Shown one piece after another: positions 1 through 64,000 of a stretch of DNA of 64,000 nucleotides. The stretch is taken from assembly GCF_024714475.1 (NCBI RefSeq), contig NZ_JAMZMI010000003.1, positions 186,001 through 250,000 on the forward strand, given 5' to 3'. The DNA is from Marinoscillum sp. MHG1-6. GTDB taxonomy: Bacteria > Bacteroidota > Bacteroidia > Cytophagales > Cyclobacteriaceae. The notes beneath the pieces are model-generated. The model made no database searches, was not told where the DNA came from, and worked only from the letters and a program-made list of their open reading frames with translations. Both the position numbers and the translations under genes were made by a program. Position 1 is the first letter of the stretch. Each line of letters starts with the position of its first letter.

Positions 1-1
1 C

Positions 2-61
2 ACTCATAGTTACAAGCATGGCTCTCATGCCAAAACAACAGCTAAGGAATTAGGGGATTGA
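2..61 (+). CDS. C-terminal tail of an upstream gene (partial)
   Basis: An open frame enters from the left edge and ends at a TGA at 59-61. It gives a hydrophilic tail of 19 residues ending in TAKELGD, which reads like a real protein C-terminus. A bidirectional terminator hairpin follows about 45 bases later and would end both this gene and the M42 peptidase gene facing it. I do not recognise the family from so short a piece. Confidence 0.45.
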   Translation, partial: THSYKHGSHAKTTAKELGD

Positions 62-104
62 AATGAGGTTTATTCCTATTAATTAGATATTCAATGAATT
101 AAAT

Positions 105-136
105 AAAAAAGGCTTTCAAATTTGAAAGCCTTTTTC
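105..136. terminator. bidirectional intrinsic terminator
   Basis: Perfect inverted repeat AAGGCTTTCAAA/TTTGAAAGCCTT centred at 120/121, flanked by A-runs on the left and T-runs on the right. It can therefore terminate transcripts from either side. It lies between the convergent gene tail and the M42 peptidase gene. Confidence 0.85.
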
Positions 137-142
137 TTTTGG

Positions 143-1195
143 TCAATACTCCCAGCTGGCAGTATTCATATCTTCGAGTGCAGCTACCAGTAACCTCACC
201 GAATCATCAATATCCTTTTTATGAGACATCTCTATCACCTGATGCAGGTGTCTGGTCGGAATGGAGATAGCTCCTGCAATGGAACCATTTTTACCCATCC
301 GCTGAACTCCTGAGGTATCCGTGCCACCCGCTGCAAGAATCTCCGGCTGCCATGGAATCTCGTGTTTAGCCGCTGTTGCTTTTAGGTATTTCACCATTCT
401 CGAGTCACAGATGGTCATAGCATCCATAATCTTGATGGCTGTCCCCTTGCCTAGCGCCGTCACCTTTTCATGGGCCTGAGCTCCCGGCAGGTCATAAGCA
501 ATCGTGGTATCCAGTGCGATACCAAAATCAGGATTGATCGTATGGGCCGCTACATTAGCTCCTCTGATACCAACCTCCTCCTGCACGGTAAAGACAGCAT
601 ATAAGTCAAATGCAGGTGCTTTTATATTTTTAAGTGCTTCAATAAGGATGTAAACCGCTACTCTGTTGTCAATGGATTTACAATTGACACATTCTCCCAT
701 TTCGATGAGCTCACGCTGTCGCGTGATTGGATTCCCTATCTCAATCCATTCCTCTAGCTCCTCCTTACTCATCCCGCTGTCGATGAAATAGTCTTCAATC
801 TTTGCCGGCTTATTCCTCTCCTCAGCTTTCATTACATGGATCGGCTTGCTCCCCATCACTCCTATGATATCCTTTTTACCATGAATGATGACCCTTTGTG
901 CAGTAAGGGTTTTCGGATCGAATCCACCTAGCGTTTGGAACCGAATGAATCCTTCATCATCAATATGCGATACCAAAAAGCCAATCTCATCCATATGAGC
1001 CGCAACCATCACACTCTTGCCTTCCGGGTTATTTACCCCTTTTTTAATCGCGATGACATTACCCATATTATCTATGCTATACTCATCTACATGACCTTGG
1101 ATCTCCTTAACAACCAGATCACGAATTTCCTTTTCGAAACCCGGTGCTCCCGGAGCCTCGCATATGTTTTTCAGAAGTGCTACGTCTACGCTCAT
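143..1195 (-). CDS. M42 family metallo-aminopeptidase
   Basis: Cytosolic co-catalytic metallopeptidase of the M42 family (PepA/FrvX/YsdC type), which trims N-terminal residues from peptides and forms large tetrahedral oligomers in characterised members. Visible family residues are H67 in AAHMDEIG, the bridging D176 in CKSIDNRVA, the E206-E207 pair in TVQEEVG, D229 in ALDTT, and a C-terminal RHLHQV near residue 316. The length of 350 residues is normal and there is no signal peptide. Some members are annotated as cellulase M or endoglucanase, which is a historical misnomer. The gene is single, running leftward into the 105-136 terminator, with tRNA-Leu upstream. Confidence 0.9.
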   Translation of the reverse strand: MSVDVALLKNICEAPGAPGFEKEIRDLVVKEIQGHVDEYSIDNMGNVIAIKKGVNNPEGKSVMVAAHMDEIGFLVSHIDDEGFIRFQTLGGFDPKTLTAQRVIIHGKKDIIGVMGSKPIHVMKAEERNKPAKIEDYFIDSGMSKEELEEWIEIGNPITRQRELIEMGECVNCKSIDNRVAVYILIEALKNIKAPAFDLYAVFTVQEEVGIRGANVAAHTINPDFGIALDTTIAYDLPGAQAHEKVTALGKGTAIKIMDAMTICDSRMVKYLKATAAKHEIPWQPEILAAGGTDTSGVQRMGKNGSIAGAISIPTRHLHQVIEMSHKKDIDDSVRLLVAALEDMNTASWEY

Positions 1196-1227
1196 TTGTA
1201 TATTTTTTATGAAATGTGATTCAAAAT

Positions 1228-1257
1228 AAAAAAAGTCCAGAAGAAGCCCGGACTTTT
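1228..1257 (-). terminator. terminator downstream of tRNA-Leu
   Basis: On the minus strand, AAAAGTCC and GGACTTTT form an 8-bp stem around an 11-base loop, followed by a run of T. It lies about 10 bases past the 3' end of the tRNA gene. Confidence 0.7.
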
Positions 1258-1267
1258 AGAAGTATTG

Positions 1268-1351
1268 TGCGCACGAGAAGATTCGAACTTCCACACAAGT
1301 TAATGCACCACCCCCTCAAGATGGCGTGTCTACCAATTCCACCACGTGCGC
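1268..1351 (-). tRNA. tRNA-Leu (anticodon GAG)
   Basis: Class II tRNA read on the minus strand. The 7-bp acceptor stem GCGCACG/CGTGCGC is perfect. The D-loop region contains TGGTAGAC, the anticodon stem CCATC/GGTGG (one G-U) holds the loop TTGAGGG, giving anticodon GAG, and a variable arm precedes the T-arm with GTTCGAAT. The discriminator is A. The CCA end is not encoded, as is common in Bacteroidota. A terminator follows. Confidence 0.93.
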
Positions 1352-1440
1352 GAATTGCAGGCTCGAAATTGAACAATCTTTGTTAATTCTCAAACATTCG
1401 GACATGCATTTCTAATGATCAGGCCAGGAAATTCCGGAAA

Positions 1441-2208
1441 TCAACGGTTCAGCCATTTTTTAAACGGCCCTGATCGCTCCACACTGACGATCACATCCAA
1501 TTCTTTAGGCGCCGAAGGATCCAGGTCTATTTTGACCCTGCTCTTGGAATAGGCCACCATGTTCTTAATAGCCTCAAATGAGATGATGAATTTTCTATTG
1601 ATCCGGAAAAATTTCGCTGGATTGATCGCATCCTCCAAATCTCCAAGATTGTAATTGATGATATGCTGTGAACCCTCTTTGGTTACTAAAAAAGTATACC
1701 GATCCTCACTGAAAAAGTATGCAACCCTGTTTTCCGGTATGGAGGTCAATCGTTCGCCCAGGGTCACCAAAAATCGTTCCTGATAAGCTGCCGAAGAAGA
1801 TTGTTGTTTAAGTGCACTCAGTACCGAATCGACATCAAAAGTTTTCTTATCGGTAGCCCAGGACCTGTACTTATCCAAAGCAGCCTTAAGCTCATCCCGA
1901 TCAATCGGTTTGAGTAGATAGTCTATACTGTTTTCTTTGAAAGCTCTTATGGCATATTGATCATATGCTGTAGTGAGAACAATCGGTATATTTTTCTTAA
2001 CCTGACTGAAAATATCGAAACTCAACCCGTCACCCAGCTCAATGTCAGAAAGGATCAGGTCCACATCATTGTGGCTAAGCCATTCCACAGAGGCACGCAC
2101 ACTATCCAGCTTAACAACAACCTTCGAGTCGTCACTAATTTCATTCAGTGTCTTTGCCAAATCTTCGGCCGCAAGGGGCTCGTCTTCAATAATCGCAATG
2201 TTGAGCAT
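1441..2208 (-). CDS. LytTR-family response regulator
   Basis: Receiver domain (about residues 1-120) with acidic patch E8-D9, phosphoacceptor D55 in LILSDIE and the K of LLKPID, followed by a LytTR DNA-binding domain (about 145-250) containing the typical RFLV, FFRINRKFIIS and RVKI segments. It is a cytosolic transcription regulator. The gene starts 22 bases after the stop of the receiver/kinase gene 2231-3220 on the same strand, so the two almost certainly form one operon and the kinase is its natural partner. Length 255 residues, normal for the family. Confidence 0.93.
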   Translation of the reverse strand: MLNIAIIEDEPLAAEDLAKTLNEISDDSKVVVKLDSVRASVEWLSHNDVDLILSDIELGDGLSFDIFSQVKKNIPIVLTTAYDQYAIRAFKENSIDYLLKPIDRDELKAALDKYRSWATDKKTFDVDSVLSALKQQSSSAAYQERFLVTLGERLTSIPENRVAYFFSEDRYTFLVTKEGSQHIINYNLGDLEDAINPAKFFRINRKFIISFEAIKNMVAYSKSRVKIDLDPSAPKELDVIVSVERSGPFKKWLNR

Positions 2209-2230
2209 ATTAGACGTTTCTCCTTAAAAG

Positions 2231-3220
2231 TTAAAATGTTTCTTCTAATAATGGAATTTTAGAGTAATAAAATCCGTCCTGCTCATAGAACAGTGGTTGC
2301 TTGTCGGTGATATACGAATACCTTCGAATGAGGTTTTCCTGCCCAATACCGGTAGAATCAGTAGCGGATTTGAATTGAAAGTTATTTTTGACGACCAACC
2401 AATCCCCTTCATTATAAACATGTACCATCAAAGGCCTATCTACAGTGACCACATTGTGCTTTACCGTATTTTCAATGAGCAACTGGAGTGAAGCACTGGG
2501 TATGACGTAATCAGCATAAGCGGGATCCACCTTTGAGATATATTCAATGGCTCCCTGAAAGCGGACATTTTGCAAGTGAAAGTAGTTATTACAAAACTTT
2601 AACTCTTCTGAAAGCCTGACAATATTATCCTTGTGGTGCTCCAACAGGTAACGATATATATTTGACAATCCTCGAATGAATTCCCTTGCCTGCTGGTTAT
2701 CAGAGACCAAGGCATGCAGCGTATTGAGGCAATTAAAAAGGAAATGCGGATTTACCTGGTTTCTCAAACTTTCTAACTCTGATATCACCATCTCCTTTTC
2801 CTTCCGCTCAGACCGCACGAGAAGTTCCTTATTCAGCTGAACCAATCGTTGGTTTTCAATGGCCCTGCTAATAATAATCCTCATTTCGTCATAGGTCCAC
2901 GGCTTGGAAATGTAATGGTAGATATGCCCCTCATTGATCGCCGTGATTACCGTATCCATATCGGCATACCCGGTCACCAGAATTTTCACAGGATCAATAG
3001 GTAATTTCATTACCTCCTGTAAGAACTCCACACCTGTCATTCGAGGCATGCGCTGATCAGTAAAAATGATAGAGATATCCGGCTCATCGGCCAGAACCTT
3101 CAAACCTTCATGTCCTGATTGGGCCGTGTAGATCGTATACTCACGTCGAAAGACGGATTTGAAGTAGTCAAGATTCCCTTGTTCATCATCGACATAGAGG
3201 ATTTTGACCGACTCATCCAT
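2231..3220 (-). CDS. receiver plus LytS-type histidine kinase (soluble)
   Basis: Unusual order: an N-terminal receiver (about 1-120, phosphoacceptor D55 in FTDQRMPR, conserved K106 in SKPW), a short coiled coil (about 120-150), then a His_kinase/LytS-type dimerisation segment with H159 in NQVNPHFLFN and a HATPase_c domain (about 230-325) with LLIENTVKHN and GIGQENL. There is no membrane segment, so the protein is cytosolic and must get its input through the receiver or a partner. It is cotranscribed with the LytTR regulator that follows it. The first gene of the strand group (3235-3420) is a small membrane protein and might be its anchor or sensor; that is inference. Confidence 0.9.
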   Translation of the reverse strand: MDESVKILYVDDEQGNLDYFKSVFRREYTIYTAQSGHEGLKVLADEPDISIIFTDQRMPRMTGVEFLQEVMKLPIDPVKILVTGYADMDTVITAINEGHIYHYISKPWTYDEMRIIISRAIENQRLVQLNKELLVRSERKEKEMVISELESLRNQVNPHFLFNCLNTLHALVSDNQQAREFIRGLSNIYRYLLEHHKDNIVRLSEELKFCNNYFHLQNVRFQGAIEYISKVDPAYADYVIPSASLQLLIENTVKHNVVTVDRPLMVHVYNEGDWLVVKNNFQFKSATDSTGIGQENLIRRYSYITDKQPLFYEQDGFYYSKIPLLEETF

Positions 3221-3234
3221 TTTTCCGAGTGTGT

Positions 3235-3420
3235 TTATAGACTTCTTTTAACGATACTCAAGAAAACAGATGTACCAGAAACAAAAACGATCCCTAACAT
3301 GGTATTGACCAAAACCTCAGGAACATGTCCTGTATCGTTGACAATAAGAATCAAAATTAATCCTAAAAGCGCCGTAATTATTCCTCCGATAAATCCAACT
3401 TGTTGAAGTGCGTGCATCAT
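3235..3420 (-). CDS. small two-helix membrane protein
   Basis: 61 residues with two hydrophobic segments (about 9-27 and 38-56) separated by a short polar loop (NDTGHVPE). I do not recognise a family. Its stop lies 14 bases before the start of the receiver/kinase gene, so it probably heads that operon. Position suggests a membrane partner for a soluble kinase, but nothing in the sequence proves it. Confidence 0.6.
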   Translation of the reverse strand: MMHALQQVGFIGGIITALLGLILILIVNDTGHVPEVLVNTMLGIVFVSGTSVFLSIVKRSL

Positions 3421-3621
3421 AAAATAGTATAGGTATGGTAAATAGTTTTGTTATCCGTCCAAGATAATAAATGATGACTGTTTATAAAACCATCTGCTTT
3501 TGGAACTCGGTTAGAGGGCACTATTATTCGTTTAAGTGACATATTCTGTCGTTGAATCTAATCTAATTTTCGAGTTGTTCCGTAAATCAATAGCTTTATT
3601 AAACGCAACAAGCCCTTACAT

Positions 3622-4485
3622 ATGAAAAAGACTGTACTCTCATCTCTTCTGGCAGCCATAGCTTTTCTCTGCCATGCACAGAGCAATTATACATATGGCA
3701 CCTTTGATGACACCCGCATAGTCAATGGACATTCGGTTGAAACGAATACTGAAGGGGTGCTCAAGTTTATTATCTCACACCGGTTTGAAAAACTCAACTC
3801 CGGAGCACAGGATGCATGGGGCTTAGACTTTTCGACCATGAGAATCGGGTTGGACTATGGCATTACTAACCGATTTACAGTTGGGCTTGGACGTAGTACC
3901 TTTGAAAAGACTGTAGATACATATTTGAAGTACAAGCTGCTACGCCAGTCCAGCGGTGAGAAAAATACCCCTATTACATTGACACTACTCGGTACGGTCG
4001 CATGGAAAACCCAAAACCCTCCTGACGATCCTCTTTTTGATGATAGTAGGTTTGCCTACACCTTTCAACTATTGATGGCCAGGAAATTGACTGATCGCCT
4101 AAGCGCGCAGATTATGCCTACCATTTTGCATAGAAATGTAGTTTCTGCCATTGAGGAAAACGACATTCTTTCTCTTGGATTCGCCGCACAATACCATGTT
4201 ACCCAAAACATTAGTCTTTCCGCAGAATACTACGCTACCCCCTCCTCCTATCTACCTGAGAAATCCGATCTGGGGGCCAATGATCCGGAATACAATCAGT
4301 CGCTCGCCATCGGAATCCAGTTTGATACCAAAGGGCACATTTTCCAGCTTCATTTTGGAAACAGTAGAGGAATGATTGAAAAATTCTTCGTTGGGGAAAC
4401 GCGTGGAAGCTGGCTTGACGGTGATATCCACTTTGGATTCAACATCACCAGAGACTTTAAAATAAAAGGTAGAAAAATCAGATAG
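3622..4485 (+). CDS. DUF5777 outer-membrane beta-barrel protein
   Basis: Secreted protein with a signal peptide (about residues 1-19, ending CHAQ) followed by amphipathic strands typical of an outer-membrane barrel. It has the DUF5777 look: FDDTRIVNGHSVE, LKFIISHRFEKLN and LDYGITNRFTVGLGRS near the N-terminus, with FNITRDFKIKGRKIR at the end. The function is not known; such proteins often sit beside c-type cytochromes in Bacteroidota. The cytochrome gene begins only 2 bases after this stop, so the two are cotranscribed and probably act together at the cell envelope. Confidence 0.8.
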   Translation: MKKTVLSSLLAAIAFLCHAQSNYTYGTFDDTRIVNGHSVETNTEGVLKFIISHRFEKLNSGAQDAWGLDFSTMRIGLDYGITNRFTVGLGRSTFEKTVDTYLKYKLLRQSSGEKNTPITLTLLGTVAWKTQNPPDDPLFDDSRFAYTFQLLMARKLTDRLSAQIMPTILHRNVVSAIEENDILSLGFAAQYHVTQNISLSAEYYATPSSYLPEKSDLGANDPEYNQSLAIGIQFDTKGHIFQLHFGNSRGMIEKFFVGETRGSWLDGDIHFGFNITRDFKIKGRKIR

Positions 4486-4487
4486 CC

Positions 4488-5477
4488 ATGAAACAGATAT
4501 ACAGGATTTTCATAGCTATATCCGTTGGGGCTGCTTTTCTTGCCACTACCAATCCCGAGTATAAATCGGCAAAACCCCAAACCATATGGAAGTTACTTCA
4601 TGAGCTTGGTGAAAATTATCCGGACCATTATGTCGAGCCCGATGATCAATGGATCGCACAGGGAGAAGACCTCATCAAACATGGTCGCACAGTACTGGAA
4701 GATGGGTCAAAAAGTGCCTACATCAGCAAATACTACACCTGTACAAGCTGTCACAACCTGGTCAGAGAAGACCCTGATCTCACGGTGGTAGATCAGGAAG
4801 CACGACTCAATTATGCGATCGAAAAGAATATACCATATTTACAGGGCTCCACCTTCTGGGGTATCGTAAACCGGGAAACATGGTACAATGACGATTATGT
4901 TCTGAAATACGGTGACCTTGTAAGAAAAGCTGAAAACAGCCTACCTGAAAGCATTCAACTATGTGCGAAGGTCTGCTCCCAGGGGCGACCGTTAGAAGAA
5001 TGGGAAATGAAGAGTATTTTGGCGTATCTCTGGTCCATTCAAATGACCTTGTCAGATATCGACTTAAGCATAGAGGACTTACAATCCATCCCCGATGATG
5101 AAAAGGTGAATTTCATCAAATCAAAATACTTACTCAAGTCACCCGCCACTTTTGCAGATCCCCCGGAAGACAAAGATAAAGGATATGATTACACAGGAAG
5201 TCCGGAGTTAGGCGAAGCCATTTTTGAGTTGGGTTGTCAGCATTGTCACCGCCCAATGGGAGAAAGTGAAGTCGTTTTTGAGAATAATGCACTCACACTC
5301 AATTGGCTGGAAAGGCATATCACCGACAAAGGGGACCTATCTATTTATGAGATCATTAGAAAAGGCACCTATAGCGAATACGGTCACAAGGAGTACATGC
5401 CTCATTACACGCTTGAAAAAATGTCCCATCAGCAGGTAGAGGACCTGCGTGCCTTTATTGAACAAGGCCCGATATAA
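4488..5477 (+). CDS. periplasmic di-haem c-type cytochrome
   Basis: Exported protein with an N-terminal hydrophobic segment (about 4-20). Two haem attachment motifs are visible: CTSCH (C85-H89) and CQHCH (C250-H254). A third Cys pair (CAKVCSQGRPLEEWE, about 160-175) resembles a cytochrome c domain that has lost its CXXCH. M304 in EYMPHY is a plausible axial ligand for the C-terminal haem, in a typical cytochrome c context followed by a helix (HQQVEDLRAFIEQ). It would carry electrons in the periplasm. The tandem layout recalls SoxA-like di-haem cytochromes, but no other sox gene is near. Translationally close to the DUF5777 gene. Confidence 0.8.
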   Translation: MKQIYRIFIAISVGAAFLATTNPEYKSAKPQTIWKLLHELGENYPDHYVEPDDQWIAQGEDLIKHGRTVLEDGSKSAYISKYYTCTSCHNLVREDPDLTVVDQEARLNYAIEKNIPYLQGSTFWGIVNRETWYNDDYVLKYGDLVRKAENSLPESIQLCAKVCSQGRPLEEWEMKSILAYLWSIQMTLSDIDLSIEDLQSIPDDEKVNFIKSKYLLKSPATFADPPEDKDKGYDYTGSPELGEAIFELGCQHCHRPMGESEVVFENNALTLNWLERHITDKGDLSIYEIIRKGTYSEYGHKEYMPHYTLEKMSHQQVEDLRAFIEQGPI

Positions 5478-5482
5478 CAAAA

Positions 5483-5510
5483 AAGCCCTGATGATACCAT
5501 CAGGGCTTCA
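5483..5510. terminator. bidirectional terminator between convergent genes
   Basis: Stem CCCTGATG/CATCAGGG with flanking AAG/CTT pairs. The stronger T-run is on the minus strand, so it mainly serves the desaturase gene, but it is placed to stop both. Confidence 0.8.
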
Positions 5511-5532
5511 ATATAATATTTTAAGAAGTGCC

Positions 5533-6315
5533 TTAAGCCGCAACCTTCTTTTCTTTCGCCTCAGGCTTAAGCTTCGCTTCTTTCTTATTTACCAACTCGA
5601 TCACTCCAACTTTATCCAATAGTTTGATAATTGGGTACGTAGGATCAAACTCATGCCATCTCACACCACCAAAGTTCGCTCTTGAACCATATTTGTGGTG
5701 ATTGTTGTGATAGCTCTCTCCCATCATCAAAAAGTCGAATGGAAGGAAGTTTTTAGAAGTATCACCTACTTTGAAGTTAGTGTAGCCGTAAACGTGCGCA
5801 AACCAGTTAATGATCGCTCCGTGGATTGGAGACAACAACCATTGCGCTGGCAACAACAACCACAACCACCATGCATCAGCAAAGGTCCAGTATACCCAGA
5901 AGTAAGATGCGCCCCAGAATAGTCTGGATACCCATGATCTGGCAAAGTTGTCAAATGCATGCCACTGAGGAACACCTTCACTGAAACGCTGATCAACTTC
6001 AACTTCTTTATTAGTGATGGTAGAATACGTCAATTTCGTTTTCCACATCATTTTGAAAAGATTCTGATCATACTTTGGTGAGTGCGGATCGTTAGGCGTG
6101 TCAGCGTACGCGTGGTGCATACGGTGCATTACACCATATCCATAAGCACTCAGGTAGTTTGAGCCTTGAAACAACCAGGTTAACACAAAGAAAAATTTCT
6201 CTGCTGCTCTACTCATTGTAAAGGCTTTGTGCGCTGAATATCTGTGCAAGAAAAATGTCTGACAAAATAAAGACAGATACCACTGCGCAATGAAAAACGG
6301 GATTATTACTTCCAT
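5533..6315 (-). CDS. acyl-CoA/acyl-lipid delta-9-type fatty acid desaturase
   Basis: Membrane di-iron desaturase that introduces a double bond into saturated acyl chains. All three histidine boxes are present: HRYSAH (H24-H29), HRMHH (H64-H68) and HNNHH near residue 207. Hydrophobic segments lie at about 3-20, 40-58 and 130-155. At 260 residues it is short for stearoyl-CoA desaturases because no cytochrome b5 or long N-terminal region is present, which is usual for Bacteroidota. The C-terminus is lysine/alanine rich. Monocistronic, ending at the 5483-5510 terminator. Confidence 0.9.
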   Translation of the reverse strand: MEVIIPFFIAQWYLSLFCQTFFLHRYSAHKAFTMSRAAEKFFFVLTWLFQGSNYLSAYGYGVMHRMHHAYADTPNDPHSPKYDQNLFKMMWKTKLTYSTITNKEVEVDQRFSEGVPQWHAFDNFARSWVSRLFWGASYFWVYWTFADAWWLWLLLPAQWLLSPIHGAIINWFAHVYGYTNFKVGDTSKNFLPFDFLMMGESYHNNHHKYGSRANFGGVRWHEFDPTYPIIKLLDKVGVIELVNKKEAKLKPEAKEKKVAA

Positions 6316-6421
6316 TTAATTCTCTTGTTATCTATTTGATTTAATTCTCTTCGTAAAAGGGTTCAGCCCTTTTGTATCTATAAAGACAAAAGCGTGTGAC
6401 GTTTGTGACAAAAAAGTGAAA

Positions 6422-6985
6422 TTATTTTTCGTCTTCGGGGCCGGTTTCGAAAATACGATCCATTAATTCATCAAAATTTCCCTCCTGAGAGGCTTTATTG
6501 ATAGCTTCAAAGTAGGCTTCCACATCAAAAGAAAAATTAAACTTTTCAGCTTCTTTCGATAATTTATCCTTCGCACGTGAAACCATCTGACGACAATGGT
6601 CTTTCTTTTTATTGAAGATTTCCTGGAGTTCGTCGTATTCAAAATCAAATACTTCGCGCAAGAGAAAAACTCCTCTTTCCATCGGCCCGAGCTTCTTGTG
6701 AAGCACCTCCAATGCAGACGAAATCTCATGCTTAATATCCAGGTGGGAAAAGTCGATTTTCTCAAAAAGATCCGGCAAATGCACAGATTCGAGGTAATCT
6801 TTCTTTTTCTCCTTTAGGGAATTGACGTGATTGAGACAGCCATTGGTCACAGATTTGATGAGATAAGCTTTAGCATTCTCAACTTTGCTGTTGTCAATGG
6901 TAAGATACTTTTCGAACGCGTCCTGCACGATATCCTCGGCATCATGCATACAACCAACCATCCGTTGTGCTATCGAATGAAGCAT
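6422..6985 (-). CDS. ECF-type RNA polymerase sigma factor, SigJ/ECF41-like
   Basis: Region 2 (SIAQRMVGCMHDAEDIVQDAFEKYL, residues 4-28) and region 4 (about 75-130, with LGPMERGVFLLREVFDFEYDELQEIF) are clear. The C-terminal tail (FDVEAYFEAINKASQEGNFDELMDRIF) resembles the beginning of the SnoaL-like domain of SigJ/ECF41 factors, here cut short. The reading frame stays open upstream of the ATG to a TAA at about 7030, through residues AQYQP that match the usual family start, but offers only a CTG (first base 7021) as an earlier start. The true start is therefore uncertain. Divergent from truC. Confidence 0.82.
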   Translation of the reverse strand: MLHSIAQRMVGCMHDAEDIVQDAFEKYLTIDNSKVENAKAYLIKSVTNGCLNHVNSLKEKKKDYLESVHLPDLFEKIDFSHLDIKHEISSALEVLHKKLGPMERGVFLLREVFDFEYDELQEIFNKKKDHCRQMVSRAKDKLSKEAEKFNFSFDVEAYFEAINKASQEGNFDELMDRIFETGPEDEK

Positions 6986-7140
6986 TGGTTGATACTGCGC
7001 TATAGCTATGGCTGTGTTCAGTTCTTATTCAATTTTAAAATGCAAAAGTACTGCATTTATTCCGTATTATCCTTGTTAAGTACAATTACAGGTAAACTCA
7101 AATTTATAGATTTACAATTCCTAAAAACCAAATCGGCTAT

Positions 7141-7833
7141 ATGATAGAAATCATATATCGGGATGAATTCCTGGTAGCGATCAACAAACCTCCCGGGCTT
7201 CTGGTTCACCGCTCGCCTATTGCAAAAGATGCAACAGAATTTGCCGTACAACGCCTCAGGGAGCAGTTAGGACAACATGTTTACCCTGCGCACCGGCTGG
7301 ATCGCAAAACATCCGGCGTCTTAGTCTTTGGATTATCGTCTGAGATTAACAGTACCTTACAACAGCTATTTCAAAACAAAAATGTTGTCAAGAAATACCT
7401 CGCCATTGTTCGAGGATTTACGAAACCATCCGGGACCATCGACTATGCGCTTCGCCGGGATGACGGAAAGCTTCAGGACGCCATCACCCATTATCACACC
7501 ATCAGTCAAACAGAATTAGCGGTTCCTTTCGGAAAACATCCAACTTCCAGGTATTCACTGATTGAAGCTCAACCCGAAACCGGACGAATGCACCAATTGA
7601 GAAAGCATTTTGCCCATATCTTTCATCCCATCATTGCCGATCGTCCACACGGTTGCAACAAACAAAACAGGTTGTTTAAAGAAAAATGGAATATGGACAC
7701 CATGATGTTGCATGCTTCTGAACTCTCATTTCCGCATCCCGCTACTAATCAGTTAATTACCATGAAGGCTCCGATACAATCGGAATTTCAAAGAACACTC
7801 GATTTCCTCAAATTAAATATTCCTGGTAATTGA
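7141..7833 (+). CDS. truC: tRNA pseudouridine(65) synthase TruC
   Basis: RluA-family pseudouridine synthase that isomerises U65 in tRNA. The N-terminus (IIYRDEFLVAINKPPGLLVHRS) and the catalytic motif HRLDRKTSGVLVFGLS with D54 match TruC closely. KKYLAIVRG and the C-terminal TGRMHQLRKHFAH are also typical. It is 230 residues, a normal length, and cytosolic. A lone receiver gene follows 39 bases downstream on the same strand. Confidence 0.92.
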   Translation: MIEIIYRDEFLVAINKPPGLLVHRSPIAKDATEFAVQRLREQLGQHVYPAHRLDRKTSGVLVFGLSSEINSTLQQLFQNKNVVKKYLAIVRGFTKPSGTIDYALRRDDGKLQDAITHYHTISQTELAVPFGKHPTSRYSLIEAQPETGRMHQLRKHFAHIFHPIIADRPHGCNKQNRLFKEKWNMDTMMLHASELSFPHPATNQLITMKAPIQSEFQRTLDFLKLNIPGN

Positions 7834-7872
7834 GTTTGAACCCGATCAACTTCCTATTATTGTGAAAAAATT

Positions 7873-8229
7873 ATGATGATCACCTGCCTGGCCATAGACG
7901 ATGACTCGCTTTTTTTAAAGCTGCTCAAATCCTATTTCAATGATTTTGATAACATCGAATTGATCGGCTCTTATGAGAATCCGATAGATGGAGTGATGGC
8001 TGTGGTCAAGCAAAAACCCGATATCCTGCTCATAGATATCGAAATGCCTTACATGGATGGGTTTGAAACGCTGGAAACACTCGATAAAAAACCCAAAATC
8101 ATTATTATCTCCGGACACTTGAATAATCCTAACCTTCCTGATCTGGACGTAGATAAATTTATCAGCAAACGCTCCTTAAAAGATCCGGCTATCCTGGAAA
8201 ATGCCATTTGGTCGGTGATGAATGATTAA
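7873..8229 (+). CDS. single-domain response regulator
   Basis: 118-residue receiver with acidic residues D9-D11, phosphoacceptor D55 in LLIDIEMPYMDG, and a Lys near the end (VDKFISK). There is no output domain. It may act as a phosphate shuttle or bind a partner protein. Neighbours are truC upstream and a convergent TPR histidine kinase downstream; whether the kinase is its partner cannot be decided from the sequence. Confidence 0.88.
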   Translation: MMITCLAIDDDSLFLKLLKSYFNDFDNIELIGSYENPIDGVMAVVKQKPDILLIDIEMPYMDGFETLETLDKKPKIIIISGHLNNPNLPDLDVDKFISKRSLKDPAILENAIWSVMND

Positions 8230-8290
8230 GCATTTGGCTTTGGGTATTGGGGTTTATTTTCTCTACTACTGTCTACGCTTTAATTTAGTA

Positions 8291-8338
8291 CTAATTAATC
8301 CCCCCTTTTTAAGAGGGTCAAGGGGATTTATTAATTAG
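8291..8338. repeat. long imperfect palindrome between convergent genes
   Basis: Arms CTAATTAAT.CCCC and GGGG.ATTAATTAG face each other around a C/T-rich loop. The element overlaps the last codons and stop of the kinase gene and sits between two convergent genes, so it could serve as a bidirectional terminator. The extended arms look more like a small mobile hairpin element than a simple terminator. Confidence 0.55.
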
Positions 8339-10226
8339 CAGGCAGCCAAATACTGAAGGTGGTCCCTTTGTCCTCCTGACTATCCACTTCAATCTTGCCG
8401 CCATTAATTTCAATAAACTCATTCACGAGTTGAAGTCCTAAACCCAAACCTTTTTCGCCGGCAGTGCCGTAGGTGGATTTTTTGTCCTGTAGCCTGAAAA
8501 GATTATTGAGTTTATGCTGTGGCATACCCACTCCTGTATCGCTCACCTGGATCAATACTCTTTCACCCTCCTGCCTTCCGCTGATCGTTACAGTGCCTCC
8601 TGCCGGGGTAAACTTGAGGGCATTATTCACAAGGTTTCTCAGGATGGTTTGTGTCATATTTTTATCCGCCTTGAAAAGCAGCCCGTCTCCCACTTCTGAT
8701 TTCAGGGCAACATTTTTACCTGAAGCCATATTCAGGAAAGTACCAATCTGCTCTCCGGCAATTTCCTGCAAATTGAGTGTCTGAGGATTATACGGAACTT
8801 GTCCTTGCTGCTGCATGGCCCAGGAAAGAAGGTTATCAAGCAAACTGGAAAGACGCTCCACGGAGTGATCAATGTTATCTGCCACTTCAAGTAGCTGGTC
8901 TGTGTCTTTACTCTTCACAAAAAATTTGATCATACGGCTGATACCAAAAAAAGAGCTGATTGGTCCACGAAGGTCATGAGAGATAATAGAGAAAAACTTG
9001 TCTTTAGTAGCATTAAGAGACTCCAGCTCCTGTTTTTGAGTCTCCAATAGACGATTGACTTTGGCCTTGGATTGATAAAACTGATAAATCACAATAGCTA
9101 ATACAATTAAAACAAACGCCAAAACAGCCACCGATATCAAGATTATTCTTTGCGTTTTCTTTTCTGCGGTGAGTACGTCGACTTCTAGTTGCTTCTGACC
9201 TACTTCGTATTCTGTTCGGAGATTGGCCATCTGCTGCACAGATTCCAAATTGGTGATGCTGTCTTTGTACGATGAATAATCTAAGTAAAAGTTAAGTGCC
9301 TTCTGAAAATGTCCCCTCTCCTTGTGTAATTCATAAAGCATGTAACTGGCATCCATGATTTGTTCCTTTAATCCCATTTGCTTTGCTAAGGCAACACTAG
9401 CAAGAGATTTTTCAATGGCTTTTTCTATGCTCCCTTGTTCCCGATACAATTCTGAAAGCTGCCATAAATAATCAGACTTTCCATATGAGTCTCCAAGATC
9501 ATCAAGGATATTAAAAACCTTGGAAAGCTCTTTCTCAATTCCTAGGGTTTCTCCTTGTTTAATTTTGATTAAAGCTCGATTTCCAATGCTGTAAGCGTTT
9601 AAAAGTCTTTGTTTCGAATAATTGGCATATTCTGAAGATTTTTGATAAAAGTGAAGGGCACTGTCTAGCAAATCCATTTCATAGTATGAATTTCCCAGAT
9701 TAAAAAAACCATAGGAAAGATTTGTAGTGTCATCAAGTTCTTGAAATATTTCAAGACTCAAATTGTGATATATAATGGCGTTCTTATAGTTGCCGTTTTG
9801 TCTGTGCAAATTACCAATTGATCCATACACTTGTCCGAGAATCAGACTATTTTGAGTCATTTCATCTAGATTAGCGCATTTATAAAAATGATCAAGCGCC
9901 ACATTTAGGCTGCCAAGATATTTGTAACCATTACCTAAGTATAGATATGCATTTTGTTGGCTATTCACCTCACCCAAGGCTTGGGCTAGACTGAGTAACT
10001 TTTGCCCATATGTGACGATTTGTCCCGGGTCAGACTCAGTTCGAGCTATTTCATCCAAGATTTTCAGTTTTGTGAGGTCATCGTATTGATTTTTCTCCAA
10101 AAGCGATTTTAAACTGTCAGAGTGGTTCTTGTTGATTTGAGCTATTGAGACTCCTGAAAGCACAAAAAGACCCACCACTATGGAAAGGGCAAGTCTTTTG
10201 AATGTATAACTGTTCTTTTTCTTCAT
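8331..10226 (-). CDS. TPR-domain sensor histidine kinase
   Basis: Signal peptide (about 1-30), then about six tetratricopeptide repeats in the periplasm (about 75-320), one membrane helix (about 353-376), a short coiled coil, HisKA with H417 in IISHDLRGP, and HATPase_c (about 520-630) with N-box NNALKFTP and G-boxes DTGVGMP and GLGLGLQL. This layout is common in Bacteroidota, where the TPR region is thought to sense periplasmic or envelope signals. No receiver is fused. The start codon overlaps the stop of the upstream 115-residue gene (TAATG), so the two are translationally coupled. Confidence 0.92.
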   Translation of the reverse strand: MKKKNSYTFKRLALSIVVGLFVLSGVSIAQINKNHSDSLKSLLEKNQYDDLTKLKILDEIARTESDPGQIVTYGQKLLSLAQALGEVNSQQNAYLYLGNGYKYLGSLNVALDHFYKCANLDEMTQNSLILGQVYGSIGNLHRQNGNYKNAIIYHNLSLEIFQELDDTTNLSYGFFNLGNSYYEMDLLDSALHFYQKSSEYANYSKQRLLNAYSIGNRALIKIKQGETLGIEKELSKVFNILDDLGDSYGKSDYLWQLSELYREQGSIEKAIEKSLASVALAKQMGLKEQIMDASYMLYELHKERGHFQKALNFYLDYSSYKDSITNLESVQQMANLRTEYEVGQKQLEVDVLTAEKKTQRIILISVAVLAFVLIVLAIVIYQFYQSKAKVNRLLETQKQELESLNATKDKFFSIISHDLRGPISSFFGISRMIKFFVKSKDTDQLLEVADNIDHSVERLSSLLDNLLSWAMQQQGQVPYNPQTLNLQEIAGEQIGTFLNMASGKNVALKSEVGDGLLFKADKNMTQTILRNLVNNALKFTPAGGTVTISGRQEGERVLIQVSDTGVGMPQHKLNNLFRLQDKKSTYGTAGEKGLGLGLQLVNEFIEINGGKIEVDSQEDKGTTFSIWLPAN

Positions 10227-10573
10227 TAGCCTGGGGGATACCTTAATTCAGGATCAAAATCAAGATATCCTCCAGCAGGGTCTGCTGGCTTCACGGAGAT
10301 AGTATATTTCTCAGTGGTAGGGTTTGGGATAGATGAATTGGTAACACCTTTTGGTGTTTTGGTATCATCCCCATTTACTTGTTTTATTATAGCACTTTTG
10401 TTAGGCTTAATTTTCACTTTTGAGATGGTATCATCGGCAATCCAATCAACTTCGTCATTTTCATTAACACCAGTTTTTGGACTGTCTGGCCCCACAGGGG
10501 TCCAGTTTGTTGAGCCGTTGGGGCTCCATTTCAAGGTGGTGCCGTCTAAGGTCAGGTAAATGCTTGTCGCCAT
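10226..10573 (-). CDS. small hypothetical protein coupled to the TPR kinase
   Basis: 115 residues without a signal peptide or membrane segment, rich in Asp, Thr, Pro and Gly, with WSPNGSTNWTPV near the N-terminus and a possible beta-sandwich make-up. I do not recognise the family. Its TAA stop shares a base with the kinase ATG, which argues that it is a real, expressed gene and possibly part of the same signalling unit. Confidence 0.65.
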   Translation of the reverse strand: MATSIYLTLDGTTLKWSPNGSTNWTPVGPDSPKTGVNENDEVDWIADDTISKVKIKPNKSAIIKQVNGDDTKTPKGVTNSSIPNPTTEKYTISVKPADPAGGYLDFDPELRYPPG

Positions 10574-11259
10574 AATTTAATTTTGTTTAGCGGTAAAAAT
10601 ATTATCATTTGATGGCATGAATATATCAAAAGATTGCTTTTGTTCCATGTAATGAAAAGAATTATGCGTGAAAGATTGTTAAAAGAGGATATCTCCTCTT
10701 TATTTTGTAGGGGTTGAAGGCCTGTAGGCACAGAACGCCTTGCTTAGTACTCGCTTGCATATAAAATCAATCTTGATTTTTTGGGATTTATGCATTGGTA
10801 GACTGGGATCGCATCATGAAGGATTTGCATAAACCTTTTTTGATAAGGTTCCCGCCTACGCGGCCCGGCCTACGCGGCCCGACCTACGCGGCTCGACCTA
10901 CGCAGGAATGACGTTCTAATTTTGGTCTCATCCGGTCTGTGAATAAAAACATCTTATTACTCATATTAACCTGGTCCTAACTTTATGGGATTCCTGAACA
11001 AGTCAGGAATGACGTTATTAGCCTGGTTCTATTATGCTCGCGAATGCCGGCATCTCATAGGACAGAAAAGCACATATGCATTTTGATGAGACCTCTGCCT
11101 GCGCAGAGGTGACGTTCTGAGTTTGGTTCCCTTATGCCGTGAAGGAATGACATTCACATTGCAGTGGCAAGACAATCTATTATCATTTGATAGTGTCCTA
11201 CTGACAAAATAAATTGTATACACAATCTAGGTAGCTCCAAAAATGAAATCCACGCACAT
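10574..11259. other. gene-free, repeat-bearing spacer
   Basis: No convincing gene. The stretch contains a tandem 14-bp GC-rich repeat (10855-10906), several 'aggaatgacgtt' pieces (10904-10915 and later) and a short hairpin with CCTCTGCCTGCGCAGAGG (about 11091-11108). The composition is patchy and unlike the flanking genes, and suggests accumulated remnants of dispersed hairpin repeats. Confidence 0.6.
10855..10906. repeat. tandem 14-bp repeat (3.7 units) in a palindromic element
   Basis: Units CCTACGCGGCCCGG, CCTACGCGGCCCGA, CCTACGCGGCTCGA and a partial CCTACGCAGG follow each other without spacers, then AATGACGTT. The reverse complement of the same unit is tandemly repeated at 35368-35418, and a single copy lies at 35051-35064. 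Confidence 0.85.
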
Positions 11260-11291
11260 AAAAAAAGCACAAATCCTTTTGGATCTGTGCT
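11260..11291 (-). terminator. terminator of the small gene at 11318
   Basis: On the minus strand an 11-bp stem (AGCACAGATCC/GGATTTGTGCT, one G-U) with an AAAA loop is followed by six T. It lies 27 bases past the stop of the small gene and supports that gene being transcribed. Confidence 0.8.
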
Positions 11292-11317
11292 CTTATGCTT
11301 TGCTGGTAAGGACCTCC

Positions 11318-11506
11318 TTAATTGTCCATTATTTGAAGATGGTTATTGAGAAACCATCTGACACTCAATAACCGTGTCGTCAATTTATGATCTATAGCCC
11401 GCTCTAAATTAAAATCGAGATGTCTCAGTATATTAGTAGCGCAGAGCGGAAATAGCGCCTTCTCATCATTAGTCAGTTCTTGAAAAAGATTCGTATTTAC
11501 ATTCAT
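11318..11506 (-). CDS. small hypothetical protein (62 aa)
   Basis: Hydrophilic, mostly helical 62-residue protein (NLFQELTNDEKALFPLCATNILRHLDFNLERAIDHK). No family recognised and no signal peptide. A strong intrinsic terminator directly downstream on the same strand makes a real transcript likely. Confidence 0.5.
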   Translation of the reverse strand: MNVNTNLFQELTNDEKALFPLCATNILRHLDFNLERAIDHKLTTRLLSVRWFLNNHLQIMDN

Positions 11507-11659
11507 AATCGTCTCAACTAGCAGATTAATTTTGTATAATTTTATATTACAAAAGTGCTATTTCCATTGAGTCTGCAAAAACATTGTCGACCAAACAGGA
11601 ATTATCGTCGTTGAATCAGAATTTTCAGACCTGAGAACGGCCATCATGATAGAAATAAT

Positions 11660-12466
11660 TTAATCCGCAAGAAAATGATGCCTGGTGAAGATATTACCGG
11701 GTGTGATCTTGTACTCCAACTCTTCACCATCTTCGTAGTAGTGTAGTTTCATGTCATCGGTACCGAAAACATAAACATTCATTTCAATATTCAGATTGAT
11801 ATCATGTGAAAAGACTTTTTTCATCAGGTCCCAGGAACGACGAAATTCCTTACGCTCATTTTTAGACAACTCTGATACATGCATATGAATGGTATTTGAG
11901 CTAATGTACCCCTCACGCAGTTCAACTTTCACTTCACTCAGTCCAATTTCCCTCGCCTTCTGTCCCTGGTCATACATATGCCGAGCAACCCGATCATGAT
12001 TCTCAATTGATAGTAGTCTTTCCTTTACGGAATTATCAGACAAATCATGATAACGGTATTTATCATACATCCACTGATCGCTAACCTCGACAATTGAAAA
12101 GAGAAGGGTATCATAAATGAGAAGTGAATAGAAATTGACAGGCACGAGAATCATGGTGAAATTTTGATGCTCGGAAAAATGCTTCACGAACACATCGAGA
12201 TCCTCCCCGACTCCAATATCCTTTTTCTTAATGTTCAACTTATCCATGTCAATATGATGCCCCTGTTCTAATAAGAACTCCAGAAATGCCCTGGAACTGG
12301 CAAACTGATGAACCATATCCTCAATCTGATCAATATGGTTTTCCTTGATGTATTCCTTCATGGTTTCCCCGACCTCGACATACTGCTTGGTGCTTTGGGC
12401 GGAGGCAATAGATAATTGGATCATCAGAATGATGATCGAGACAAGAATAGGTTTGATGGTTTTCAT
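11660..12466 (-). CDS. secreted hypothetical protein
   Basis: The start is placed at 12466, because MKTIKPILVSIIILMIQLSIASAQ is a textbook signal peptide with cleavage after SAQ. An upstream in-frame Met at 12514 would add 16 residues and hide it. The mature protein, about 245 residues, is mixed helix/strand with no motif I recognise. It is probably periplasmic. It follows the ABC ATPase gene on the same strand after a gap of about 75 bases. Confidence 0.65.
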   Translation of the reverse strand: MKTIKPILVSIIILMIQLSIASAQSTKQYVEVGETMKEYIKENHIDQIEDMVHQFASSRAFLEFLLEQGHHIDMDKLNIKKKDIGVGEDLDVFVKHFSEHQNFTMILVPVNFYSLLIYDTLLFSIVEVSDQWMYDKYRYHDLSDNSVKERLLSIENHDRVARHMYDQGQKAREIGLSEVKVELREGYISSNTIHMHVSELSKNERKEFRRSWDLMKKVFSHDINLNIEMNVYVFGTDDMKLHYYEDGEELEYKITPGNIFTRHHFLAD

Positions 12467-12543
12467 CGCTATTGGTTGAATTCCTAAAAATAAGTAAAGG
12501 AAGGGTGAACACAAACTTCAGGCCATCTAAGAAGTTTTCAGCG

Positions 12544-13533
12544 TCACGATTCAGACATTCTTAATACACTCTCCTTATCAATATCCAGGGATATTCTGTC
12601 CCCAACTTGAAACTGTTTTTGGCCATCCAATACGTAGAGTAGCTTTTTGGGAGAAATTTCTACCATCAAAACCTGGTGGGCACCTCTGTACATCAGCTCC
12701 TTAATTTCAAATCCCCGGGAATCCCTTTGTTTAGCCCTAATATTCTCAATGCGAATGGCTTGTCCTTCATTCTCCAGTCCTAGCTTTTTAGCCATCGCCG
12801 GGCTTAACTTGTTGATTGGGCCGAGTAATGATGCAATATCAAAATTCAATGGATTATCATAGATAGACTTTGGAGTTCCCTCCTGCTTCATCTCGCCATC
12901 AATCAGAACAATCATTTTGTCCGCAATCATCGCATCTCTTACATCATGAGTTACCAACAAAACGGCAGTATTGGTCTCCCGGGCCAGCCTTCTGACCTCT
13001 GCCAGACACAGCGCTGCATTCATGGGATCGAGTGCACTAAATGGCTCATCCATTAGGAGGACCTCAGGCTCCGTGGACATGGCCATGGCGATCGCCAACC
13101 GTTGTTGCTGTCCACCGGAAAGACCCCTCGGATAATGACCTTCAAACTCACGCAGTCTAAAAAAATCGATTAAGTAATCCACTCGCTCAGACCGGTATTC
13201 AGAGGTATAGCCAGTCAAAGCGGCGTTGAGATTCCCTCGAAGGGTTAGGTTAGGCCCAAGATCATACTGTTGATGTACTAATTTGATCTCCTCATAGCCT
13301 GGCACCAATCGAATCTCCGGACCTTCCATTATCTCCCCCTGAAAGTAAACTTCACCTTCATCCGGATCCAAATGACCAGCGAGCATCCTCAAAAGTGTGG
13401 ATTTACCTGATCCACTCGGCCCAACAATGGATATAAAATCACCAGAGTCGATGCTCAGGGAAATATTCTTCAATACTGCCCGCTCCTCCTGGTTATAGCT
13501 GAATGAAACGGATTTAGTTTGTAATATTGCCAA
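12544..13533 (-). CDS. ABC transporter ATP-binding protein (CysA/PotA-like)
   Basis: ATPase subunit with Walker A GPSGSGKST (38-46), Q-loop VHQQYD, signature LSGGQQQR, Walker B VLLMDEP and H-loop VTHD. The C-terminal region of about 90 residues (IRIENIRAKQRD... LYVLDGQKQFQVGDRISLDI) resembles the TOBE-like regulatory domain of import ATPases such as CysA/PotA. No permease or binding protein gene is beside it, so its transporter partner and substrate are unknown. The gene starts 10 bases after the aldo/keto reductase stop and is probably cotranscribed with it. Confidence 0.85.
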   Translation of the reverse strand: MAILQTKSVSFSYNQEERAVLKNISLSIDSGDFISIVGPSGSGKSTLLRMLAGHLDPDEGEVYFQGEIMEGPEIRLVPGYEEIKLVHQQYDLGPNLTLRGNLNAALTGYTSEYRSERVDYLIDFFRLREFEGHYPRGLSGGQQQRLAIAMAMSTEPEVLLMDEPFSALDPMNAALCLAEVRRLARETNTAVLLVTHDVRDAMIADKMIVLIDGEMKQEGTPKSIYDNPLNFDIASLLGPINKLSPAMAKKLGLENEGQAIRIENIRAKQRDSRGFEIKELMYRGAHQVLMVEISPKKLLYVLDGQKQFQVGDRISLDIDKESVLRMSES

Positions 13534-13543
13534 ACGAACTGGA

Positions 13544-14494
13544 TTAATATTCGAACAGATCTTTTAAACCGTAAGGAGAACCTTCCACGGTAAACAACTC
13601 GCCCATTACATATCGATGCTTAGGCATGATACCCAATGATCTTAAGTCCTCCCTGTCCAGCTTAATTTCTGATGCCTTAAAATTTTCCACCAAACGATCT
13701 TCATTGACGGTTTTGGGAATGACTGCCACTCCACGTGATATCGACCAGGCAATGAGCACCTGGGCCGGTGTACAGCCATGTTTTTCTGAGATGGCTGTCA
13801 CAGCAGGTTCCTGTAACAGTATGGGAAAGGGTTTTCCATGATTATCAACCTGACGATATGGGGCACCTAATGGACCGTAAGCCGTCATTAGGATATCATT
13901 TTCTCTGCAATAATCGTACAAGGTACCCTGAGGTAAGTATGGGTGCATTTCCACCTGATTCATTTCAGGTGGTATCCATGCAGCATCAATAATGGATTGC
14001 AACACGGAAATATTAGAGTTACTCAATCCAATGTGCCGGATCAATTCGTCATCGACACAATCCTCCATGGCTTCCCAGGTCTCCTCAAGCGGAGCCTCTT
14101 CAAGGCTTAACAAATCTTCTGCTCCTCCTGGTGTTTGAACGCCATGCTTATGTGCCACCGGCCAATGAATAAGATAAAGATCAAGGTAGTCAACCTTTAG
14201 ATCACGGAGTGACTGCTTAACTGATGACCTCACATGCTGGGGCAAATGGCAATCATTCCAAAGTTTGGAGGTGATCCAAAGGTCCTCCCGCTGAACGTCA
14301 CCCGCCTTCATAGCGTCCCTGATCGCTTCACCAACTTCCTTTTCATTTTTGTAAAAGGCGGCACAGTCAAAATGCCTGTAACCCACTTCAATTGCCATTC
14401 TAACAATATTTTTTACCAGTCCTGGTTCAGATTTAAACGTACCCAGACCTAGAATAGGCATTTCATCTTTATTAGCGAATTTGAGTGTCTTCAT
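13544..14494 (-). CDS. aldo/keto reductase
   Basis: NAD(P)H-dependent oxidoreductase of the AKR superfamily. The catalytic tetrad is visible as D43 and Y48 (HFDCAAFYKNEKEVG), K77 (TSKLWN) and H110 (YLIHWP). The family signature around 255-275 (GVAVIPKTVNEDRLVENF) is also present. Cytosolic, 316 residues, normal length. Physiological substrate cannot be told from the sequence; candidates are sugar aldehydes and reactive carbonyls. Its promoter region lies in the gap facing the sigma-54 regulon. Confidence 0.9.
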   Translation of the reverse strand: MKTLKFANKDEMPILGLGTFKSEPGLVKNIVRMAIEVGYRHFDCAAFYKNEKEVGEAIRDAMKAGDVQREDLWITSKLWNDCHLPQHVRSSVKQSLRDLKVDYLDLYLIHWPVAHKHGVQTPGGAEDLLSLEEAPLEETWEAMEDCVDDELIRHIGLSNSNISVLQSIIDAAWIPPEMNQVEMHPYLPQGTLYDYCRENDILMTAYGPLGAPYRQVDNHGKPFPILLQEPAVTAISEKHGCTPAQVLIAWSISRGVAVIPKTVNEDRLVENFKASEIKLDREDLRSLGIMPKHRYVMGELFTVEGSPYGLKDLFEY

Positions 14495-14635
14495 ATCTAT
14501 AGCGGAATTCAGCCTGAAACATATCTATACCCATTAAACTGGTTTTGTTTCAAAAACGGAAGATAAAAATCTTTCATCAGACAGGAAATACAGGTGTATA
14601 GAAAAACCTGTTGTACGTTTCACATTGAAACCTCA

Positions 14636-14652
14636 TTTCTCAAAATGAGAAA
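14636..14652. promoter_or_regulatory. palindromic activator site (copy 1)
   Basis: Perfect 17-bp palindrome TTTCTCAAAATGAGAAA, followed at once by a half-site TTCTCAAAA (14654-14662). The same palindrome, extended to 19 bp, occurs at 20596-20614. Both lie 60-90 bases upstream of matching sigma-54-like promoters, the position expected of an enhancer site for the NtrC-type regulator encoded between them. Confidence 0.75.
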
Positions 14653-14727
14653 ATTCTCAAAAGGTAAAAACCGCCAAACAACCCACTCAATACTGAAAAT
14701 AAGCGATTTACATCAAATACCCTCCCG

Positions 14728-14743
14728 TGGCATGGCTATTGAA
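14728..14743 (+). promoter_or_regulatory. sigma-54-like promoter (copy 1)
   Basis: TGGCAT-N5-TTGAA matches the -24/-12 pattern TGGCAC-N5-TTGCA with exact spacing. It lies 30 bases before the ATG of the DUF4382 lipoprotein gene. The partner at 20677-20692 has the same spacing and the same unusual TTGAATC at -12. Confidence 0.7.
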
Positions 14744-14772
14744 TCTAAATAGGCGGACTAAATATTAAAGAC

Positions 14773-15693
14773 ATGCATTACTCAAAAGTTAGTACTAGTA
14801 TCTGGATTATTGCGGCCTTAGCAGGATCTTTATTGCTGGCAGCATGTAATGACGATGTTGAATCAAAAGGACAAGTAAGTGTAAGCGTAACAGATGCAGC
14901 CGTTGATGCTGAAAACATTAGTGGCGTTTATCTGTCAGTGACCGAGGTTCAGGCAAAATCTGAGTCCGGAATATCTACTGTAGCAAGATTTGATGAGCCT
15001 AAAGAATTTAATGTCATGGCCTATCAAAATGGAGAAGTGTTTGACTTAGGTGATGGAGAGCTTGCAGCCGGAATTTACAGTGAATTGAGATTGATTCTTA
15101 GCGAGGGAGGTTCCTATGTTACCTATGAAGATGGATCATCAGTAAATATGGAAGTACCAAGCGGGACAACGACAGGTTATAAGATCAAGGGTGATTTTCA
15201 AATTTCCGCAAACAATGAAACAGATTTGGTCATTGACATTGACCTGAGGAAAACCCTGGTTACCAGTGGAATCAATGAGAATGAGTATTTACTTCGTCCT
15301 ACCGCAAGGCTGATTATCGGTCCGAATACTGGGACGATTACCGGTTCGGTAGAAGTTGATACAGCGAGCAATGACAGATTGGTTGTTTACGCATATGCTG
15401 AAGGAACTTTCGATAGTTCTGAAGCTGATGCCCCTGCTGAAGGGGAAGCAAGGTTCGACAACTCTATTAATAGTGCAATTGTTGCAAAAGATGGGTCTTT
15501 TACCCTGGCTTTCATGGAAGAAGGTGACTACGAACTTATCTTTTCAAACTACACCATGAATGAAGTAGAAAACTCATATGACTATGAAGCTATGATAGCT
15601 GCGAATTTATCAATCAATGGCATTTTACTGAATGACCTGGTGACAGTTGAAGCCAATTCGACAACTATGTTGCTGGTTAATTTGAACCTGTAA
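14773..15693 (+). CDS. DUF4382 lipoprotein
   Basis: Lipoprotein signal with lipobox LLLAAC (C25). A DUF4382 domain follows (about 33-185), with VSVSVTDAAVDAENISGVYLSVTEV, FDLGDGELAAGIYSELRLIL and LRPTARLI. A second beta-rich domain of about 110 residues (GTITGSVEVD to the end) resembles the carboxypeptidase-regulatory-like folds often found after DUF4382. The role is unknown; it is probably attached to the outer membrane. It is the first gene of the sigma-54 operon that also encodes the sensor kinase and the activator, so it may be part of the sensing device. Confidence 0.85.
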   Translation: MHYSKVSTSIWIIAALAGSLLLAACNDDVESKGQVSVSVTDAAVDAENISGVYLSVTEVQAKSESGISTVARFDEPKEFNVMAYQNGEVFDLGDGELAAGIYSELRLILSEGGSYVTYEDGSSVNMEVPSGTTTGYKIKGDFQISANNETDLVIDIDLRKTLVTSGINENEYLLRPTARLIIGPNTGTITGSVEVDTASNDRLVVYAYAEGTFDSSEADAPAEGEARFDNSINSAIVAKDGSFTLAFMEEGDYELIFSNYTMNEVENSYDYEAMIAANLSINGILLNDLVTVEANSTTMLLVNLNL

Positions 15694-15757
15694 CTATGAT
15701 ATACAAGGGGTGCTCAGCGCCTCTTGTTTAATGAAATTTAGATGTAACGAAAAAGTC

Positions 15758-16174
15758 ATGAATGCAATACAAAGACTTTTTATGGCAGAGGAGAAGCAGG
15801 CGTTAAACTACCTGGTGTCTTTGGCATTCGCCGAGAAAAACCTGACCGCAAGGGATATAGAAATTCTGCAAAGTCATCTGGACTTTTTAGACTATAACCA
15901 TTTCCGGGCGATTAAAGGAAAAAAAGCAATCCCTCAAGATCCATTCATTAGATTTCAGATGATCTATTTACTAGAGGAAAGCCTTATGGAAAATGGAGGG
16001 CTATCTGAAAAAGAAATTAATCTCATGAGTCGTTTGTTCTCATACTTTAGCATCCGAATAGATCGTTTAAGAGAATTATTTCAATACTTAAAAATGAACA
16101 TAGCCAATGAACATGACCTGAATCAAGCTTATCACAACCTATCCTACCTTATCAACCCAGCCAAGGCATCATAA
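15758..16174 (+). CDS. helical hypothetical protein (TerB-like size and make-up)
   Basis: About 138 residues, all helical, without signal peptide or membrane segment: MNAIQRLFMAEEKQALNYLVSLAFAEKNLTARDIEIL and so on. An in-frame Met at 15710 would add 16 residues with no supporting features, so 15758 is preferred. The succession of short helices with acidic turns recalls TerB-like or tellurite-resistance folds, but that is only an impression. Second gene of the sigma-54 operon. Confidence 0.6.
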   Translation: MNAIQRLFMAEEKQALNYLVSLAFAEKNLTARDIEILQSHLDFLDYNHFRAIKGKKAIPQDPFIRFQMIYLLEESLMENGGLSEKEINLMSRLFSYFSIRIDRLRELFQYLKMNIANEHDLNQAYHNLSYLINPAKAS

Positions 16175-16191
16175 AGATTAATATCAGAACT

Positions 16192-16719
16192 ATGAAAGTT
16201 ACATTAATAAGCACTTTACCGTTTTTATTATCACTAATTTTCTCATGCAGTCAAAAAGACTACTACTCAGCAAGTAATAAGAACATCCAGCGTTTTCATA
16301 CAGAAGTTGAGGAGAACACCGCAAAATATATGTTGGAACTAAACGATGATGTACTTTTACTAAAATCCATTGTAGATCTTACTAAGCGAGAGACAAAATT
16401 GACTGAAATATATCAGGACGCAACAGCCCTCGATAAAGAGCTAACCTCAATTGGCAATGAACTGAAGCTGATTGCCACGCTAAACAGAATCACTCTTTGC
16501 TCCGTATTGAGTAAAGAAAATGATGCTGCTTATCAGCGTTTTTATAAAATGGATCGAAATGAGCGCGACGAAATATTTTCAGCGACCGTTTCAAGAAAGG
16601 TAGAGGAAATAAGAAGAAAGGCAGATTCCTATGCAAATGAGGGTAACAATCTGCAGGTTCAAAAGTTTTCTTTGGAAGTTAGAGACCGAATGGAGGCTGT
16701 TTCCGAACAGTATTCATAA
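16192..16719 (+). CDS. lipoprotein of unknown function
   Basis: Signal peptide with lipobox near residue 19 (LIFSCSQKD), then a helical, charged body with coiled-coil character (EVEENTAKYMLELNDDVLLLKSIV, SRKVEEIRRKADSYA). 175 residues, no recognised family. It ends 12 bases before the start of the hybrid kinase, so it is likely cotranscribed and could be a periplasmic partner of the kinase sensor region. Confidence 0.6.
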   Translation: MKVTLISTLPFLLSLIFSCSQKDYYSASNKNIQRFHTEVEENTAKYMLELNDDVLLLKSIVDLTKRETKLTEIYQDATALDKELTSIGNELKLIATLNRITLCSVLSKENDAAYQRFYKMDRNERDEIFSATVSRKVEEIRRKADSYANEGNNLQVQKFSLEVRDRMEAVSEQYS

Positions 16720-16731
16720 TCTTTACATACT

Positions 16732-19203
16732 TTGAAACAAACCGCCATTGTTTTGACACCACTAAGAAATCGTCTTGGTTTTATACTGAATATAACACTC
16801 ATCGTGCTTACCCTGGGAATATCAATCCTGGGGTTTCTCACATATAAGCACTTGAATGAAATCACTGAAAAGTTAAGGGTAGAAACCAGGCCGAACACCA
16901 ATTTCCTACTCTACAAGGATATTCTCATGAATGTCTCCCAAATGGAAGACAAGGTCAACACCTATCGAATCAATGAAGACCCTTTAACGCTAAAGGATTT
17001 TTATTCACTCCATCGGGAAACCAAGAACATTATTGATTCGGCCAGCAGCCTTTATCCGAACGATCTCGATCATCGGGAAATCATGAACTCATTCACCGAG
17101 CTCTTTGATAAGTATTATTTGATCCTTGGTAAACTCAGTCAGATCGAGCGTGAAGAAGTAGAAGAAACTTTAAGTAACATCCAAACAGGTTTGCACCAAC
17201 TAGCGGTGAAAGAGCAGGCAACGGACACCAGCGTGCAACAAGAGCCCGAACCAGAGATAAAAGAAGAGGAACCTAAAAGATTGCTGGACCTTTTTAAAAG
17301 GAAAAAGGAAGTCACCGAAATACCGGAAGAGGCTATCGTTGATAGTCAGGTTAAGCTCGATTCTCTGGAGCAAAACATGGAGGCGCTATTAAAATCGGTT
17401 AAGGACAACACCCTCCAGGAAGTAAAACAAAAGAAGCGTCTGGAGCTCAACTATACCTCGCAGCTCAACATCATTCAGGTGAATATGCTGGAACTGGTAG
17501 AGCAACTTGAAAGTATTGAGATCATGAGATCCAGAACCAATACTCTGAATGCCCAGGAACTCATATCAAACACGAATAATCAAATCAGTATATTTTCAGG
17601 ACTGGCAACCATATTATTGATCATTACGCTGATCATCCTTTTTGTGTTTACCACTCGCAACAAACAGTACAATGCGGTACTGCAAAGGGCGAAGCAAAAC
17701 GCAGAAAGTCTGGCAAAATCCAAGGAGTATTTCCTGGCAAACATGTCCCATGAGATACGAACTCCAATTAATGCAATCATAGGATTCACCAACCAGTTAG
17801 GAAAAGCGGACCTGGAAGCTCCTCAAAAAGAGCAGGTGGAAATAATTCAGAAGGCCTCAACTCATTTGCTTTCCATCCTTAACGACATACTCGACTTCAC
17901 TAAACTTCAGAATGAAAAACTCAAGCTGGACAAAGAGCAGTTCTACATTAATCAGGTTGTAAAATCAACTGTACAGATACTTCAAGCCAAAGCCGAGGAA
18001 AATGGAAACGAGATAATCACTGAATTATCGGAAAACGATATAGCTGTGAATGGGGATCCTTACCGACTAAAACAGGTTATTATCAATATAGTCGGTAATA
18101 GTATCAAGTTCACCACTCACGGGGAGATTCGAATCTCTGTTGACACGTCTATTCTGGGCCCAAAAAGGCTGCTGATGGAAATGAAAATCAGTGATACCGG
18201 GATCGGTATTGCAAAGGAAAGTCAGGCTAAGGTCTTTGATGAATTTGAACAGGCACACAAATCAGCTACCACTACCGGAACAGGACTTGGGCTATCAATC
18301 GTGAAGAAGATCGTGGAGCTACATCATGGTCAGATCAGTCTAAAAAGTGAGGAAAACGTAGGCACGGAAATTACCATCATGCTGCCTTATGACATCATCC
18401 CTAAAGAGGAAATCTTAACTGAAACGGATGCTAAACTGGTTGAAAACCCAAGACTCAAAGACTTAAAGGTGCTTATTGCAGATGATGAACCGTTCAACCT
18501 TAAACTGCTGGAGGCCATACTTCAGCCCTACTCCTCTCAGATCATACAGGCTACTGACGGTCAAACTGCATTAGATTTATTGAACAGCGAAAAGTTCGAT
18601 ATCGCTTTACTGGATATAAAAATGCCGCATTATTCGGGGTGGCAGATTGCTCATGAAACTAGAAACGGCGAGGGTCCGAACCGTACCACTCCTTTAATCG
18701 CCCTTACAGCTACTATTGCTGAGGAAGCACAATACAAAGGATTAAAAGTGGGTTTTAACAAATTGATGAGAAAACCATTCTCTGAAAGCGAGTTGTTGAA
18801 TTCGATGGCCAATGAGTTAAATATTGAAGCTGACTCAATCAATAACACACCTAATAACGAGTCTAACTATTATCAGGAGGAAATCAATACTGAGACCCTT
18901 GAGCGTCTTGGTGATCAACAGTTTGTAAAAGAAATGCTGGAATCATTCCTGGAGAGTAGCTCAAAAAATATTGAGGAGATACAACATCACCTCGAAAAAG
19001 AAAACTTAATGATGGTGAGTGAGCTGGCGCATAAGACCGTAGCTCCAATTCGTTTGCTGGACCATCAACATCTGGTTAAGGCCCTTAAGCAAATTGAAAA
19101 ACTCGCTGATCAGGGTGAAAAACCTCCTAAAGATTTGGTACGGGATACCGTCAAGATGTATACAGATCTATCAAAAAACATCTCACAATATCTGCAAGGA
19201 TAA
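16732..19203 (+). CDS. hybrid sensor histidine kinase with receiver and Hpt
   Basis: Membrane kinase: helix 1 (about 12-35), a periplasmic helical sensor region (about 36-285) with a highly charged stretch (about 160-205), helix 2 (about 286-308), HisKA with H340 in NMSHEIRTP, HATPase_c (about 440-550), receiver (about 580-695) with D628 in LLDIKMP, and a C-terminal Hpt domain with H767 in SELAHKTVAP. The His-Asp-His chain can pass phosphate to a separate receiver, and the next gene encodes a receiver-bearing sigma-54 activator, the natural acceptor. Starts at a TTG codon, since no ATG lies near. Confidence 0.9.
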   Translation: MKQTAIVLTPLRNRLGFILNITLIVLTLGISILGFLTYKHLNEITEKLRVETRPNTNFLLYKDILMNVSQMEDKVNTYRINEDPLTLKDFYSLHRETKNIIDSASSLYPNDLDHREIMNSFTELFDKYYLILGKLSQIEREEVEETLSNIQTGLHQLAVKEQATDTSVQQEPEPEIKEEEPKRLLDLFKRKKEVTEIPEEAIVDSQVKLDSLEQNMEALLKSVKDNTLQEVKQKKRLELNYTSQLNIIQVNMLELVEQLESIEIMRSRTNTLNAQELISNTNNQISIFSGLATILLIITLIILFVFTTRNKQYNAVLQRAKQNAESLAKSKEYFLANMSHEIRTPINAIIGFTNQLGKADLEAPQKEQVEIIQKASTHLLSILNDILDFTKLQNEKLKLDKEQFYINQVVKSTVQILQAKAEENGNEIITELSENDIAVNGDPYRLKQVIINIVGNSIKFTTHGEIRISVDTSILGPKRLLMEMKISDTGIGIAKESQAKVFDEFEQAHKSATTTGTGLGLSIVKKIVELHHGQISLKSEENVGTEITIMLPYDIIPKEEILTETDAKLVENPRLKDLKVLIADDEPFNLKLLEAILQPYSSQIIQATDGQTALDLLNSEKFDIALLDIKMPHYSGWQIAHETRNGEGPNRTTPLIALTATIAEEAQYKGLKVGFNKLMRKPFSESELLNSMANELNIEADSINNTPNNESNYYQEEINTETLERLGDQQFVKEMLESFLESSSKNIEEIQHHLEKENLMMVSELAHKTVAPIRLLDHQHLVKALKQIEKLADQGEKPPKDLVRDTVKMYTDLSKNISQYLQG

Positions 19204-19224
19204 TTTTTTAACATTAGACATTTT

Positions 19225-20577
19225 ATGGAATCAGGATCAAGTAATTTGAAAATTTTTGTGGTGGAAGATGACGAGTGGTATCAGAAGCTGTTGGTACATA
19301 CCCTATCACTCAATCCTGATCATGAAGTTATCGCCTTCGATAATGCGAAGGATTGCCTTGATAAATTACACCAAAAGCCGGACCTGGTTACCATCGACTA
19401 CCGGTTACCAGATATGAATGGAGAGGAACTTCTGGAAAGCATCTTAAGAGTAAGTCCGGAAACGGCAGTTATTGCCGTATCGGAGCAAGAAAATGTTGAC
19501 ACGGCGGTTTCAATGCTTAAGAAAGGAGCCTACGACTACCTGACCAAAACCAAGGATATAAGGGACAGGTTGCTTCACCTGATTGCCAATTTCTCGAAGA
19601 ACGCTGATCTGCGTTCTACGATTAGCAACCTGCAAAAGGAAGTCGAACAGAAATATGACTTCCAAAATTCCATGATCGGGCAGAGTAACCGAATTAAGGA
19701 GGTTTTTAAGTTGATGCAAAAGGCCACCTCCACGAATATTACGGTCATGGTCAATGGAGAAACCGGAACCGGTAAGGAAGTCGTTGCCAAGAGTATTCAT
19801 TATAATAGCATCGTCAAAGAAGGGCCATTCGTGGCGGTAAATATGAGTGCCATTCCTAAAGAACTGGCAGAAAGTGAATTATTTGGACACGAAAAAGGAT
19901 CCTTTACGGGTGCAGGTCAAAGACATAAAGGAAAGTTTGAACAAGCCAAAGGGGGCACCCTGTTTCTGGATGAAATCGGTGAAATGGATATCAATCTGCA
20001 GGCTAAGCTCCTTCGGGCACTTCAGGAAAGGGAGATCACACGTGTAGGTGGTTCAGAAACCATCAAAACAGACTGCAGGATCATTGCAGCAACACACAGG
20101 AACCTGCTGGATGAAATGAAAAAAGGCAACTTCAGGGAAGACCTTTACTATCGACTCTTTGGACTTCCTATCAACCTACCTGCTCTTCGAGACAGGGATA
20201 AAGACGTGATTCTGCTGGCTAAGAACTTTGTCAAATCCTTCTGCGAAGACAACGGAATGACTGTGAAGACCCTGGATAACGCAGCGCTTCAAAAGTTGAT
20301 GGCCTACTCTTTCCCTGGTAACATTCGAGAACTTAAATCCATTATGGAACTGGCCGTAGTAATGTCCGACAACGACTCAATTGGTCCGGATGATATCACC
20401 TTTGCGCAAACTGACACGGTCACGGATATTTATTCTGAAAACATGACTATGAGGGACTATGAACTCAAGATCGTTCAGGTATATCTCAAAAAGTTTGATA
20501 ATGATATCAAGGCAGTGGCAAAGAAACTGGATATAGGACAATCTACCATCTATCGCATGCTTAAGGAAGTCAAATAA
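19225..20577 (+). CDS. sigma-54-dependent response regulator (NtrC family)
   Basis: Receiver (1-120) with D58 in VTIDYRLPD, an AAA+ domain (about 150-380) with Walker A GETGTGKE (178-185), the sigma-54 contact loop GSFTGA (225-230; the usual second residue A is S), Walker B TLFLDEIGEM and an arginine finger region, and a C-terminal Fis-type helix-turn-helix (about 410-450, AVAKKLDIGQSTIYRMLKE). It activates sigma-54 promoters after phosphorylation, here probably by the Hpt kinase just upstream (21-base gap). The palindromes at 14636 and 20596 are its likely binding sites, making the operon autoregulated. Confidence 0.93.
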   Translation: MESGSSNLKIFVVEDDEWYQKLLVHTLSLNPDHEVIAFDNAKDCLDKLHQKPDLVTIDYRLPDMNGEELLESILRVSPETAVIAVSEQENVDTAVSMLKKGAYDYLTKTKDIRDRLLHLIANFSKNADLRSTISNLQKEVEQKYDFQNSMIGQSNRIKEVFKLMQKATSTNITVMVNGETGTGKEVVAKSIHYNSIVKEGPFVAVNMSAIPKELAESELFGHEKGSFTGAGQRHKGKFEQAKGGTLFLDEIGEMDINLQAKLLRALQEREITRVGGSETIKTDCRIIAATHRNLLDEMKKGNFREDLYYRLFGLPINLPALRDRDKDVILLAKNFVKSFCEDNGMTVKTLDNAALQKLMAYSFPGNIRELKSIMELAVVMSDNDSIGPDDITFAQTDTVTDIYSENMTMRDYELKIVQVYLKKFDNDIKAVAKKLDIGQSTIYRMLKEVK

Positions 20578-20595
20578 GTTTCAATTTTGACTCCA

Positions 20596-20614
20596 TTTTC
20601 TCAAAATGAGAAAA
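20596..20614. promoter_or_regulatory. palindromic activator site (copy 2)
   Basis: Perfect 19-bp palindrome TTTTCTCAAAATGAGAAAA, identical in its core to the site at 14636. It begins 19 bases after the activator gene stop and 63 bases before the second sigma-54-like promoter. Confidence 0.75.
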
Positions 20615-20676
20615 TACTAGTTCATTACAAATATATAATCATTTGATTTTCAGATACTTAATATCTAAATAAGTGA

Positions 20677-20692
20677 TGGTATGAGATTTGAA
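20677..20692 (+). promoter_or_regulatory. sigma-54-like promoter (copy 2)
   Basis: TGGTAT-N5-TTGAA with the same spacing and the same TTGAATC as the promoter at 14728, placed 32 bases upstream of the next ATG. Confidence 0.65.
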
Positions 20693-20723
20693 TCTTCATG
20701 TTGAATCAAATTAGATTCTATAC

Positions 20724-21269
20724 ATGATGGGACGATTAATGTCATTACTTGCTTTGTTGGTACTTATACCAACATTGGTTGCTGCCAATGCATTGAATAC
20801 TGGTGATGATAGTTCTACGGGTATCAACCCGCCCGCAATAAATACTTTCAATTATAGTACCGCCATCGGGGTTAGGGCTATCGGAACAAGTGGGATTACC
20901 GTTAAGCACTTCACCAGAAGCACCATTGCCTTAGAAGGCATTCTTGGTTTTTGGCCAGATGCTTTTTCTGCAACACTCTTAATGGAGAAACATACCCTGG
21001 CCTTTAACGAGCCAGGACTTAGATGGTATTATGGCATTGGTGGTCATTTGGCTGCCAAATCAAACCGGGTCAGGTATGATGGACCCGGGTATCGCCGAGC
21101 CAGCGGTGACGTTGGGCTTGGAGTTGACGGTATTTTTGGTATTGAGTATAAAATACGAGAAGTGCCTATTGCTTTATGCATGGATTTAAAACCATTTTTA
21201 GAAGTAACCTCAACCGGCGCTGCCTTCGTTGCACTCGATCCAGGGTTGGGAATTAAAGTAACCTTTTAA
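20724..21269 (+). CDS. small outer-membrane barrel-like protein
   Basis: Signal peptide (about 1-21, ending LVAA), then about 160 residues of alternating beta strands ending in the aromatic terminus GLGIKVTF, which is typical of outer-membrane barrels. The segment STAIGVRAIGTSGITVKHFTRSTIALEGILGF is the usual opening strand pattern of small porin-like proteins in Bacteroidota. No family named. It is the first gene of the second sigma-54 operon. Confidence 0.7.
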   Translation: MMGRLMSLLALLVLIPTLVAANALNTGDDSSTGINPPAINTFNYSTAIGVRAIGTSGITVKHFTRSTIALEGILGFWPDAFSATLLMEKHTLAFNEPGLRWYYGIGGHLAAKSNRVRYDGPGYRRASGDVGLGVDGIFGIEYKIREVPIALCMDLKPFLEVTSTGAAFVALDPGLGIKVTF

Positions 21270-21280
21270 TCAATTAGATC

Positions 21281-21370
21281 ATGGACTTACTCGCAGGAAC
21301 ATACATTTTGGCAGGAATCGTTTTGATCATTTACCAGGCGGTATTGATTACTATGAGCAGCGAGTCTTAA
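21281..21370 (+). CDS. 29-residue membrane peptide
   Basis: A short frame encodes one hydrophobic helix (LLAGTYILAGIVLIIYQAVLIT) with a polar tail ending SSES. It starts 11 bases after the barrel-protein stop and precedes the coiled-coil lipoprotein gene by 70 bases, all on the same strand and under the same predicted promoter. The clean single-helix composition and operon position argue for a real small protein. Confidence 0.5.
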   Translation: MDLLAGTYILAGIVLIIYQAVLITMSSES

Positions 21371-21440
21371 ACTGCCTTGTTCCAAAAGAATCACAAAAAA
21401 TCACGTAGCACATTCAATAAGAATTAAAATAGATATTGTC

Positions 21441-22331
21441 ATGAAAAACCATTTCAAAACCATAATAATCACCGTACTAGCGGGATCAACCTTATTGTTT
21501 TCATGTACTGACCAAAAGGAAAGAGAAGAGCTCAAAAAGAAAGCTGCCATGTTGGAAGCAAAATTGATGGAGCGCGACTCGGCATATAATGAACTTATAG
21601 ATATCATGTCCACAGTAGAGGGTCAGATAGCCAGCATTAAGGAAAAGGAAAACATTGTTTCTTTAAAAAGTGAAGGAGACTTTACGGATACAGAAAAAGA
21701 TCAAATCATTACTGATATGGAGGCCATCGATCAGTTGATCGCTCATAGCTCCGAAACGATCAGAGAATTGTCAAATAAGCTTGAAAGGGCCGATGTATCT
21801 TCCAAATCATTTAAGAAAAAGGTCAAAGACCTGACCGCGTCCTTGGAAAACAGAAAGACGGCCATCGATGAATTAAAAGAGGTTCTGATTGCAAAAGATG
21901 TGGAGATCGCCAATTTGGTTACCCAGGTAAGCACACTTGAAACATCAATGGAGATACAAGAAGAAACCATAGACATGCAAATTGAAACCATCAACAATCA
22001 GGAAGAGCGTTTAAATACTGCATATTTCGTTGTTGGACCTGAAAAGAGTTTGATGGATCAGGGCATTGTCACTAAAGAGGGAGGTTTCCTATGGCTAGGA
22101 AAAACCACTGAACTGGAAGCCAATTCAACTAAAGAGAAATTCGTTCAAATCGATATTCGTGATACTGACAAGTTGGTCATTGACTCTAAAAAAGCAGAGT
22201 TGATCACAGAACATCCAACGGACTCATACGAGCTTATATCTGAAGGTGATAAGGTGCAATACCTTAGCATCATAAACCCAGAGAAGTTCTGGGGCATTTC
22301 TAAATTTCTGGTGATCAGTACAAAAAGTTAG
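21441..22331 (+). CDS. coiled-coil lipoprotein
   Basis: Lipobox LLFSC near residue 22, then a long coiled coil (about 25-190, heptad-rich with KEREELKKKAAMLEAKL and LSNKLERADVSSKSFKKKVKDLTASLE), then a C-terminal globular domain of about 100 residues starting AYFVVGPEKSLMDQGIVTKEGGFLWLGK. Similar proteins in Bacteroidota are sometimes annotated as Cbp1-like collagen-binding adhesins; I consider that name unproven. Last gene of the second sigma-54 operon, ending at a strong terminator. Confidence 0.75.
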   Translation: MKNHFKTIIITVLAGSTLLFSCTDQKEREELKKKAAMLEAKLMERDSAYNELIDIMSTVEGQIASIKEKENIVSLKSEGDFTDTEKDQIITDMEAIDQLIAHSSETIRELSNKLERADVSSKSFKKKVKDLTASLENRKTAIDELKEVLIAKDVEIANLVTQVSTLETSMEIQEETIDMQIETINNQEERLNTAYFVVGPEKSLMDQGIVTKEGGFLWLGKTTELEANSTKEKFVQIDIRDTDKLVIDSKKAELITEHPTDSYELISEGDKVQYLSIINPEKFWGISKFLVISTKS

Positions 22332-22352
22332 TCAAGATCCAGTTTAATGTTG

Positions 22353-22381
22353 GCCCTGGCAGAGATGTCAGGGCTTTTTTT
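22353..22381 (+). terminator. terminator of the second sigma-54 operon
   Basis: Stem GCCCTG/CAGGGC with a 10-base loop followed by seven T, about 20 bases after the lipoprotein stop. Confidence 0.8.
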
Positions 22382-22400
22382 GTGCCACTGACAAAAAGAT

Positions 22401-22440
22401 AAAAAAAGGGATCTGCAGCCATTGCCGTAGATCCCTTTTC
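22401..22440 (-). terminator. terminator of the TPR gene
   Basis: Stem AAAAGGGATCT/AGATCCCTTTT around a 14-base loop, with the long T-run on the minus strand, 20 bases after the TPR gene stop. Confidence 0.8.
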
Positions 22441-22459
22441 TTTATGATTATTGACTTAA

Positions 22460-23902
22460 TTAGTTCAATCTTAATCTTTTTAGAAGCTCTTTGAACCTTG
22501 GATGCCCACGCATAGGGTCCCAGATCGGGTTCACCTTCAAGAAGATAATAGCGCTACGCTTATTATCCACTGCTTCTTCCAGATGATCCATTGCACGATC
22601 AAACATACCCAGTCCAGTGAAGATTACGGCAAAGTCCAAAGCATAGGTCAGACCTTTATTGATCACTGAGCTTCGTTCAATTTCGGTAAGGTATTTCTCC
22701 GCATTCACACGGTCACCCTTTATCGCATAGGCATAACCTAACTGACTAAACGACTTCAGTGCCAGCGCTGTTTGCATATCAATGCTCTTGAACATCTCAA
22801 TGGCCTCATCCAGTTTACCCTGCATAACAACGGCCCATCCTTTGTATTCCAGAACCTTTTCATGATAGGGATCTAGTTCGATCAGCTCATCATACAATTT
22901 GATCGCTGTATCATATTTTCCTTCAAGGAAATAGTTATCCGCCTGTGCTCTTTTAGCCATAAAGGATAAAGGATCCCTTTCGAGCGCACTTTTCAGCAAC
23001 TTTCTGGACTCTACAAAATTCCCTTTGATGGTGTAATACAAAGATTTGGCTACCATCGCTTTGGTACTCATCTCATGAAGTTTGAGTGCCTTATTTACCA
23101 TCATCAACGCCTGCTCCCAATCGTACTTTTGATATAAGTACACGTAAGACAATGCGATATAAGAACGATAGTAATCCGGATCAATTTCAATCGACTTATT
23201 AGCTGCCACCTTGGCCTCCTCATAGGATTTCACTGGTCGGGTATACCCGCCGGCAAATGATAGCCTGGTATACGCATTTGACATCATTGAATAAGCCAAA
23301 GCATAATCAGGTTCCTTTTTGATGGCCCGCTCATAACAAGTCACAGCCTTGGACAAATCCTGAAGTGACCATTTGTTATGAAAAAACAAGCCTTGCAAAT
23401 AATGATCGAAAGCTTTGAAGTTTCTTGTGGCAGGAACGAAAACCGGCTTTTTGAGCTTACCGTATCCCTTCTCGTCAAGCAAATTCTTACAAAGACTGTC
23501 AACGATATCTTCTTCTATATCAAAAATGTCCGCGATCTTCTGGTCGTAACTTTGTGACCAGATTTCCTCCTCCGTTTCTGCATTATGGAGATATATACGC
23601 ATCCTTACTTTGCTACCTATACGTCTCAAAGTACCGGAGACCACAAATTCAACATTGAAGTAAGTACCCACCTCCGGAATACTCATTTTTTGGTCTTTCA
23701 AACCAAAACTAGAACCTCTTGAAATTAATTTTATTCCCTCGATGCCTGTAAGTGCATCAATTATATCTTCTGAAATTCCATCGCTAAAATATTCCTGCTC
23801 AAGGCCAGCACTCATGTTGACCAAAGGCAAGATGGCGACAGAAGCATGTTGGTTCATACCCTCCTCTTTTTTATTCAGTTCAGTCGCTACAGATGTAATC
23901 AT
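22460..23902 (-). CDS. TolB-like/TPR repeat protein
   Basis: N-terminal TolB/FlgO-like domain (about 18-140) with ASVAILPLVNMSAGLEQEYFSDGISEDIIDAL and VEFVVSGTLRRIGSKVRMRIYLHNAETEEEIWSQSYD. About eight tetratricopeptide repeats follow (about 165-480). Related proteins usually carry an N-terminal winged-helix or adenylate cyclase domain; here neither is present and there is no signal peptide, so it is probably a cytosolic scaffold. Exact function unknown. Single gene, own terminator. Confidence 0.8.
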   Translation of the reverse strand: MITSVATELNKKEEGMNQHASVAILPLVNMSAGLEQEYFSDGISEDIIDALTGIEGIKLISRGSSFGLKDQKMSIPEVGTYFNVEFVVSGTLRRIGSKVRMRIYLHNAETEEEIWSQSYDQKIADIFDIEEDIVDSLCKNLLDEKGYGKLKKPVFVPATRNFKAFDHYLQGLFFHNKWSLQDLSKAVTCYERAIKKEPDYALAYSMMSNAYTRLSFAGGYTRPVKSYEEAKVAANKSIEIDPDYYRSYIALSYVYLYQKYDWEQALMMVNKALKLHEMSTKAMVAKSLYYTIKGNFVESRKLLKSALERDPLSFMAKRAQADNYFLEGKYDTAIKLYDELIELDPYHEKVLEYKGWAVVMQGKLDEAIEMFKSIDMQTALALKSFSQLGYAYAIKGDRVNAEKYLTEIERSSVINKGLTYALDFAVIFTGLGMFDRAMDHLEEAVDNKRSAIIFLKVNPIWDPMRGHPRFKELLKRLRLN

Positions 23903-24207
23903 AACCTTAATAATTTAAATTAAACTGGATTATTAGACGACTTTATTTAATAAAATTACTATTTTTTTACGTTTCATACTACACATAACACGTTTCGTTA
24001 ACAATTTTTTAATATTCAATCGTGTAGGCGACAAACGGTTTTGCAAAAATCCTAAAGTTTGAACGGTTTCTTATTATGATTATGATTAATTAGACGTTAA
24101 GAAATTAATCGTTCCAAGAACGGCCGAAACATAGCTTTTATGGTCAATTACTTGTTTGAATAATTCAATAACCAACGGAGTCATTGAAGGAAAGATTCAA
24201 ATCACAT
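23903..24207. other. AT-rich spacer upstream of the TPR gene
   Basis: No gene or clear structured element seen. The stretch is strongly A/T-rich and would hold the promoter of the leftward TPR gene. Confidence 0.6.
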
Positions 24208-24240
24208 AAAAAAAGGCCCGAATGTTCTATTCAAGCCTTT
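24208..24240 (-). terminator. terminator of the FGE gene
   Basis: On the minus strand AGGCTTGAAT pairs with ATTCGGGCCT through two G-U pairs and is followed by seven T, about 30 bases after the stop. Confidence 0.75.
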
Positions 24241-24271
24241 CTACTATACTGTTTTAACTTCATTTTGTAAG

Positions 24272-25336
24272 CTAGAGGTCTTTTACACATCGAAACCCGG
24301 TATGATTAAAACCGGAGTCCTTGCTCGAACTCATCCTTCTGGCAACACGATACCCACTGCAATAACTATCGTTACATAAAAATGAACCTCCTCGAATCAC
24401 GTGTTTCGGAGAATATGGTTCTCTTGGGTCATAATAAGAGGCTGACCCTGAAGGATCCTCGACTGCTCCTTTGTCCGCATATTGCTGATACAAATTGACA
24501 TCATACTTATCTTCACACCATTCCCACACATTACCAGCCATATCATAAAGTCCATATCCATTGGCAGGAAATGATTTCACTGGTGAGCTGCGCTCAAATC
24601 CATCTAAAGCATAATTCTGATACGGGAATTTGCCCTGCCAGAAATTAGCTTTTTCATATGCCTGTTCTACCGGTTCGTTACCCCACGGGTACTTCACATC
24701 ATCCATTCCTCCCATAGAAGCCCACTCCCATTCTGCTTCTGTTGGCAGCCTTTTTCCAGCCCATTTTGCATAGGATTTTGCATCCTCCCATGCAATGTGC
24801 ACTACCGGATGATTCATTCTGTCTTCAATAGAACTACCCGGACCTTCAGGGTGCTGCCAATCAGCCCCAGTTGTCCATTTCCACCACTGCGAATAATCAT
24901 TAAGATCTACCGGCTCATTCGTCTGAGCGAACACCAACGATCCTGCTGCAAGCACAGAATCTGCCGGTTTTGGAGTACCTTCCGGAAGCTGCTTTTTCAT
25001 CTCCTCCCAGTCGATATCTTTCTCGGCTACAGTCTTATATCCCGTCTCCTCAACGAACTTTTGAAACTGAGCATTGGTAACCTCTGTCTGATCCATGTAA
25101 AAGGAAGATACAGTGACACCATGTCTTGGAAATTCATCTTTGTAGGCCTGATCAGATTTCCCTCCCATCTGAAAATTTCCAGTTGGTATCAGCACCATGC
25201 CTTCCGGAACATTTTCTACCGCCTCAGACTTCCCATCTGCCTCTTTCTCCCCTGATGTATTCCCCTCGTTAGATGAACAGGCTATTGTCATTAATAACAT
25301 CATCAACCAACCGGCATTTTTAAACTTCCTAAACAT
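24272..25336 (-). CDS. formylglycine-generating enzyme (FGE), lipoprotein
   Basis: SUMF1-type enzyme that oxidises the active-site Cys of sulfatases to formylglycine using oxygen and copper. The C-terminal GGSFLCNDSYC carries C321 and C326, spaced as the two catalytic, copper-binding cysteines of human FGE, and the FGE-sulfatase fold landmarks are present: GMVLIPTGNFQMG, DQTEVTNAQFQKFVEETGY, HPVVHIAWEDAKSYAKWAGKRLPTEAEWEWA, NVWEWC, GFRC. An N-terminal lipobox (MTIAC, C20) predicts membrane anchoring on the periplasmic side. The gene borders seven sulfatase genes that all have the CXPSR motif, so it is very likely their activating enzyme. Radical-SAM type (anSME) maturases are not seen. Confidence 0.93.
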   Translation of the reverse strand: MFRKFKNAGWLMMLLMTIACSSNEGNTSGEKEADGKSEAVENVPEGMVLIPTGNFQMGGKSDQAYKDEFPRHGVTVSSFYMDQTEVTNAQFQKFVEETGYKTVAEKDIDWEEMKKQLPEGTPKPADSVLAAGSLVFAQTNEPVDLNDYSQWWKWTTGADWQHPEGPGSSIEDRMNHPVVHIAWEDAKSYAKWAGKRLPTEAEWEWASMGGMDDVKYPWGNEPVEQAYEKANFWQGKFPYQNYALDGFERSSPVKSFPANGYGLYDMAGNVWEWCEDKYDVNLYQQYADKGAVEDPSGSASYYDPREPYSPKHVIRGGSFLCNDSYCSGYRVARRMSSSKDSGFNHTGFRCVKDL

Positions 25337-25402
25337 TTCTTTCTATTTGTTTATCCTCTCGAATTTTCGGAGTGGCTAAGGTCAGTAAATTACAAACCAA
25401 AT
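25337..25402. other. FGE leader/upstream region
   Basis: Short A/T-rich stretch between the FGE start and the candidate RNA terminator. No clear promoter match is visible. Confidence 0.4.
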
Positions 25403-25582
25403 AAAAGCCACTCATACGAGTGGCTCCCATCCCTGTAACAACTAAACCAAAATTGATTCCCAATAATTTCAATCTGACCCATCTGAACAAAACACCCCGC
25501 AAACGAGTAGTTGTCAGGCTAAGTCACTCCCGATACCTTATTCCGACAGGTGATATACCCGCCTGCAGGGGTTTTGTGGTTC
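25403..25582 (-). ncRNA. candidate structured RNA with intrinsic terminator
   Basis: On the minus strand, a hairpin GCCACTC-GTAT-GAGTGGC followed by TTTTATTT (25403-25426) is a good intrinsic terminator, but no protein gene leads into it. Upstream, ACAAAA+CCCC (25568-25577) can pair with GGGG+TTTTGT (25487-25498), enclosing CAGGC/GCCTG (25561-25565 with 25515-25519). The block is richer in G/C than its surroundings. About 180 bases from the outer stem to the terminator. The fold does not match the classical 6S layout, since the 5' arm pairs internally rather than with the 3' end. Identity unknown. Confidence 0.4.
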
Positions 25583-25773
25583 TAACAAATATTCAATGAC
25601 CTCCTCGGTTTAAGGTTTAAATCCTGTTTTATGAGGTTTTAAATCTGTTTCGACTAAAAAAGACCCACGAACAAGACACCTGACAGGAGTGTTTAAATAA
25701 TCAAAATGTTTCTCGCGATAAAAGATGAAATCTTATGGACACTTTGAAGAAAAAGGGGCTAACGAAAATCAAA

Positions 25774-25803
25774 CCTCAATTGATAGTAAGTCAACCATTG
25801 AGG
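25774..25803. promoter_or_regulatory. inverted repeat upstream of the GH10 gene
   Basis: CCTCAAT and ATTGAGG, 16 bases apart, lie just before a TACCTTTG (25817-25824) that fits the Bacteroidota -7 element TANNTTTG and sits 35 bases before the GH10 start codon. The repeat could be an operator. A convincing -33 TTTG was not found at the right distance. Confidence 0.4.
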
Positions 25804-25858
25804 CTATCTGACCAAATACCTTTGATATCAAATTAGATATTGAAGCACGCAACAACTT

Positions 25859-27463
25859 ATGCTAAAAACAACGATTAAATTGACCCTTATCACGGTTCTC
25901 TTTCTTGAGACCAGTTTCAATCTTCTGACTGCTCAGAGCATTGACATTGAAGTGCCGACAGGTAGACGACTCAAGAAAATTGCAGAGGAAAAATTCATTT
26001 TCGACAGGGTATTCATAGGGGCATCCGTAGGCTACAAGGCCTGGGGTGATACTTCTTTTGCCATCCTGAAAAGGGAGTTCAATTTCGTAACCCCAACTAA
26101 CGAATTCAAACAGACTTATATACACCCCGATCCCGGTACCTGGAGATGGGAACGCTGTGATCAATGGGTAGATACTGCTGCACTCAACGGACACACTATG
26201 AGGATGCACTCTCCCATAAGCCCACAGGCATCGACCTGGGCCAAAACTGACACCCGAACAGCTGGCGAACTGGAAACCAATATGACCGAGTACATGACCG
26301 AACTCTGTAAGCGGTACAATGGAGTTGAACAAATTAAATGGATGGACGTGGTTAACGAAACCGTAGAAAGAGACGGCAGCTGGTTTGGCCCAAAAGACGG
26401 AACAGATAAATGGGAAAACCCCTGGCCACTCATTGGGTATGACATCACTGAAGATGGTTTGAATCCCCCCTCCTATATCAGAATGGCCTTTGAAATCGCC
26501 AATCAATATGCACCAGACATTAAACTGGTTTACAACCAACATGGAGGTATGGAGGTAGTGATGTGGGAAAAAGTGAAAAAAACGATCCTCTATTTAAAAT
26601 CACTGGGCCTGAGAGTAGATGCGCTGGGCTGGCAGGCTCACATAGCTTCCGATTTTCTGGACGACGAAACGAATATCATTAAGCTGAAAGGAATTATCGA
26701 ATGGGCGCATAATAACGATCTGGAGTTTCATGTCACCGAAAATGATGTTGATGAGCTGGGTGATGAACAGGCTCAGGCGGATGTCTTCGCTGCTATCGTT
26801 AAAACAGTGGTTGAACAGGGGCTCAACGGAGTGGTTGGTTGGAATGCATGGAACATTCGAGACTCCGACGGTCAAAAGGCAGCATCCAAACCGAATTTCT
26901 TTCGTCAGGACGGATCACCCAAGCCAGGTTATTATGCCATTCAGGAAGTGCTGGAAAACGTTGTACATTCTGCGGAGCTTACTTCGCGGGTCTTTGGACA
27001 AGGAGAAATTACGCTAGCTCCGGGACATTATCTTCTGAATTCCTCGCTGAACCTTGCCGCCATTCCGGCCAAAGGATACGCATTTTGGAAATGGGATGGT
27101 GATCTGTCGGGTTCAGATAGCCTGAAAACGCTGGTAATGGACGCTGATAAATATGTAGCAGCCTATTTTCTTCAAGAGGACGATCCGAGACTCGTTCTTG
27201 GATCAGCCAATTCAGATTTAGATATTATGATTTATCCCAACCCTGTCAATCATCGAAAAATCAATATTTCCTTACCCGGCACCAAACCTCAGCAAGTACA
27301 GTATCAACTTTACGATGCAGCTGGCAAGGTGATCTCGCAAAATCAATATGATCAAACCAAAATGATCGAAATTGAAAGGGATGCAGACTGGAATTCGGGC
27401 ATTTATATCCTTCACATAATAGTAGACGATCAAGTAATACAGAAAAAATTGGTTCTTAATTAG
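25859..27463 (+). CDS. secreted GH10 glycanase (endo-xylanase family) with T9SS sorting domain
   Basis: Signal peptide (1-26), GH10 barrel (about 38-370), a beta domain of the InlB/fibronectin-like repeat type (about 378-440, with YAFWKWDGDLSGSDSL and KYVAAYF), and a Por-type C-terminal sorting domain (about 452-534, opening DIMIYPNPV). The acid/base is E167 in WMDVVNETVE and the nucleophile E294 in EFHVTEND; GWQAH (258-261) is also kept. The canonical RGHTLVWH strand reads RMHSPISPQAS (115-125), so a Trp usually near the -1/-2 subsites is missing, as in the GH10 fused at 43786. It is cell-surface or secreted. Substrate predicted to be a modified xylan, by inference. Followed after 7 bases by a sulfatase gene. 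Confidence 0.9.
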   Translation: MLKTTIKLTLITVLFLETSFNLLTAQSIDIEVPTGRRLKKIAEEKFIFDRVFIGASVGYKAWGDTSFAILKREFNFVTPTNEFKQTYIHPDPGTWRWERCDQWVDTAALNGHTMRMHSPISPQASTWAKTDTRTAGELETNMTEYMTELCKRYNGVEQIKWMDVVNETVERDGSWFGPKDGTDKWENPWPLIGYDITEDGLNPPSYIRMAFEIANQYAPDIKLVYNQHGGMEVVMWEKVKKTILYLKSLGLRVDALGWQAHIASDFLDDETNIIKLKGIIEWAHNNDLEFHVTENDVDELGDEQAQADVFAAIVKTVVEQGLNGVVGWNAWNIRDSDGQKAASKPNFFRQDGSPKPGYYAIQEVLENVVHSAELTSRVFGQGEITLAPGHYLLNSSLNLAAIPAKGYAFWKWDGDLSGSDSLKTLVMDADKYVAAYFLQEDDPRLVLGSANSDLDIMIYPNPVNHRKINISLPGTKPQQVQYQLYDAAGKVISQNQYDQTKMIEIERDADWNSGIYILHIIVDDQVIQKKLVLN

Positions 27464-27470
27464 TACCCCA

Positions 27471-28967
27471 ATGAAAACATACAGAACAATATTTATAGCC
27501 CTGTTAATTCTGGGCATCATTTTACCCACAACCCTTTTCGGGAATGGTTCTAATCCAATCAAGAAAAAGAAACAACCGAATGTGGTCTTCTTCCTGGTAG
27601 ACGATCTTGGATGGAAAGATGTGAGCTATGCCGGCTCACCACTCTATGAAACTCCCAACATTGACGCGGCGGCAAAAAGAGGAGTGATCTTCACCCAGGC
27701 ATACGCAGCACATCCCCGATGTGTCCCCTCGCGATACGCGATGATCACGGGCAAATACCCGGCAAGAATACAATGTCCGGGTCCGGGTGAGGGCGCATTG
27801 AAGGATGAAGAGAGGACGATGGCCGAACCATTTAAAGAAGCGGGATATACCACCTTCTTCGCCGGCAAATGGCATTTATCCTCAGCGGAATCCTATCCTG
27901 ACACGCAGGGATTTGACTACAACTATGGCGGTGGACATGCCGGAGCTCCAAAATCCTATTTTTATCCTTACAACACTCAAACATCAGGAAAAGGTAACGG
28001 CCATGAAAAAGACATCCTGAACCTGGATGATGTAGAAGCAGGCAAGTATCTGAGCGACCACCTTACGGACAAAACGGTATCATTCATCCAAAATCATAAG
28101 GACACACCATTCTTCATCTATCTGGCCCATTACGGCGTACACACTCCTTTTGAAGCGAAGGAGGAAAAGGTAAAGGCCTACCAAAAAAAGGTTAAAGACC
28201 TGTATGGGGATGAGGAAGTACCCGAAGTGTCGCACGAAAACTGGACAGGAGACACCAAGCTTCGACAAGACAACCCTGTTTATGCAGGCATGATCGAGAG
28301 CATCGATGAAAGCTTCGGCAGGGTGATGGCCGAATTAGAGGCGCAGGGAATCGCGGACAACACGATCATTGTGTTCACCTCAGATCATGGAGGGCTTTCC
28401 AACAGGGGCAATGGCCGAAGACTGGCGACTTCAAACCTACCGCTACGAGCAGGGAAAGGGCATAATTACGAAGGAGGCATCAAGGTTCCTATGTTTGTCA
28501 CCTGGGCGAACGGTATTAAGCCCGGAAACTCTAACACCCTTGTGACCGGAACGGACTACTTCCCTACACTTTTGGATCTGTGTGGATTACCACCAGAAGA
28601 ATCTGCGCACCTTGATGGGGTAAGTTTCGCTCCCTCGCTGCTTAAAGGAAAAACTCAAAATACCGACAGGCCTGTCTTTTGGCATTCACCTGTACCTCGT
28701 CCAACGAGCACAGGAGACCAATCCAATACCTCCGTCCGACTGGGTGACTTCAAGCTGCTGGACTTCTATGAATTCAACAAGGTAGAGCTATATAACCTGG
28801 CCGATGATCCGGAAGAACAAAATAACCTATCGGATTCCATGCCTGAAAAACGGGATGAGTTAATCACAATAATAAACAATTGGAGAACGGAAGTAGTTGC
28901 TTATATGGGAAAGCCTAATAAAGTGGATAAAAAGAAGAAGGGTAAGAAAAAGAAGGATATCCAATAG
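27471..28967 (+). CDS. Cys-type sulfatase (S1_16-like) with Lys-rich tail
   Basis: Family S1 sulfatase with a signal peptide (about 1-24). The formylglycine site is C84 in RCVPSRYAMITGKYP, the metal site includes D44-D45 (VDDLGW), GKWHL lies near 131, and SDHGG near 304 supplies further metal ligands. The overall pattern (PNVVFFLVDDLGWKDVSYAG) resembles subfamily S1_16, judged by eye only. The last 18 residues are strongly basic (KKKKGKKKK) and a KKKK follows the signal peptide, unusual for a secreted protein and possibly useful for holding polyanionic glycans. Cotranscribed with the GH10 gene before it. Confidence 0.92.
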   Translation: MKTYRTIFIALLILGIILPTTLFGNGSNPIKKKKQPNVVFFLVDDLGWKDVSYAGSPLYETPNIDAAAKRGVIFTQAYAAHPRCVPSRYAMITGKYPARIQCPGPGEGALKDEERTMAEPFKEAGYTTFFAGKWHLSSAESYPDTQGFDYNYGGGHAGAPKSYFYPYNTQTSGKGNGHEKDILNLDDVEAGKYLSDHLTDKTVSFIQNHKDTPFFIYLAHYGVHTPFEAKEEKVKAYQKKVKDLYGDEEVPEVSHENWTGDTKLRQDNPVYAGMIESIDESFGRVMAELEAQGIADNTIIVFTSDHGGLSNRGNGRRLATSNLPLRAGKGHNYEGGIKVPMFVTWANGIKPGNSNTLVTGTDYFPTLLDLCGLPPEESAHLDGVSFAPSLLKGKTQNTDRPVFWHSPVPRPTSTGDQSNTSVRLGDFKLLDFYEFNKVELYNLADDPEEQNNLSDSMPEKRDELITIINNWRTEVVAYMGKPNKVDKKKKGKKKKDIQ

Positions 28968-28995
28968 GTCTTTTCAATCAGTATTTTTTAACCAA

Positions 28996-29024
28996 AACCG
29001 TCGCCTGATTAGGTGACGGTTTTT
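28996..29024 (+). terminator. terminator of the GH10-sulfatase operon
   Basis: Stem ACCGTCGCCT/AGGTGACGGT (one G-U) with a GATT loop and a T-run, about 30 bases after the sulfatase stop. Confidence 0.85.
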
Positions 29025-29113
29025 CTGTGATTATTGCTACTTACACAATGAAGGGTATGAAAATTCATCAGTTCGCAAGACCTGATGGGATTTCTAACCG
29101 TTCCCCGCATTCA

Positions 29114-29160
29114 CCTCCAAAGATGCTTTCAGGACTGACTTGCTGGCGGGTAATTGATAC
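29114..29160. repeat. dispersed 45-bp repeat, copy 1
   Basis: Begins CTCCAAAGATGCTTTCAGG and ends CTGGCGGGTAATT. Close copies at 35203-35246 and 35690-35734. No gene in this spacer. Confidence 0.7.
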
Positions 29161-29210
29161 TGAAAACTGTTCGTGGATCCATCGGGTCGAAAGGCCAGAC
29201 GAGAAAGGTC

Positions 29211-29244
29211 AAAAAAATGTCCATCACAAAAGTGGCGGACATTT
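29211..29244 (-). terminator. terminator of the 31553-29262 sulfatase gene
   Basis: AAATGTCC/GGACATTT stem extended by GTG/CAC around a short loop, followed on the minus strand by a long T-run, about 18 bases after the stop. Confidence 0.85.
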
Positions 29245-29261
29245 ATTTAACCAAACTAAAC

Positions 29262-31553
29262 CTAGTGCTCTACCTTCAATTTTGTAGAACGTCTTTGCTC
29301 CCCATCCTGATAGAGTAAGAGGTAAATCCCATCCTTCAAGTGGCTGACATCCAGTTGCTGATTATTGACGAAAGTTGGATTAACTCTGCTTCCCGAAAGA
29401 TCGTACATTTTGATGGACTGAATATCTACTCCTTTAACAGATACAAACCCGTTAGCAGGATTAGGATAGACGCTCAAAGTTTCACTGGTCGATTGCATCA
29501 GCTCAGAAGACGATCGGACTGAGGCATTGTCCACGATCGCAGCATAGGCCGCATCGAGGAAGTACTTACCCACTTCACCGCCTGCCTGAAAGCGGATGGC
29601 TACTTTTGTACTTCCTGTGGGAACGTCGACGCTGTAGGTGTACTCATCATAGGTATCCTCCGGAAGGGCAAATACATCGGAAGCACGATAAGAGGTGTTG
29701 TCATTCACGTCATAAAATTTCGCCTGAATACGAAAATTCATACCTGCGTCTTTGGTTTTGACTCGCACCGAAACATTTAAGGTCTTTCCCTCCATTGCCA
29801 GCTCGTAAATGTCACTTTCGACTGACGCCTTGCCCTTATTGACTGCAGTGGTAACGTCCAGCTTGTAGGCTTTATCCCCTTCATAGGTATTGGCCTGCGA
29901 GGCATAGCCATTCTCAGCAACCACTCCACCCCAGGTATTGAGTGACCAGTTATTTAAGATGCCCTCCTCAAACCCCGGGTTCAGAAGGAAATTATCCTGT
30001 CCGGGAGGTACAGCGCTTTGGGCAACTCCTCGCGAAGCGAACTCAGCCTCCATAGCAGCGATCACTACATCGTACTTGCTATCCCCGTATAGGTTGACCG
30101 TCTCATATTCGTCTACCTGATAGTCATAGAACTCATGTCCAACTACGGGCCCTATTCGTTCTCCATTATCATAGTCCATATGAATCCATTTGGTATAGCG
30201 ATAACGTTCATTTCGCAAAGTATAGCCCATTTTATCTCCATCGCGATGGTACTGACTCATAGCCGCAAACCGAACTGACGCGGTTGGATCATTAAGAAGT
30301 GGAACCAGTGATGTTCCGGCCAGACCTGCAGGTGGCGTAACTCCTGCCAATGCGCATACGGTAGGATAAACATCTACTAACTCAACCGGCGCATCGGTCA
30401 CGTTATTAGTCAAACCGGTATCCGGGGAATAGATCATCAACGGAGATCGTACAGCTTGCTCGAAGTTGGTCTTCTTTGCCCATTGACTGTGGTCGCCAAG
30501 ATGAAACCCATGGTCCCCCCACAGTACGATGACGGTATTGTCAGTGAGGTTCAGCTCATCTAGCTTGTCCAACACCTTCCCAATTTGCGCATCCACATAA
30601 GAAACGCAGGCCATGTAGCCATGGATGAGCTCCTTCTGCTTTGCCTCATTGATCGTTCCTGAAAGCGGGGTGTCAGAATAGCTGGAAAGCAATTCACCAT
30701 CTATGTCGTATGCAAAAGCCGGAATGGTGGCTGACTGGCCCTGTTCGGGATGAACAGCAATCGAATTTCTATCATATAAATCCCAGTAAGCTTTTGGAGC
30801 CGCAAAAGGTAAATGGGGCTTGGAGAAGCCTGCAGATAGAAAAAACGGTTGAGAGCTACCCGTAAGCCCATCCAGTTTTTTGATCAGAAAACTCGCTGCC
30901 GCACCATCTTTGTAAGCATCATCAGGTACATCCATATTTTCAACACTTGGTTTCGCGTCCGGAAACAGCTTGAGCGCTTCATTCTTCTCCTGATTGCTGG
31001 TAATGTTATTGTCCACCAGGTATTGTTCATAATCCTGATAAGCCGGTTCTACGGCAGGGTTGTGGTAGCCTTGAAAGCCACGCCCCAACACCGCATCATG
31101 ATAAGCGAGCGGTATGGTATGCTTGTAAGATTCGGACCAGGATGATGCATCAAATGAATTATCCACGTTTCGCGGATCGTACATTTTCCCTCCTCCTGTC
31201 GAGAAGTATCCGTTCGCGATAAAATGCTGAGGCAAAGTGATCACATCAGGATTTTTGTCCCGCATTTGTGTACTCAGGTTATACACCTCTGTTTGATCGG
31301 GATACCAACCCGTCAGAATACTTGTTCTGGACGGACCGCACACGGACTGCTGGCATGAGGCATTGGTAAAGACAGTACCCATCGCTGCCAGTCTATCCAT
31401 ATTGGGAGTTTGTATCACCTGATCTCCATATGCGCCAATCATGGGCTTAAGATCATCGACGGCTATGAAAAGTACGTTTCGCTGTTGAGAATGGAGGTCT
31501 TGCATGATCAGGCAAAGCCCAATCAGAAAACCTGATATAAATTTCTTGTTCAT
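29262..31553 (-). CDS. Cys-type sulfatase (iduronate-2-sulfatase/S1_7-like) with CBM-like and T9SS domains
   Basis: Signal peptide (1-23), S1 sulfatase (about 25-505), a jelly-roll module (about 522-690), and a T9SS sorting domain (about 695-763, SVYPNPANGFVSV). Active-site C72 in QQSVCGPSRTSILTG; metal residues in AVDDLKP and LWGDHGFHLGDH. Sequence blocks GFSKPHLPFAAPKAYWDLYD and YVDAQIGKVLDKL are shared with three other sulfatases here, so they are paralogues. The jelly-roll module (NFLLNPGFEEGILNNWSLN) is closely related to one at the end of the neighbouring GH5 protein. Exported to the cell surface. Confidence 0.93.
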   Translation of the reverse strand: MNKKFISGFLIGLCLIMQDLHSQQRNVLFIAVDDLKPMIGAYGDQVIQTPNMDRLAAMGTVFTNASCQQSVCGPSRTSILTGWYPDQTEVYNLSTQMRDKNPDVITLPQHFIANGYFSTGGGKMYDPRNVDNSFDASSWSESYKHTIPLAYHDAVLGRGFQGYHNPAVEPAYQDYEQYLVDNNITSNQEKNEALKLFPDAKPSVENMDVPDDAYKDGAAASFLIKKLDGLTGSSQPFFLSAGFSKPHLPFAAPKAYWDLYDRNSIAVHPEQGQSATIPAFAYDIDGELLSSYSDTPLSGTINEAKQKELIHGYMACVSYVDAQIGKVLDKLDELNLTDNTVIVLWGDHGFHLGDHSQWAKKTNFEQAVRSPLMIYSPDTGLTNNVTDAPVELVDVYPTVCALAGVTPPAGLAGTSLVPLLNDPTASVRFAAMSQYHRDGDKMGYTLRNERYRYTKWIHMDYDNGERIGPVVGHEFYDYQVDEYETVNLYGDSKYDVVIAAMEAEFASRGVAQSAVPPGQDNFLLNPGFEEGILNNWSLNTWGGVVAENGYASQANTYEGDKAYKLDVTTAVNKGKASVESDIYELAMEGKTLNVSVRVKTKDAGMNFRIQAKFYDVNDNTSYRASDVFALPEDTYDEYTYSVDVPTGSTKVAIRFQAGGEVGKYFLDAAYAAIVDNASVRSSSELMQSTSETLSVYPNPANGFVSVKGVDIQSIKMYDLSGSRVNPTFVNNQQLDVSHLKDGIYLLLYQDGEQRRSTKLKVEH

Positions 31554-31630
31554 TCGTTTATCTGTTTTGATGAAATAAGCAAGGCAATGGCATTCCGGCC
31601 ATCACCTCGCTCTATTCCTTAACTGGTTGA

Positions 31631-34600
31631 TTAGTGTCTGATAATTACTTTTTGAGTAAAGCTTTCCCCGCTCTTCGTTCTTATCTGTAAAAAGTAAAGA
31701 CCTGAATGAAGCCCAGAGACATTCACCAATCCAAGCGGATTCATGCGTACGAGAACAAGCCTTCCTGAATGATCAAACATGCTTAGCTGCTCCACTTCCC
31801 CGGGAGAAGTAACGTTAAGTAGATCCGCAACCGGATTTGGGTAGACTTTGAATGACGTATTCGGGTCGGATCCTAATGCTGATGCTGACTCATCTCCCCT
31901 GGCGCCTGAACCACCACTTAATATGGCGCTAACCTGATCAAAGTAATAGGTACCACCTTCTGCTCCTGCCTGAAGTCTCACCTGTACTTTTTGCGTACCT
32001 GATGGTACAGCTACATTCTGATGGGTATACTGAGTGTAGTTGTTTTTTGAGAGACTCTCGGTTGGGCCCGCGCTGTAGGTTGCGTTGTCATTGGCATCAT
32101 AAAATATCACCTGAAGCCTGAAGGTCATGCCATTACTTCGTGTCAGCACCCAGGCCGAAACATCAATGGTCATTCCTTCCATAGCATATTCATAGATATC
32201 ACTTTGCACGCTTACCTTACCCATATCTACCGGAACGGTGACGTCCATCTGATTGGATATATTACCTTCATAAACGTTTCTATTGGTAGTTTCAGGATTG
32301 ACGTTACCGTCAGCTCCTCCCCAGGTGTTCAAAGACCAGTTCGTGGTCACTCCCGACTCAAAGCCAGGGTTCAGAAGGAAGTTACCCGCAGGTGGGTTAG
32401 GTAGCGCCGGCGCAGATACTGATACCACTTGTTCTACCGTATCCGTAGCTCCTTCATTGTCCGTTACAATAAGGCTCACCGTGTAGTCACCTGCACTTGC
32501 ATAGGTATGATTAGCGGTCTCTCCAGCACCTGTATTGGTATCGCCAAAATCCCAAGACCAGGAGGCAATGCTTCCATCAGAATCAGTAGACCCTGATCCA
32601 TCGAGATCAACCGAGAGGTCAGTTGCCACATAGGTAAAACTTGCTGTAGGTAACACATTAGGACAGGCCTCGGTGGTAGCAGAACCCGAAACGGCTCCAT
32701 TCGACCACAAACCATTGTAGGAAAAGACCCTGTAGAAATAGGTCGTCTCCTCGGTCAACTCACTTACAGCATAAGAAGTAATATTCGCCCCTACTTCATC
32801 GAGGTAGTCATAGGTCAAACCTCCATCGGTACTTTGTTTGATTTTAAAAGACTGCTCATCTGACGAATTATCCGTCCAGCTAAGATTAATCCCTGAGCAA
32901 CCATTCACATCCAATACCAGGTTGGATGGAGGCACTGGTGGCGTGGCCGCAACCTCAACGGTCACGACCTGCTCAAGACTATCAGCAGCCCCTGAATTAT
33001 CAATGACTTTAAGTTGTACGGTGTAGTCTCCACCCGTGGCGTAGGTATGACTTGCATTAGCGGAGCTTGAAACAAAAACTGGGCTCCCGTCTCCAAAATC
33101 CCATTCCCAGCTGGCTATGGACCCCAGACTATCCTTTGCATTCGAACCATCAAAATCGACCACCAGTTCGTTCGCAGTGTAGGTGAAATCCGTGGTAGGG
33201 AAAAAGTTAGGTGTGTAGGCATCCAAATAGAAACCGTCAACCAGGTAATCTGCATCTTCCAGGAAACTTACACGAAAATAAATGGTCTGCAGAGCAGCAG
33301 GAGTATATTCCCAATTATAAAGACTCCAACCACTGTTGACCGTCATGCTCTCAGTCTGAACAGCCGAAGTGCCCTCACGCATGATCACCTTCATGTCTTG
33401 AGGGTTACCGCTTCCTGACTTTCCGTAAAAACCCATTTTATAGCGCTGCCCTGCGTCCAACTGCATGTCACAACTTTCTATCCGGTTTTTCCAACTTTCG
33501 ATCGTACTGACCTGTACTGAGAGGGATTGATTTCCTTCTGATTTATCAGCCTGATTTAAAGACGTACTGATTGATCCTCCTTCAGTCCATTCTGTGAACG
33601 TTGAGTTCTCAAAACCTCCATTACAAACCAGTTGATTTTGAGGCTCGTAGGGCACTGGTATGGCGCTTCTCCACTCACCACTTTCGAACAATGCGTCTTT
33701 GATGTTATCCAGCCACTTGATGCTGGGATCTCCGAAATAATTAGAACCGTAAGCATCGGTACGTAGGTGAATGGTCTTATTGGATTTGGGTCCTGCATCC
33801 CAGGCAGTAAAGGCAAAGCCCCTACTAATAGCAGCCTGAGCCACATACCTATGATACTCTTCTCTTGAGGCTGGTTCAGGACCATCTCCCAGCGGATCGC
33901 CAGGCGAGTCAAAATGGTAGTTTATTCCATATTCGTTATCCGCACCAAATTCACCTAGCAATACGGGTATATTATGCTCCTGGGACCAAAGGGACACTTC
34001 GTCAAAATGCCCATCCAACTCGGCTTTCTCATCCGGGTCACCCCAGGTATATACAGGAGTGGTATTTTCTCCGGGATTGGATGATTTGGTAAAACTAAAG
34101 GGTAGGTAATAGTGGAAGGTAGCAATCAGATGATCATCGCTCTGTATAAATGAGGGATAAAGCTGCTGTGGCGCTCTATAAGAGTTGTCTCCCCCTCCTG
34201 TGACAATGACATTTCTATAGGCATTGACTGATCCCTTACTTCTGATAATTGCCAGGACATCCGTATTCACCTGATCAACTTCCGCCGCACTCATACTGAA
34301 ATAGGCCTCATTCATGATCTCAAACAGCACGTCATCAGACTTGTCCTTGAAATGTTCCGAAATCTGATCCCAAATTGCCATGAATCGATCGTAGTCTTCC
34401 TGAGAGGGTGCACACCCTGAGGTGAGTGGACAATAGGCACTCTCCTCTTTATAACTCTCCCAAAACCAGTGGTCGCCATGTACATCAATGATGGCTACAA
34501 TGCCTCTTGCAGTGGCCCAGTCTGTCAACTGCTCCAGGCTGTCCAGGTAATCCGTACTTACCGTGTAGGGAGCCGTTTCTCCCGTTCTGTTTTCAAAGCG

Positions 34601-34828
34601 AACTGGAATACGCACCGTAGTAAATCCCGCATCTTGCAGGTCCTGAAAATATTCTTCTGTAGGGTAGGGTGACCAATTTCCTGGTTGAGGGGCACTAAGT
34701 ACATTTCCTAGATTGATTCCCCGGCCCATGCGCTCCACCATGTCATGGGGTGAGACCTGCGCAAAGGAAAAGCAGGTAGTAAATAGCATCACGATCGACG
34801 CCCAAATGGTAAAATTCTTTGTAATCAT
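31631..34828 (-). CDS. multimodular secreted GH5 glycanase
   Basis: Order: signal peptide (1-24), GH5 (about 28-385), carbohydrate-binding-like jelly-roll (about 395-545), PKD (about 548-630), fibronectin III (about 635-725), PKD (about 728-810), second jelly-roll (about 815-975), T9SS sorting domain (about 990-1065, KVYPNPVADLLNV). Catalytic acid/base E174 in FEIMNEAY and nucleophile E293 in VLLGEFGADN. The opening MGRGINLGNVLSAP resembles endoglucanase-like GH5 groups; substrate is not decidable by eye (cellulose-, xyloglucan- or xylan-type beta-glycan). 1065 residues. Upstream of, and probably cotranscribed with, the 29262 sulfatase (77-base gap). Confidence 0.92.
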   Translation of the reverse strand: MITKNFTIWASIVMLFTTCFSFAQVSPHDMVERMGRGINLGNVLSAPQPGNWSPYPTEEYFQDLQDAGFTTVRIPVRFENRTGETAPYTVSTDYLDSLEQLTDWATARGIVAIIDVHGDHWFWESYKEESAYCPLTSGCAPSQEDYDRFMAIWDQISEHFKDKSDDVLFEIMNEAYFSMSAAEVDQVNTDVLAIIRSKGSVNAYRNVIVTGGGDNSYRAPQQLYPSFIQSDDHLIATFHYYLPFSFTKSSNPGENTTPVYTWGDPDEKAELDGHFDEVSLWSQEHNIPVLLGEFGADNEYGINYHFDSPGDPLGDGPEPASREEYHRYVAQAAISRGFAFTAWDAGPKSNKTIHLRTDAYGSNYFGDPSIKWLDNIKDALFESGEWRSAIPVPYEPQNQLVCNGGFENSTFTEWTEGGSISTSLNQADKSEGNQSLSVQVSTIESWKNRIESCDMQLDAGQRYKMGFYGKSGSGNPQDMKVIMREGTSAVQTESMTVNSGWSLYNWEYTPAALQTIYFRVSFLEDADYLVDGFYLDAYTPNFFPTTDFTYTANELVVDFDGSNAKDSLGSIASWEWDFGDGSPVFVSSSANASHTYATGGDYTVQLKVIDNSGAADSLEQVVTVEVAATPPVPPSNLVLDVNGCSGINLSWTDNSSDEQSFKIKQSTDGGLTYDYLDEVGANITSYAVSELTEETTYFYRVFSYNGLWSNGAVSGSATTEACPNVLPTASFTYVATDLSVDLDGSGSTDSDGSIASWSWDFGDTNTGAGETANHTYASAGDYTVSLIVTDNEGATDTVEQVVSVSAPALPNPPAGNFLLNPGFESGVTTNWSLNTWGGADGNVNPETTNRNVYEGNISNQMDVTVPVDMGKVSVQSDIYEYAMEGMTIDVSAWVLTRSNGMTFRLQVIFYDANDNATYSAGPTESLSKNNYTQYTHQNVAVPSGTQKVQVRLQAGAEGGTYYFDQVSAILSGGSGARGDESASALGSDPNTSFKVYPNPVADLLNVTSPGEVEQLSMFDHSGRLVLVRMNPLGLVNVSGLHSGLYFLQIRTKSGESFTQKVIIRH

Positions 34829-35202
34829 AATTATAGGTTTTGTTAATGATATGGGAGTAAATCATGCCTTAAATATCATTTTATCAATTTTCATTAAGGT
34901 TTGAATGCTGTTTTTAACAGTTTGAAAATGTACAAGGGGCTTTGGGGTGTTGTTATAAGCCTTTTTGTGGGCGAATTTTATTAAGGAAATGAGGGATGTT
35001 TGGATGAAGTAGTTTCAGCAGCGGTTATAATCTGGATACGTCATTCCTGCGGAGGTCGGGCCGCGAAGTCATCAAAGAACCAAACTATAATCGTCATTCC
35101 TGCGAATGCAGGAATCCCATCAAATAATTGCATGACTGCTTCGCGCCACACATTGACGGAAACAACATCAGTACGTCATCGCCAATTATTCCTGGCAACC
35201 AA

Positions 35203-35246
35203 CTCCAAAGATCCTTTCAGGATTGACTTTCTGGTGGTTTACTAAC
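35203..35246. repeat. dispersed 45-bp repeat, copy 2
   Basis: Begins CTCCAAAGATCCTTTCAGG and continues GATTGACTTTCTGG. It diverges after that from the other two copies. Confidence 0.7.
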
Positions 35247-35267
35247 TGTTAACTAATCGCCGGGGAC

Positions 35268-35340
35268 GTCATTACGAGCGGAGCGAAGTAATCTTACAAT
35301 TGAAAAAGATTGCTTCGGTCGTTCCTCTCTCGCAATGACG
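35268..35340. repeat. palindromic 'cattacgag/ctcgcaatgacgg' element
   Basis: GTCATTACGAGCGGAGCGAAG on the left and an inverted partner ending CTCTCGCAATGACGG on the right, with AATCTT/AAGATT inside. This layout is like small palindromic elements scattered in many bacterial genomes. Confidence 0.65.
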
Positions 35341-35367
35341 GCAACAGCATTGGTAGGTCATTCCTGC

Positions 35368-35418
35368 GGAGGTCGAGCCGCGGAGGCCGGGCCGCGGAGG
35401 CCGGGCCTCGAAGGCAGG
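35368..35418. repeat. tandem 14-bp repeat, second locus
   Basis: GGAGGTCGAGCCGC, GGAGGCCGGGCCGC, GGAGGCCGGGCCTC and a partial GAAGGCAGG in direct succession, between ATTCCTGC and AATCCC. It is the reverse complement of the unit at 10855. A single unit is seen at 35051-35064. Confidence 0.85.
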
Positions 35419-35595
35419 AATCCCATCAAACAATTATCCCTCCTCAAGCCGGAGAGGCTCCCACTTTTTCTTGTCAAAAAGTAGGCAAAAGACACTGAAA
35501 AAATAAACGCGCGAGGCCCCTACCCTCATCTGCCGCCATTTTTTCGTCAGCCCTCCAAAACGTAAAAACCACAGCTTACAGCTTCGTCAACCTTT

Positions 35596-35688
35596 AAGCT
35601 GCTCCGCATTTGTAATGCGGAAGCTTAGACAGTACGAACAATATTTCGAGCGCAATGCAATTGCGCTCGAGCAGGGGGACTAACAACT
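35596..35688. repeat. 90-bp double-hairpin repeat, copy A
   Basis: First hairpin CCGCATT-TGT-AATGCGG, then AAGCTTAGACAG..CGAACAATATTT, then a second hairpin GAGCGCAAT-GCA-ATTGCGCTC and a GGACTAACAAC tail. Full copy at 37428-37519, shorter copy at 37083-37137. The structure is REP-like; no associated transposase is in the window. Confidence 0.8.
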
Positions 35689-35689
35689 A

Positions 35690-35734
35690 CTCCAAAGATC
35701 CTTTCAGGATTGACTTTCTGGCGGGTAATTAAAA
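35690..35734. repeat. dispersed 45-bp repeat, copy 3
   Basis: CTCCAAAGATCCTTTCAGG followed by the CTGGCGGGTAATT end. It directly abuts double-hairpin repeat copy A. Confidence 0.7.
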
Positions 35735-35950
35735 CGGACGAATGATAACTGCTCACTGTTCTATCTTATATAGAATAAACCGAATGTATTTCTTGCGAAA
35801 TATCGAGCAAATCGTATTTTTATACTGAAGATGAGCGACTTAGCCGGTTATGATCGGCTCACTGTTGGATTTTAATCCAGGCATATGCATAGGAGCACAA
35901 GATTTGGATGCTATAAGACACAATTAGATTCATAAAAAATGAACATCTAA

Positions 35951-36463
35951 ATGAAAAAAACTCTTTTGTCTTTGTTTTTTTTTATTTCATTGACTCTTAC
36001 AGCGCAATCTATACGTCATGGTTATGTACTTAAACCGGACGAAGGTGAAAAACCAGGTTCAAAGCGAACCATAAAAGGCCGTCCAAAGAGTGGAACACAA
36101 GGGGGAGTAATGATCATTGATAAATTGCCTCCCGGCTTTGAAACAACATTTCACGTACACGATGAAGCCGACGAATTCTTTTATGTAATCAACGGAGATG
36201 GAACTGCAGAATTTGATGGTAAAGAACAAAATATCTCTACCGGCTACGTAATTTTCGTTCCAGCAGGTGGTGAACATAAATTGAAGGTATCATAAGATGG
36301 CCCCATGGAACTCCTTTTCTTTTTTGATAAGCCAGGGGCTGATCAATGGTTTAGAGAAGCTCATGAAAAGTATTTTTCCAAGTCCATCCCACTTACTGTA
36401 GAAGCTTGTAATGAACTGGGTGAAAAGTATGGATATAGATGTATTGATAAAAGTAAAAATTAA
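35951..36463 (+). pseudogene. cupin-domain secreted protein split by an in-frame stop
   Basis: The first 114 codons encode a signal peptide (1-19, ending LTAQ) and a cupin barrel with FHVHDEADEFFYVINGDGTAEFDG and GYVIFVPAGGEHKLKV. A TAA at 36293-36295 ends this frame, but the same frame continues without shift as DGPMELLFFFDKPGADQWF... to a TAA at 36461-36463, giving the C-terminal half expected of this cupin family. A single base change in one codon explains it. The gene is therefore probably inactive unless the stop is suppressed or is a sequencing error. It sits in the repeat-rich gap inside the PUL. Confidence 0.75.
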
Positions 36464-36553
36464 TAATTTGATCAAAACGGCATATAACATTATGTATGAA
36501 ATCATAGCCGCACAAACTCAACTTACAAACCTTAGCCATAACCAAACAAAGAC

Positions 36554-37075
36554 ATGAACCTGGAAGTGCTTCAGTTGATTGTAGAATTAGTCAGTGCTAT
36601 TGCCGTGATATGGACATTGATTTACCTGGCGAAACAAATAAAAGACAGCACCAACATTGCCGCATCTAATGCAAGACAAGCAATTTCTGAATCACTGTTA
36701 TCCAACACCATTACTTACTTCAGCGATTCAGAATTTCGGTCAATATTTAATAAACATCTAAAAGGCGAGGAGCTTAAAACCGAGCAAATTCTTTACCTGG
36801 CGACTTACAGTTATTTTTTTTTCCGTAGTTATGAAAACATACATTATCAATACAGGAATAAATTAGTTTCTACTGAAGACTGGGGTGCCTTTAGAACAAA
36901 CTTGAAAGCCCTCTGTCAAACGCCAGCTCTTCGAGATTTTTGGAAGAGAGAGAATCAAAACTTCAATAAATCCTTTCAAGCTGAAGTTTCTAAAATTTTT
37001 CAAGAGCTCAATGAAGAACCTACCCTGATGCCTGATGCTTTGTTTCAGCCAAAAAATAAATCCAAAGACTCATAA
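36554..37075 (+). CDS. membrane-anchored hypothetical protein
   Basis: 173 residues with one N-terminal helix (about 7-27, VELVSAIAVIWTLIYLA) followed by a helical cytosolic body (KQIKDSTNIAASNARQAISESLLS, and so on). Proteins of this type are widespread in marine bacteria and have no known role. It stands alone between repeat elements. Confidence 0.65.
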   Translation: MNLEVLQLIVELVSAIAVIWTLIYLAKQIKDSTNIAASNARQAISESLLSNTITYFSDSEFRSIFNKHLKGEELKTEQILYLATYSYFFFRSYENIHYQYRNKLVSTEDWGAFRTNLKALCQTPALRDFWKRENQNFNKSFQAEVSKIFQELNEEPTLMPDALFQPKNKSKDS

Positions 37076-37082
37076 CTAATTA

Positions 37083-37137
37083 CGCTGCTCCGCATTTGTA
37101 ATGCGGAAGCTTAGACAGCACGAACAATATTTCGAGG
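37083..37137. repeat. 90-bp double-hairpin repeat, copy B (truncated)
   Basis: Keeps the first hairpin CCGCATT-TGT-AATGCGG and the AAGCTTAGACAGCACGAACA section up to TTTCGAG, but the second hairpin is lost. Confidence 0.75.
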
Positions 37138-37427
37138 GTAATGTTGGGTTGGAGCAAATAACACAGAACACCCTCAGCACTACACTCCAGTGACTACACT
37201 CCACGGCCGTGAGGCCGCGTCTTCTCACCGGAGCTGTATTTGAGACGCACCTGCCCCTCCACCCTATGGGTGTCCAAAGCCCAAATAAGGTTCCTTGTGT
37301 GAAGACTGATATCAATTAATTAGAGAATATTACTTCGTCGTTCCTCCTCATCTCTAAATTGCTCATCCGCCCACCAATTTTCCACCAGCCCGCCTTCACG
37401 CAGACAGGCTGCACTACATAGTTGGTT

Positions 37428-37519
37428 TAGCTGCTCCGCATTTATAATGTGGAAGCTTAGACAGGACAAACAATATTTCGAGCGCAATGCAATTGCGCTC
37501 GAGCAGAGGGACTAACAAC
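37428..37519. repeat. 90-bp double-hairpin repeat, copy C
   Basis: Full-length copy. The first hairpin carries G-U-compatible changes (CCGCATT-TAT-AATGTGG); the second hairpin GAGCGCAAT-GCA-ATTGCGCTC is identical to copy A. Confidence 0.8.
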
Positions 37520-37579
37520 AATTTAAAGCAACTAACAAATCCTATCAATCATAAGAAGCGGCTGGTACGTGCTACCCCC

Positions 37580-39733
37580 TCACTCCACGACCACTCTTTT
37601 TACGACCCGCTCGCCATCCAGATCCATCTGTAGCAGGTAAAGGCCTTTATCTACGGGTAGGTTTAAGGTGAATTGATTGATATTTTGTTTTTCTTTTGTT
37701 AGGAGTACCTCTCCGGAGAGGTTGATCAATTGAATGGCTGCCTGATGATATGTCCGATCCAATTGTACACTCATCACTCCCTCTCGCAAGGGCATGGGGT
37801 AAAGGATCAGTTTATCCTGAGAATCAATCCCCAGGATCTCCTCTTCTCCTTCCGCTGCGCAGTCAGATAGATAGCTGCAGTCATCGAGCCACAACTTCAC
37901 GGCATAGCTTCCGGGCACTTCGGGAGTGAAGTTTCTGCCAGTGGCACCGGCTATAGCTTCATTTGTTTCGCAATTGATCCACTCGTAAGCCACGCCCTCC
38001 ATTGTGCTTAAGAGGGTATTTCCACTGACTATAATGTCAATATCTACGGCATTCACGCTTTCTATTTCTATCGTGACCACGCTATCCTCTCCTGAGACAG
38101 CCGTCAAAGTCTGCTGGTACACTCCCGGAGCATCATAAGTTTCTCCCGCAACAGTGTAGCTGCTTTCACAAGTTTTGATGTTTACATAGCCGGACAGGGT
38201 CGACTGCGCCACACTGCGTCTTGTAAACTCCAACTCAAATGAATCAATCACCGCCTGAAAGGCCACATCCTCTGCCAGATTGGTGGTTTCATTAGGGTCA
38301 TTGTCGAGGTCATAAAGCTGGAAACCTCCGGGCGCTCCATATCGCTCTCCTGCATCATAATCCATCTGCACCCACTTCGTGTAGCGGTACTGTTCATTGC
38401 GCAAGGTATATCCCATATAGGCTCCACGAGGAAATTGTCCCATCGCCGCATATCGGACAGTCGCTGAAGCGTCCTCGAGTATGGGCAACAAGCTTTTTCC
38501 GCTCAATTCATCAGGCTTTGATAAGCCCGTCAGGTCACAGAGTGTTGGGTAGATGTCTACAAACTCCACAGGAGAATTGGAGCTTTGGCCCGCAGCCCCC
38601 ATCCCAGGATCTGCAATGATCAGCGGGGAACGTACCGCCTGCTCAAGGTTGGAGTGCTTGCCCCAAAGGTTGTGATCACCCAAATGCCAGCCATGGTCGC
38701 CCCACAGGACAATGGTCGTATTATCCATGAGCCCCGTCGTATCCATTTTATCAATGATCTTACCGATCTGCGCATCAATGTAGGAAACACAAGCAAAATA
38801 GCCGTGAATCAGTTTTTTCTGCTCCTCATCGTTCAGGTCCCGATCCTGGAAATAGGGAACATCAGAATAGCTATTGGTCATCTCGCCATTGTTTCGCCAG
38901 ACCATGGTCGGCACGTCCGCCGGTTGCTCCTGGAATGACGCGATGGCTATATCATTGATATCGTAGAGGTCCCAGTACTTTTTAGGTGCGTTGAAGGGCA
39001 GGTGAGGTTTGGAGAAGCCTGCCACCAGGAAAAACGGGTTAGAGGCTTCATTCACCTGATCCAGCTTTTGCAATATCCATTCGGCTGTGGCCCCATCTTT
39101 ATAGGAGTTGTCCGGAAGCTCCAGACCTTCTGCTGAGGGCTTGGCATCGGGAAAGAGCTTGACTCCTTCACTTTCATTCGCGCCCGGGTTATCTATCATG
39201 TATTGCTCAAATGCCGCATCGTCTGATGGAGTCTGCGGGTTGTGATACCCTTTATAACCACTTCCCGTGGTCGCATCATAATAACTTTCACTCACTGAGT
39301 GCTGATACTCTTCGGACCAGGACACAGTATCATATTGATCATCGACAGAACGAGGATCAAAGAGTTTTCCGGCGCCAAGGGTGTAATAGCCATTGAGTTT
39401 GAAATGCTGCGGTAAAGTGATGACGTCGGGGTTTTTATCCCTTATCAGTGTTTTTAAATCATAGACCGCTGTTTCATCCGGATACAAACCTGTGAGCAGA
39501 CTCGCCCTTGAAGGTGCGCAAACAGCCTGCTGGCAAGAGGCATTCAAAAAGGTGGTCCCTCTGGCAGCAATGCGATCGATGTTAGGGGTTACGGCCAGGT
39601 CATCTCCATACGCGGACAACAATGGCTTCAAATCATCAATAGCAATAATCAGTACATTTTTCTGAGCGCTGGCATGAAAGCATAGTACGGCCATTAATGC
39701 CATCAGGCAAACTTTTCTCTTGGTGTTCATCAT
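37580..39733 (-). CDS. Cys-type sulfatase (S1_7-like) with T9SS sorting domain
   Basis: Signal peptide (1-24), S1 sulfatase (about 26-505) with active-site C72 in QQAVCAPSRASLLTG and metal residues in AIDDLKP and LWGDHGWHLGDH, then a beta-rich linker region (about 515-640, with CESSYTVAGETYDAPGVYQQTL resembling adhesin-type repeats) and a T9SS sorting domain (about 650-717, LILYPMPLREGVMSV). Last gene of the main PUL operon. The ATG overlaps the stop of the S1_8-like gene before it by four bases (ATGA), so the two are translationally coupled. Predicted to act at the cell surface. Confidence 0.92.
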   Translation of the reverse strand: MMNTKRKVCLMALMAVLCFHASAQKNVLIIAIDDLKPLLSAYGDDLAVTPNIDRIAARGTTFLNASCQQAVCAPSRASLLTGLYPDETAVYDLKTLIRDKNPDVITLPQHFKLNGYYTLGAGKLFDPRSVDDQYDTVSWSEEYQHSVSESYYDATTGSGYKGYHNPQTPSDDAAFEQYMIDNPGANESEGVKLFPDAKPSAEGLELPDNSYKDGATAEWILQKLDQVNEASNPFFLVAGFSKPHLPFNAPKKYWDLYDINDIAIASFQEQPADVPTMVWRNNGEMTNSYSDVPYFQDRDLNDEEQKKLIHGYFACVSYIDAQIGKIIDKMDTTGLMDNTTIVLWGDHGWHLGDHNLWGKHSNLEQAVRSPLIIADPGMGAAGQSSNSPVEFVDIYPTLCDLTGLSKPDELSGKSLLPILEDASATVRYAAMGQFPRGAYMGYTLRNEQYRYTKWVQMDYDAGERYGAPGGFQLYDLDNDPNETTNLAEDVAFQAVIDSFELEFTRRSVAQSTLSGYVNIKTCESSYTVAGETYDAPGVYQQTLTAVSGEDSVVTIEIESVNAVDIDIIVSGNTLLSTMEGVAYEWINCETNEAIAGATGRNFTPEVPGSYAVKLWLDDCSYLSDCAAEGEEEILGIDSQDKLILYPMPLREGVMSVQLDRTYHQAAIQLINLSGEVLLTKEKQNINQFTLNLPVDKGLYLLQMDLDGERVVKRVVVE

Positions 39734-41388
39734 TTCACTTTTATGATCTCGCTATCCCTGTATCCGATCCTTGTGTTGACCACATACATATGCTGATCTT
39801 CCTTCAGCTGTATTGGTTGGTGATAAGGTTGCCAGCCGGACTCCGTGCCCGGGGTTACTGACTCGCTCGTCAGGTGGTAGGCCAAAGAGGCTCCCTCTAG
39901 CTGAGTACTGCAAGTCACCACCCCTTTCTTGCATTCGACTTTAGGTGCAGGACAAACAGGCTGAACGCCATCAGGCCACATTTCATTGAGCATTTCTGTT
40001 TCTGGAATCGTGCTGCGATCACCTACTTCGGCTAGCCAGGCATCCATCACATTCCTCAGTTCGGTAATCTCCTCCTCGTATGCAGGATTGCGGATCTCAT
40101 TGTTCAAGTTAAATGGGTCGGTAGCTCTGACATAAAACTCCTCAGCCGTTTTTGTATTTCTAAACCAGTACTCCTGGTTTTCATCAAGCTTTCCGGCGGC
40201 ACGCATTTCCAGTAATTCATTCATCATCGGGATGCTCTTTCGATAGCTTACGTCTTTATAGGCCGGCAATTCGGTGTGGTAGTTTCTCACATAGACAAAG
40301 TCCTTTGTGATCACACTCCTGATGCGATCACTGAACTCATCAAAACGATCTCCCGACCCAAAAATGTAGGGTTTTCCCGTGGTCTTCTGCCCTCCCAAAA
40401 AGGCACGACCTTGCAGATGATCTGGAATTTCAATTCCCGCTAAGGAAAGGATGGTCGGCGCGAGATCGACAAATGAAACCATCTCCTCTCTAAACTCCTG
40501 CTGTAGCTGGTCAGGTAGCCGCACCATCATCGGCACACGCAAGCCAGATACGTAATGCTCGCGCTTACCTCTCGGCAGCGGCCCACCGTGATCGCTGAAA
40601 AAGAAAATGATCGTATTATCAAGCAAGCCGGCTTCCTCCAGTTCTCGGATCCGCTCCCCTATCTCCGCATCCATCAATTCGATATTGGAATAGTTTCTGG
40701 CAACATCCCGACGTACGGTTTCTGTATCGGGATAGTAATCGGGTAGCGGAACTTCAGCCGGATCAACTGTCAGCTTTTTTTTGGCATTGTACCAAATCCT
40801 GGACTCGTGCGTCGTACTAGAGTTGAAGACTGCAAAGAAGGGCTGCCCTTCCTCTCTGTGTTTCCAATGGGCATCATTACCATTCTCATCCCAGGAGGTC
40901 AGCGGTGCTGCAAACTGGTAATCCGTCTTGGGGTTGTTGGTACAGAAATAATCCTGCTTTCGCAAATACTCTGTAAAGCACTTCACCGCAGAAGGAAGGA
41001 CCGCTGAATAGAGCGGCACCGGGAGTCCATTGATATCCTGAGCTTTCGATTCACCGGAGTACTCTCGCGTTCCCCAGCCCATTATATCCTTGCCCGCCCG
41101 CATGTGTTGGGTCCCAATGGAAATGGGGTACATTCCCGTTATGATAGAGGAGCGCGATGGTCCGCAGACGCCTACCGTAGCAAATGCCTGCGTGAAGATG
41201 AGGCTTTCTGCTGCCAGGCGATCAAGGTTTGGAGTGCTTGCCGTGGCATCACCATACATGGATAAGGTCGGGCTGATGTCTTCGCACGTGAGCCAAAGAA
41301 TATTGGGTTGCTGCTGTGCAGCAAGTTCAACGGACAGGATGCCTATCAAAAAACTAAAGAATACGCACCTCAACCTCATATTCTCCAT
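39730..41388 (-). CDS. Cys-type sulfatase (S1_8, heparan-sulfamidase-like)
   Basis: Signal peptide (about 1-24), S1 sulfatase with active-site C75 in VGVCGPSRSSIITGMYP, NILWLTCEDISPTLSMYGD as metal site with C/E variations, and FFFSDHGGPLPRGKREHYVSG. This set of blocks is typical of N-sulfoglucosamine sulfohydrolase-like enzymes (S1_8). Such proteins in PULs also act on O-sulfates of plant or algal glycans, so the name does not fix the substrate. The last 65 residues form a small beta domain (VVTCSTQLEGASLAYHLTSES) like a chitobiase C-terminal domain. The start overlaps the end of the esterase gene by 35 bases. Confidence 0.9.
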   Translation of the reverse strand: MENMRLRCVFFSFLIGILSVELAAQQQPNILWLTCEDISPTLSMYGDATASTPNLDRLAAESLIFTQAFATVGVCGPSRSSIITGMYPISIGTQHMRAGKDIMGWGTREYSGESKAQDINGLPVPLYSAVLPSAVKCFTEYLRKQDYFCTNNPKTDYQFAAPLTSWDENGNDAHWKHREEGQPFFAVFNSSTTHESRIWYNAKKKLTVDPAEVPLPDYYPDTETVRRDVARNYSNIELMDAEIGERIRELEEAGLLDNTIIFFFSDHGGPLPRGKREHYVSGLRVPMMVRLPDQLQQEFREEMVSFVDLAPTILSLAGIEIPDHLQGRAFLGGQKTTGKPYIFGSGDRFDEFSDRIRSVITKDFVYVRNYHTELPAYKDVSYRKSIPMMNELLEMRAAGKLDENQEYWFRNTKTAEEFYVRATDPFNLNNEIRNPAYEEEITELRNVMDAWLAEVGDRSTIPETEMLNEMWPDGVQPVCPAPKVECKKGVVTCSTQLEGASLAYHLTSESVTPGTESGWQPYHQPIQLKEDQHMYVVNTRIGYRDSEIIKVK

Positions 41389-42229
41389 ATTGTTCAGTTA
41401 TCGTGGATTCCCCTTCAATCAGACCCAACTCCTGCAAAAACTGATCGCATTGATCGGTCGTATCAATGAAGAATTTAATGGGTTTTCGCGCAAAAAAGGC
41501 ATGCTCCTGTCCTTCATAAAGCACGAGACGACAGACTTGCCCGGCTTCTTCCATCAAAGATTTATAACGTTTGGCCGTGGGAACAGGCAGTACTTTATCA
41601 TTTGTCCCCACCATGATAATGGTAGGTGGCTGATTTTCTCCAATATTGTCAATTGGGCTGATCTCCTCATGTCTTCCTTCCATTCTTTGGTAACCAAAAC
41701 CTTCAGGACCGGTATCCAGCACGGGATTGAAGAGCAACAATGCCGCGGGACGTTCCTTAGATTTCCCCCAAAACGCCGTGGTCGTAGCTAGGTGCCCACC
41801 GGCTGATCCGCCCCCCACAACAATATTTTTCTTATCGATACTCAATTTCCGGGCATGCTTTAGCAGGTATTGGTAGGCATGATACGCATCCTGAGTTGCG
41901 TCAAAAGGTGTAGTGCCATGCACGTCTTTAACCCGGTAATCGATACTAAAAGTGATCATGCCCCTGGAAGCAAAGTACATGCACTGCCGTTTGAAAGCTT
42001 TATGATCTCCCTGGTTCCAGCCACCACCATGGATAAACATAATGGCCTTGTAGGTTTTCTGATCATCAAAGTCCAGCGGCCGGTACATATGCAAATACAA
42101 TTGAGTCGTATCAACCTGCTTGTAGAGGATGGCGGTTGATTCAATTTCTATTCGCTGCTGCGCGACAACCATTAATGCGCCGAAAAGGCATAACGAAGTC
42201 AACGCTATTTGAATCTTATAATCTTTCAT
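41354..42229 (-). CDS. secreted alpha/beta-hydrolase esterase
   Basis: BD-FAE/acetyl-esterase-type hydrolase. The start at 42229 (MKDYKIQIALTSLCLFGALMVVAQQ) gives a clean signal peptide; the ATG at 42247 would overlap the previous gene by 11 bases. Oxyanion motif HGGGW, nucleophile Ser in GGGSAGGH, Asp in GTNDKVLP and His in EGQEHAFF complete the catalytic set. In this setting it would remove acetyl or other ester groups from the glycan so that the sulfatases and GH10 can work; that role is inference. About 291 residues. Confidence 0.88.
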   Translation of the reverse strand: MKDYKIQIALTSLCLFGALMVVAQQRIEIESTAILYKQVDTTQLYLHMYRPLDFDDQKTYKAIMFIHGGGWNQGDHKAFKRQCMYFASRGMITFSIDYRVKDVHGTTPFDATQDAYHAYQYLLKHARKLSIDKKNIVVGGGSAGGHLATTTAFWGKSKERPAALLLFNPVLDTGPEGFGYQRMEGRHEEISPIDNIGENQPPTIIMVGTNDKVLPVPTAKRYKSLMEEAGQVCRLVLYEGQEHAFFARKPIKFFIDTTDQCDQFLQELGLIEGESTITEQYGEYEVEVRIL

Positions 42230-42236
42230 ATGGTCA

Positions 42237-43778
42237 CTACTTTTCAATACAAGATTTTAGATAGCTTTTCATCTCCGCCATCACTTGATCATATTCCGGG
42301 TCGTTGGCCCGACTGACCTTTTCGAGGGGATCCTCTTCATAATCATAAAGCTCGGTCGCGATGAGGTTTTCTTCCTTGTAGTTGCCATTTTGTGCATTCG
42401 TTCCCTGATGCCACTCTATATACCGATAGCGCTCATTTCTCAGCGCATAACCCATTCTGTCCCCTCTAGGGTACTGGCTGAGGGCTGCTTCCTTCACCTT
42501 TTTTGTTTTTCCGGAAACGATAGGAAGTAAACTCGTGCCGGGAAGATGGCCCGGAGTTTCAACACCCGTCAGGTCACAAATGGTTGGAAAAATATCAATC
42601 AACTCTACCGGACTGTCATTTCGCTGAGCATTCGCATAATCAGGATCGGAGATCATGAGTGGGGTCCGCGTAGCTTGCTCGAAATTGGAATGTTTGTTCC
42701 AAAGCCCATGATCTCCCAGGTGCCAACCGTGATCACCCACCAAAACCACGGTAGTGTTCCGCTCCAGTCCTGATTCTTTCAAAAAGCCAAGTACCTTCCC
42801 AATCTGCGCATCGACATAGGAAACGCATGCATAATACCCATGGATCAACTCACGTTGCTTAGCTTCGATGACGGCTCCCTTTTCATTGAGACTGCCTTTT
42901 ATGTCCGAGTAGTTTTTTAGTTCCCCGAACGTATGATAGGCATAGGCGGGAGAACCCTGGGCATGCTCCTGAAACTCCGCTAACTGAATTTCATTACGAT
43001 CGTACAGGTCCCAATATTTCTTTGGTGCCACGAAAGGCAAATGGGGCTTATGGAAACCCACCACCATAAAAAAGGGCAGATCCCCTTTACTCAACTCCTC
43101 CATCTGCCGCATACTTTCCAAAGCAATCGCACCATCGGCATAGGCATCATCCGGCACATCAATGCATTCTGTTGACTGTCTAACCCCTCGTTTTTTGAAT
43201 TCGCGATTGACTGCCCGCCAAACCTTATCGCTCGTAGGATCGCCGGGGTAGTCTTCCTTAATTTCATTATAGAGCGCTAATGCCTCAGGGCTCTGGTAAT
43301 CGAAATTGGCCGGGATCCCATATCCATCCACATAGGTCAGATCCAAATCCTCCACGAAAGGCCGGGTCCATGATTGGACGTCGTTCTTTACTGCACCGTG
43401 CAATACCTTCCCCATCCCTACGGTTTCATAACCCTGCTGCTTAAAGTACTCCGGCATGGTCAGAATATCGGGCACCATATCCCTCATTTTGGTCTTGAGG
43501 TCCCAGACCTTCGTGTAGTCCGGTCGCATTCCGGTCAGAAAACTCACCCTGGAGGGAGCGCATACCGCCTGCTGGCAATGGGCATTGGTAAACGAGGTAC
43601 TCTTCGCCATCAGCGCATCCAGGTTCGGAGTGATCATTTGTTCCTGATCAAAACCATTAATCATCGGCTTCAGATCATCCACGATGATAAATAACACGTT
43701 TTTCTCCTGTGCTTTCAGATGAAACCCAAGAAGTATGATCACCAGCCATACTACTACGCCTTTATAACTAGCTCGCAT
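42237..43778 (-). CDS. Cys-type sulfatase (S1_7-like)
   Basis: Signal peptide (about 1-23), then one S1 domain of about 490 residues with active-site C73 in QQAVCAPSRVSFLTG, IVDDLKP, GFHKPHLPFVAPKKYWDLYD and VGDHGWHLGDH. No sorting domain, so probably periplasmic. It is most similar in this window to the sulfatase half of the next upstream gene (43786-47256), which ends 7 bases before its start. Tandem duplication followed by fusion or loss of the GH10 part is the simplest reading. Confidence 0.92.
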   Translation of the reverse strand: MRASYKGVVVWLVIILLGFHLKAQEKNVLFIIVDDLKPMINGFDQEQMITPNLDALMAKSTSFTNAHCQQAVCAPSRVSFLTGMRPDYTKVWDLKTKMRDMVPDILTMPEYFKQQGYETVGMGKVLHGAVKNDVQSWTRPFVEDLDLTYVDGYGIPANFDYQSPEALALYNEIKEDYPGDPTSDKVWRAVNREFKKRGVRQSTECIDVPDDAYADGAIALESMRQMEELSKGDLPFFMVVGFHKPHLPFVAPKKYWDLYDRNEIQLAEFQEHAQGSPAYAYHTFGELKNYSDIKGSLNEKGAVIEAKQRELIHGYYACVSYVDAQIGKVLGFLKESGLERNTTVVLVGDHGWHLGDHGLWNKHSNFEQATRTPLMISDPDYANAQRNDSPVELIDIFPTICDLTGVETPGHLPGTSLLPIVSGKTKKVKEAALSQYPRGDRMGYALRNERYRYIEWHQGTNAQNGNYKEENLIATELYDYEEDPLEKVSRANDPEYDQVMAEMKSYLKSCIEK

Positions 43779-43785
43779 GTTCCGT

Positions 43786-46700
43786 CTATTCTGTTATTTC
43801 AAAAACCAGGGCGCTGTCAATGTAGACCTGTCCTCCGCCCTCTGTTTTCCACCTGTTGATCACGAGCTCGGCTGATGTGGAGGTTGCTCCTGTCTCAAAC
43901 TCAAGGGTTCCCAACTGGTATTCGCCATCTCCCTTGACGCGGCTCACGATCTGCTCCCCTCCATAGCCATCCACTTTCACCGCGGAGACCATTCCCGACG
44001 GAGCTTTGATCCACACTTCCACTCCATATTTGGTCTTTGGCTTCAGGTCATTCAACTGCTTTTTCATGCCCGTTTTGTCAGCCGCCATCATCACGCAGGC
44101 CTTGCCATTTGCTGCCTCCTTTTGTACCAACTCAGGTCTGTTTTGACCAAATTGGATCCAGCTTTTCTCAAAATCTCCATTCTCAAAATCATCGCTAAAA
44201 ACAGGCAACTTACTTGATAACACCAGTGGTGCTTCAGGGTTTAAAAGGGCTTCTCTCACTGCGTAGTAGGCTGGCTTCGGTGTACCCTCCTCATCAAACA
44301 TGAACAGGAACTTATCTGCATGACGACCTCTGCCGTCTACGATGCCCCAGCTATTGAAGGTGACTACTCCTGTTGCTCTTTTAGCTAGCAAAATTTTCAA
44401 CACGTTGGCATAGGCATCTGCCTGCTTCCTTAGGGCCTCTTCGGTTTTGTTGCCGTCCCAAATCTTGTAATCAATTTCGGTCACGTGAAAATCAAGGTCA
44501 TTGGCATGTGCCCAATCAATCAATGATGACAGGTAGTCCAATTCCTGCGGACTCAATGCCAGAGGCCGGTCACTGCGGAGATGTCCCTGCCAGCCCATGC
44601 CATCCACGCGCAAACCCTTTGCTCTTAAATACAAAATGGTCTCCTTGACCCGCTCCCACATGACCGGCTCCATGCCGCCATGATGGTTGTAGACCTGACT
44701 GATGTCCGGTGCGAACTTATTAGCAATCTCAAATGCTCTGGAAATATACAGTGGGGTTTGATTTTTGTCGTTATCACTTCCGATGATCGTCCATGGGTTT
44801 TCCCACTCGGCAATATCTTCTTTTGGCCCGAACCAGGTCCCGTCAGTTTCCACCGTTTCATTCACCACATCCATCCATTTGATATTCGGATGGCCATTGA
44901 ATTTTTTACATTGAGCGGTCATGTATTCTTCCATCACCTTTTCCAACTCTTTTGGGGTGCGCACATCATCCTTTGCCCATTTTGATGCCTGCGGGCTGAT
45001 GGGGCCATGCAGTCGGACGGTTAGGTCGTTTTTCTCAGCCATCTCAATAACCGCGTCAACCTGCAACCAGTCCCAAACTCCGGGCTCAGGGTGAACCCGT
45101 GATTGCTTGGCGCAATTCTCCGGTACGGTATAGTTGAATTGGCTGGTCAGAATGGCCTCAGCTTCTGTACCTAACTGATCATGATTGATCGTGGCTCCGA
45201 GGTAAAAATCTCCGTTGTATTGCTCTTCAATGATACTCTTTAGGGATGCCCCCCGGATCATTTCCGCAGCGGATTTCTTTTCAACGAGGGACACGTCATC
45301 AAACCATGAAAGGCCTGTACCCTCACCATATTTCTGAACGCCGATTTTAGCAGACACCTGACCCTTTCCTGTGGTGAACTCCGCGCTCAATTGCACATAG
45401 TCCGACTCTTTCGATTTGATTTTGATATCCTCTCCACCATACTCAACCACCTTCAGTATCACTGCTTCGTTATTTTGCGTTTTAGCTAGCACACTTACTT
45501 CATAAGTCGTTTCCGGCCTGAGGTCTTTTACCAGCTGAAGGGCTCCTCCCTTACTTCCGGTAAACCTTAGTGCATTGTTTCCCGAATAAGGCTGATCGTC
45601 TACTACTTCAATCTTGCATTTTCCAAAAATTCTCCATCCCTTATCTCCATCTTCGAATCCTCCATTATCGATCAGGTTAGCTCCCGTTTCAATTGCCGCG
45701 GAAGATTTCTTTTCCGGGCGTGTAGCCTTTTTAAAAGCTTTCTTTTGTTGTGTTTGTAAACGCAGATGCGCAGATAATTGGGCCTGAAGATCCTCTGCAA
45801 GCGCAGTGTTTAGCGCCACTACATTGACCTTTTCCTGTGGGTCTTTTTTGTAATCGTAAAGCTCCTTAAACAGGATATTTTGTTCGTCTGAAATGTCTCC
45901 ATCCTTATACCAGGCGACATAGCGATAGCGATCATTTCGCAAGGCATAGCCCATGTGTCCCGCCCGGGGATACTGGCTTACCGCAAATTCTTTCACTGCT
46001 TTTTCCTGTCCGGAAATGACAGGCGCAAGCGACTTACCCTGCAGGTTTCCGGGGATCGGGATACCGCTCAACTCACATAAGGTTGGGAAAATATCCACAA
46101 ACTCCACCGGCGATTCGTTTTGCACCCCCTTTTCGTACCTCGGATCTGCAAAGATCAACGGAACTCTTGTGGCCTGCTCAAAGTTGGTATGCTTATTCCA
46201 TAGTCTATGGTCTCCCAGGTGCCAGCCATGATCTCCCCAAAGCACAATCGACGTTTTTCCCTTCAACCCATTCGCTTCCAGAGCATCCAGCACTCTACCA
46301 ATTTGTGCGTCGATATAGGAGACACAGGCGTAATATCCGTGGATCAGTTCGCGTTGCTTTGACTCTTTTACCAGTCCATTCGCACCATAAGCATCCGGTA
46401 TATCCGTATAGGAATTCAACTCCCCACTGTTGTGGTAAGGCAATTCGATGGTGTTGGCTGCGTGATTCTGAAACTCCGCCAAAGGAAGCTTTTCCCGGTC
46501 ATACAGATCCCAGTATTTTTTCGGCGCTGCAAAAGGCAGATGTGGTTTCTTAAATCCTACACACAGCAGGAAAGGCTTATCCACTTTTGATAGCCTCTGC
46601 AACTGCATCACCGCAGTTTTGGCCACCATGCCATCAAAATAACCTTCATCAGCAATGTCCAGCATTTCTACGGAAGGCTTGTAGCCCTCTCTCATAAATT

Positions 46701-47256
46701 TATTGAGCTCGCCTCCGCTAAGTCCGCCAGCCTCTCCTCGGGTCCTCAATTCATCAAATTGATTCTTATTTTCCGACGACTGATAATGCGAAAAGTAAGG
46801 CTCCCCATAAGTCGGGTCATTAACCGGAGGCATGATGTATGGGGTCGACCAGGAAGCCTCGTCTAAATCCTTATCCACGCTTCTCGGGTCGTATATTTTC
46901 CCCATCCCCACCGTTTCATAGCCCTGCTGCCTGAAATGCTGTGGCAGGGTTAAAATATTGGGATTTTTGTCTCTAATCATGGTTTTCAGGTCCCAGACCT
47001 CGGTAAGGTCCGGACGCAAACCTGTCAATAAACTGGCTCTCGATGGACCACAAACGGCCTGCTGGCAGTGGGCATTGGTGAAGGTCACCCCCATACTTGC
47101 CAATCGATCAATATTAGGGGTAATGGCTATCTCATCTCCATAAGACCCAATCAATGGTTTCAGGTCATCCACGGCAATGAATAATACATTGCGCTGAGCA
47201 TTCGCTATAAAGGCAAACGCTAAAATCAACACTAAAAAATATCCTCTCATCCTCAT
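43786..47256 (-). CDS. sulfatase-CBM-GH10-CBM fusion enzyme
   Basis: One chain of 1156 residues: signal peptide (1-21), S1_7-like sulfatase (about 22-500) with active-site C69 in QQAVCGPSRASLLTG, a basic linker (about 503-520), a CBM4/9-like jelly-roll (about 526-660, LIDNGGFEDGDKGWRIFG), a GH10 barrel (about 680-1005) with acid/base E800 (WMDVVNETVE) and nucleophile E927 (FHVTEIDY), and a second jelly-roll (about 1018-1156, FSDDFENGDFEKSWIQFG). It has no T9SS domain, so a periplasmic site is likely. A single protein able both to desulfate and to cut a xylan-type backbone points to a sulfated xylan. The frame is continuous with no sign of an artefactual join. GH10 active-site strand is altered as in 25859-27463. 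Confidence 0.93.
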   Translation of the reverse strand: MRMRGYFLVLILAFAFIANAQRNVLFIAVDDLKPLIGSYGDEIAITPNIDRLASMGVTFTNAHCQQAVCGPSRASLLTGLRPDLTEVWDLKTMIRDKNPNILTLPQHFRQQGYETVGMGKIYDPRSVDKDLDEASWSTPYIMPPVNDPTYGEPYFSHYQSSENKNQFDELRTRGEAGGLSGGELNKFMREGYKPSVEMLDIADEGYFDGMVAKTAVMQLQRLSKVDKPFLLCVGFKKPHLPFAAPKKYWDLYDREKLPLAEFQNHAANTIELPYHNSGELNSYTDIPDAYGANGLVKESKQRELIHGYYACVSYIDAQIGRVLDALEANGLKGKTSIVLWGDHGWHLGDHRLWNKHTNFEQATRVPLIFADPRYEKGVQNESPVEFVDIFPTLCELSGIPIPGNLQGKSLAPVISGQEKAVKEFAVSQYPRAGHMGYALRNDRYRYVAWYKDGDISDEQNILFKELYDYKKDPQEKVNVVALNTALAEDLQAQLSAHLRLQTQQKKAFKKATRPEKKSSAAIETGANLIDNGGFEDGDKGWRIFGKCKIEVVDDQPYSGNNALRFTGSKGGALQLVKDLRPETTYEVSVLAKTQNNEAVILKVVEYGGEDIKIKSKESDYVQLSAEFTTGKGQVSAKIGVQKYGEGTGLSWFDDVSLVEKKSAAEMIRGASLKSIIEEQYNGDFYLGATINHDQLGTEAEAILTSQFNYTVPENCAKQSRVHPEPGVWDWLQVDAVIEMAEKNDLTVRLHGPISPQASKWAKDDVRTPKELEKVMEEYMTAQCKKFNGHPNIKWMDVVNETVETDGTWFGPKEDIAEWENPWTIIGSDNDKNQTPLYISRAFEIANKFAPDISQVYNHHGGMEPVMWERVKETILYLRAKGLRVDGMGWQGHLRSDRPLALSPQELDYLSSLIDWAHANDLDFHVTEIDYKIWDGNKTEEALRKQADAYANVLKILLAKRATGVVTFNSWGIVDGRGRHADKFLFMFDEEGTPKPAYYAVREALLNPEAPLVLSSKLPVFSDDFENGDFEKSWIQFGQNRPELVQKEAANGKACVMMAADKTGMKKQLNDLKPKTKYGVEVWIKAPSGMVSAVKVDGYGGEQIVSRVKGDGEYQLGTLEFETGATSTSAELVINRWKTEGGGQVYIDSALVFEITE

Positions 47257-47267
47257 CTTCCAAATAT

Positions 47268-48890
47268 TTAGTGATTGCCGGAAAAGGTTCCAAAATCCGC
47301 TTCGGTGATCGCCCTGAATTCCTCCAGTGTCTTATCATCACCATATTCCGCTTGCTTTTCCTTTAATTCTTCCTTCATTGAGGTAATGATCGATGCATAT
47401 TCAGGATTGTCTATCGCATTGTTCAATTCATTCGGGTCCTTCTCCAAATCATAGAACTCCCAAACATCGATGTTGTAGTAGAAGTGGATCAGCTTGTAAC
47501 GCTCATTTCTAATCCCATAATGCGGCTGTACATGATGCCAGAATGGGAACTCATAGTAATGGTAATACATCGACTGATCCCAGGTTTCCGGGGTTTCTCC
47601 TTTCACATTCGCCACAAAGCTCTTGCCCTGAACGGGGCCAGGAGCCTCAACTCCGGCGAACTCCAAAATCGTTGGGGCAAAATCCACGTTGGAGATAATG
47701 TCATTGTTTTCCAGTGGCTCTTCTACCATGGCCGGGTAGCGCAATAGGAATGGCATTCTTAAAGACTCCTCGTACATAAATCGCTTGTCAAACCAACCGT
47801 GATCACCCAGATAAAAGCCCTGATCTGATGTATAGATTACTATAGTATTTTCAGCCAAACCATTTTCATCCAGGTAATCCAACACCCTACCAATATTATC
47901 ATCCACCGACTTCACACAAGCCAGGTAATCTTTGATATATCGCTGATATTTCCACTTCCTCGCCTCCTCTACCGTCATGGTATCATTAGGCAACCATCCT
48001 TCACCAAATCCTCTCTTATTTCCCCATCCAAGCCATTTCTGAAGCTCACCGTTACCCATGCCTTCAGGCGGCATAAGCTTCATATCCTTGCGATTGAAGA
48101 AATCCATCGTCATGTCCGTATCCCCGGCTGTCTTTTCTCTTCCTTCATAATCGTCATCAAAGGTTTCAGGGTAAGGCATTTTGACACCGTCAAACAGGTC
48201 CATGTATTTCTCCTCCGGATCCCAATTTCGGTGGGGCGCCTTGTACTGGAGCATCATCAAAAATGGCTTGTCGGTATTCTTTGCATCTGAGAGCCACTCC
48301 AGCGCAAAGTCTGTTGTTAAAGTAGTGGCATATCCTTTTTCTGTGACCTTCTTACCATTCTCATTGTACACCGGGTCATAGTAAAAGCCTTGCTGACCGG
48401 GATTGTCATGGTACTTGAAGTGATCAAAACCGACCGGCTCCGTGCCCAAATGCCATTTACCAAAAAGTGAGGTGGTATAGCCATTTTCATGAAGCGCCTG
48501 CGGAAAGGTCCATTGATCGGAATTGAACTTACCCCCCGACTCATTTTTGTAATATCCATTCACGTGGCTGTATTTACCTGTCAAAATCGCTGCTCGGCTG
48601 GGACCACATATAGCATTGGTACAAAACACGTTATTGAATTTCACCCCTTCATTCGCAATCCGATCAATGTTGGGTGTTTGAAGGTACTGGTCATAAATAC
48701 CACCATAGGCTGAGATCGCGTGCGTGGCATGGTCGTCACTCATGATAAACAGGATATTGGGACGCTTCACTTCCTCCTCCTGCTGCTTTTTCTGGCAACT
48801 CAAAATCAGGGGAATGACCATGAATATCATAAAGTAGTTTATCACCTTTCCTGTATTGCTCACTAACATTTTCAACTTATCTAACATCAT
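47268..48890 (-). CDS. Cys-type sulfatase lipoprotein (S1_11-like)
   Basis: N-terminal signal with lipobox IPLILSC (C32). S1 domain with active-site C95 in TNAICGPSRAAILTGKYS, IMSDDHATHAISAYG as metal site, GKWHLG, and YTSDQGFYLGDHGWFDKRFMYEESLRMPF. These blocks are typical of S1_11-type sulfatases related to N-acetylglucosamine-6-sulfatases; assigned by eye. Membrane-anchored, periplasmic or surface. Lies 11 bases downstream of GH3 and 11 bases upstream of the fusion gene, all in one operon. Confidence 0.92.
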   Translation of the reverse strand: MMLDKLKMLVSNTGKVINYFMIFMVIPLILSCQKKQQEEEVKRPNILFIMSDDHATHAISAYGGIYDQYLQTPNIDRIANEGVKFNNVFCTNAICGPSRAAILTGKYSHVNGYYKNESGGKFNSDQWTFPQALHENGYTTSLFGKWHLGTEPVGFDHFKYHDNPGQQGFYYDPVYNENGKKVTEKGYATTLTTDFALEWLSDAKNTDKPFLMMLQYKAPHRNWDPEEKYMDLFDGVKMPYPETFDDDYEGREKTAGDTDMTMDFFNRKDMKLMPPEGMGNGELQKWLGWGNKRGFGEGWLPNDTMTVEEARKWKYQRYIKDYLACVKSVDDNIGRVLDYLDENGLAENTIVIYTSDQGFYLGDHGWFDKRFMYEESLRMPFLLRYPAMVEEPLENNDIISNVDFAPTILEFAGVEAPGPVQGKSFVANVKGETPETWDQSMYYHYYEFPFWHHVQPHYGIRNERYKLIHFYYNIDVWEFYDLEKDPNELNNAIDNPEYASIITSMKEELKEKQAEYGDDKTLEEFRAITEADFGTFSGNH

Positions 48891-48900
48891 AACTCAACCC

Positions 48901-51225
48901 TTATAATACACTTGATTCTACCACATTCACCTCCACACGCTGAAGGTCTTCATCACCGGAAGAGCCACCTACCATGAGGGTGAAGACTCCTTTTTCGACT
49001 CCATAATTCATGTCGAGATCATAATAAGCGAGATCGCTGACCTTCAGATCAAACTGAACTTGCTTTGATTCTCCTGCCTTGAGCGCCACTCTTTGATAAC
49101 CTTTCAATTCCTTAACCGGACGAGTAACCTCAGAGACCTGGTCGTTGATGTATAGCTGCACCACTTCTGTTCCGTCCACCTTACCACTGTTGGTCACCTG
49201 TGCCGTCACCGTGATGACATCATCCGGTTGATAATCCGTTTTATCCGTCTTCAAGGAACTGTATTCATAATTAGTATAACTCAACCCGTAACCGAAATGC
49301 CAAAGTGGCTCAGAGGGTGCATCAACATACTTATGAAAGAACACGGATGGCTTGTGGTTATACACCATTGGCACCTGTCCTACATGATAAGGGAAAGTCA
49401 ACGTCAGCTTTCCTGATGGATTCAGATCACCCTTCACAATCTCCGCAACAGCCTGACCTCCAAAAGCTCCAGGCTCCCATGCTTCAATGATGGCCGGGAT
49501 ATTCTCTTTGATCCATGGCTCAGAAAGCGGTCTTCCATTGACCATAACAACAATGATGTTCTTATTGAGCTGATAAAGCTTCTTCACCAACTCCAGTTGG
49601 TTGCCCATCAGGTTAATCGTAGAGCGACCTACGTTCTCACCACAATTCTTTTCGTCCTTGTCATATCTCAAAGAGTTAGAACCAACCGCCACCACGATCA
49701 CATCATAGCCTTTCGCCTGACTGATTGCTTTGTCCAGCAGTGCCTGATCAGGATTTACAAGGCTTTCGCCGCTATTCACAAAATCGACCGCTGCTCCCTC
49801 AAATACCTGCTTAAAACCTTCATAGATCGTCATGATATTTGATTCCGGCTGTGGCAACGACCAGTCCCCCATTACGCGGTGGTTGTTGGCATTTGGACCT
49901 GTCACCAAAATCTTTTTCTTATCAGCAGATAGCGGTAACAACCCATCATTCTTCAATAACACAATGGACTTTCTTGCCGCCTCCAATGCCAAGGCTTTAT
50001 TGGCCTCGTTGTAGAGCGTCTGATCTATCACCTTTTCATCCACAAATGGATTTTCAAACAATCCCAATTGAAATTTATGGTTCAGGATGCTTCGACATGA
50101 CTCATTAATTTTCTCTTCGGCGATCTTTCCCTCCCGTACCAATTCAGCCAATGGATACAGGAAATCAGGACCGTGCATATGCATATCCATTCCCGCATCT
50201 ACAGATAACCGGATCGCTTCTTTTCCATTTTCGGCTACCTGATGCAGCTTTTCGATGCGCTCTATATCCATCCAGTCACTTACCACAAATCCATCGTATT
50301 TCCATTCGCCTCTGAGGATATCGGTCAGCAACATTTTATTGCCATGACATGGCACTCCATTTAACTCATTATGCGCCGCCATGAAGGACGCCACTCCTGC
50401 TTCTACCTGTGCTTTGTATGGAGGCAGCCATATCTCCCTCAACTGTCTCATGGAAGCATCCATGGGTGAGGCATTTGTTCCGTTATAAGGCTCACTTCCT
50501 GCAATGAAATGCTTGGCACACGCGAGCACATTGTCCTTGCCAAAATCACCCTGGTAACCTTCTGTAAAAGCCACACCCATCTGTGAAACCATGTATGGAT
50601 CTTCTCCGAATGTTTCACCCACACGGCCCCATCGGGGATCCCGGGCTACATCTACATTGGGAGAAAAAGTCCAGTGCATTCCGGTAGCTCTGACCTCCTG
50701 AGCGGTAGCCTTAGCCACACGATAAAGCAGGTCATTATCCCACGAAGAAGATAATCCCAACTGTGTAGGGAATACCGTGCTGCCCTCAATCATGGCATGA
50801 CCGTGGATGGCATCGATTCCAATCAGCAATGGTATTTTCAACCGGGACTCTTGAGCCAGCTTTTGTAATTCATTCGCCTCTTTCGCATCCTTCACATGCA
50901 GAAAAGAGCCAATCTCTCCATAGGCAATCAGGGATTTCAATGAGTCGGTACTCATACCGGGGTACAATCCCCACTGATCGTTATGGATCAGCTCATCACC
51001 ACTAATACGCTTCTTGGATTCTTCAATATGCAAGGGTGCCACGTATTGGCACATCTGTCCAATTTTCTCCTCCAGGGTCATTTTGGACATTAAATCCTCA
51101 ACTCTCTCTGCCACCGGGGCATTTGGATCGGTGTATTCATAAGTTGCCATTTTCGTCTGACAACCAACACTGGCAATCATTAACCAAAGAGCAGAAAATG
51201 CACTTAATATATATCGGGAGTTCAT
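48901..51225 (-). CDS. GH3 beta-glycosidase lipoprotein (BglX-type)
   Basis: Lipobox near C22 (IASVGC), GH3 N-terminal barrel (about 35-375) with nucleophile D317 in FVVSDWMDIERI and the usual KHF and RDPRWGR blocks, GH3 C-terminal alpha/beta domain (about 410-625), and a fibronectin III-like domain (about 660-760). GH3 of this layout are exo-beta-glucosidases or beta-xylosidases; with GH10 genes beside it, beta-xylosidase activity is a reasonable guess. Anchored in the periplasm to finish oligosaccharides imported by SusCD. 774 residues. Confidence 0.92.
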   Translation of the reverse strand: MNSRYILSAFSALWLMIASVGCQTKMATYEYTDPNAPVAERVEDLMSKMTLEEKIGQMCQYVAPLHIEESKKRISGDELIHNDQWGLYPGMSTDSLKSLIAYGEIGSFLHVKDAKEANELQKLAQESRLKIPLLIGIDAIHGHAMIEGSTVFPTQLGLSSSWDNDLLYRVAKATAQEVRATGMHWTFSPNVDVARDPRWGRVGETFGEDPYMVSQMGVAFTEGYQGDFGKDNVLACAKHFIAGSEPYNGTNASPMDASMRQLREIWLPPYKAQVEAGVASFMAAHNELNGVPCHGNKMLLTDILRGEWKYDGFVVSDWMDIERIEKLHQVAENGKEAIRLSVDAGMDMHMHGPDFLYPLAELVREGKIAEEKINESCRSILNHKFQLGLFENPFVDEKVIDQTLYNEANKALALEAARKSIVLLKNDGLLPLSADKKKILVTGPNANNHRVMGDWSLPQPESNIMTIYEGFKQVFEGAAVDFVNSGESLVNPDQALLDKAISQAKGYDVIVVAVGSNSLRYDKDEKNCGENVGRSTINLMGNQLELVKKLYQLNKNIIVVMVNGRPLSEPWIKENIPAIIEAWEPGAFGGQAVAEIVKGDLNPSGKLTLTFPYHVGQVPMVYNHKPSVFFHKYVDAPSEPLWHFGYGLSYTNYEYSSLKTDKTDYQPDDVITVTAQVTNSGKVDGTEVVQLYINDQVSEVTRPVKELKGYQRVALKAGESKQVQFDLKVSDLAYYDLDMNYGVEKGVFTLMVGGSSGDEDLQRVEVNVVESSVL

Positions 51226-51247
51226 CTTATTTCAATATTCGGTGTTA

Positions 51248-51358
51248 TCAACTTTCAAGCATGAAGACGGTCAATAGAACGAGCGCTGCAACTAGGCAAA
51301 AGGCCACAAAAAACTGCATGATTGTGTACTTCTTCTTCTGTCTAAAAACCGTCTTCAT
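51248..51358 (-). CDS. 36-residue membrane peptide inside the PUL
   Basis: Short frame starting ATGAAGACG at 51358: a basic N-terminus (MKTVFRQKKKYT) followed by a single hydrophobic helix (IMQFFVAFCLVAALVLLTVFML) and ES-stop. It lies between the surface lipoprotein and GH3 genes on the same strand, 17 bases after the first (stop 51376) and 22 bases before the second. The positive-inside charge pattern is that of a real single-pass inner-membrane peptide. Confidence 0.5.
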   Translation of the reverse strand: MKTVFRQKKKYTIMQFFVAFCLVAALVLLTVFMLES

Positions 51359-51375
51359 TTGCTCAATTTTTTCGG

Positions 51376-52995
51376 TTATTCTTCTTCTGCCGCAAATGGC
51401 ACTGAGGCTTCCACTCTGATCTCATCAATAAGGAATTGCGCACCACCAGTGGCAGCTCCGGATTTCACAACCCTCCAGGCTATGTAAATATTAGATTCAC
51501 CCGGGGTTACTTCCACTTCCTGAAAAGGAACAGGGTTAAGATCTGCATCACTTGTCAAAGTTGACCAAATAGAAGACCCACTCCAGCCAGCATTATCAAA
51601 GGCCATTATCTCCTGCCAGTGAGCATCATAGGTGCCTGTTGCCAATCCAGTATTGCTATGACTACTCGCAAGAGTGCGTTGATACCAGCCTAATCTATTA
51701 TCGGCAAAACCAAAACCGTCGTTGAATGAGACCCTCAGCTTTTTCCAGGTCGATTGCATGGTTAAGTTCAGTTCAAGAACCGCATCAATCGGATTATCCA
51801 CATCACCGCCGGGCTGATTTAATCGCACGGTTTTAACACCTTTCGAGGTATTCTCAAACACATTCATGTTCTGTACTGAAGCATTTAGTGCGTAACCCGT
51901 CAGGTTCGCATTGAAGGCTTCCGGTGCCGTAGGCGTACTTGTGGCCGCATCAAAGTTTTCGGTAAAGACAGGGTTCTCTGTGTCCCATCTGGTTTCCACG
52001 GTCAGATTGAAAACTCCTTCAAAATCCTTTGAAACGCCGCTGGCATTGGTTGCAATCACCCCGATGGTATGAACACCCAGCGGAAGTCCAGCATCCGCAG
52101 CGATAGAAACGCTACCATTGGCATCTGAAGAGAATGATCCTGAGAAAGCACTCAGTTCCGCAGGTAAAATCACCTCATATCCTCCGGCAGCATCCATTCC
52201 ATCCAGTGTCGGATTGGAAGTAGAATAAGCAGTCCATGGTGAAAGTGTCACTCCTGTAAGGGCAGTAATTCCATCCTGCTGGAAGTAATCTATGGTTGGG
52301 GCCGGACCTACATTTACGGTAAGCACCTCAATAAAAGTCACTATCCCCAGATTAGTCTCCACTTTAACAGAAAAGGATGGACTGATCTGCTCACTGGCGG
52401 CAGTTTTTTCAATTTCTCCTGTACTTTCATTGATTTCAAATCCTGGTACAGATTCAATCAGAGAGTACTTCACCGATGTCACATCACCTGCCGAGTTATC
52501 CGTATAACTCACTGTGGCCAGTACTCCCAGATCCAGTGACCCAACTTCAACGCTGGCGTTATCTATATTCAAAGAAATAGGCACCTCCAACACGGTAAAT
52601 GTCACCGCTTCTTTCATCACCAACAGACCAGAGGCGGTAGCTATGCCTACGCCGAGCGTATATTCTCCCGGGCTCAATTCTCCTTCATTTTCGTAAGAGA
52701 TCACCCCTGAAGCTTTATCAATACTGAACTTGTTTCGCTGAAAAGTACTTCCTTCAGGCCCCTTAATAGAATCCAGCACAAAGCTGTAAGCTCCTGAAAT
52801 TTCCACCGTTGGTGTATCTGCGCTGATCACATCCAGATATGGATAAGTTTCCACATCGGAAAAAGTGACCACACTGTCTTCGGCTGAGATCGTTTGAGGT
52901 ACATACCTTTCAAAATCTTCCTCTTCCTGGCAACTAAAAAAGACCAGTACAAGGAGCGCCAATATGATATTAAAATTGATATTCAAAGTTTTCAT
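51376..52995 (-). CDS. surface glycan-binding-type lipoprotein (SusE/F position)
   Basis: Lipobox VFFSC (near residue 22), followed by three or more Ig/cadherin-like domains (about 35-330) and a C-terminal jelly-roll-like domain (about 340-530, starting DTENPVFTENFDAATSTP and ending ATGGAQFLIDEIRVEAS). Its position directly after susD and its domain make-up fit an outer-membrane surface glycan-binding protein. No conserved family could be named with confidence. It would hold the polysaccharide for the surface enzymes and for SusCD. Confidence 0.75.
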   Translation of the reverse strand: MKTLNINFNIILALLVLVFFSCQEEEDFERYVPQTISAEDSVVTFSDVETYPYLDVISADTPTVEISGAYSFVLDSIKGPEGSTFQRNKFSIDKASGVISYENEGELSPGEYTLGVGIATASGLLVMKEAVTFTVLEVPISLNIDNASVEVGSLDLGVLATVSYTDNSAGDVTSVKYSLIESVPGFEINESTGEIEKTAASEQISPSFSVKVETNLGIVTFIEVLTVNVGPAPTIDYFQQDGITALTGVTLSPWTAYSTSNPTLDGMDAAGGYEVILPAELSAFSGSFSSDANGSVSIAADAGLPLGVHTIGVIATNASGVSKDFEGVFNLTVETRWDTENPVFTENFDAATSTPTAPEAFNANLTGYALNASVQNMNVFENTSKGVKTVRLNQPGGDVDNPIDAVLELNLTMQSTWKKLRVSFNDGFGFADNRLGWYQRTLASSHSNTGLATGTYDAHWQEIMAFDNAGWSGSSIWSTLTSDADLNPVPFQEVEVTPGESNIYIAWRVVKSGAATGGAQFLIDEIRVEASVPFAAEEE

Positions 52996-52996
52996 C

Positions 52997-54517
52997 TTAT
53001 TCCTGGATTAAGAGGTTAGCATTAATTTCAAGGTCAGGGATATCCAGCCTCATGACTACATCTTCTCCCTCGGCATGTTGCACATCCACACTCGGATCAA
53101 AGAGCACATTGTTATTATGGAAATCGATGATATTCGCTTTAAACCAGTCATATCCTCTTCTTCTCACCGTCATCATATCCTGACCTTCACCCAATAGCTC
53201 AAACTGATATTCCCGCATGATCGCTTCTCTGAAATCAGCCTGTGTGCCTGAGTATTTGGCCTGCGGAGAAAGTCCAACACGACCCAGCACCTCTGAGACA
53301 TATCCTAACTGCTCACCATTTTGCAGCTCGTTAGATATCTCTGCCAACATCAACAACAGATCTGCATAGCGATAAAGCACAATGTTTTGATTGCCTACCC
53401 TGTCTTCGTTTGTGGGGTCCTTTTCAGAAAGCTTGAAGAAAAATGGATGAGCATTAGCAAAAGAACTTCTGGAGCTATTGACCGGATACTTATTCGTGGT
53501 TGAACCATTGTTTTGCTGTTTCCAGCTGGTCAGATAGGTCGTAGTCAACCTTGGGTCCCCGGGATAGGTATTGGCATGCAAGTCATAAAAGTCCGCATTG
53601 ACCTGCAACCAGCCGAAAGTGTTTGCATAGGTGTAATTATTAGGAGTATAAGCCCTCACCCAGTCGTGCGAGGCACCGTCACTAGATTGCAACTCAAAAA
53701 TGCTCTCAACATTATTATCTCCTGTTACCTCCTGGAAAAGAGCATCATAATCTCCCACGAGTTCATATTGGCCGTAAACCTTTATCGCTTCGTCATAAGC
53801 TACCTGCCAGTAATCAGCGGTATCACTTTTAATATCGGCTGAAGCAGTAGCCAACGACATGTACACTTTCGACAACAGCATATTGGCTGCCAAACTTTGT
53901 GGGTATTGATCGCCCGCCGAACCATTCATCAATGAAAGCGCCATCTCAGCATCTTTGATGATTTGCGAATAAACCTCCGCTTCTGATGACTTGGCCAATG
54001 AAATGGTTTCCGTTGTAGCCGGTGCCAATCTCATAGGCACCTCTCCCCACATGCTCACCAGGGTGAAGTAGGAATAGGCTCTGACAAAGTAGGCCTGACC
54101 TATCACATCATTGATCACCATCTGGTCAGGATCGATTGACCCTTCATCCGCTGTAGCAGAATGAATGACATCATTAGCTCTTGCTATGGCCACATAAATC
54201 TGTGCCCAAACACGCTCAGCATTCAGTTCTCCACTTGAGGAATTCAACGATCCGATGCTGGTGTTGAAGGCTGTATTCACACTATTACCTCCCCTTCTGG
54301 AGACCATGTAGCCCGAATAAAGGCCATTTAGGAAATAGTAAACGTTACTGTAAAGGTCATATCCGGCCAGGCCAAGATAAACACCGTCCAGTGCGGCACG
54401 TGCATTTTCAGCTGTGCTATACACATTCTCGTTCGACAAAAATGGCGGATCTTCTTCCAAGCTACATCCTGTAAACAAGACCCCCACAATCAATATATAT
54501 GTTATAATATTTTTCAT
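52997..54517 (-). CDS. susD: SusD-like glycan-binding lipoprotein
   Basis: RagB/SusD family. The start at 54517 (MKNIITYILIVGVLFTGCSLEEDPPFL) gives a proper lipobox with Cys at residue 18, while an upstream ATG at 54592 lies inside susC. Typical blocks: AENARAALDGVYLGL, RANDVIHSA, YFVRAYSYFTLVSMWGEVPMRL, LADLLLMLAEISNE-like (YADLLLMLAEI) and REAIMREYQFELLGEGQDMMTVRRRG. It forms the lid over SusC at the outer membrane and binds the target glycan. Overlaps no functional part of susC when this start is used. Confidence 0.93.
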   Translation of the reverse strand: MKNIITYILIVGVLFTGCSLEEDPPFLSNENVYSTAENARAALDGVYLGLAGYDLYSNVYYFLNGLYSGYMVSRRGGNSVNTAFNTSIGSLNSSSGELNAERVWAQIYVAIARANDVIHSATADEGSIDPDQMVINDVIGQAYFVRAYSYFTLVSMWGEVPMRLAPATTETISLAKSSEAEVYSQIIKDAEMALSLMNGSAGDQYPQSLAANMLLSKVYMSLATASADIKSDTADYWQVAYDEAIKVYGQYELVGDYDALFQEVTGDNNVESIFELQSSDGASHDWVRAYTPNNYTYANTFGWLQVNADFYDLHANTYPGDPRLTTTYLTSWKQQNNGSTTNKYPVNSSRSSFANAHPFFFKLSEKDPTNEDRVGNQNIVLYRYADLLLMLAEISNELQNGEQLGYVSEVLGRVGLSPQAKYSGTQADFREAIMREYQFELLGEGQDMMTVRRRGYDWFKANIIDFHNNNVLFDPSVDVQHAEGEDVVMRLDIPDLEINANLLIQE

Positions 54518-54534
54518 TTCAATACTGTTTTGGG

Positions 54535-57500
54535 TTAAAAGGTGATGTTGGCTCCGAAAGTGATACTCTTCGTATTGGGCACAGATACCCAATCCACTCC
54601 CATAATGCTACCATTGTACATGAAGCTGGTTACTTCAGGATCATATCCTTTGTACCCAGTTAGTGTCAGTAGGTTACGACCCGCCACGTAAAGATTGATA
54701 GATCCAATCCCCTCTACATTATCCATAGGTATATCATACCCCAGGGTGACATTTCCTACACGCATAAAGCTTCCATCCTCAACAATTCGGTCGGTGATCG
54801 CTGAAGCACTATTTTCTCCTTTATAACCGATCCTTGGATATAAATTCGTTTCTCTTTCCGGTCTCCAGGCACCATGATATGCCTCAGGATAGATGTTCGT
54901 GCCATTGCCCTCAGCGGTTCCCAGTCTTACGGAGTTTCCGTTGACGATATCATTGCCATAAACCCCATTGATCAACACATTGATATTGAATCGCTTGTAG
55001 GTCGCTCCCAGGTTAATGCCGTAGACAAAATCAGGGTTTGGATCACCGATGATCGTCCTGTCAGATGTAGTGATCTCACCGTCGCCGTCCTGATCGATAA
55101 TTTTCACATCACCAGGTTGCGCTCCAGCCACCAGTATTTCATCTCCGGATTGGTAGATTCCATCTGTCTCATAGCCAAAGAACAAGCCGATGGCTTCACC
55201 TTCCATGAAGATGTTGGCCGGTGCTTTGAAGTACGTACCTGATGAAACATTGTCTCCCAGGTAAAACGAACGTTGCTGTTCCGATCCATCGATGTAAACA
55301 CCACTGTTCGGTATTCCCAGTTTTTCAATACGTGTTTGGTTGAAAGAGATATTACCTCCAATAGTCAGGCTGAAGTCCTTCTTATCAACCGCTACTCCAT
55401 TCAACATGAACTCAATTCCCTTGTTGCTGATTTCACCAAGGTTGGCGAAGAGGCTGGAAAACCCTGTTGATGCCGGGAGACGAGGCTGCTGAAGCAGGTC
55501 CTTGGTGTACTTTTGATAATAGTCCACTGTACCAGTGATGCGGTTATTCCAAATCCCAAAGTCAACCCCTGCATTCCACTGCTCAGTCACTTCCCATTTC
55601 AGCGTTGGGTTAGCTATGTTGACAGGAATAAAAGCTACGCTGGTACCATCTCCGGGTGTCGCATACAATTCACCCTTGTAGTTGGCAAGCGTTTGATAAG
55701 GCTGAATACCATGGTTACCAATTTGTCCCCATCCGGCTCTTACTTTTAACTCTTCAAAAATTCCGAGTGAGCTGATAAAGGACTCATCGGATGCATTCCA
55801 GGCCAAAGCAAAAGCAGGAAACAAACTCCACTTATTGCCACCCTTGAACTTGGAGACACCATCATATCGGAAAGTAGCTGTTGCTACATATCGACCCATG
55901 AAATTGTAAGTCGCCCTACCCAGTGCGGAGTAAATCTTGGTGTCCTGATAAAGAATCTCTAAAGGCTGGGAGGTGATCTGACCAAAAAATGGCTGTGCGG
56001 TTGTGAATGAAGTGGTAGCAAAATCCTGCACTTCGTATATGCTGTTCTCCACATGACGCCCGTCTATTGTCCAACCTACTACTGCATTGACATTGTGGAT
56101 CTTTCCATACTTACTGTATCTCAACAGGTTGTTGATCTGATAAGATTTTGACTCCAGATCAGACATGGAAAGCACACCATTGGCAGTTCCGCCCTGAAAG
56201 GTGGTCAGGCCATACCATCTTTTTCTTTCCTTTTTTCGAATGTTACCACCTGCACTTATTTCATAAGCCAGCCCCTTTACCGGCAGCTTATAAGTCAATG
56301 CCAGCTTACCTACATATCTCTCTTCATTGGAAATATCAGAAAAATCATTGATCCAGGAATATGGACTGGAGAGTCCATTATCATCTGCATAGTCCTGTAT
56401 ATCTCCCTGGATAACAGGGTCAAAAAGCAAGAGGTTGTTGATAAAGCTTCTATTAGTACCTCCGGCTCTATCGCCATCCTGAGCAAAACTGCCTTCTGCG
56501 TAAAAAGCATTAAATCTGGACTCAACCTTCAGATTATCTGAAAGGTTTTGAGTCATGTTCATCCTAAGGTCAGCACTTTGAAAACGAGAGTTTTCAAAAA
56601 CACCATCTTGGTCGTTGTAGCCACCGGAGATATAATATGAGCCGTTCTTAGATCCTCCACTTACTGAAAGGCCAACATTCAGATCCTTAGCAGTCATGAA
56701 AATTTCATCCTGCCAGTTGATCTGCTGAAGAGCCGTATCTCCTATAGAAATCCCGGATGTGCCATAGGTCACCGGATAGATATTATTACCCTCTATATGG
56801 TATCGGGGGTTCTCTCCATCAAGTACATTGGCTTCATTTTGATACTGGGCAAATTCAACGCCGTTCAGCACATCCAACTTCTTGGTGACATTTGTCAAGG
56901 AGGAGGTCACATATCCATTGATCTTCACTTTCCCGGTCTCCCCTTTTCTGGTAGTAATTAATACTACGCCGTTCGCACCTCTCGATCCATATATCGCTGT
57001 GGCCGAAGCATCCTTAAGCACTTCAATACTTTCAATATCTCGTGGGTTGATGCCATTCAGACCATTCTGGTTGGACTGACTTGCATTTCCATCCGAGCTC
57101 GCAGAGGCAGCATCTTCTCCGGCAGATGAAATAATGATACCATCCACTACGTAAAGTGGCTCATTATTTCCTCTTAGGCTGTTCGTTCCACGAATCTTAA
57201 CGCTGATGCCCGAGCCGGGCTGTCCTCCTCCGGTCACCTGAACTCCGGCCGCTCTACCCTGGAGTAGCTGATCCACTGTGGTAGATTGTCGGGCCACATT
57301 TTCTTCAACCCGTACGGAGGCAACGGCCCCCGTCAAATCACTCTTTCTCACGGTACCATAACCCACGACCACCACTTCTTCGAGTTCCTCAAAATCCGGC
57401 TGAAGCGTGACATCCAATTTCGTCCTTCCCTGAACAGATACTTCCTTTTTAATAAAACCTAAAAATGAAACCACCAGCGTCTCTTCACCCGATGGCACCT

Positions 57501-57678
57501 CAAGAGCATAGCCTCCATCCATGTCCGTGACCGTCCCCTGAGAGGTACCCTTGATCAGGATACTCGCACCCGGGACGGGTTCTCCCTCATTGTCTACTAC
57601 AGTGCCACGCAACATCTGCTGAGCTGAGACCCACTGGGTAGTCAATAATAAAATCAATACTGTATAAATCTTCTTCAT
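54535..57678 (-). CDS. susC: SusC-like TonB-dependent glycan transporter
   Basis: Signal peptide (1-19), carboxypeptidase-regulatory-like domain (about 24-100, GTVVDNEGEPVPGASILIKGTSQGTVTDMDGGYAL), TonB plug (about 105-235, VVVGYGTVRKSDLTGAV, GVQVTGGGQPGSGISVKIRGTNSLRGNNEPLYVVDG, IESIEVLKDASATAIYGSRGANGVVLITTRKG) and a 22-strand barrel ending in the aromatic ITFGANITF. 1047 residues, normal for SusC. Imports oligosaccharides across the outer membrane using TonB energy, with the SusD lid. First gene of the main PUL operon, 203 bases from the HTCS gene. Confidence 0.95.
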   Translation of the reverse strand: MKKIYTVLILLLTTQWVSAQQMLRGTVVDNEGEPVPGASILIKGTSQGTVTDMDGGYALEVPSGEETLVVSFLGFIKKEVSVQGRTKLDVTLQPDFEELEEVVVVGYGTVRKSDLTGAVASVRVEENVARQSTTVDQLLQGRAAGVQVTGGGQPGSGISVKIRGTNSLRGNNEPLYVVDGIIISSAGEDAASASSDGNASQSNQNGLNGINPRDIESIEVLKDASATAIYGSRGANGVVLITTRKGETGKVKINGYVTSSLTNVTKKLDVLNGVEFAQYQNEANVLDGENPRYHIEGNNIYPVTYGTSGISIGDTALQQINWQDEIFMTAKDLNVGLSVSGGSKNGSYYISGGYNDQDGVFENSRFQSADLRMNMTQNLSDNLKVESRFNAFYAEGSFAQDGDRAGGTNRSFINNLLLFDPVIQGDIQDYADDNGLSSPYSWINDFSDISNEERYVGKLALTYKLPVKGLAYEISAGGNIRKKERKRWYGLTTFQGGTANGVLSMSDLESKSYQINNLLRYSKYGKIHNVNAVVGWTIDGRHVENSIYEVQDFATTSFTTAQPFFGQITSQPLEILYQDTKIYSALGRATYNFMGRYVATATFRYDGVSKFKGGNKWSLFPAFALAWNASDESFISSLGIFEELKVRAGWGQIGNHGIQPYQTLANYKGELYATPGDGTSVAFIPVNIANPTLKWEVTEQWNAGVDFGIWNNRITGTVDYYQKYTKDLLQQPRLPASTGFSSLFANLGEISNKGIEFMLNGVAVDKKDFSLTIGGNISFNQTRIEKLGIPNSGVYIDGSEQQRSFYLGDNVSSGTYFKAPANIFMEGEAIGLFFGYETDGIYQSGDEILVAGAQPGDVKIIDQDGDGEITTSDRTIIGDPNPDFVYGINLGATYKRFNINVLINGVYGNDIVNGNSVRLGTAEGNGTNIYPEAYHGAWRPERETNLYPRIGYKGENSASAITDRIVEDGSFMRVGNVTLGYDIPMDNVEGIGSINLYVAGRNLLTLTGYKGYDPEVTSFMYNGSIMGVDWVSVPNTKSITFGANITF

Positions 57679-57881
57679 TCTTCTGGGGTAATAGTTTTTA
57701 CTTATTGAACCATGGATCGAAGTTCATAAAACCGTGTCCCAAGCTGGTTTGAAAACTGTTATAAGAGGTTGAAATACTATCAAATGCGCAATAAACCCGT
57801 TTTTAACAGCTATAGGATTGGATTTTTCATAATTTCAAAGACCAAAAAGAATGGAATTGATAATAATCAAACCTGTACTGA
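57679..57881. promoter_or_regulatory. susC upstream region
   Basis: 203-bp spacer between the regulator and susC, where the HTCS is expected to bind and activate the operon. I did not find a clean TANNTTTG element in the right orientation. There is also no clear terminator for the HTCS gene. Confidence 0.4.
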
Positions 57882-60800
57882 TCAGGAATAAACCTGACCG
57901 GATTCCCTCTTCTCTGCCACGAAGGCCGATGGGCTTTGACGGTAATATTTTTTAAACAGGGTGCTAAAATATTTGGCATCCGAAAAGCCTGTACTGTAGG
58001 CCACCTCACTAATGTTGTTCACAGGATTTAACAACAGTTTACGTGCTCTCTTTAGTCTGATCGTTCTTATAAACTCCGCCGGAGACAGATCCACCAGCGA
58101 CTTCAACTTATGATAAAACGCCGTCCGGCTCATTGCCATCGCCTGGCATAAATAGGTCACAGATAGTTCCGGGTCACTAATATTTTCTTCCACGAGATTG
58201 GTGATTTGCTCCAGGAATTGTTGATCCAACTCGTTCGACAAATCCTGAAACTGCACGCCCTCATCCCCAGTCACAAAACGATCACGCAATGCCGACCTGG
58301 TTTGTAGCAGGTTGTCGATCTTACTCGCCAGGATTTCAAACTCAAATGGCTTCACGATGTAATCGTCCGCACCACTTTCAAATCCCTGTTTAATATGTTC
58401 TTTCGACTCCAGACCCGTCAGTAGAATAAAAGGAATATGACTGGTTTCCACATTGGATTTGATATTCATGCAAAGCTGGCGCCCGTTCATCTTAGGCATC
58501 ATCACATCACTAATGATCAAATCAGGAGGATTGTCCTGTATCATTTTGAGCGCTTCCTCTCCATCCCTGGCTGTCAATACCTGGAACTTCTGTTCGAACT
58601 TGTGCTTTTGATATCGTTGCAGGTCTTCATCATCCTCTACCATGAGGATCTTTATCTTTTCATTACCAAGCACCTCCTCTTCTATTCGCTTGGATTCATT
58701 AAGTGCTGTTTCCTTTTCCCTGGCAAAATCCTGCTGCGGAACAGTCTCCACGATCGGCATGGAAATCTCAAACTCTGAGCCTTTTGATGAGGATTGCACC
58801 AGTTTTACAGCACCTCCCAGCGTATGCGCCAGGTCGCTGGCCAATACCAGACCAACGCCGCTCCCACTGCTCCCGGACCCTCTGGCATCTTCCGTACGGT
58901 AAAAGAGGGTGAAGATTTTCTTTTGGTCGACTTTCGAAATTCCAATTCCATTGTCTTTTATCGTCAGACTCCATTTCTTTTCACTTCTGCTCAATGAAAG
59001 CCCTACGGCACCATTTTCTCGCGTGTATTTAATCGCATTGGAAAGCAGGTTACTGATGATCTTATCGAGGATCTGTTCATCACTTTTGATAATGAACGAT
59101 TCTTCCTTGTGTTTAAAATCAATGGTAATGTGCTTCTTATCAGCCAGCACCTTAAAGGCAAAGACCTTGGATTCGATGAGCCCGATTAAATCCACAGACT
59201 GGATCTGCAAATTGCTACTTCTGACCCTGACACGCCTGAAGTCAAGAAATTGCATCATCTGCTTATGGAGCTTATCTGCACTTTTCAAGGCGACCTCAAG
59301 GCTCTCCCGCTCCTGGTTTTCAATCTTTTTATTGCCCAACAAATCAGTCAAAGGGGCTCTGATCAACGTGAGAGGAGTCTTAATCTCATGTGCCATTTCG
59401 ATAAGGAAATGGAGACGCTCCTCAGCATTTTTGGATTCCAGCCTCATTCGGTTCAGATATAATAACATCGCTACCAGCAAGATGATGACCAACAAATAGA
59501 TCATATAGGCCCAGGCCGTACGCCAGAAGGGCTTCATGATGGTGACGCTAATAGAGGATTCCGACGCCAGGGGTTGACCAATTTCATCCAGAAGCCTTAA
59601 CCTGAACACATAATCCCCCGGATCAAGGTTGGTATAAGTGGCCCGTGTCACATTATCTGCTTCCAGCCAGGAATCATCAAAACCCTCCAGGGTCCAGGAA
59701 AACCGACCCTGATCAGCATGAATAAAATCTACACTCGTAAAGCCAATAGAGAAAGAGTTCTGATCATGAGCAAGCTTAAGATTATCCACGTATTCCAGCG
59801 GTTGGGATAAAATAGAATTTTCGCCGGCGGTGATACGCTCATGATTAAGGTATAAATCCGTAAATACGATCCTTTTCTCTGTTTTAATGGACTCAATCGT
59901 AGCGGGATCAAACATGATCACCCCTTTATTAGTCCCGAAATAGAGTACACCGTCATCATCTCGCAGAGCACTGTTTCTATTAAAATCGGTGGAAAGTATC
60001 CCATCCGACATAAAATAGTTATCGATGTTTTCCTCTCCTATTTCGCTAAGCCCTTCTATCGTGGCCACCCATATATGACCATCCAAATCAGCGATTAAAT
60101 CATAAATGGTGTTTGATGGAAGTCCGTTGGAGACATTAAACTGACGTAAAACTTTATCCTGAAAATCATAACAGAAAACCCCGTGATCCATCGTACCCAC
60201 CCACAGTCTTCTTTGATCGTCTACCAACAGCGAGGCTACCAGCTTGCCCTTTAGGGCATCCTCCAAAGCCTTGTCAAGGGGCTTGATTTCATTGTACTCC
60301 AGGTCAATCATATTGATCCCATTCCTACCGGCCAGGATCACCTTGGTATCTGAGTAAGCCTCGATATCCACCGGTTCGTGGATCGAAAACTCTCTGAGCT
60401 GACCTTCTGCATTGAGGGACTTTACCGCCGAGTTAATATTACCCCAGAGCAACTCTCCATGGGGATGATAGAAGATCTTTTTGACCCTTGCTTCATTGGC
60501 AAATAGATCGTTGCCTATCTCCACTTTTTGGAATCTGTCGCCTGACCGGGAAAACTTACTGATCGTTTGATTGAATGAGGCCGCCCAGATGGCTCCTTGA
60601 TCATCAACCGCCTGAGATAGCACTACGGCACTCAATAAGTTGTTTTTTCTACCCGTGATATTGATATGTTGCCAGTCATTATTGTTCTTATTCCAGATAC
60701 TCAGCCCCTTGTCAGTACCAAAGCTGATATAGCCGGAGGTAGGCTCAACAATGGAAAGCACCACATCATTTTTTAGCGAATTGGCTTCTCCTCTAATATG

Positions 60801-61895
60801 TTTGATGGCGTAAAAATGTTGCTGTGCTGGATTGTAAATGTTCAGTCCGCCCCGATAAGTAGAGATAAACAATACTCTTTGTTGGTTGATGAAAATATCA
60901 TAAACAGCATTAGAGCTGAGGGAATATTCTTCATCCTCATTGTAGTACAAATGTTTGGTGACTTCAGAGGCGAAGGAATCGTAAATGAAGATCCCCGCTC
61001 CATCCAGGCCAATCATCATTTTACCCCCACCCAGATCCACTATGGACCTGATGGCTACATCAACAGGAATTTCCTTCGAAAGCACTACCTTCTTCAGTCT
61101 GTAGTGTGCCAGATCATAAACATACAATCCGGCCGTAGACGTTCCTATCCATAGTTTATCCTCGGAATCCTGGTAAAAAAGCGATTCAATTTTCTGATTT
61201 TCCGGAAGCCAGGCACCATCGGCTTCTTTTTTCGCATAATCCTCTTTCTCTACATACTGCTCGTCTACTTGAATCAGCCCATTTCTTCCTGCGATGAAAT
61301 ATCCACCTTCATCAATTGGATAGATGCAGGAGACATTTCGGACTGAAACCCCAAAGCTGGTGTACTCAGAATTTGCAGGATTATAGAAAAAGACCCCATC
61401 GTAAGTAGCCACTAAAAACTGATCTTTCGATGCTATTTTGAAGTCCTCGATGTAGATGTTCGAACGATTTTCCGGCATCAGCTGGACATGATAAACAAAG
61501 GCGTCCAAAGCCTCATCGTATCGGTAGAGCATCCCATTGTTGAACACCACCCAAATCACACCCTCAGGGTCTATTTCCATGAAAACTGAAACAAAACTGC
61601 GCTTTCGTACCTCCTCAATTTTTTCCAGTTGATAATGCTTCAGGTTGTGGCCATCAAAGCGGCTAACCCCTCCTTCCGTGGCGATCCAGACAAAGCCCAA
61701 ATGATCTTCCCTGACCATAAATACCCTGTTGCTCAACAGGCCATCATCAATGCCAATCGTCTGAAACCGATTCGTCTGGGCAATGCCTGAAAATAAAATG
61801 GACAGCAAGAACAGCATCAGCAGGACACTCCTGTGAAAGGCATATCGGATCAATAAGTCATGCGGCTTATGACAGATGGGAGTTGGGGTCATCAT
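57882..61895 (-). CDS. hybrid two-component system regulator (HTCS)
   Basis: Full HTCS. The start is preferred at 61895 (MMTPTPICHKPHDLL), before the hydrophobic segment LLMLFLLSILFSGIAQ; a Met at 61964 adds 23 residues. Then come periplasmic two-component propeller repeats in two seven-bladed units (roughly 40-715), a Y_Y_Y domain (about 720-790), a membrane helix (about 795-815, WAYMIYLLVIILLVAMLLYL), HisKA with MAHEIKTPLTLIRAPL, HATPase_c, a receiver with Asp in IISDVMMPKMNG, and an AraC-type helix-turn-helix at the end (about 1230-1335). Such proteins sense an oligosaccharide from their cognate glycan and switch on the adjacent PUL. Confidence 0.94.
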   Translation of the reverse strand: MMTPTPICHKPHDLLIRYAFHRSVLLMLFLLSILFSGIAQTNRFQTIGIDDGLLSNRVFMVREDHLGFVWIATEGGVSRFDGHNLKHYQLEKIEEVRKRSFVSVFMEIDPEGVIWVVFNNGMLYRYDEALDAFVYHVQLMPENRSNIYIEDFKIASKDQFLVATYDGVFFYNPANSEYTSFGVSVRNVSCIYPIDEGGYFIAGRNGLIQVDEQYVEKEDYAKKEADGAWLPENQKIESLFYQDSEDKLWIGTSTAGLYVYDLAHYRLKKVVLSKEIPVDVAIRSIVDLGGGKMMIGLDGAGIFIYDSFASEVTKHLYYNEDEEYSLSSNAVYDIFINQQRVLFISTYRGGLNIYNPAQQHFYAIKHIRGEANSLKNDVVLSIVEPTSGYISFGTDKGLSIWNKNNNDWQHINITGRKNNLLSAVVLSQAVDDQGAIWAASFNQTISKFSRSGDRFQKVEIGNDLFANEARVKKIFYHPHGELLWGNINSAVKSLNAEGQLREFSIHEPVDIEAYSDTKVILAGRNGINMIDLEYNEIKPLDKALEDALKGKLVASLLVDDQRRLWVGTMDHGVFCYDFQDKVLRQFNVSNGLPSNTIYDLIADLDGHIWVATIEGLSEIGEENIDNYFMSDGILSTDFNRNSALRDDDGVLYFGTNKGVIMFDPATIESIKTEKRIVFTDLYLNHERITAGENSILSQPLEYVDNLKLAHDQNSFSIGFTSVDFIHADQGRFSWTLEGFDDSWLEADNVTRATYTNLDPGDYVFRLRLLDEIGQPLASESSISVTIMKPFWRTAWAYMIYLLVIILLVAMLLYLNRMRLESKNAEERLHFLIEMAHEIKTPLTLIRAPLTDLLGNKKIENQERESLEVALKSADKLHKQMMQFLDFRRVRVRSSNLQIQSVDLIGLIESKVFAFKVLADKKHITIDFKHKEESFIIKSDEQILDKIISNLLSNAIKYTRENGAVGLSLSRSEKKWSLTIKDNGIGISKVDQKKIFTLFYRTEDARGSGSSGSGVGLVLASDLAHTLGGAVKLVQSSSKGSEFEISMPIVETVPQQDFAREKETALNESKRIEEEVLGNEKIKILMVEDDEDLQRYQKHKFEQKFQVLTARDGEEALKMIQDNPPDLIISDVMMPKMNGRQLCMNIKSNVETSHIPFILLTGLESKEHIKQGFESGADDYIVKPFEFEILASKIDNLLQTRSALRDRFVTGDEGVQFQDLSNELDQQFLEQITNLVEENISDPELSVTYLCQAMAMSRTAFYHKLKSLVDLSPAEFIRTIRLKRARKLLLNPVNNISEVAYSTGFSDAKYFSTLFKKYYRQSPSAFVAEKRESGQVYS

Positions 61896-62144
61896 ATCGG
61901 GAGTACTGTGCTTATATAAATCTAAGCTAAAAAGAGTATAAATTGTTTTAAAACCGGAATGCAAAGAATGGACGAATGCAAACCACTATTAACAGGAAAC
62001 AAACCAGTTTACTGCATTAAATGATGATTTTTAATTCCCGGGCACAAAACGCCTGACCAAGTGGGGCCTTATGAATACCGAGAATAGTCGGCCTTTTGAT
62101 TCAGTGAACATTAAACCTTTAACCCCAAAAATGATCTAACTCCC

Positions 62145-63497
62145 ATGAAACTAAATCAACGGGAAGTCCAGCACTTACTGCTCAGAGCAGGTTTTGGTGA
62201 CAGCTATGAGGTCATCAAAAGTTATATCAACAAAAGTCCGGACGAAATCCTGGAGGATCAATTCAAGAAAGGCAGGAAACCCGGAAAAGTAGCCATTGAT
62301 ACCTCCTACCCTAACCCCGGAAATATGCGGGAAATGTCCGACCAGAACAAGCAGATGATGCGCAAGCAGGCCAGAGCTGATATCAGGACGCTCAACACCC
62401 TTTGGGTTAAGGAAATGGTCAACGCCCCCTCCAGCCTGAACGAAAAAATGGCCTTTTTCTGGCATGATCACTTTGCCTGCAAATCCCAGAACCCGATTTT
62501 CATGCAAGGTTACCTTGATGCCATACGGAAGGAAGCTCTCGGAAATTTTGGCGATCTCCTTCGCGCAATATCTAAATCACCCGCCATGCTCCAATATCTC
62601 AATAACCAGCAAAACAGGAAGCAGGCACCCAACGAAAATTTTGCCAGAGAGGTTATGGAGCTCTTCACTCTGGGGCGAGATCAGAATTACAACGAAAAGG
62701 ATATCTCAGAAGCTGCAAGGGCCTTTACCGGATGGAGTTTTGACAGTGAAGGGAACTTTATGGAGCGCTCCAAATGGCACGACGAGGGAACAAAATCCAT
62801 ATTGGGTAAAATAGGAAATTTCAAAGGAGATGATGTCCTGGATTTGTTGCTGAAAAACATGCAAACAGCCAGATACATTAGCCAAAAATGGGTCGCCTAT
62901 TTCGTCAATCATGAAGGCAATACTGAGTTGGAAAGAAAAGTGGCGGATGCACTGTATAACTCTGACTATGATATAAAAACAGGACTAAAGGTCATGTTCT
63001 TCTCCGATGAATTTTATAAACATCAAAACATCGGATCCAGAATAAAATCTCCGATTGAGCTGATTGTCAGTATGCAGCGTCAATTGCAGGTATCCATCGA
63101 GGATGAGGATAGTCTCATCTTTTTGCAACGTATGATGGGACAGGTTCTTTTCGATCCTCCAAATGTAGCCGGATGGCCGGATGGCAAAGATTGGGTAGAC
63201 AGTGCCTCCCTGATGTTCAGAGTCAACCTGCCGGAACTGGTATTCAAAGCCGCGGTGATTCAAAACCAGCCGGAAGCCTCCTTTGACGACAACGATCAGT
63301 TTAAAATCAGAGGCAGGCTGAGCCGATTGGAGACGCGCCTGGATTTGGACACACTGAAGTCTTCCTTTGAAAATGACTCCGCCGCCGCACTTGAGCAGTT
63401 TCTTCTACAGGATCATACCCAAGGCATCAATGTGCCTTCCGAGTTCCTGGATCAAATCGTTTACTTCACCTCTAAACCGGAATATCAATTATGTTAG
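62145..63497 (+). CDS. DUF1800 family protein
   Basis: 450 residues with family blocks HLLLRAGFG near the start, MAFFWHDHFACK, YLNNQQNRKQAPNENFAREVMELFTLG, EAARAFTGW and DPPNVAGWPDGKDWV. No clear signal peptide. DUF1800 genes nearly always travel with DUF1501, as here, where the next gene starts 7 bases before this stop. The pair is believed to be exported and is often found in polysaccharide- or metal-related regions of Bacteroidota and Planctomycetes; the activity is unknown. Divergent from the HTCS gene. Confidence 0.92.
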   Translation: MKLNQREVQHLLLRAGFGDSYEVIKSYINKSPDEILEDQFKKGRKPGKVAIDTSYPNPGNMREMSDQNKQMMRKQARADIRTLNTLWVKEMVNAPSSLNEKMAFFWHDHFACKSQNPIFMQGYLDAIRKEALGNFGDLLRAISKSPAMLQYLNNQQNRKQAPNENFAREVMELFTLGRDQNYNEKDISEAARAFTGWSFDSEGNFMERSKWHDEGTKSILGKIGNFKGDDVLDLLLKNMQTARYISQKWVAYFVNHEGNTELERKVADALYNSDYDIKTGLKVMFFSDEFYKHQNIGSRIKSPIELIVSMQRQLQVSIEDEDSLIFLQRMMGQVLFDPPNVAGWPDGKDWVDSASLMFRVNLPELVFKAAVIQNQPEASFDDNDQFKIRGRLSRLETRLDLDTLKSSFENDSAAALEQFLLQDHTQGINVPSEFLDQIVYFTSKPEYQLC

Positions 63498-64000
63498 GTC
63501 GTTCGAACAGAAGAGAATTTCTCAAGAAAATGGGCCTCACCACTGCGGGAACATTGATCGTCCCTGCTTTCCTTCAGGCCAACTCGCGCATTCTTCAACC
63601 AAACGGAAAGCGACTGGTAGTTATTCAGCTTTCGGGTGGTAACGACGGGTTAAATACGATCATTCCCTATCGAAATGAATTGCTCTACAGTCTGCGTCCT
63701 CAACTGGCTCCAGATACAGATCAGGTACTGAAGCTTACAGATGACGCAGGGCTGAATGGAAATATGACGGGTTTCAGAGCCTTGTTTGACGAAGGAGACA
63801 TCTGCATTTTGAATAGTGTTGGATATCCTAACCCGAACAGATCCCACTTCAGATCCATGGATATCTGGCAAACCGCCAGTAGTTCCAATGAATACTTGAG
63901 TACCGGGTGGCTCGGTCGCTACCTGGACAGTGAATGTAGCCCCGATAAGGAAATCACGGCCGTAGAGATCAACAATATCCTGAGCCTGGCAATGAAGGGT
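63491..64000 (+). CDS. DUF1501 family protein (partial, runs off the window)
   Basis: Starts MLGRSNRREFLKKMGLTTAGTLIVPAFLQAN, a Tat-type signal in which RREFLKK holds the twin arginine. Then LVVIQLSGGNDGLNTIIPY, IPYRNELLYSLRPQLAP-like and HFRSMDIWQTASSS, typical of DUF1501 (an alkaline-phosphatase-fold, sulfatase-like superfamily). Only the first 170 codons are present. It overlaps the DUF1800 stop by 7 bases, so the two are translationally coupled. Exported folded through the Tat system, by inference. Confidence 0.92.
   Translation, partial: MLGRSNRREFLKKMGLTTAGTLIVPAFLQANSRILQPNGKRLVVIQLSGGNDGLNTIIPYRNELLYSLRPQLAPDTDQVLKLTDDAGLNGNMTGFRALFDEGDICILNSVGYPNPNRSHFRSMDIWQTASSSNEYLSTGWLGRYLDSECSPDKEITAVEINNILSLAMKG

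Follow-up and report, generated by a model that had tools for sequence, protein, structure and literature searches.

A sulfatase–GH10 fusion with two altered active sites in a putative sulfated-xylan-type utilisation locus of Marinoscillum sp. MHG1-6

A PUL carrying a 'sulfatase domain-containing GH10' was described in 2019 in North Sea Bacteroidetes (Formosa, Aurantivirga, and Polaribacter), with a sulfated xylan or xylose-rich glycan as its predicted target (PMC6794258). Its description comprises an S1 sulfatase and a GH10 in one protein, a GH3, two more sulfatases, and a SusC/D locus, and the accessible text of that paper contains no discussion of the active sites of the fusion. An exo-sulfatase and a glycoside hydrolase acting on the same glycan are also joined in one chain in the S1_25-GH78 ulvan enzyme (P36_S1_25, 6hr5), which differs in belonging to another sulfatase subfamily and another hydrolase family, and in acting on rhamnose, not xylose. 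For the separate halves, the nearest reference points are P18_S1_7 of Formosa agariphila (6hhm), which two reviews name as a sulfatase for xylose 2-sulfate in ulvan, and the GH10 enzyme TmxB of Thermotoga maritima (1vbr). The accessible parts of PMC9122927, PMC10877868, and PMC9478159 hold nothing on a sulfatase–GH10 fusion, and no assayed fusion of this kind was found in the literature searched, which took in few subscription papers and no preprints.

Here we describe such a fusion in a 64,000-nucleotide stretch of the Marinoscillum sp. MHG1-6 genome (the window). The locus shares with the North Sea PUL the joining of an S1 sulfatase to a GH10 in a single chain, the GH3, further sulfatases, and SusC/D genes; compared by description only, it differs in that the fusion is nearest to Reichenbachiella and carries CBMs. 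Its genes are as follows.

24272–25336, minus strand: formylglycine-generating enzyme homologue (domain annotation)
25859–27463, plus strand: free GH10 from the same unusual clade as the fusion GH10, with T9SS tail (domain annotation, alignment)
27471–28967, plus strand: S1 sulfatase, 498 aa (domain annotation)
29262–31553, minus strand: Asp-type S1 sulfatase with T9SS tail (domain annotation, alignment)
31631–34828, minus strand: GH5 with CBM_4_9 and PKD domains and T9SS tail (domain annotation)
37580–39733, minus strand: Asp-type S1 sulfatase, weak T9SS-tail match of 24.7 bits, cut-off 27 (Pfam, alignment)
39730–41388, minus strand: S1 sulfatase, 552 aa (Pfam)
41354–42247, minus strand: BD-FAE-like esterase (Pfam)
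42237–43778, minus strand: S1 sulfatase, His-type at the IDS H138 position (Pfam, alignment)
43786–47256, minus strand: fused sulfatase-CBM-GH10-CBM gene, 1156 aa
47268–48890, minus strand: S1 sulfatase, putative lipoprotein (Pfam; lipoprotein by eye)
48901–51225, minus strand: GH3, putative lipoprotein (Pfam; N-terminus)
51376–52995, minus strand: putative surface glycan-binding lipoprotein (position after SusD and N-terminus; no informative Pfam match)
52997–54592, minus strand: SusD-like protein (domain annotation)
54535–57678, minus strand: SusC-like TonB-dependent transporter (domain annotation)
57882–61964, minus strand: hybrid two-component regulator (domain annotation)

The fusion gene runs on the minus strand from an ATG at 47256 to a stop at 43786, with no internal stops. 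Pfam searches matched Sulfatase (residues 22–399; 161 bits, cut-off 25), SGSH_C (348–499), CBM_4_9 (526–636; 55.5 bits, cut-off 25.9), and GH10 (677–1002; 151.5 bits, cut-off 22.1). The C-terminal stretch matched GH101_dom-5 (1024–1096; 31.8 bits, cut-off 27) and is a homologue of the first CBM, with 32% identity over 130 aa (E 1e-15). With NCBIfam, neither the fusion nor the GH3 nor the esterase reached the cut-off of any model. These matches and the intact frame bear out the single-chain arrangement of S1 sulfatase, CBM, GH10, and second CBM-like module proposed in the earlier note, and C69 (CGPSR), E800 (DVVNE), and E927 (HVTE) lie exactly at the residues it named; its assignment of the protein as exported is supported by an N-terminal signal peptide. 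The features of the fusion, all on the minus strand, are listed below.

47197–47256, minus strand: plain N-terminal signal peptide, residues 1–20, no Cys (by eye, no predictor)
45760–47193, minus strand: S1 sulfatase domain, residues 22–499 (nearest solved relative 6hhm, S1_7)
47050–47052, minus strand: C69, predicted formylglycine of CGPSR (Cys in 37/37 fused)
46888–46890, minus strand: D123, in place of the active-site His, IDS H138 (sequence comparison)
45280–45681, minus strand: CBM_4_9-type module between the enzymes, residues 526–659 (Pfam match 526–636)
44251–45228, minus strand: GH10 domain, residues 677–1002 (Pfam, structure model)
44959–45015, minus strand: rebuilt beta-3 loop, residues 748–766, TmxB Trp108 deleted (alignment)
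44857–44859, minus strand: E800, predicted catalytic acid/base (DVVNE motif)
44476–44478, minus strand: E927, predicted catalytic nucleophile (HVTE motif)
44332–44337, minus strand: site, residues 974/975, of the missing segment with TmxB Trp308 (alignment)
43795–44187, minus strand: second CBM-like module, residues 1024–1154 (Pfam, homology to first CBM)

An AlphaFold2 model of the full chain (pLDDT 84.5) had a pTM of 0.50, too low for fixing domain placement or the orientation of the active sites.

To place the fusion among its relatives, we inspected the loci of the best 80 of 141 confirmed GH10 relatives. An S1 sulfatase preceded the GH10 in the same frame in 42 of these 80, a figure that may lean towards fusions because two of the four rows in the alignment behind the search patterns were themselves fused. 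Only one locus among the 80 (L025, Reichenbachiella faecimaris) had the exact domain order with both CBMs, its full-length protein being 67% identical to the fusion. Since the sulfatase–GH10 frame is shared by many loci and full-length relatives exist, a frame break or assembly chimera between the halves is ruled out. The same count, together with the pattern published in 2019 (PMC6794258), overturns the suggestion that such a fusion is rare, although few genomes carry the GH10 clade: at E 1e-40 it occurred in 2 of 395 genomes sampled from the class, this one counted. Three Polaribacter loci carry the halves as two neighbouring genes, whose products both have a signal-like stretch at the N-terminus, so in these loci the halves need not be joined covalently. 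In 37 fused proteins, the two catalytic domains co-diverged (Mantel r 0.85; 0 of 2000 permutations as high). The 'fused' label corresponded to four changes on a quick sulfatase tree, where the fused rows are interspersed with the three split pairs and with stand-alone sulfatases of the Asp type, and to five on the GH10 tree, where a missing upstream sulfatase is not judgeable for some free GH10s because they lie near contig ends (for example L095, from base 118).

The closest solved relative of the sulfatase half was 6hhm, both by sequence (E 2.6e-89) and by fold (E 8e-40, TMt 0.87, 35% identity), and its best solved matches in the PDB comparison were the S1_7 members 6hhm and IDS. This match does not single out the fused sulfatase, because 6hhm was the best match for all three S1_7-type sulfatases of the window that were compared with the PDB; the solved 6hhm chain carries no GH10. 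The S1 maturation motif C/S-x-P/A-S-R is present as CGPSR at 69, with Cys in all 37 fused sulfatases aligned (only rows of at least 60 bits and 380 residues were kept). The metal- and sulfate-binding residues reported for IDS (D45, D46, R88, K135, H229, D334, H335, and K347) have counterparts in D30, D31, R73, K120, H239, D342, H343, and K355; these and C69 were kept in 37/37 fused sulfatases, except H343, kept in 36 with one gap. By contrast, the position of IDS H138, a histidine described as 'highly conserved among sulfatases' and thought to act on formylglycine, was Asp in 37/37 (D123 in the window protein), whereas 6hhm has the His. This histidine is not part of the S1 family signature. 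In 31 stand-alone sulfatases the position was Asp in 11 and His in 20, and in the control loci the motif, readable in 12 of 19, contained His in all 12 and took the GKxxH form in 11. The substitution would be expected if the sulfatase half were catalytically dead and served as a sulfate-binding module. We regard this as very unlikely: the other catalytic positions are kept in 36–37 of the 37 fused sulfatases, the stand-alone sulfatases, Asp-type ones included, retain the Cys in 31/31, and the locus encodes a formylglycine-generating enzyme homologue, which would mature its Cys-type sulfatases.

The GH10 half scored 151.5 bits against PF00331 (cut-off 22.1), and its model (pLDDT 92.8) adopted a TIM-barrel fold, aligning with the xylanase–xylobiose complex 3nj3 (Z 39.2, rmsd 2.2, 316 residues) and with TmxB 1vbr (Z 38.8, rmsd 2.1, 312 residues). 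The GH10 family also includes a reducing-end exo-oligoxylanase (4pmv), which was among the structure matches. The fusion GH10 shares with TmxB the fold, the catalytic Glu pair, and the −2 set (Glu, Asn, Lys, Gln, and Trp), but has neither of the −1-subsite residues Trp108 and Trp308. Across the clade, each catalytic Glu (DVVNE, xTE) was present in 90/90 rows, K762 in 87/90, and R766 in 90/90, while both tryptophans, usual for xylanases but not needed for GH10 membership, were absent in 90/90 and fall in gaps in the window protein. Three GH10s below 100 bits were left out and form a small control: those of L029 and L063 keep an HTLIWGNQ loop including the Trp, and that of L040 has a WGxxDxxxW stretch. 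Loss of two residues that contact the −1 xylose in TmxB, with the Glu pair and −2 set retained, would suit a reversed order of events, in which the GH10 comes first, cleaving a chain that still bears sulfate and accommodating a −1 substituent, and its products then pass to the sulfatase. However, the loss would suit another −1 sugar, such as a hexose, equally well, and it is not tied to fusion, since free GH10s without a fused sulfatase show it too; we consider the reversed order possible, at clearly less than even odds.

No lipobox pattern was found in 36 full-length fused relatives (L035 has only 9 residues there and L100 is borderline), and no T9SS domain in 26 full-length fused proteins. 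Within the locus, T9SS tails above cut-off were present on the GH5, the free GH10, and one sulfatase, with a weaker match in another. As neither signal was found, the probable site of action of the fusion is the periplasm, with imported oligosaccharides and not the external polymer as its substrate. Two points weigh against this placement: failure to find a T9SS domain or a lipobox is evidence of a negative kind, and CBMs are unusual in periplasmic enzymes. Searches with the window CBMs (phmmer; some contigs end early) detected a CBM in 10 of the 42 fused loci, and Pfam matched CBM_4_9 in 10 of the 26 fused proteins of full length, counting that of the window; with none detected in the other 32 loci, we rejected the idea that the design requires CBMs. 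The two CBM-like modules and the export signal of the window protein, and the precedent of S1_25-GH78, where sulfate is removed from the rhamnosidase substrate by the sulfatase in the same chain, favour an extracellular enzyme whose sulfatase clears the polymer for binding and cutting by its own GH10. The T9SS tails found on other enzymes of the locus and not on the fusion, the lack of a lipobox match, and the many loci without a detected CBM argue against such an enzyme, and we think it unlikely. The claim that the two activities meet on the same polymer holds for their presence in one chain, and is weakened as regards action on the polymer.

Neighbours of the 42 fused loci, many on short contigs, included another S1_7-like sulfatase in 33, a GH3 in 26, SusD in 21, SusC in 20, and an esterase in 12. 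S1_7 is a polyspecific subfamily that also contains iduronate-2-sulfatases and 4-sulfo-galactose carrageenan sulfatases, and two reviews disagree on whether it acts in endo or exo fashion. The window GH3 scored highest with an exo-beta-1,3/1,6-glucosidase model and second with a beta-xylosidase model, all below cut-offs. Along with the altered −1 subsite and the GH5, a cellulase-family enzyme, these points would be compatible with a sulfated glycan other than xylan, such as a mixed heteropolymer containing xylose or a sulfated glucan. Such a substrate seems doubtful to us, given that, for each half, the best solved relative is an enzyme acting on xylose and that a xylose isomerase is present in the genome. 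As for the sulfated xylan or xylose-containing glycan put forward in the earlier note, the link to sulfated xylose is supported by 6hhm, the xylose isomerase, and the co-divergence of the halves (r 0.85); such a target stays a candidate, as a polyspecific S1_7 does not dictate xylose.

Our preferred reading, to which we assign a probability of roughly 55%, is that the fusion acts as a bifunctional enzyme, probably in the periplasm, within a locus for using sulfated-xylan-type glycans. For substrate, sulfate position, step order, and compartment, we infer the following course. SusC/D would import sulfated xylo-oligosaccharides, the N-terminal sulfatase would remove sulfate from xylose, most likely at O-2, and the C-terminal GH10 would cleave the beta-xylosidic backbone of the same oligosaccharide, its −1 subsite perhaps holding a still-sulfated or otherwise substituted sugar; the GH3, the esterase, and the other sulfatases would complete the degradation. 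Weighing against this explanation are the polyspecificity of S1_7, which leaves xylose not forced, a fused sulfatase without the His present in 6hhm and IDS, a GH10 without two conserved xylose-contacting residues, and a GH3 whose top score is a beta-glucosidase model below cut-off. More tentatively, and with the odds rather against it, a marine GH10 branch with its −1 subsite opened for sulfated or substituted xylose may have as its partner an S1_7-like branch using Asp for His, the two forming a pair for processing sulfated xylo-oligosaccharides that many lineages encode as a single polypeptide and some Polaribacter as two neighbouring genes.

The sulfatase–GH10 pairing is common to many marine bacteria and has already been reported; what looks less familiar is that both active sites depart from the textbook. 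No description of an Asp at the IDS H138 position or of the GH10 deletions was found in the same literature, with its few subscription papers and no preprints. Sulfated xylans have been inferred to be a main bloom-time food of marine Bacteroidetes partly from such PULs (PMC6794258), and biochemical proof for that role was not found in the literature searched. The two altered active sites provide testable reasons why the usual assumptions about xylanases and sulfatases may fail for this type of locus.

The sulfatase-GH10 fusion was confirmed as a single protein, with C69, E800 and E927 at the positions that the earlier note had assigned to them. The Pfam cut-offs were well exceeded by the Sulfatase, CBM_4_9 and GH10 matches, and the match of the C-terminal module, which is related to the first CBM by sequence comparison, was barely above its cut-off (31.8 vs 27 bits). 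The predicted structure of the full chain (pTM 0.50) does not fix the mutual orientation of the two active sites.

Features of the fusion
47256 to 43786, minus strand: fusion gene, single open reading frame of 1156 residues
Residues 22-399, minus strand: Sulfatase domain, with SGSH_C to 499 (Pfam)
Residues 526-636, minus strand: CBM_4_9 (Pfam)
Residues 677-1002, minus strand: GH10 (Pfam)
From residue 1024, minus strand: C-terminal module (Pfam)

The fusion lies in a tight minus-strand gene run, in which a GH3 and a sulfatase come before it and another sulfatase, an esterase and two further sulfatases come after it; the intergenic gaps directly flanking the fusion gene are 7 and 11 bases, as calculated from coordinates. 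SusC, SusD, a putative surface lipoprotein and a hybrid two-component regulator are encoded upstream of the run, and a GH5, two further sulfatases, a free GH10 and a formylglycine-generating enzyme (FGE) homolog farther off. The FGE homolog (24272-25336, minus strand) carries the motif GGSFLCNDSYC, whose two Cys we take to be the FGE active-site pair; its N-terminal lipobox-like stretch MTIACSS, noted by eye, suggests a putative lipoprotein outside the cytoplasm. The genome contains one xylose isomerase above its cut-off and two GH10 domains, both in the window.

To examine prevalence, we built a query by aligning two fused and two free GH10 domains of this type; it recovered 141 confirmed relatives, of which the best 80 loci were kept. 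A sulfatase preceded the GH10 in the same frame in 42 of the 80, a share that the query may bias towards fusions, and the rarity proposed earlier was not borne out. Among the 42 fused loci, 32 had no detected CBM, four had one after the GH10, three had two between the domains, and three other arrangements occurred once each; the exact domain order of the window was found only in L025, from Reichenbachiella faecimaris. A strong match to the GH10 clade was present in only 2 of 395 sampled genomes of the class, the window's own genome among them. Genome G043, from another family, shares the order sulfatase, sulfatase, esterase, sulfatase, fusion (L023, same contig as L063). A sulfatase-GH10 fusion, in a PUL whose predicted target is sulfated xylan, is described in a passage of PMC6794258 (2019), and section 17 of PMC6298971 lists sulfatase-bearing xylose PULs, so the kind was already known from bioinformatics. 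A characterized analog is the S1_25-GH78 ulvan enzyme, as described in part of PMC8360166.

Sulfatase and GH10 distances in 37 fused proteins were correlated (r 0.85; as high in 0 of 2000 permutations), as expected for co-inherited domains. In three Polaribacter MAGs, an Asp-type sulfatase and a GH10 with its own N-terminal signal-like stretch occupy separate adjacent open frames.

Separate adjacent sulfatase and GH10 genes
L096, 7980-10987: 20 bases between stop-to-stop frames
L101, 8036-11011: 258 bases
L104, 8017-10999: -11 bases

The sulfatases of these pairs fall within a supported clade that also contains fused ones. The sulfatase and GH10 trees are both quick trees with SH-aLRT support only and no outgroup rooting. 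The pairs read as a fusion that split, its halves remaining adjacent. Separately, the fused protein at L071 (8390-11488), on a contig labeled Chlorobiota, is closest to a Marinilabiliaceae one, reflecting either horizontal transfer or mis-binning. Tandem pairs of free GH10 genes from this clade occur at L062, L064, L066, L068, L070, L072, L077 and L089.

The top solved match of the fusion sulfatase, by sequence and by fold, was 6hhm (P18_S1_7 of Formosa agariphila), titled a 'family S1_7 ulvan-specific sulfatase'. Passages of two reviews (one being PMC8360166) give xylose 2-sulfate as a substrate of S1_7 from this bacterium and differ on its mode, endo-acting in one and exo-acting in the other. 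Because 6hhm was also the top match for two other window sulfatases, it informs on the locus more than on the fusion. Of the target claimed earlier, a sulfated xylan or another sulfated glycan containing xylose, the link to sulfated xylose is plausible and in print. Compared with iduronate-2-sulfatase (IDS), the fusion sulfatase retains the residues for metal, formylglycine and sulfate, but H138, to which a passage of PMC5472762 assigns a likely catalytic role at formylglycine, is replaced by D123. D123 sits inside the motif GKI(F/Y)DxRxVD, in which the Asp, Arg, Val and Asp positions are all invariant across 37/37 fused rows. At the H138-equivalent position, 31 non-fused rows had His (20) or Asp (11), the latter including two window paralogs and the three split pairs. 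Of 19 control sulfatase loci in the genomes of relatives, 12 gave a readable motif, and all 12 have His. The stand-alone sulfatases at 37580-39733 and 29262-31553 (both minus strand) share the Asp-type motif DPR(S/N)VD, whereas the neighboring one at 42237-43778 is His-type.

The GH10 domain model (pLDDT 92.8, pTM 0.92) matched GH10 xylanases with Z up to 39.2. Against Thermotoga maritima TmxB, with conserved subsite residues from part of PMC6163442 (paper numbers being aligned chain position + 19), the -2 set E67, N68, K71, Q111 and W300 corresponds to E713, N714, K717, Q756 and W970, and the -1 set H104, N152, E153, Q228, H230 and E259 to H750, N799, E800, Q890, H892 and E927, whereas Trp108 and Trp308 align to gaps. 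In 90/90 clade rows the loop reads H(G/S)PxxPQxSxW and has no Trp separating its His from its Gln, nor any hidden insert column (stricter form RxHGP(I/V)(S/G)PQ(A/S)SxW, 82/90). No Trp was found in the 25 residues past W970 in any of the 90 rows, extending the Trp308 loss from the window protein to the whole clade. Both losses are common to fused and free GH10s, and three more distant GH10s, excluded from the clade, retain one or other Trp motif. We infer a GH10 clade with a putatively widened -1 site.

The main correction concerns the claim that desulfation and cutting meet on the polymer. By eye, the N-terminus of the fusion is that of a plain signal peptide. No lipobox pattern was found in any of 36 full-length fused relatives (start codons not assigned; only 9 residues precede the domain in L035, and a Cys of L100 lies in a near-lipobox context), and no T9SS sorting domain in any of 26 fused proteins. 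Together these features suggest a periplasmic location, where the fusion would act on oligosaccharides imported by SusC/D. The T9SS domain was over the cut-off in the sulfatase at 29262 as well as in the GH5 and the free GH10, and just under it in the sulfatase at 37580. The free GH10 (25859-27463, plus strand), the only other GH10 in the genome, is a member of this clade too and likewise has neither -1 tryptophan; as it also bears a T9SS tail, it may be a surface partner of the fusion. The altered active sites of the fusion are the part worth testing at the bench.
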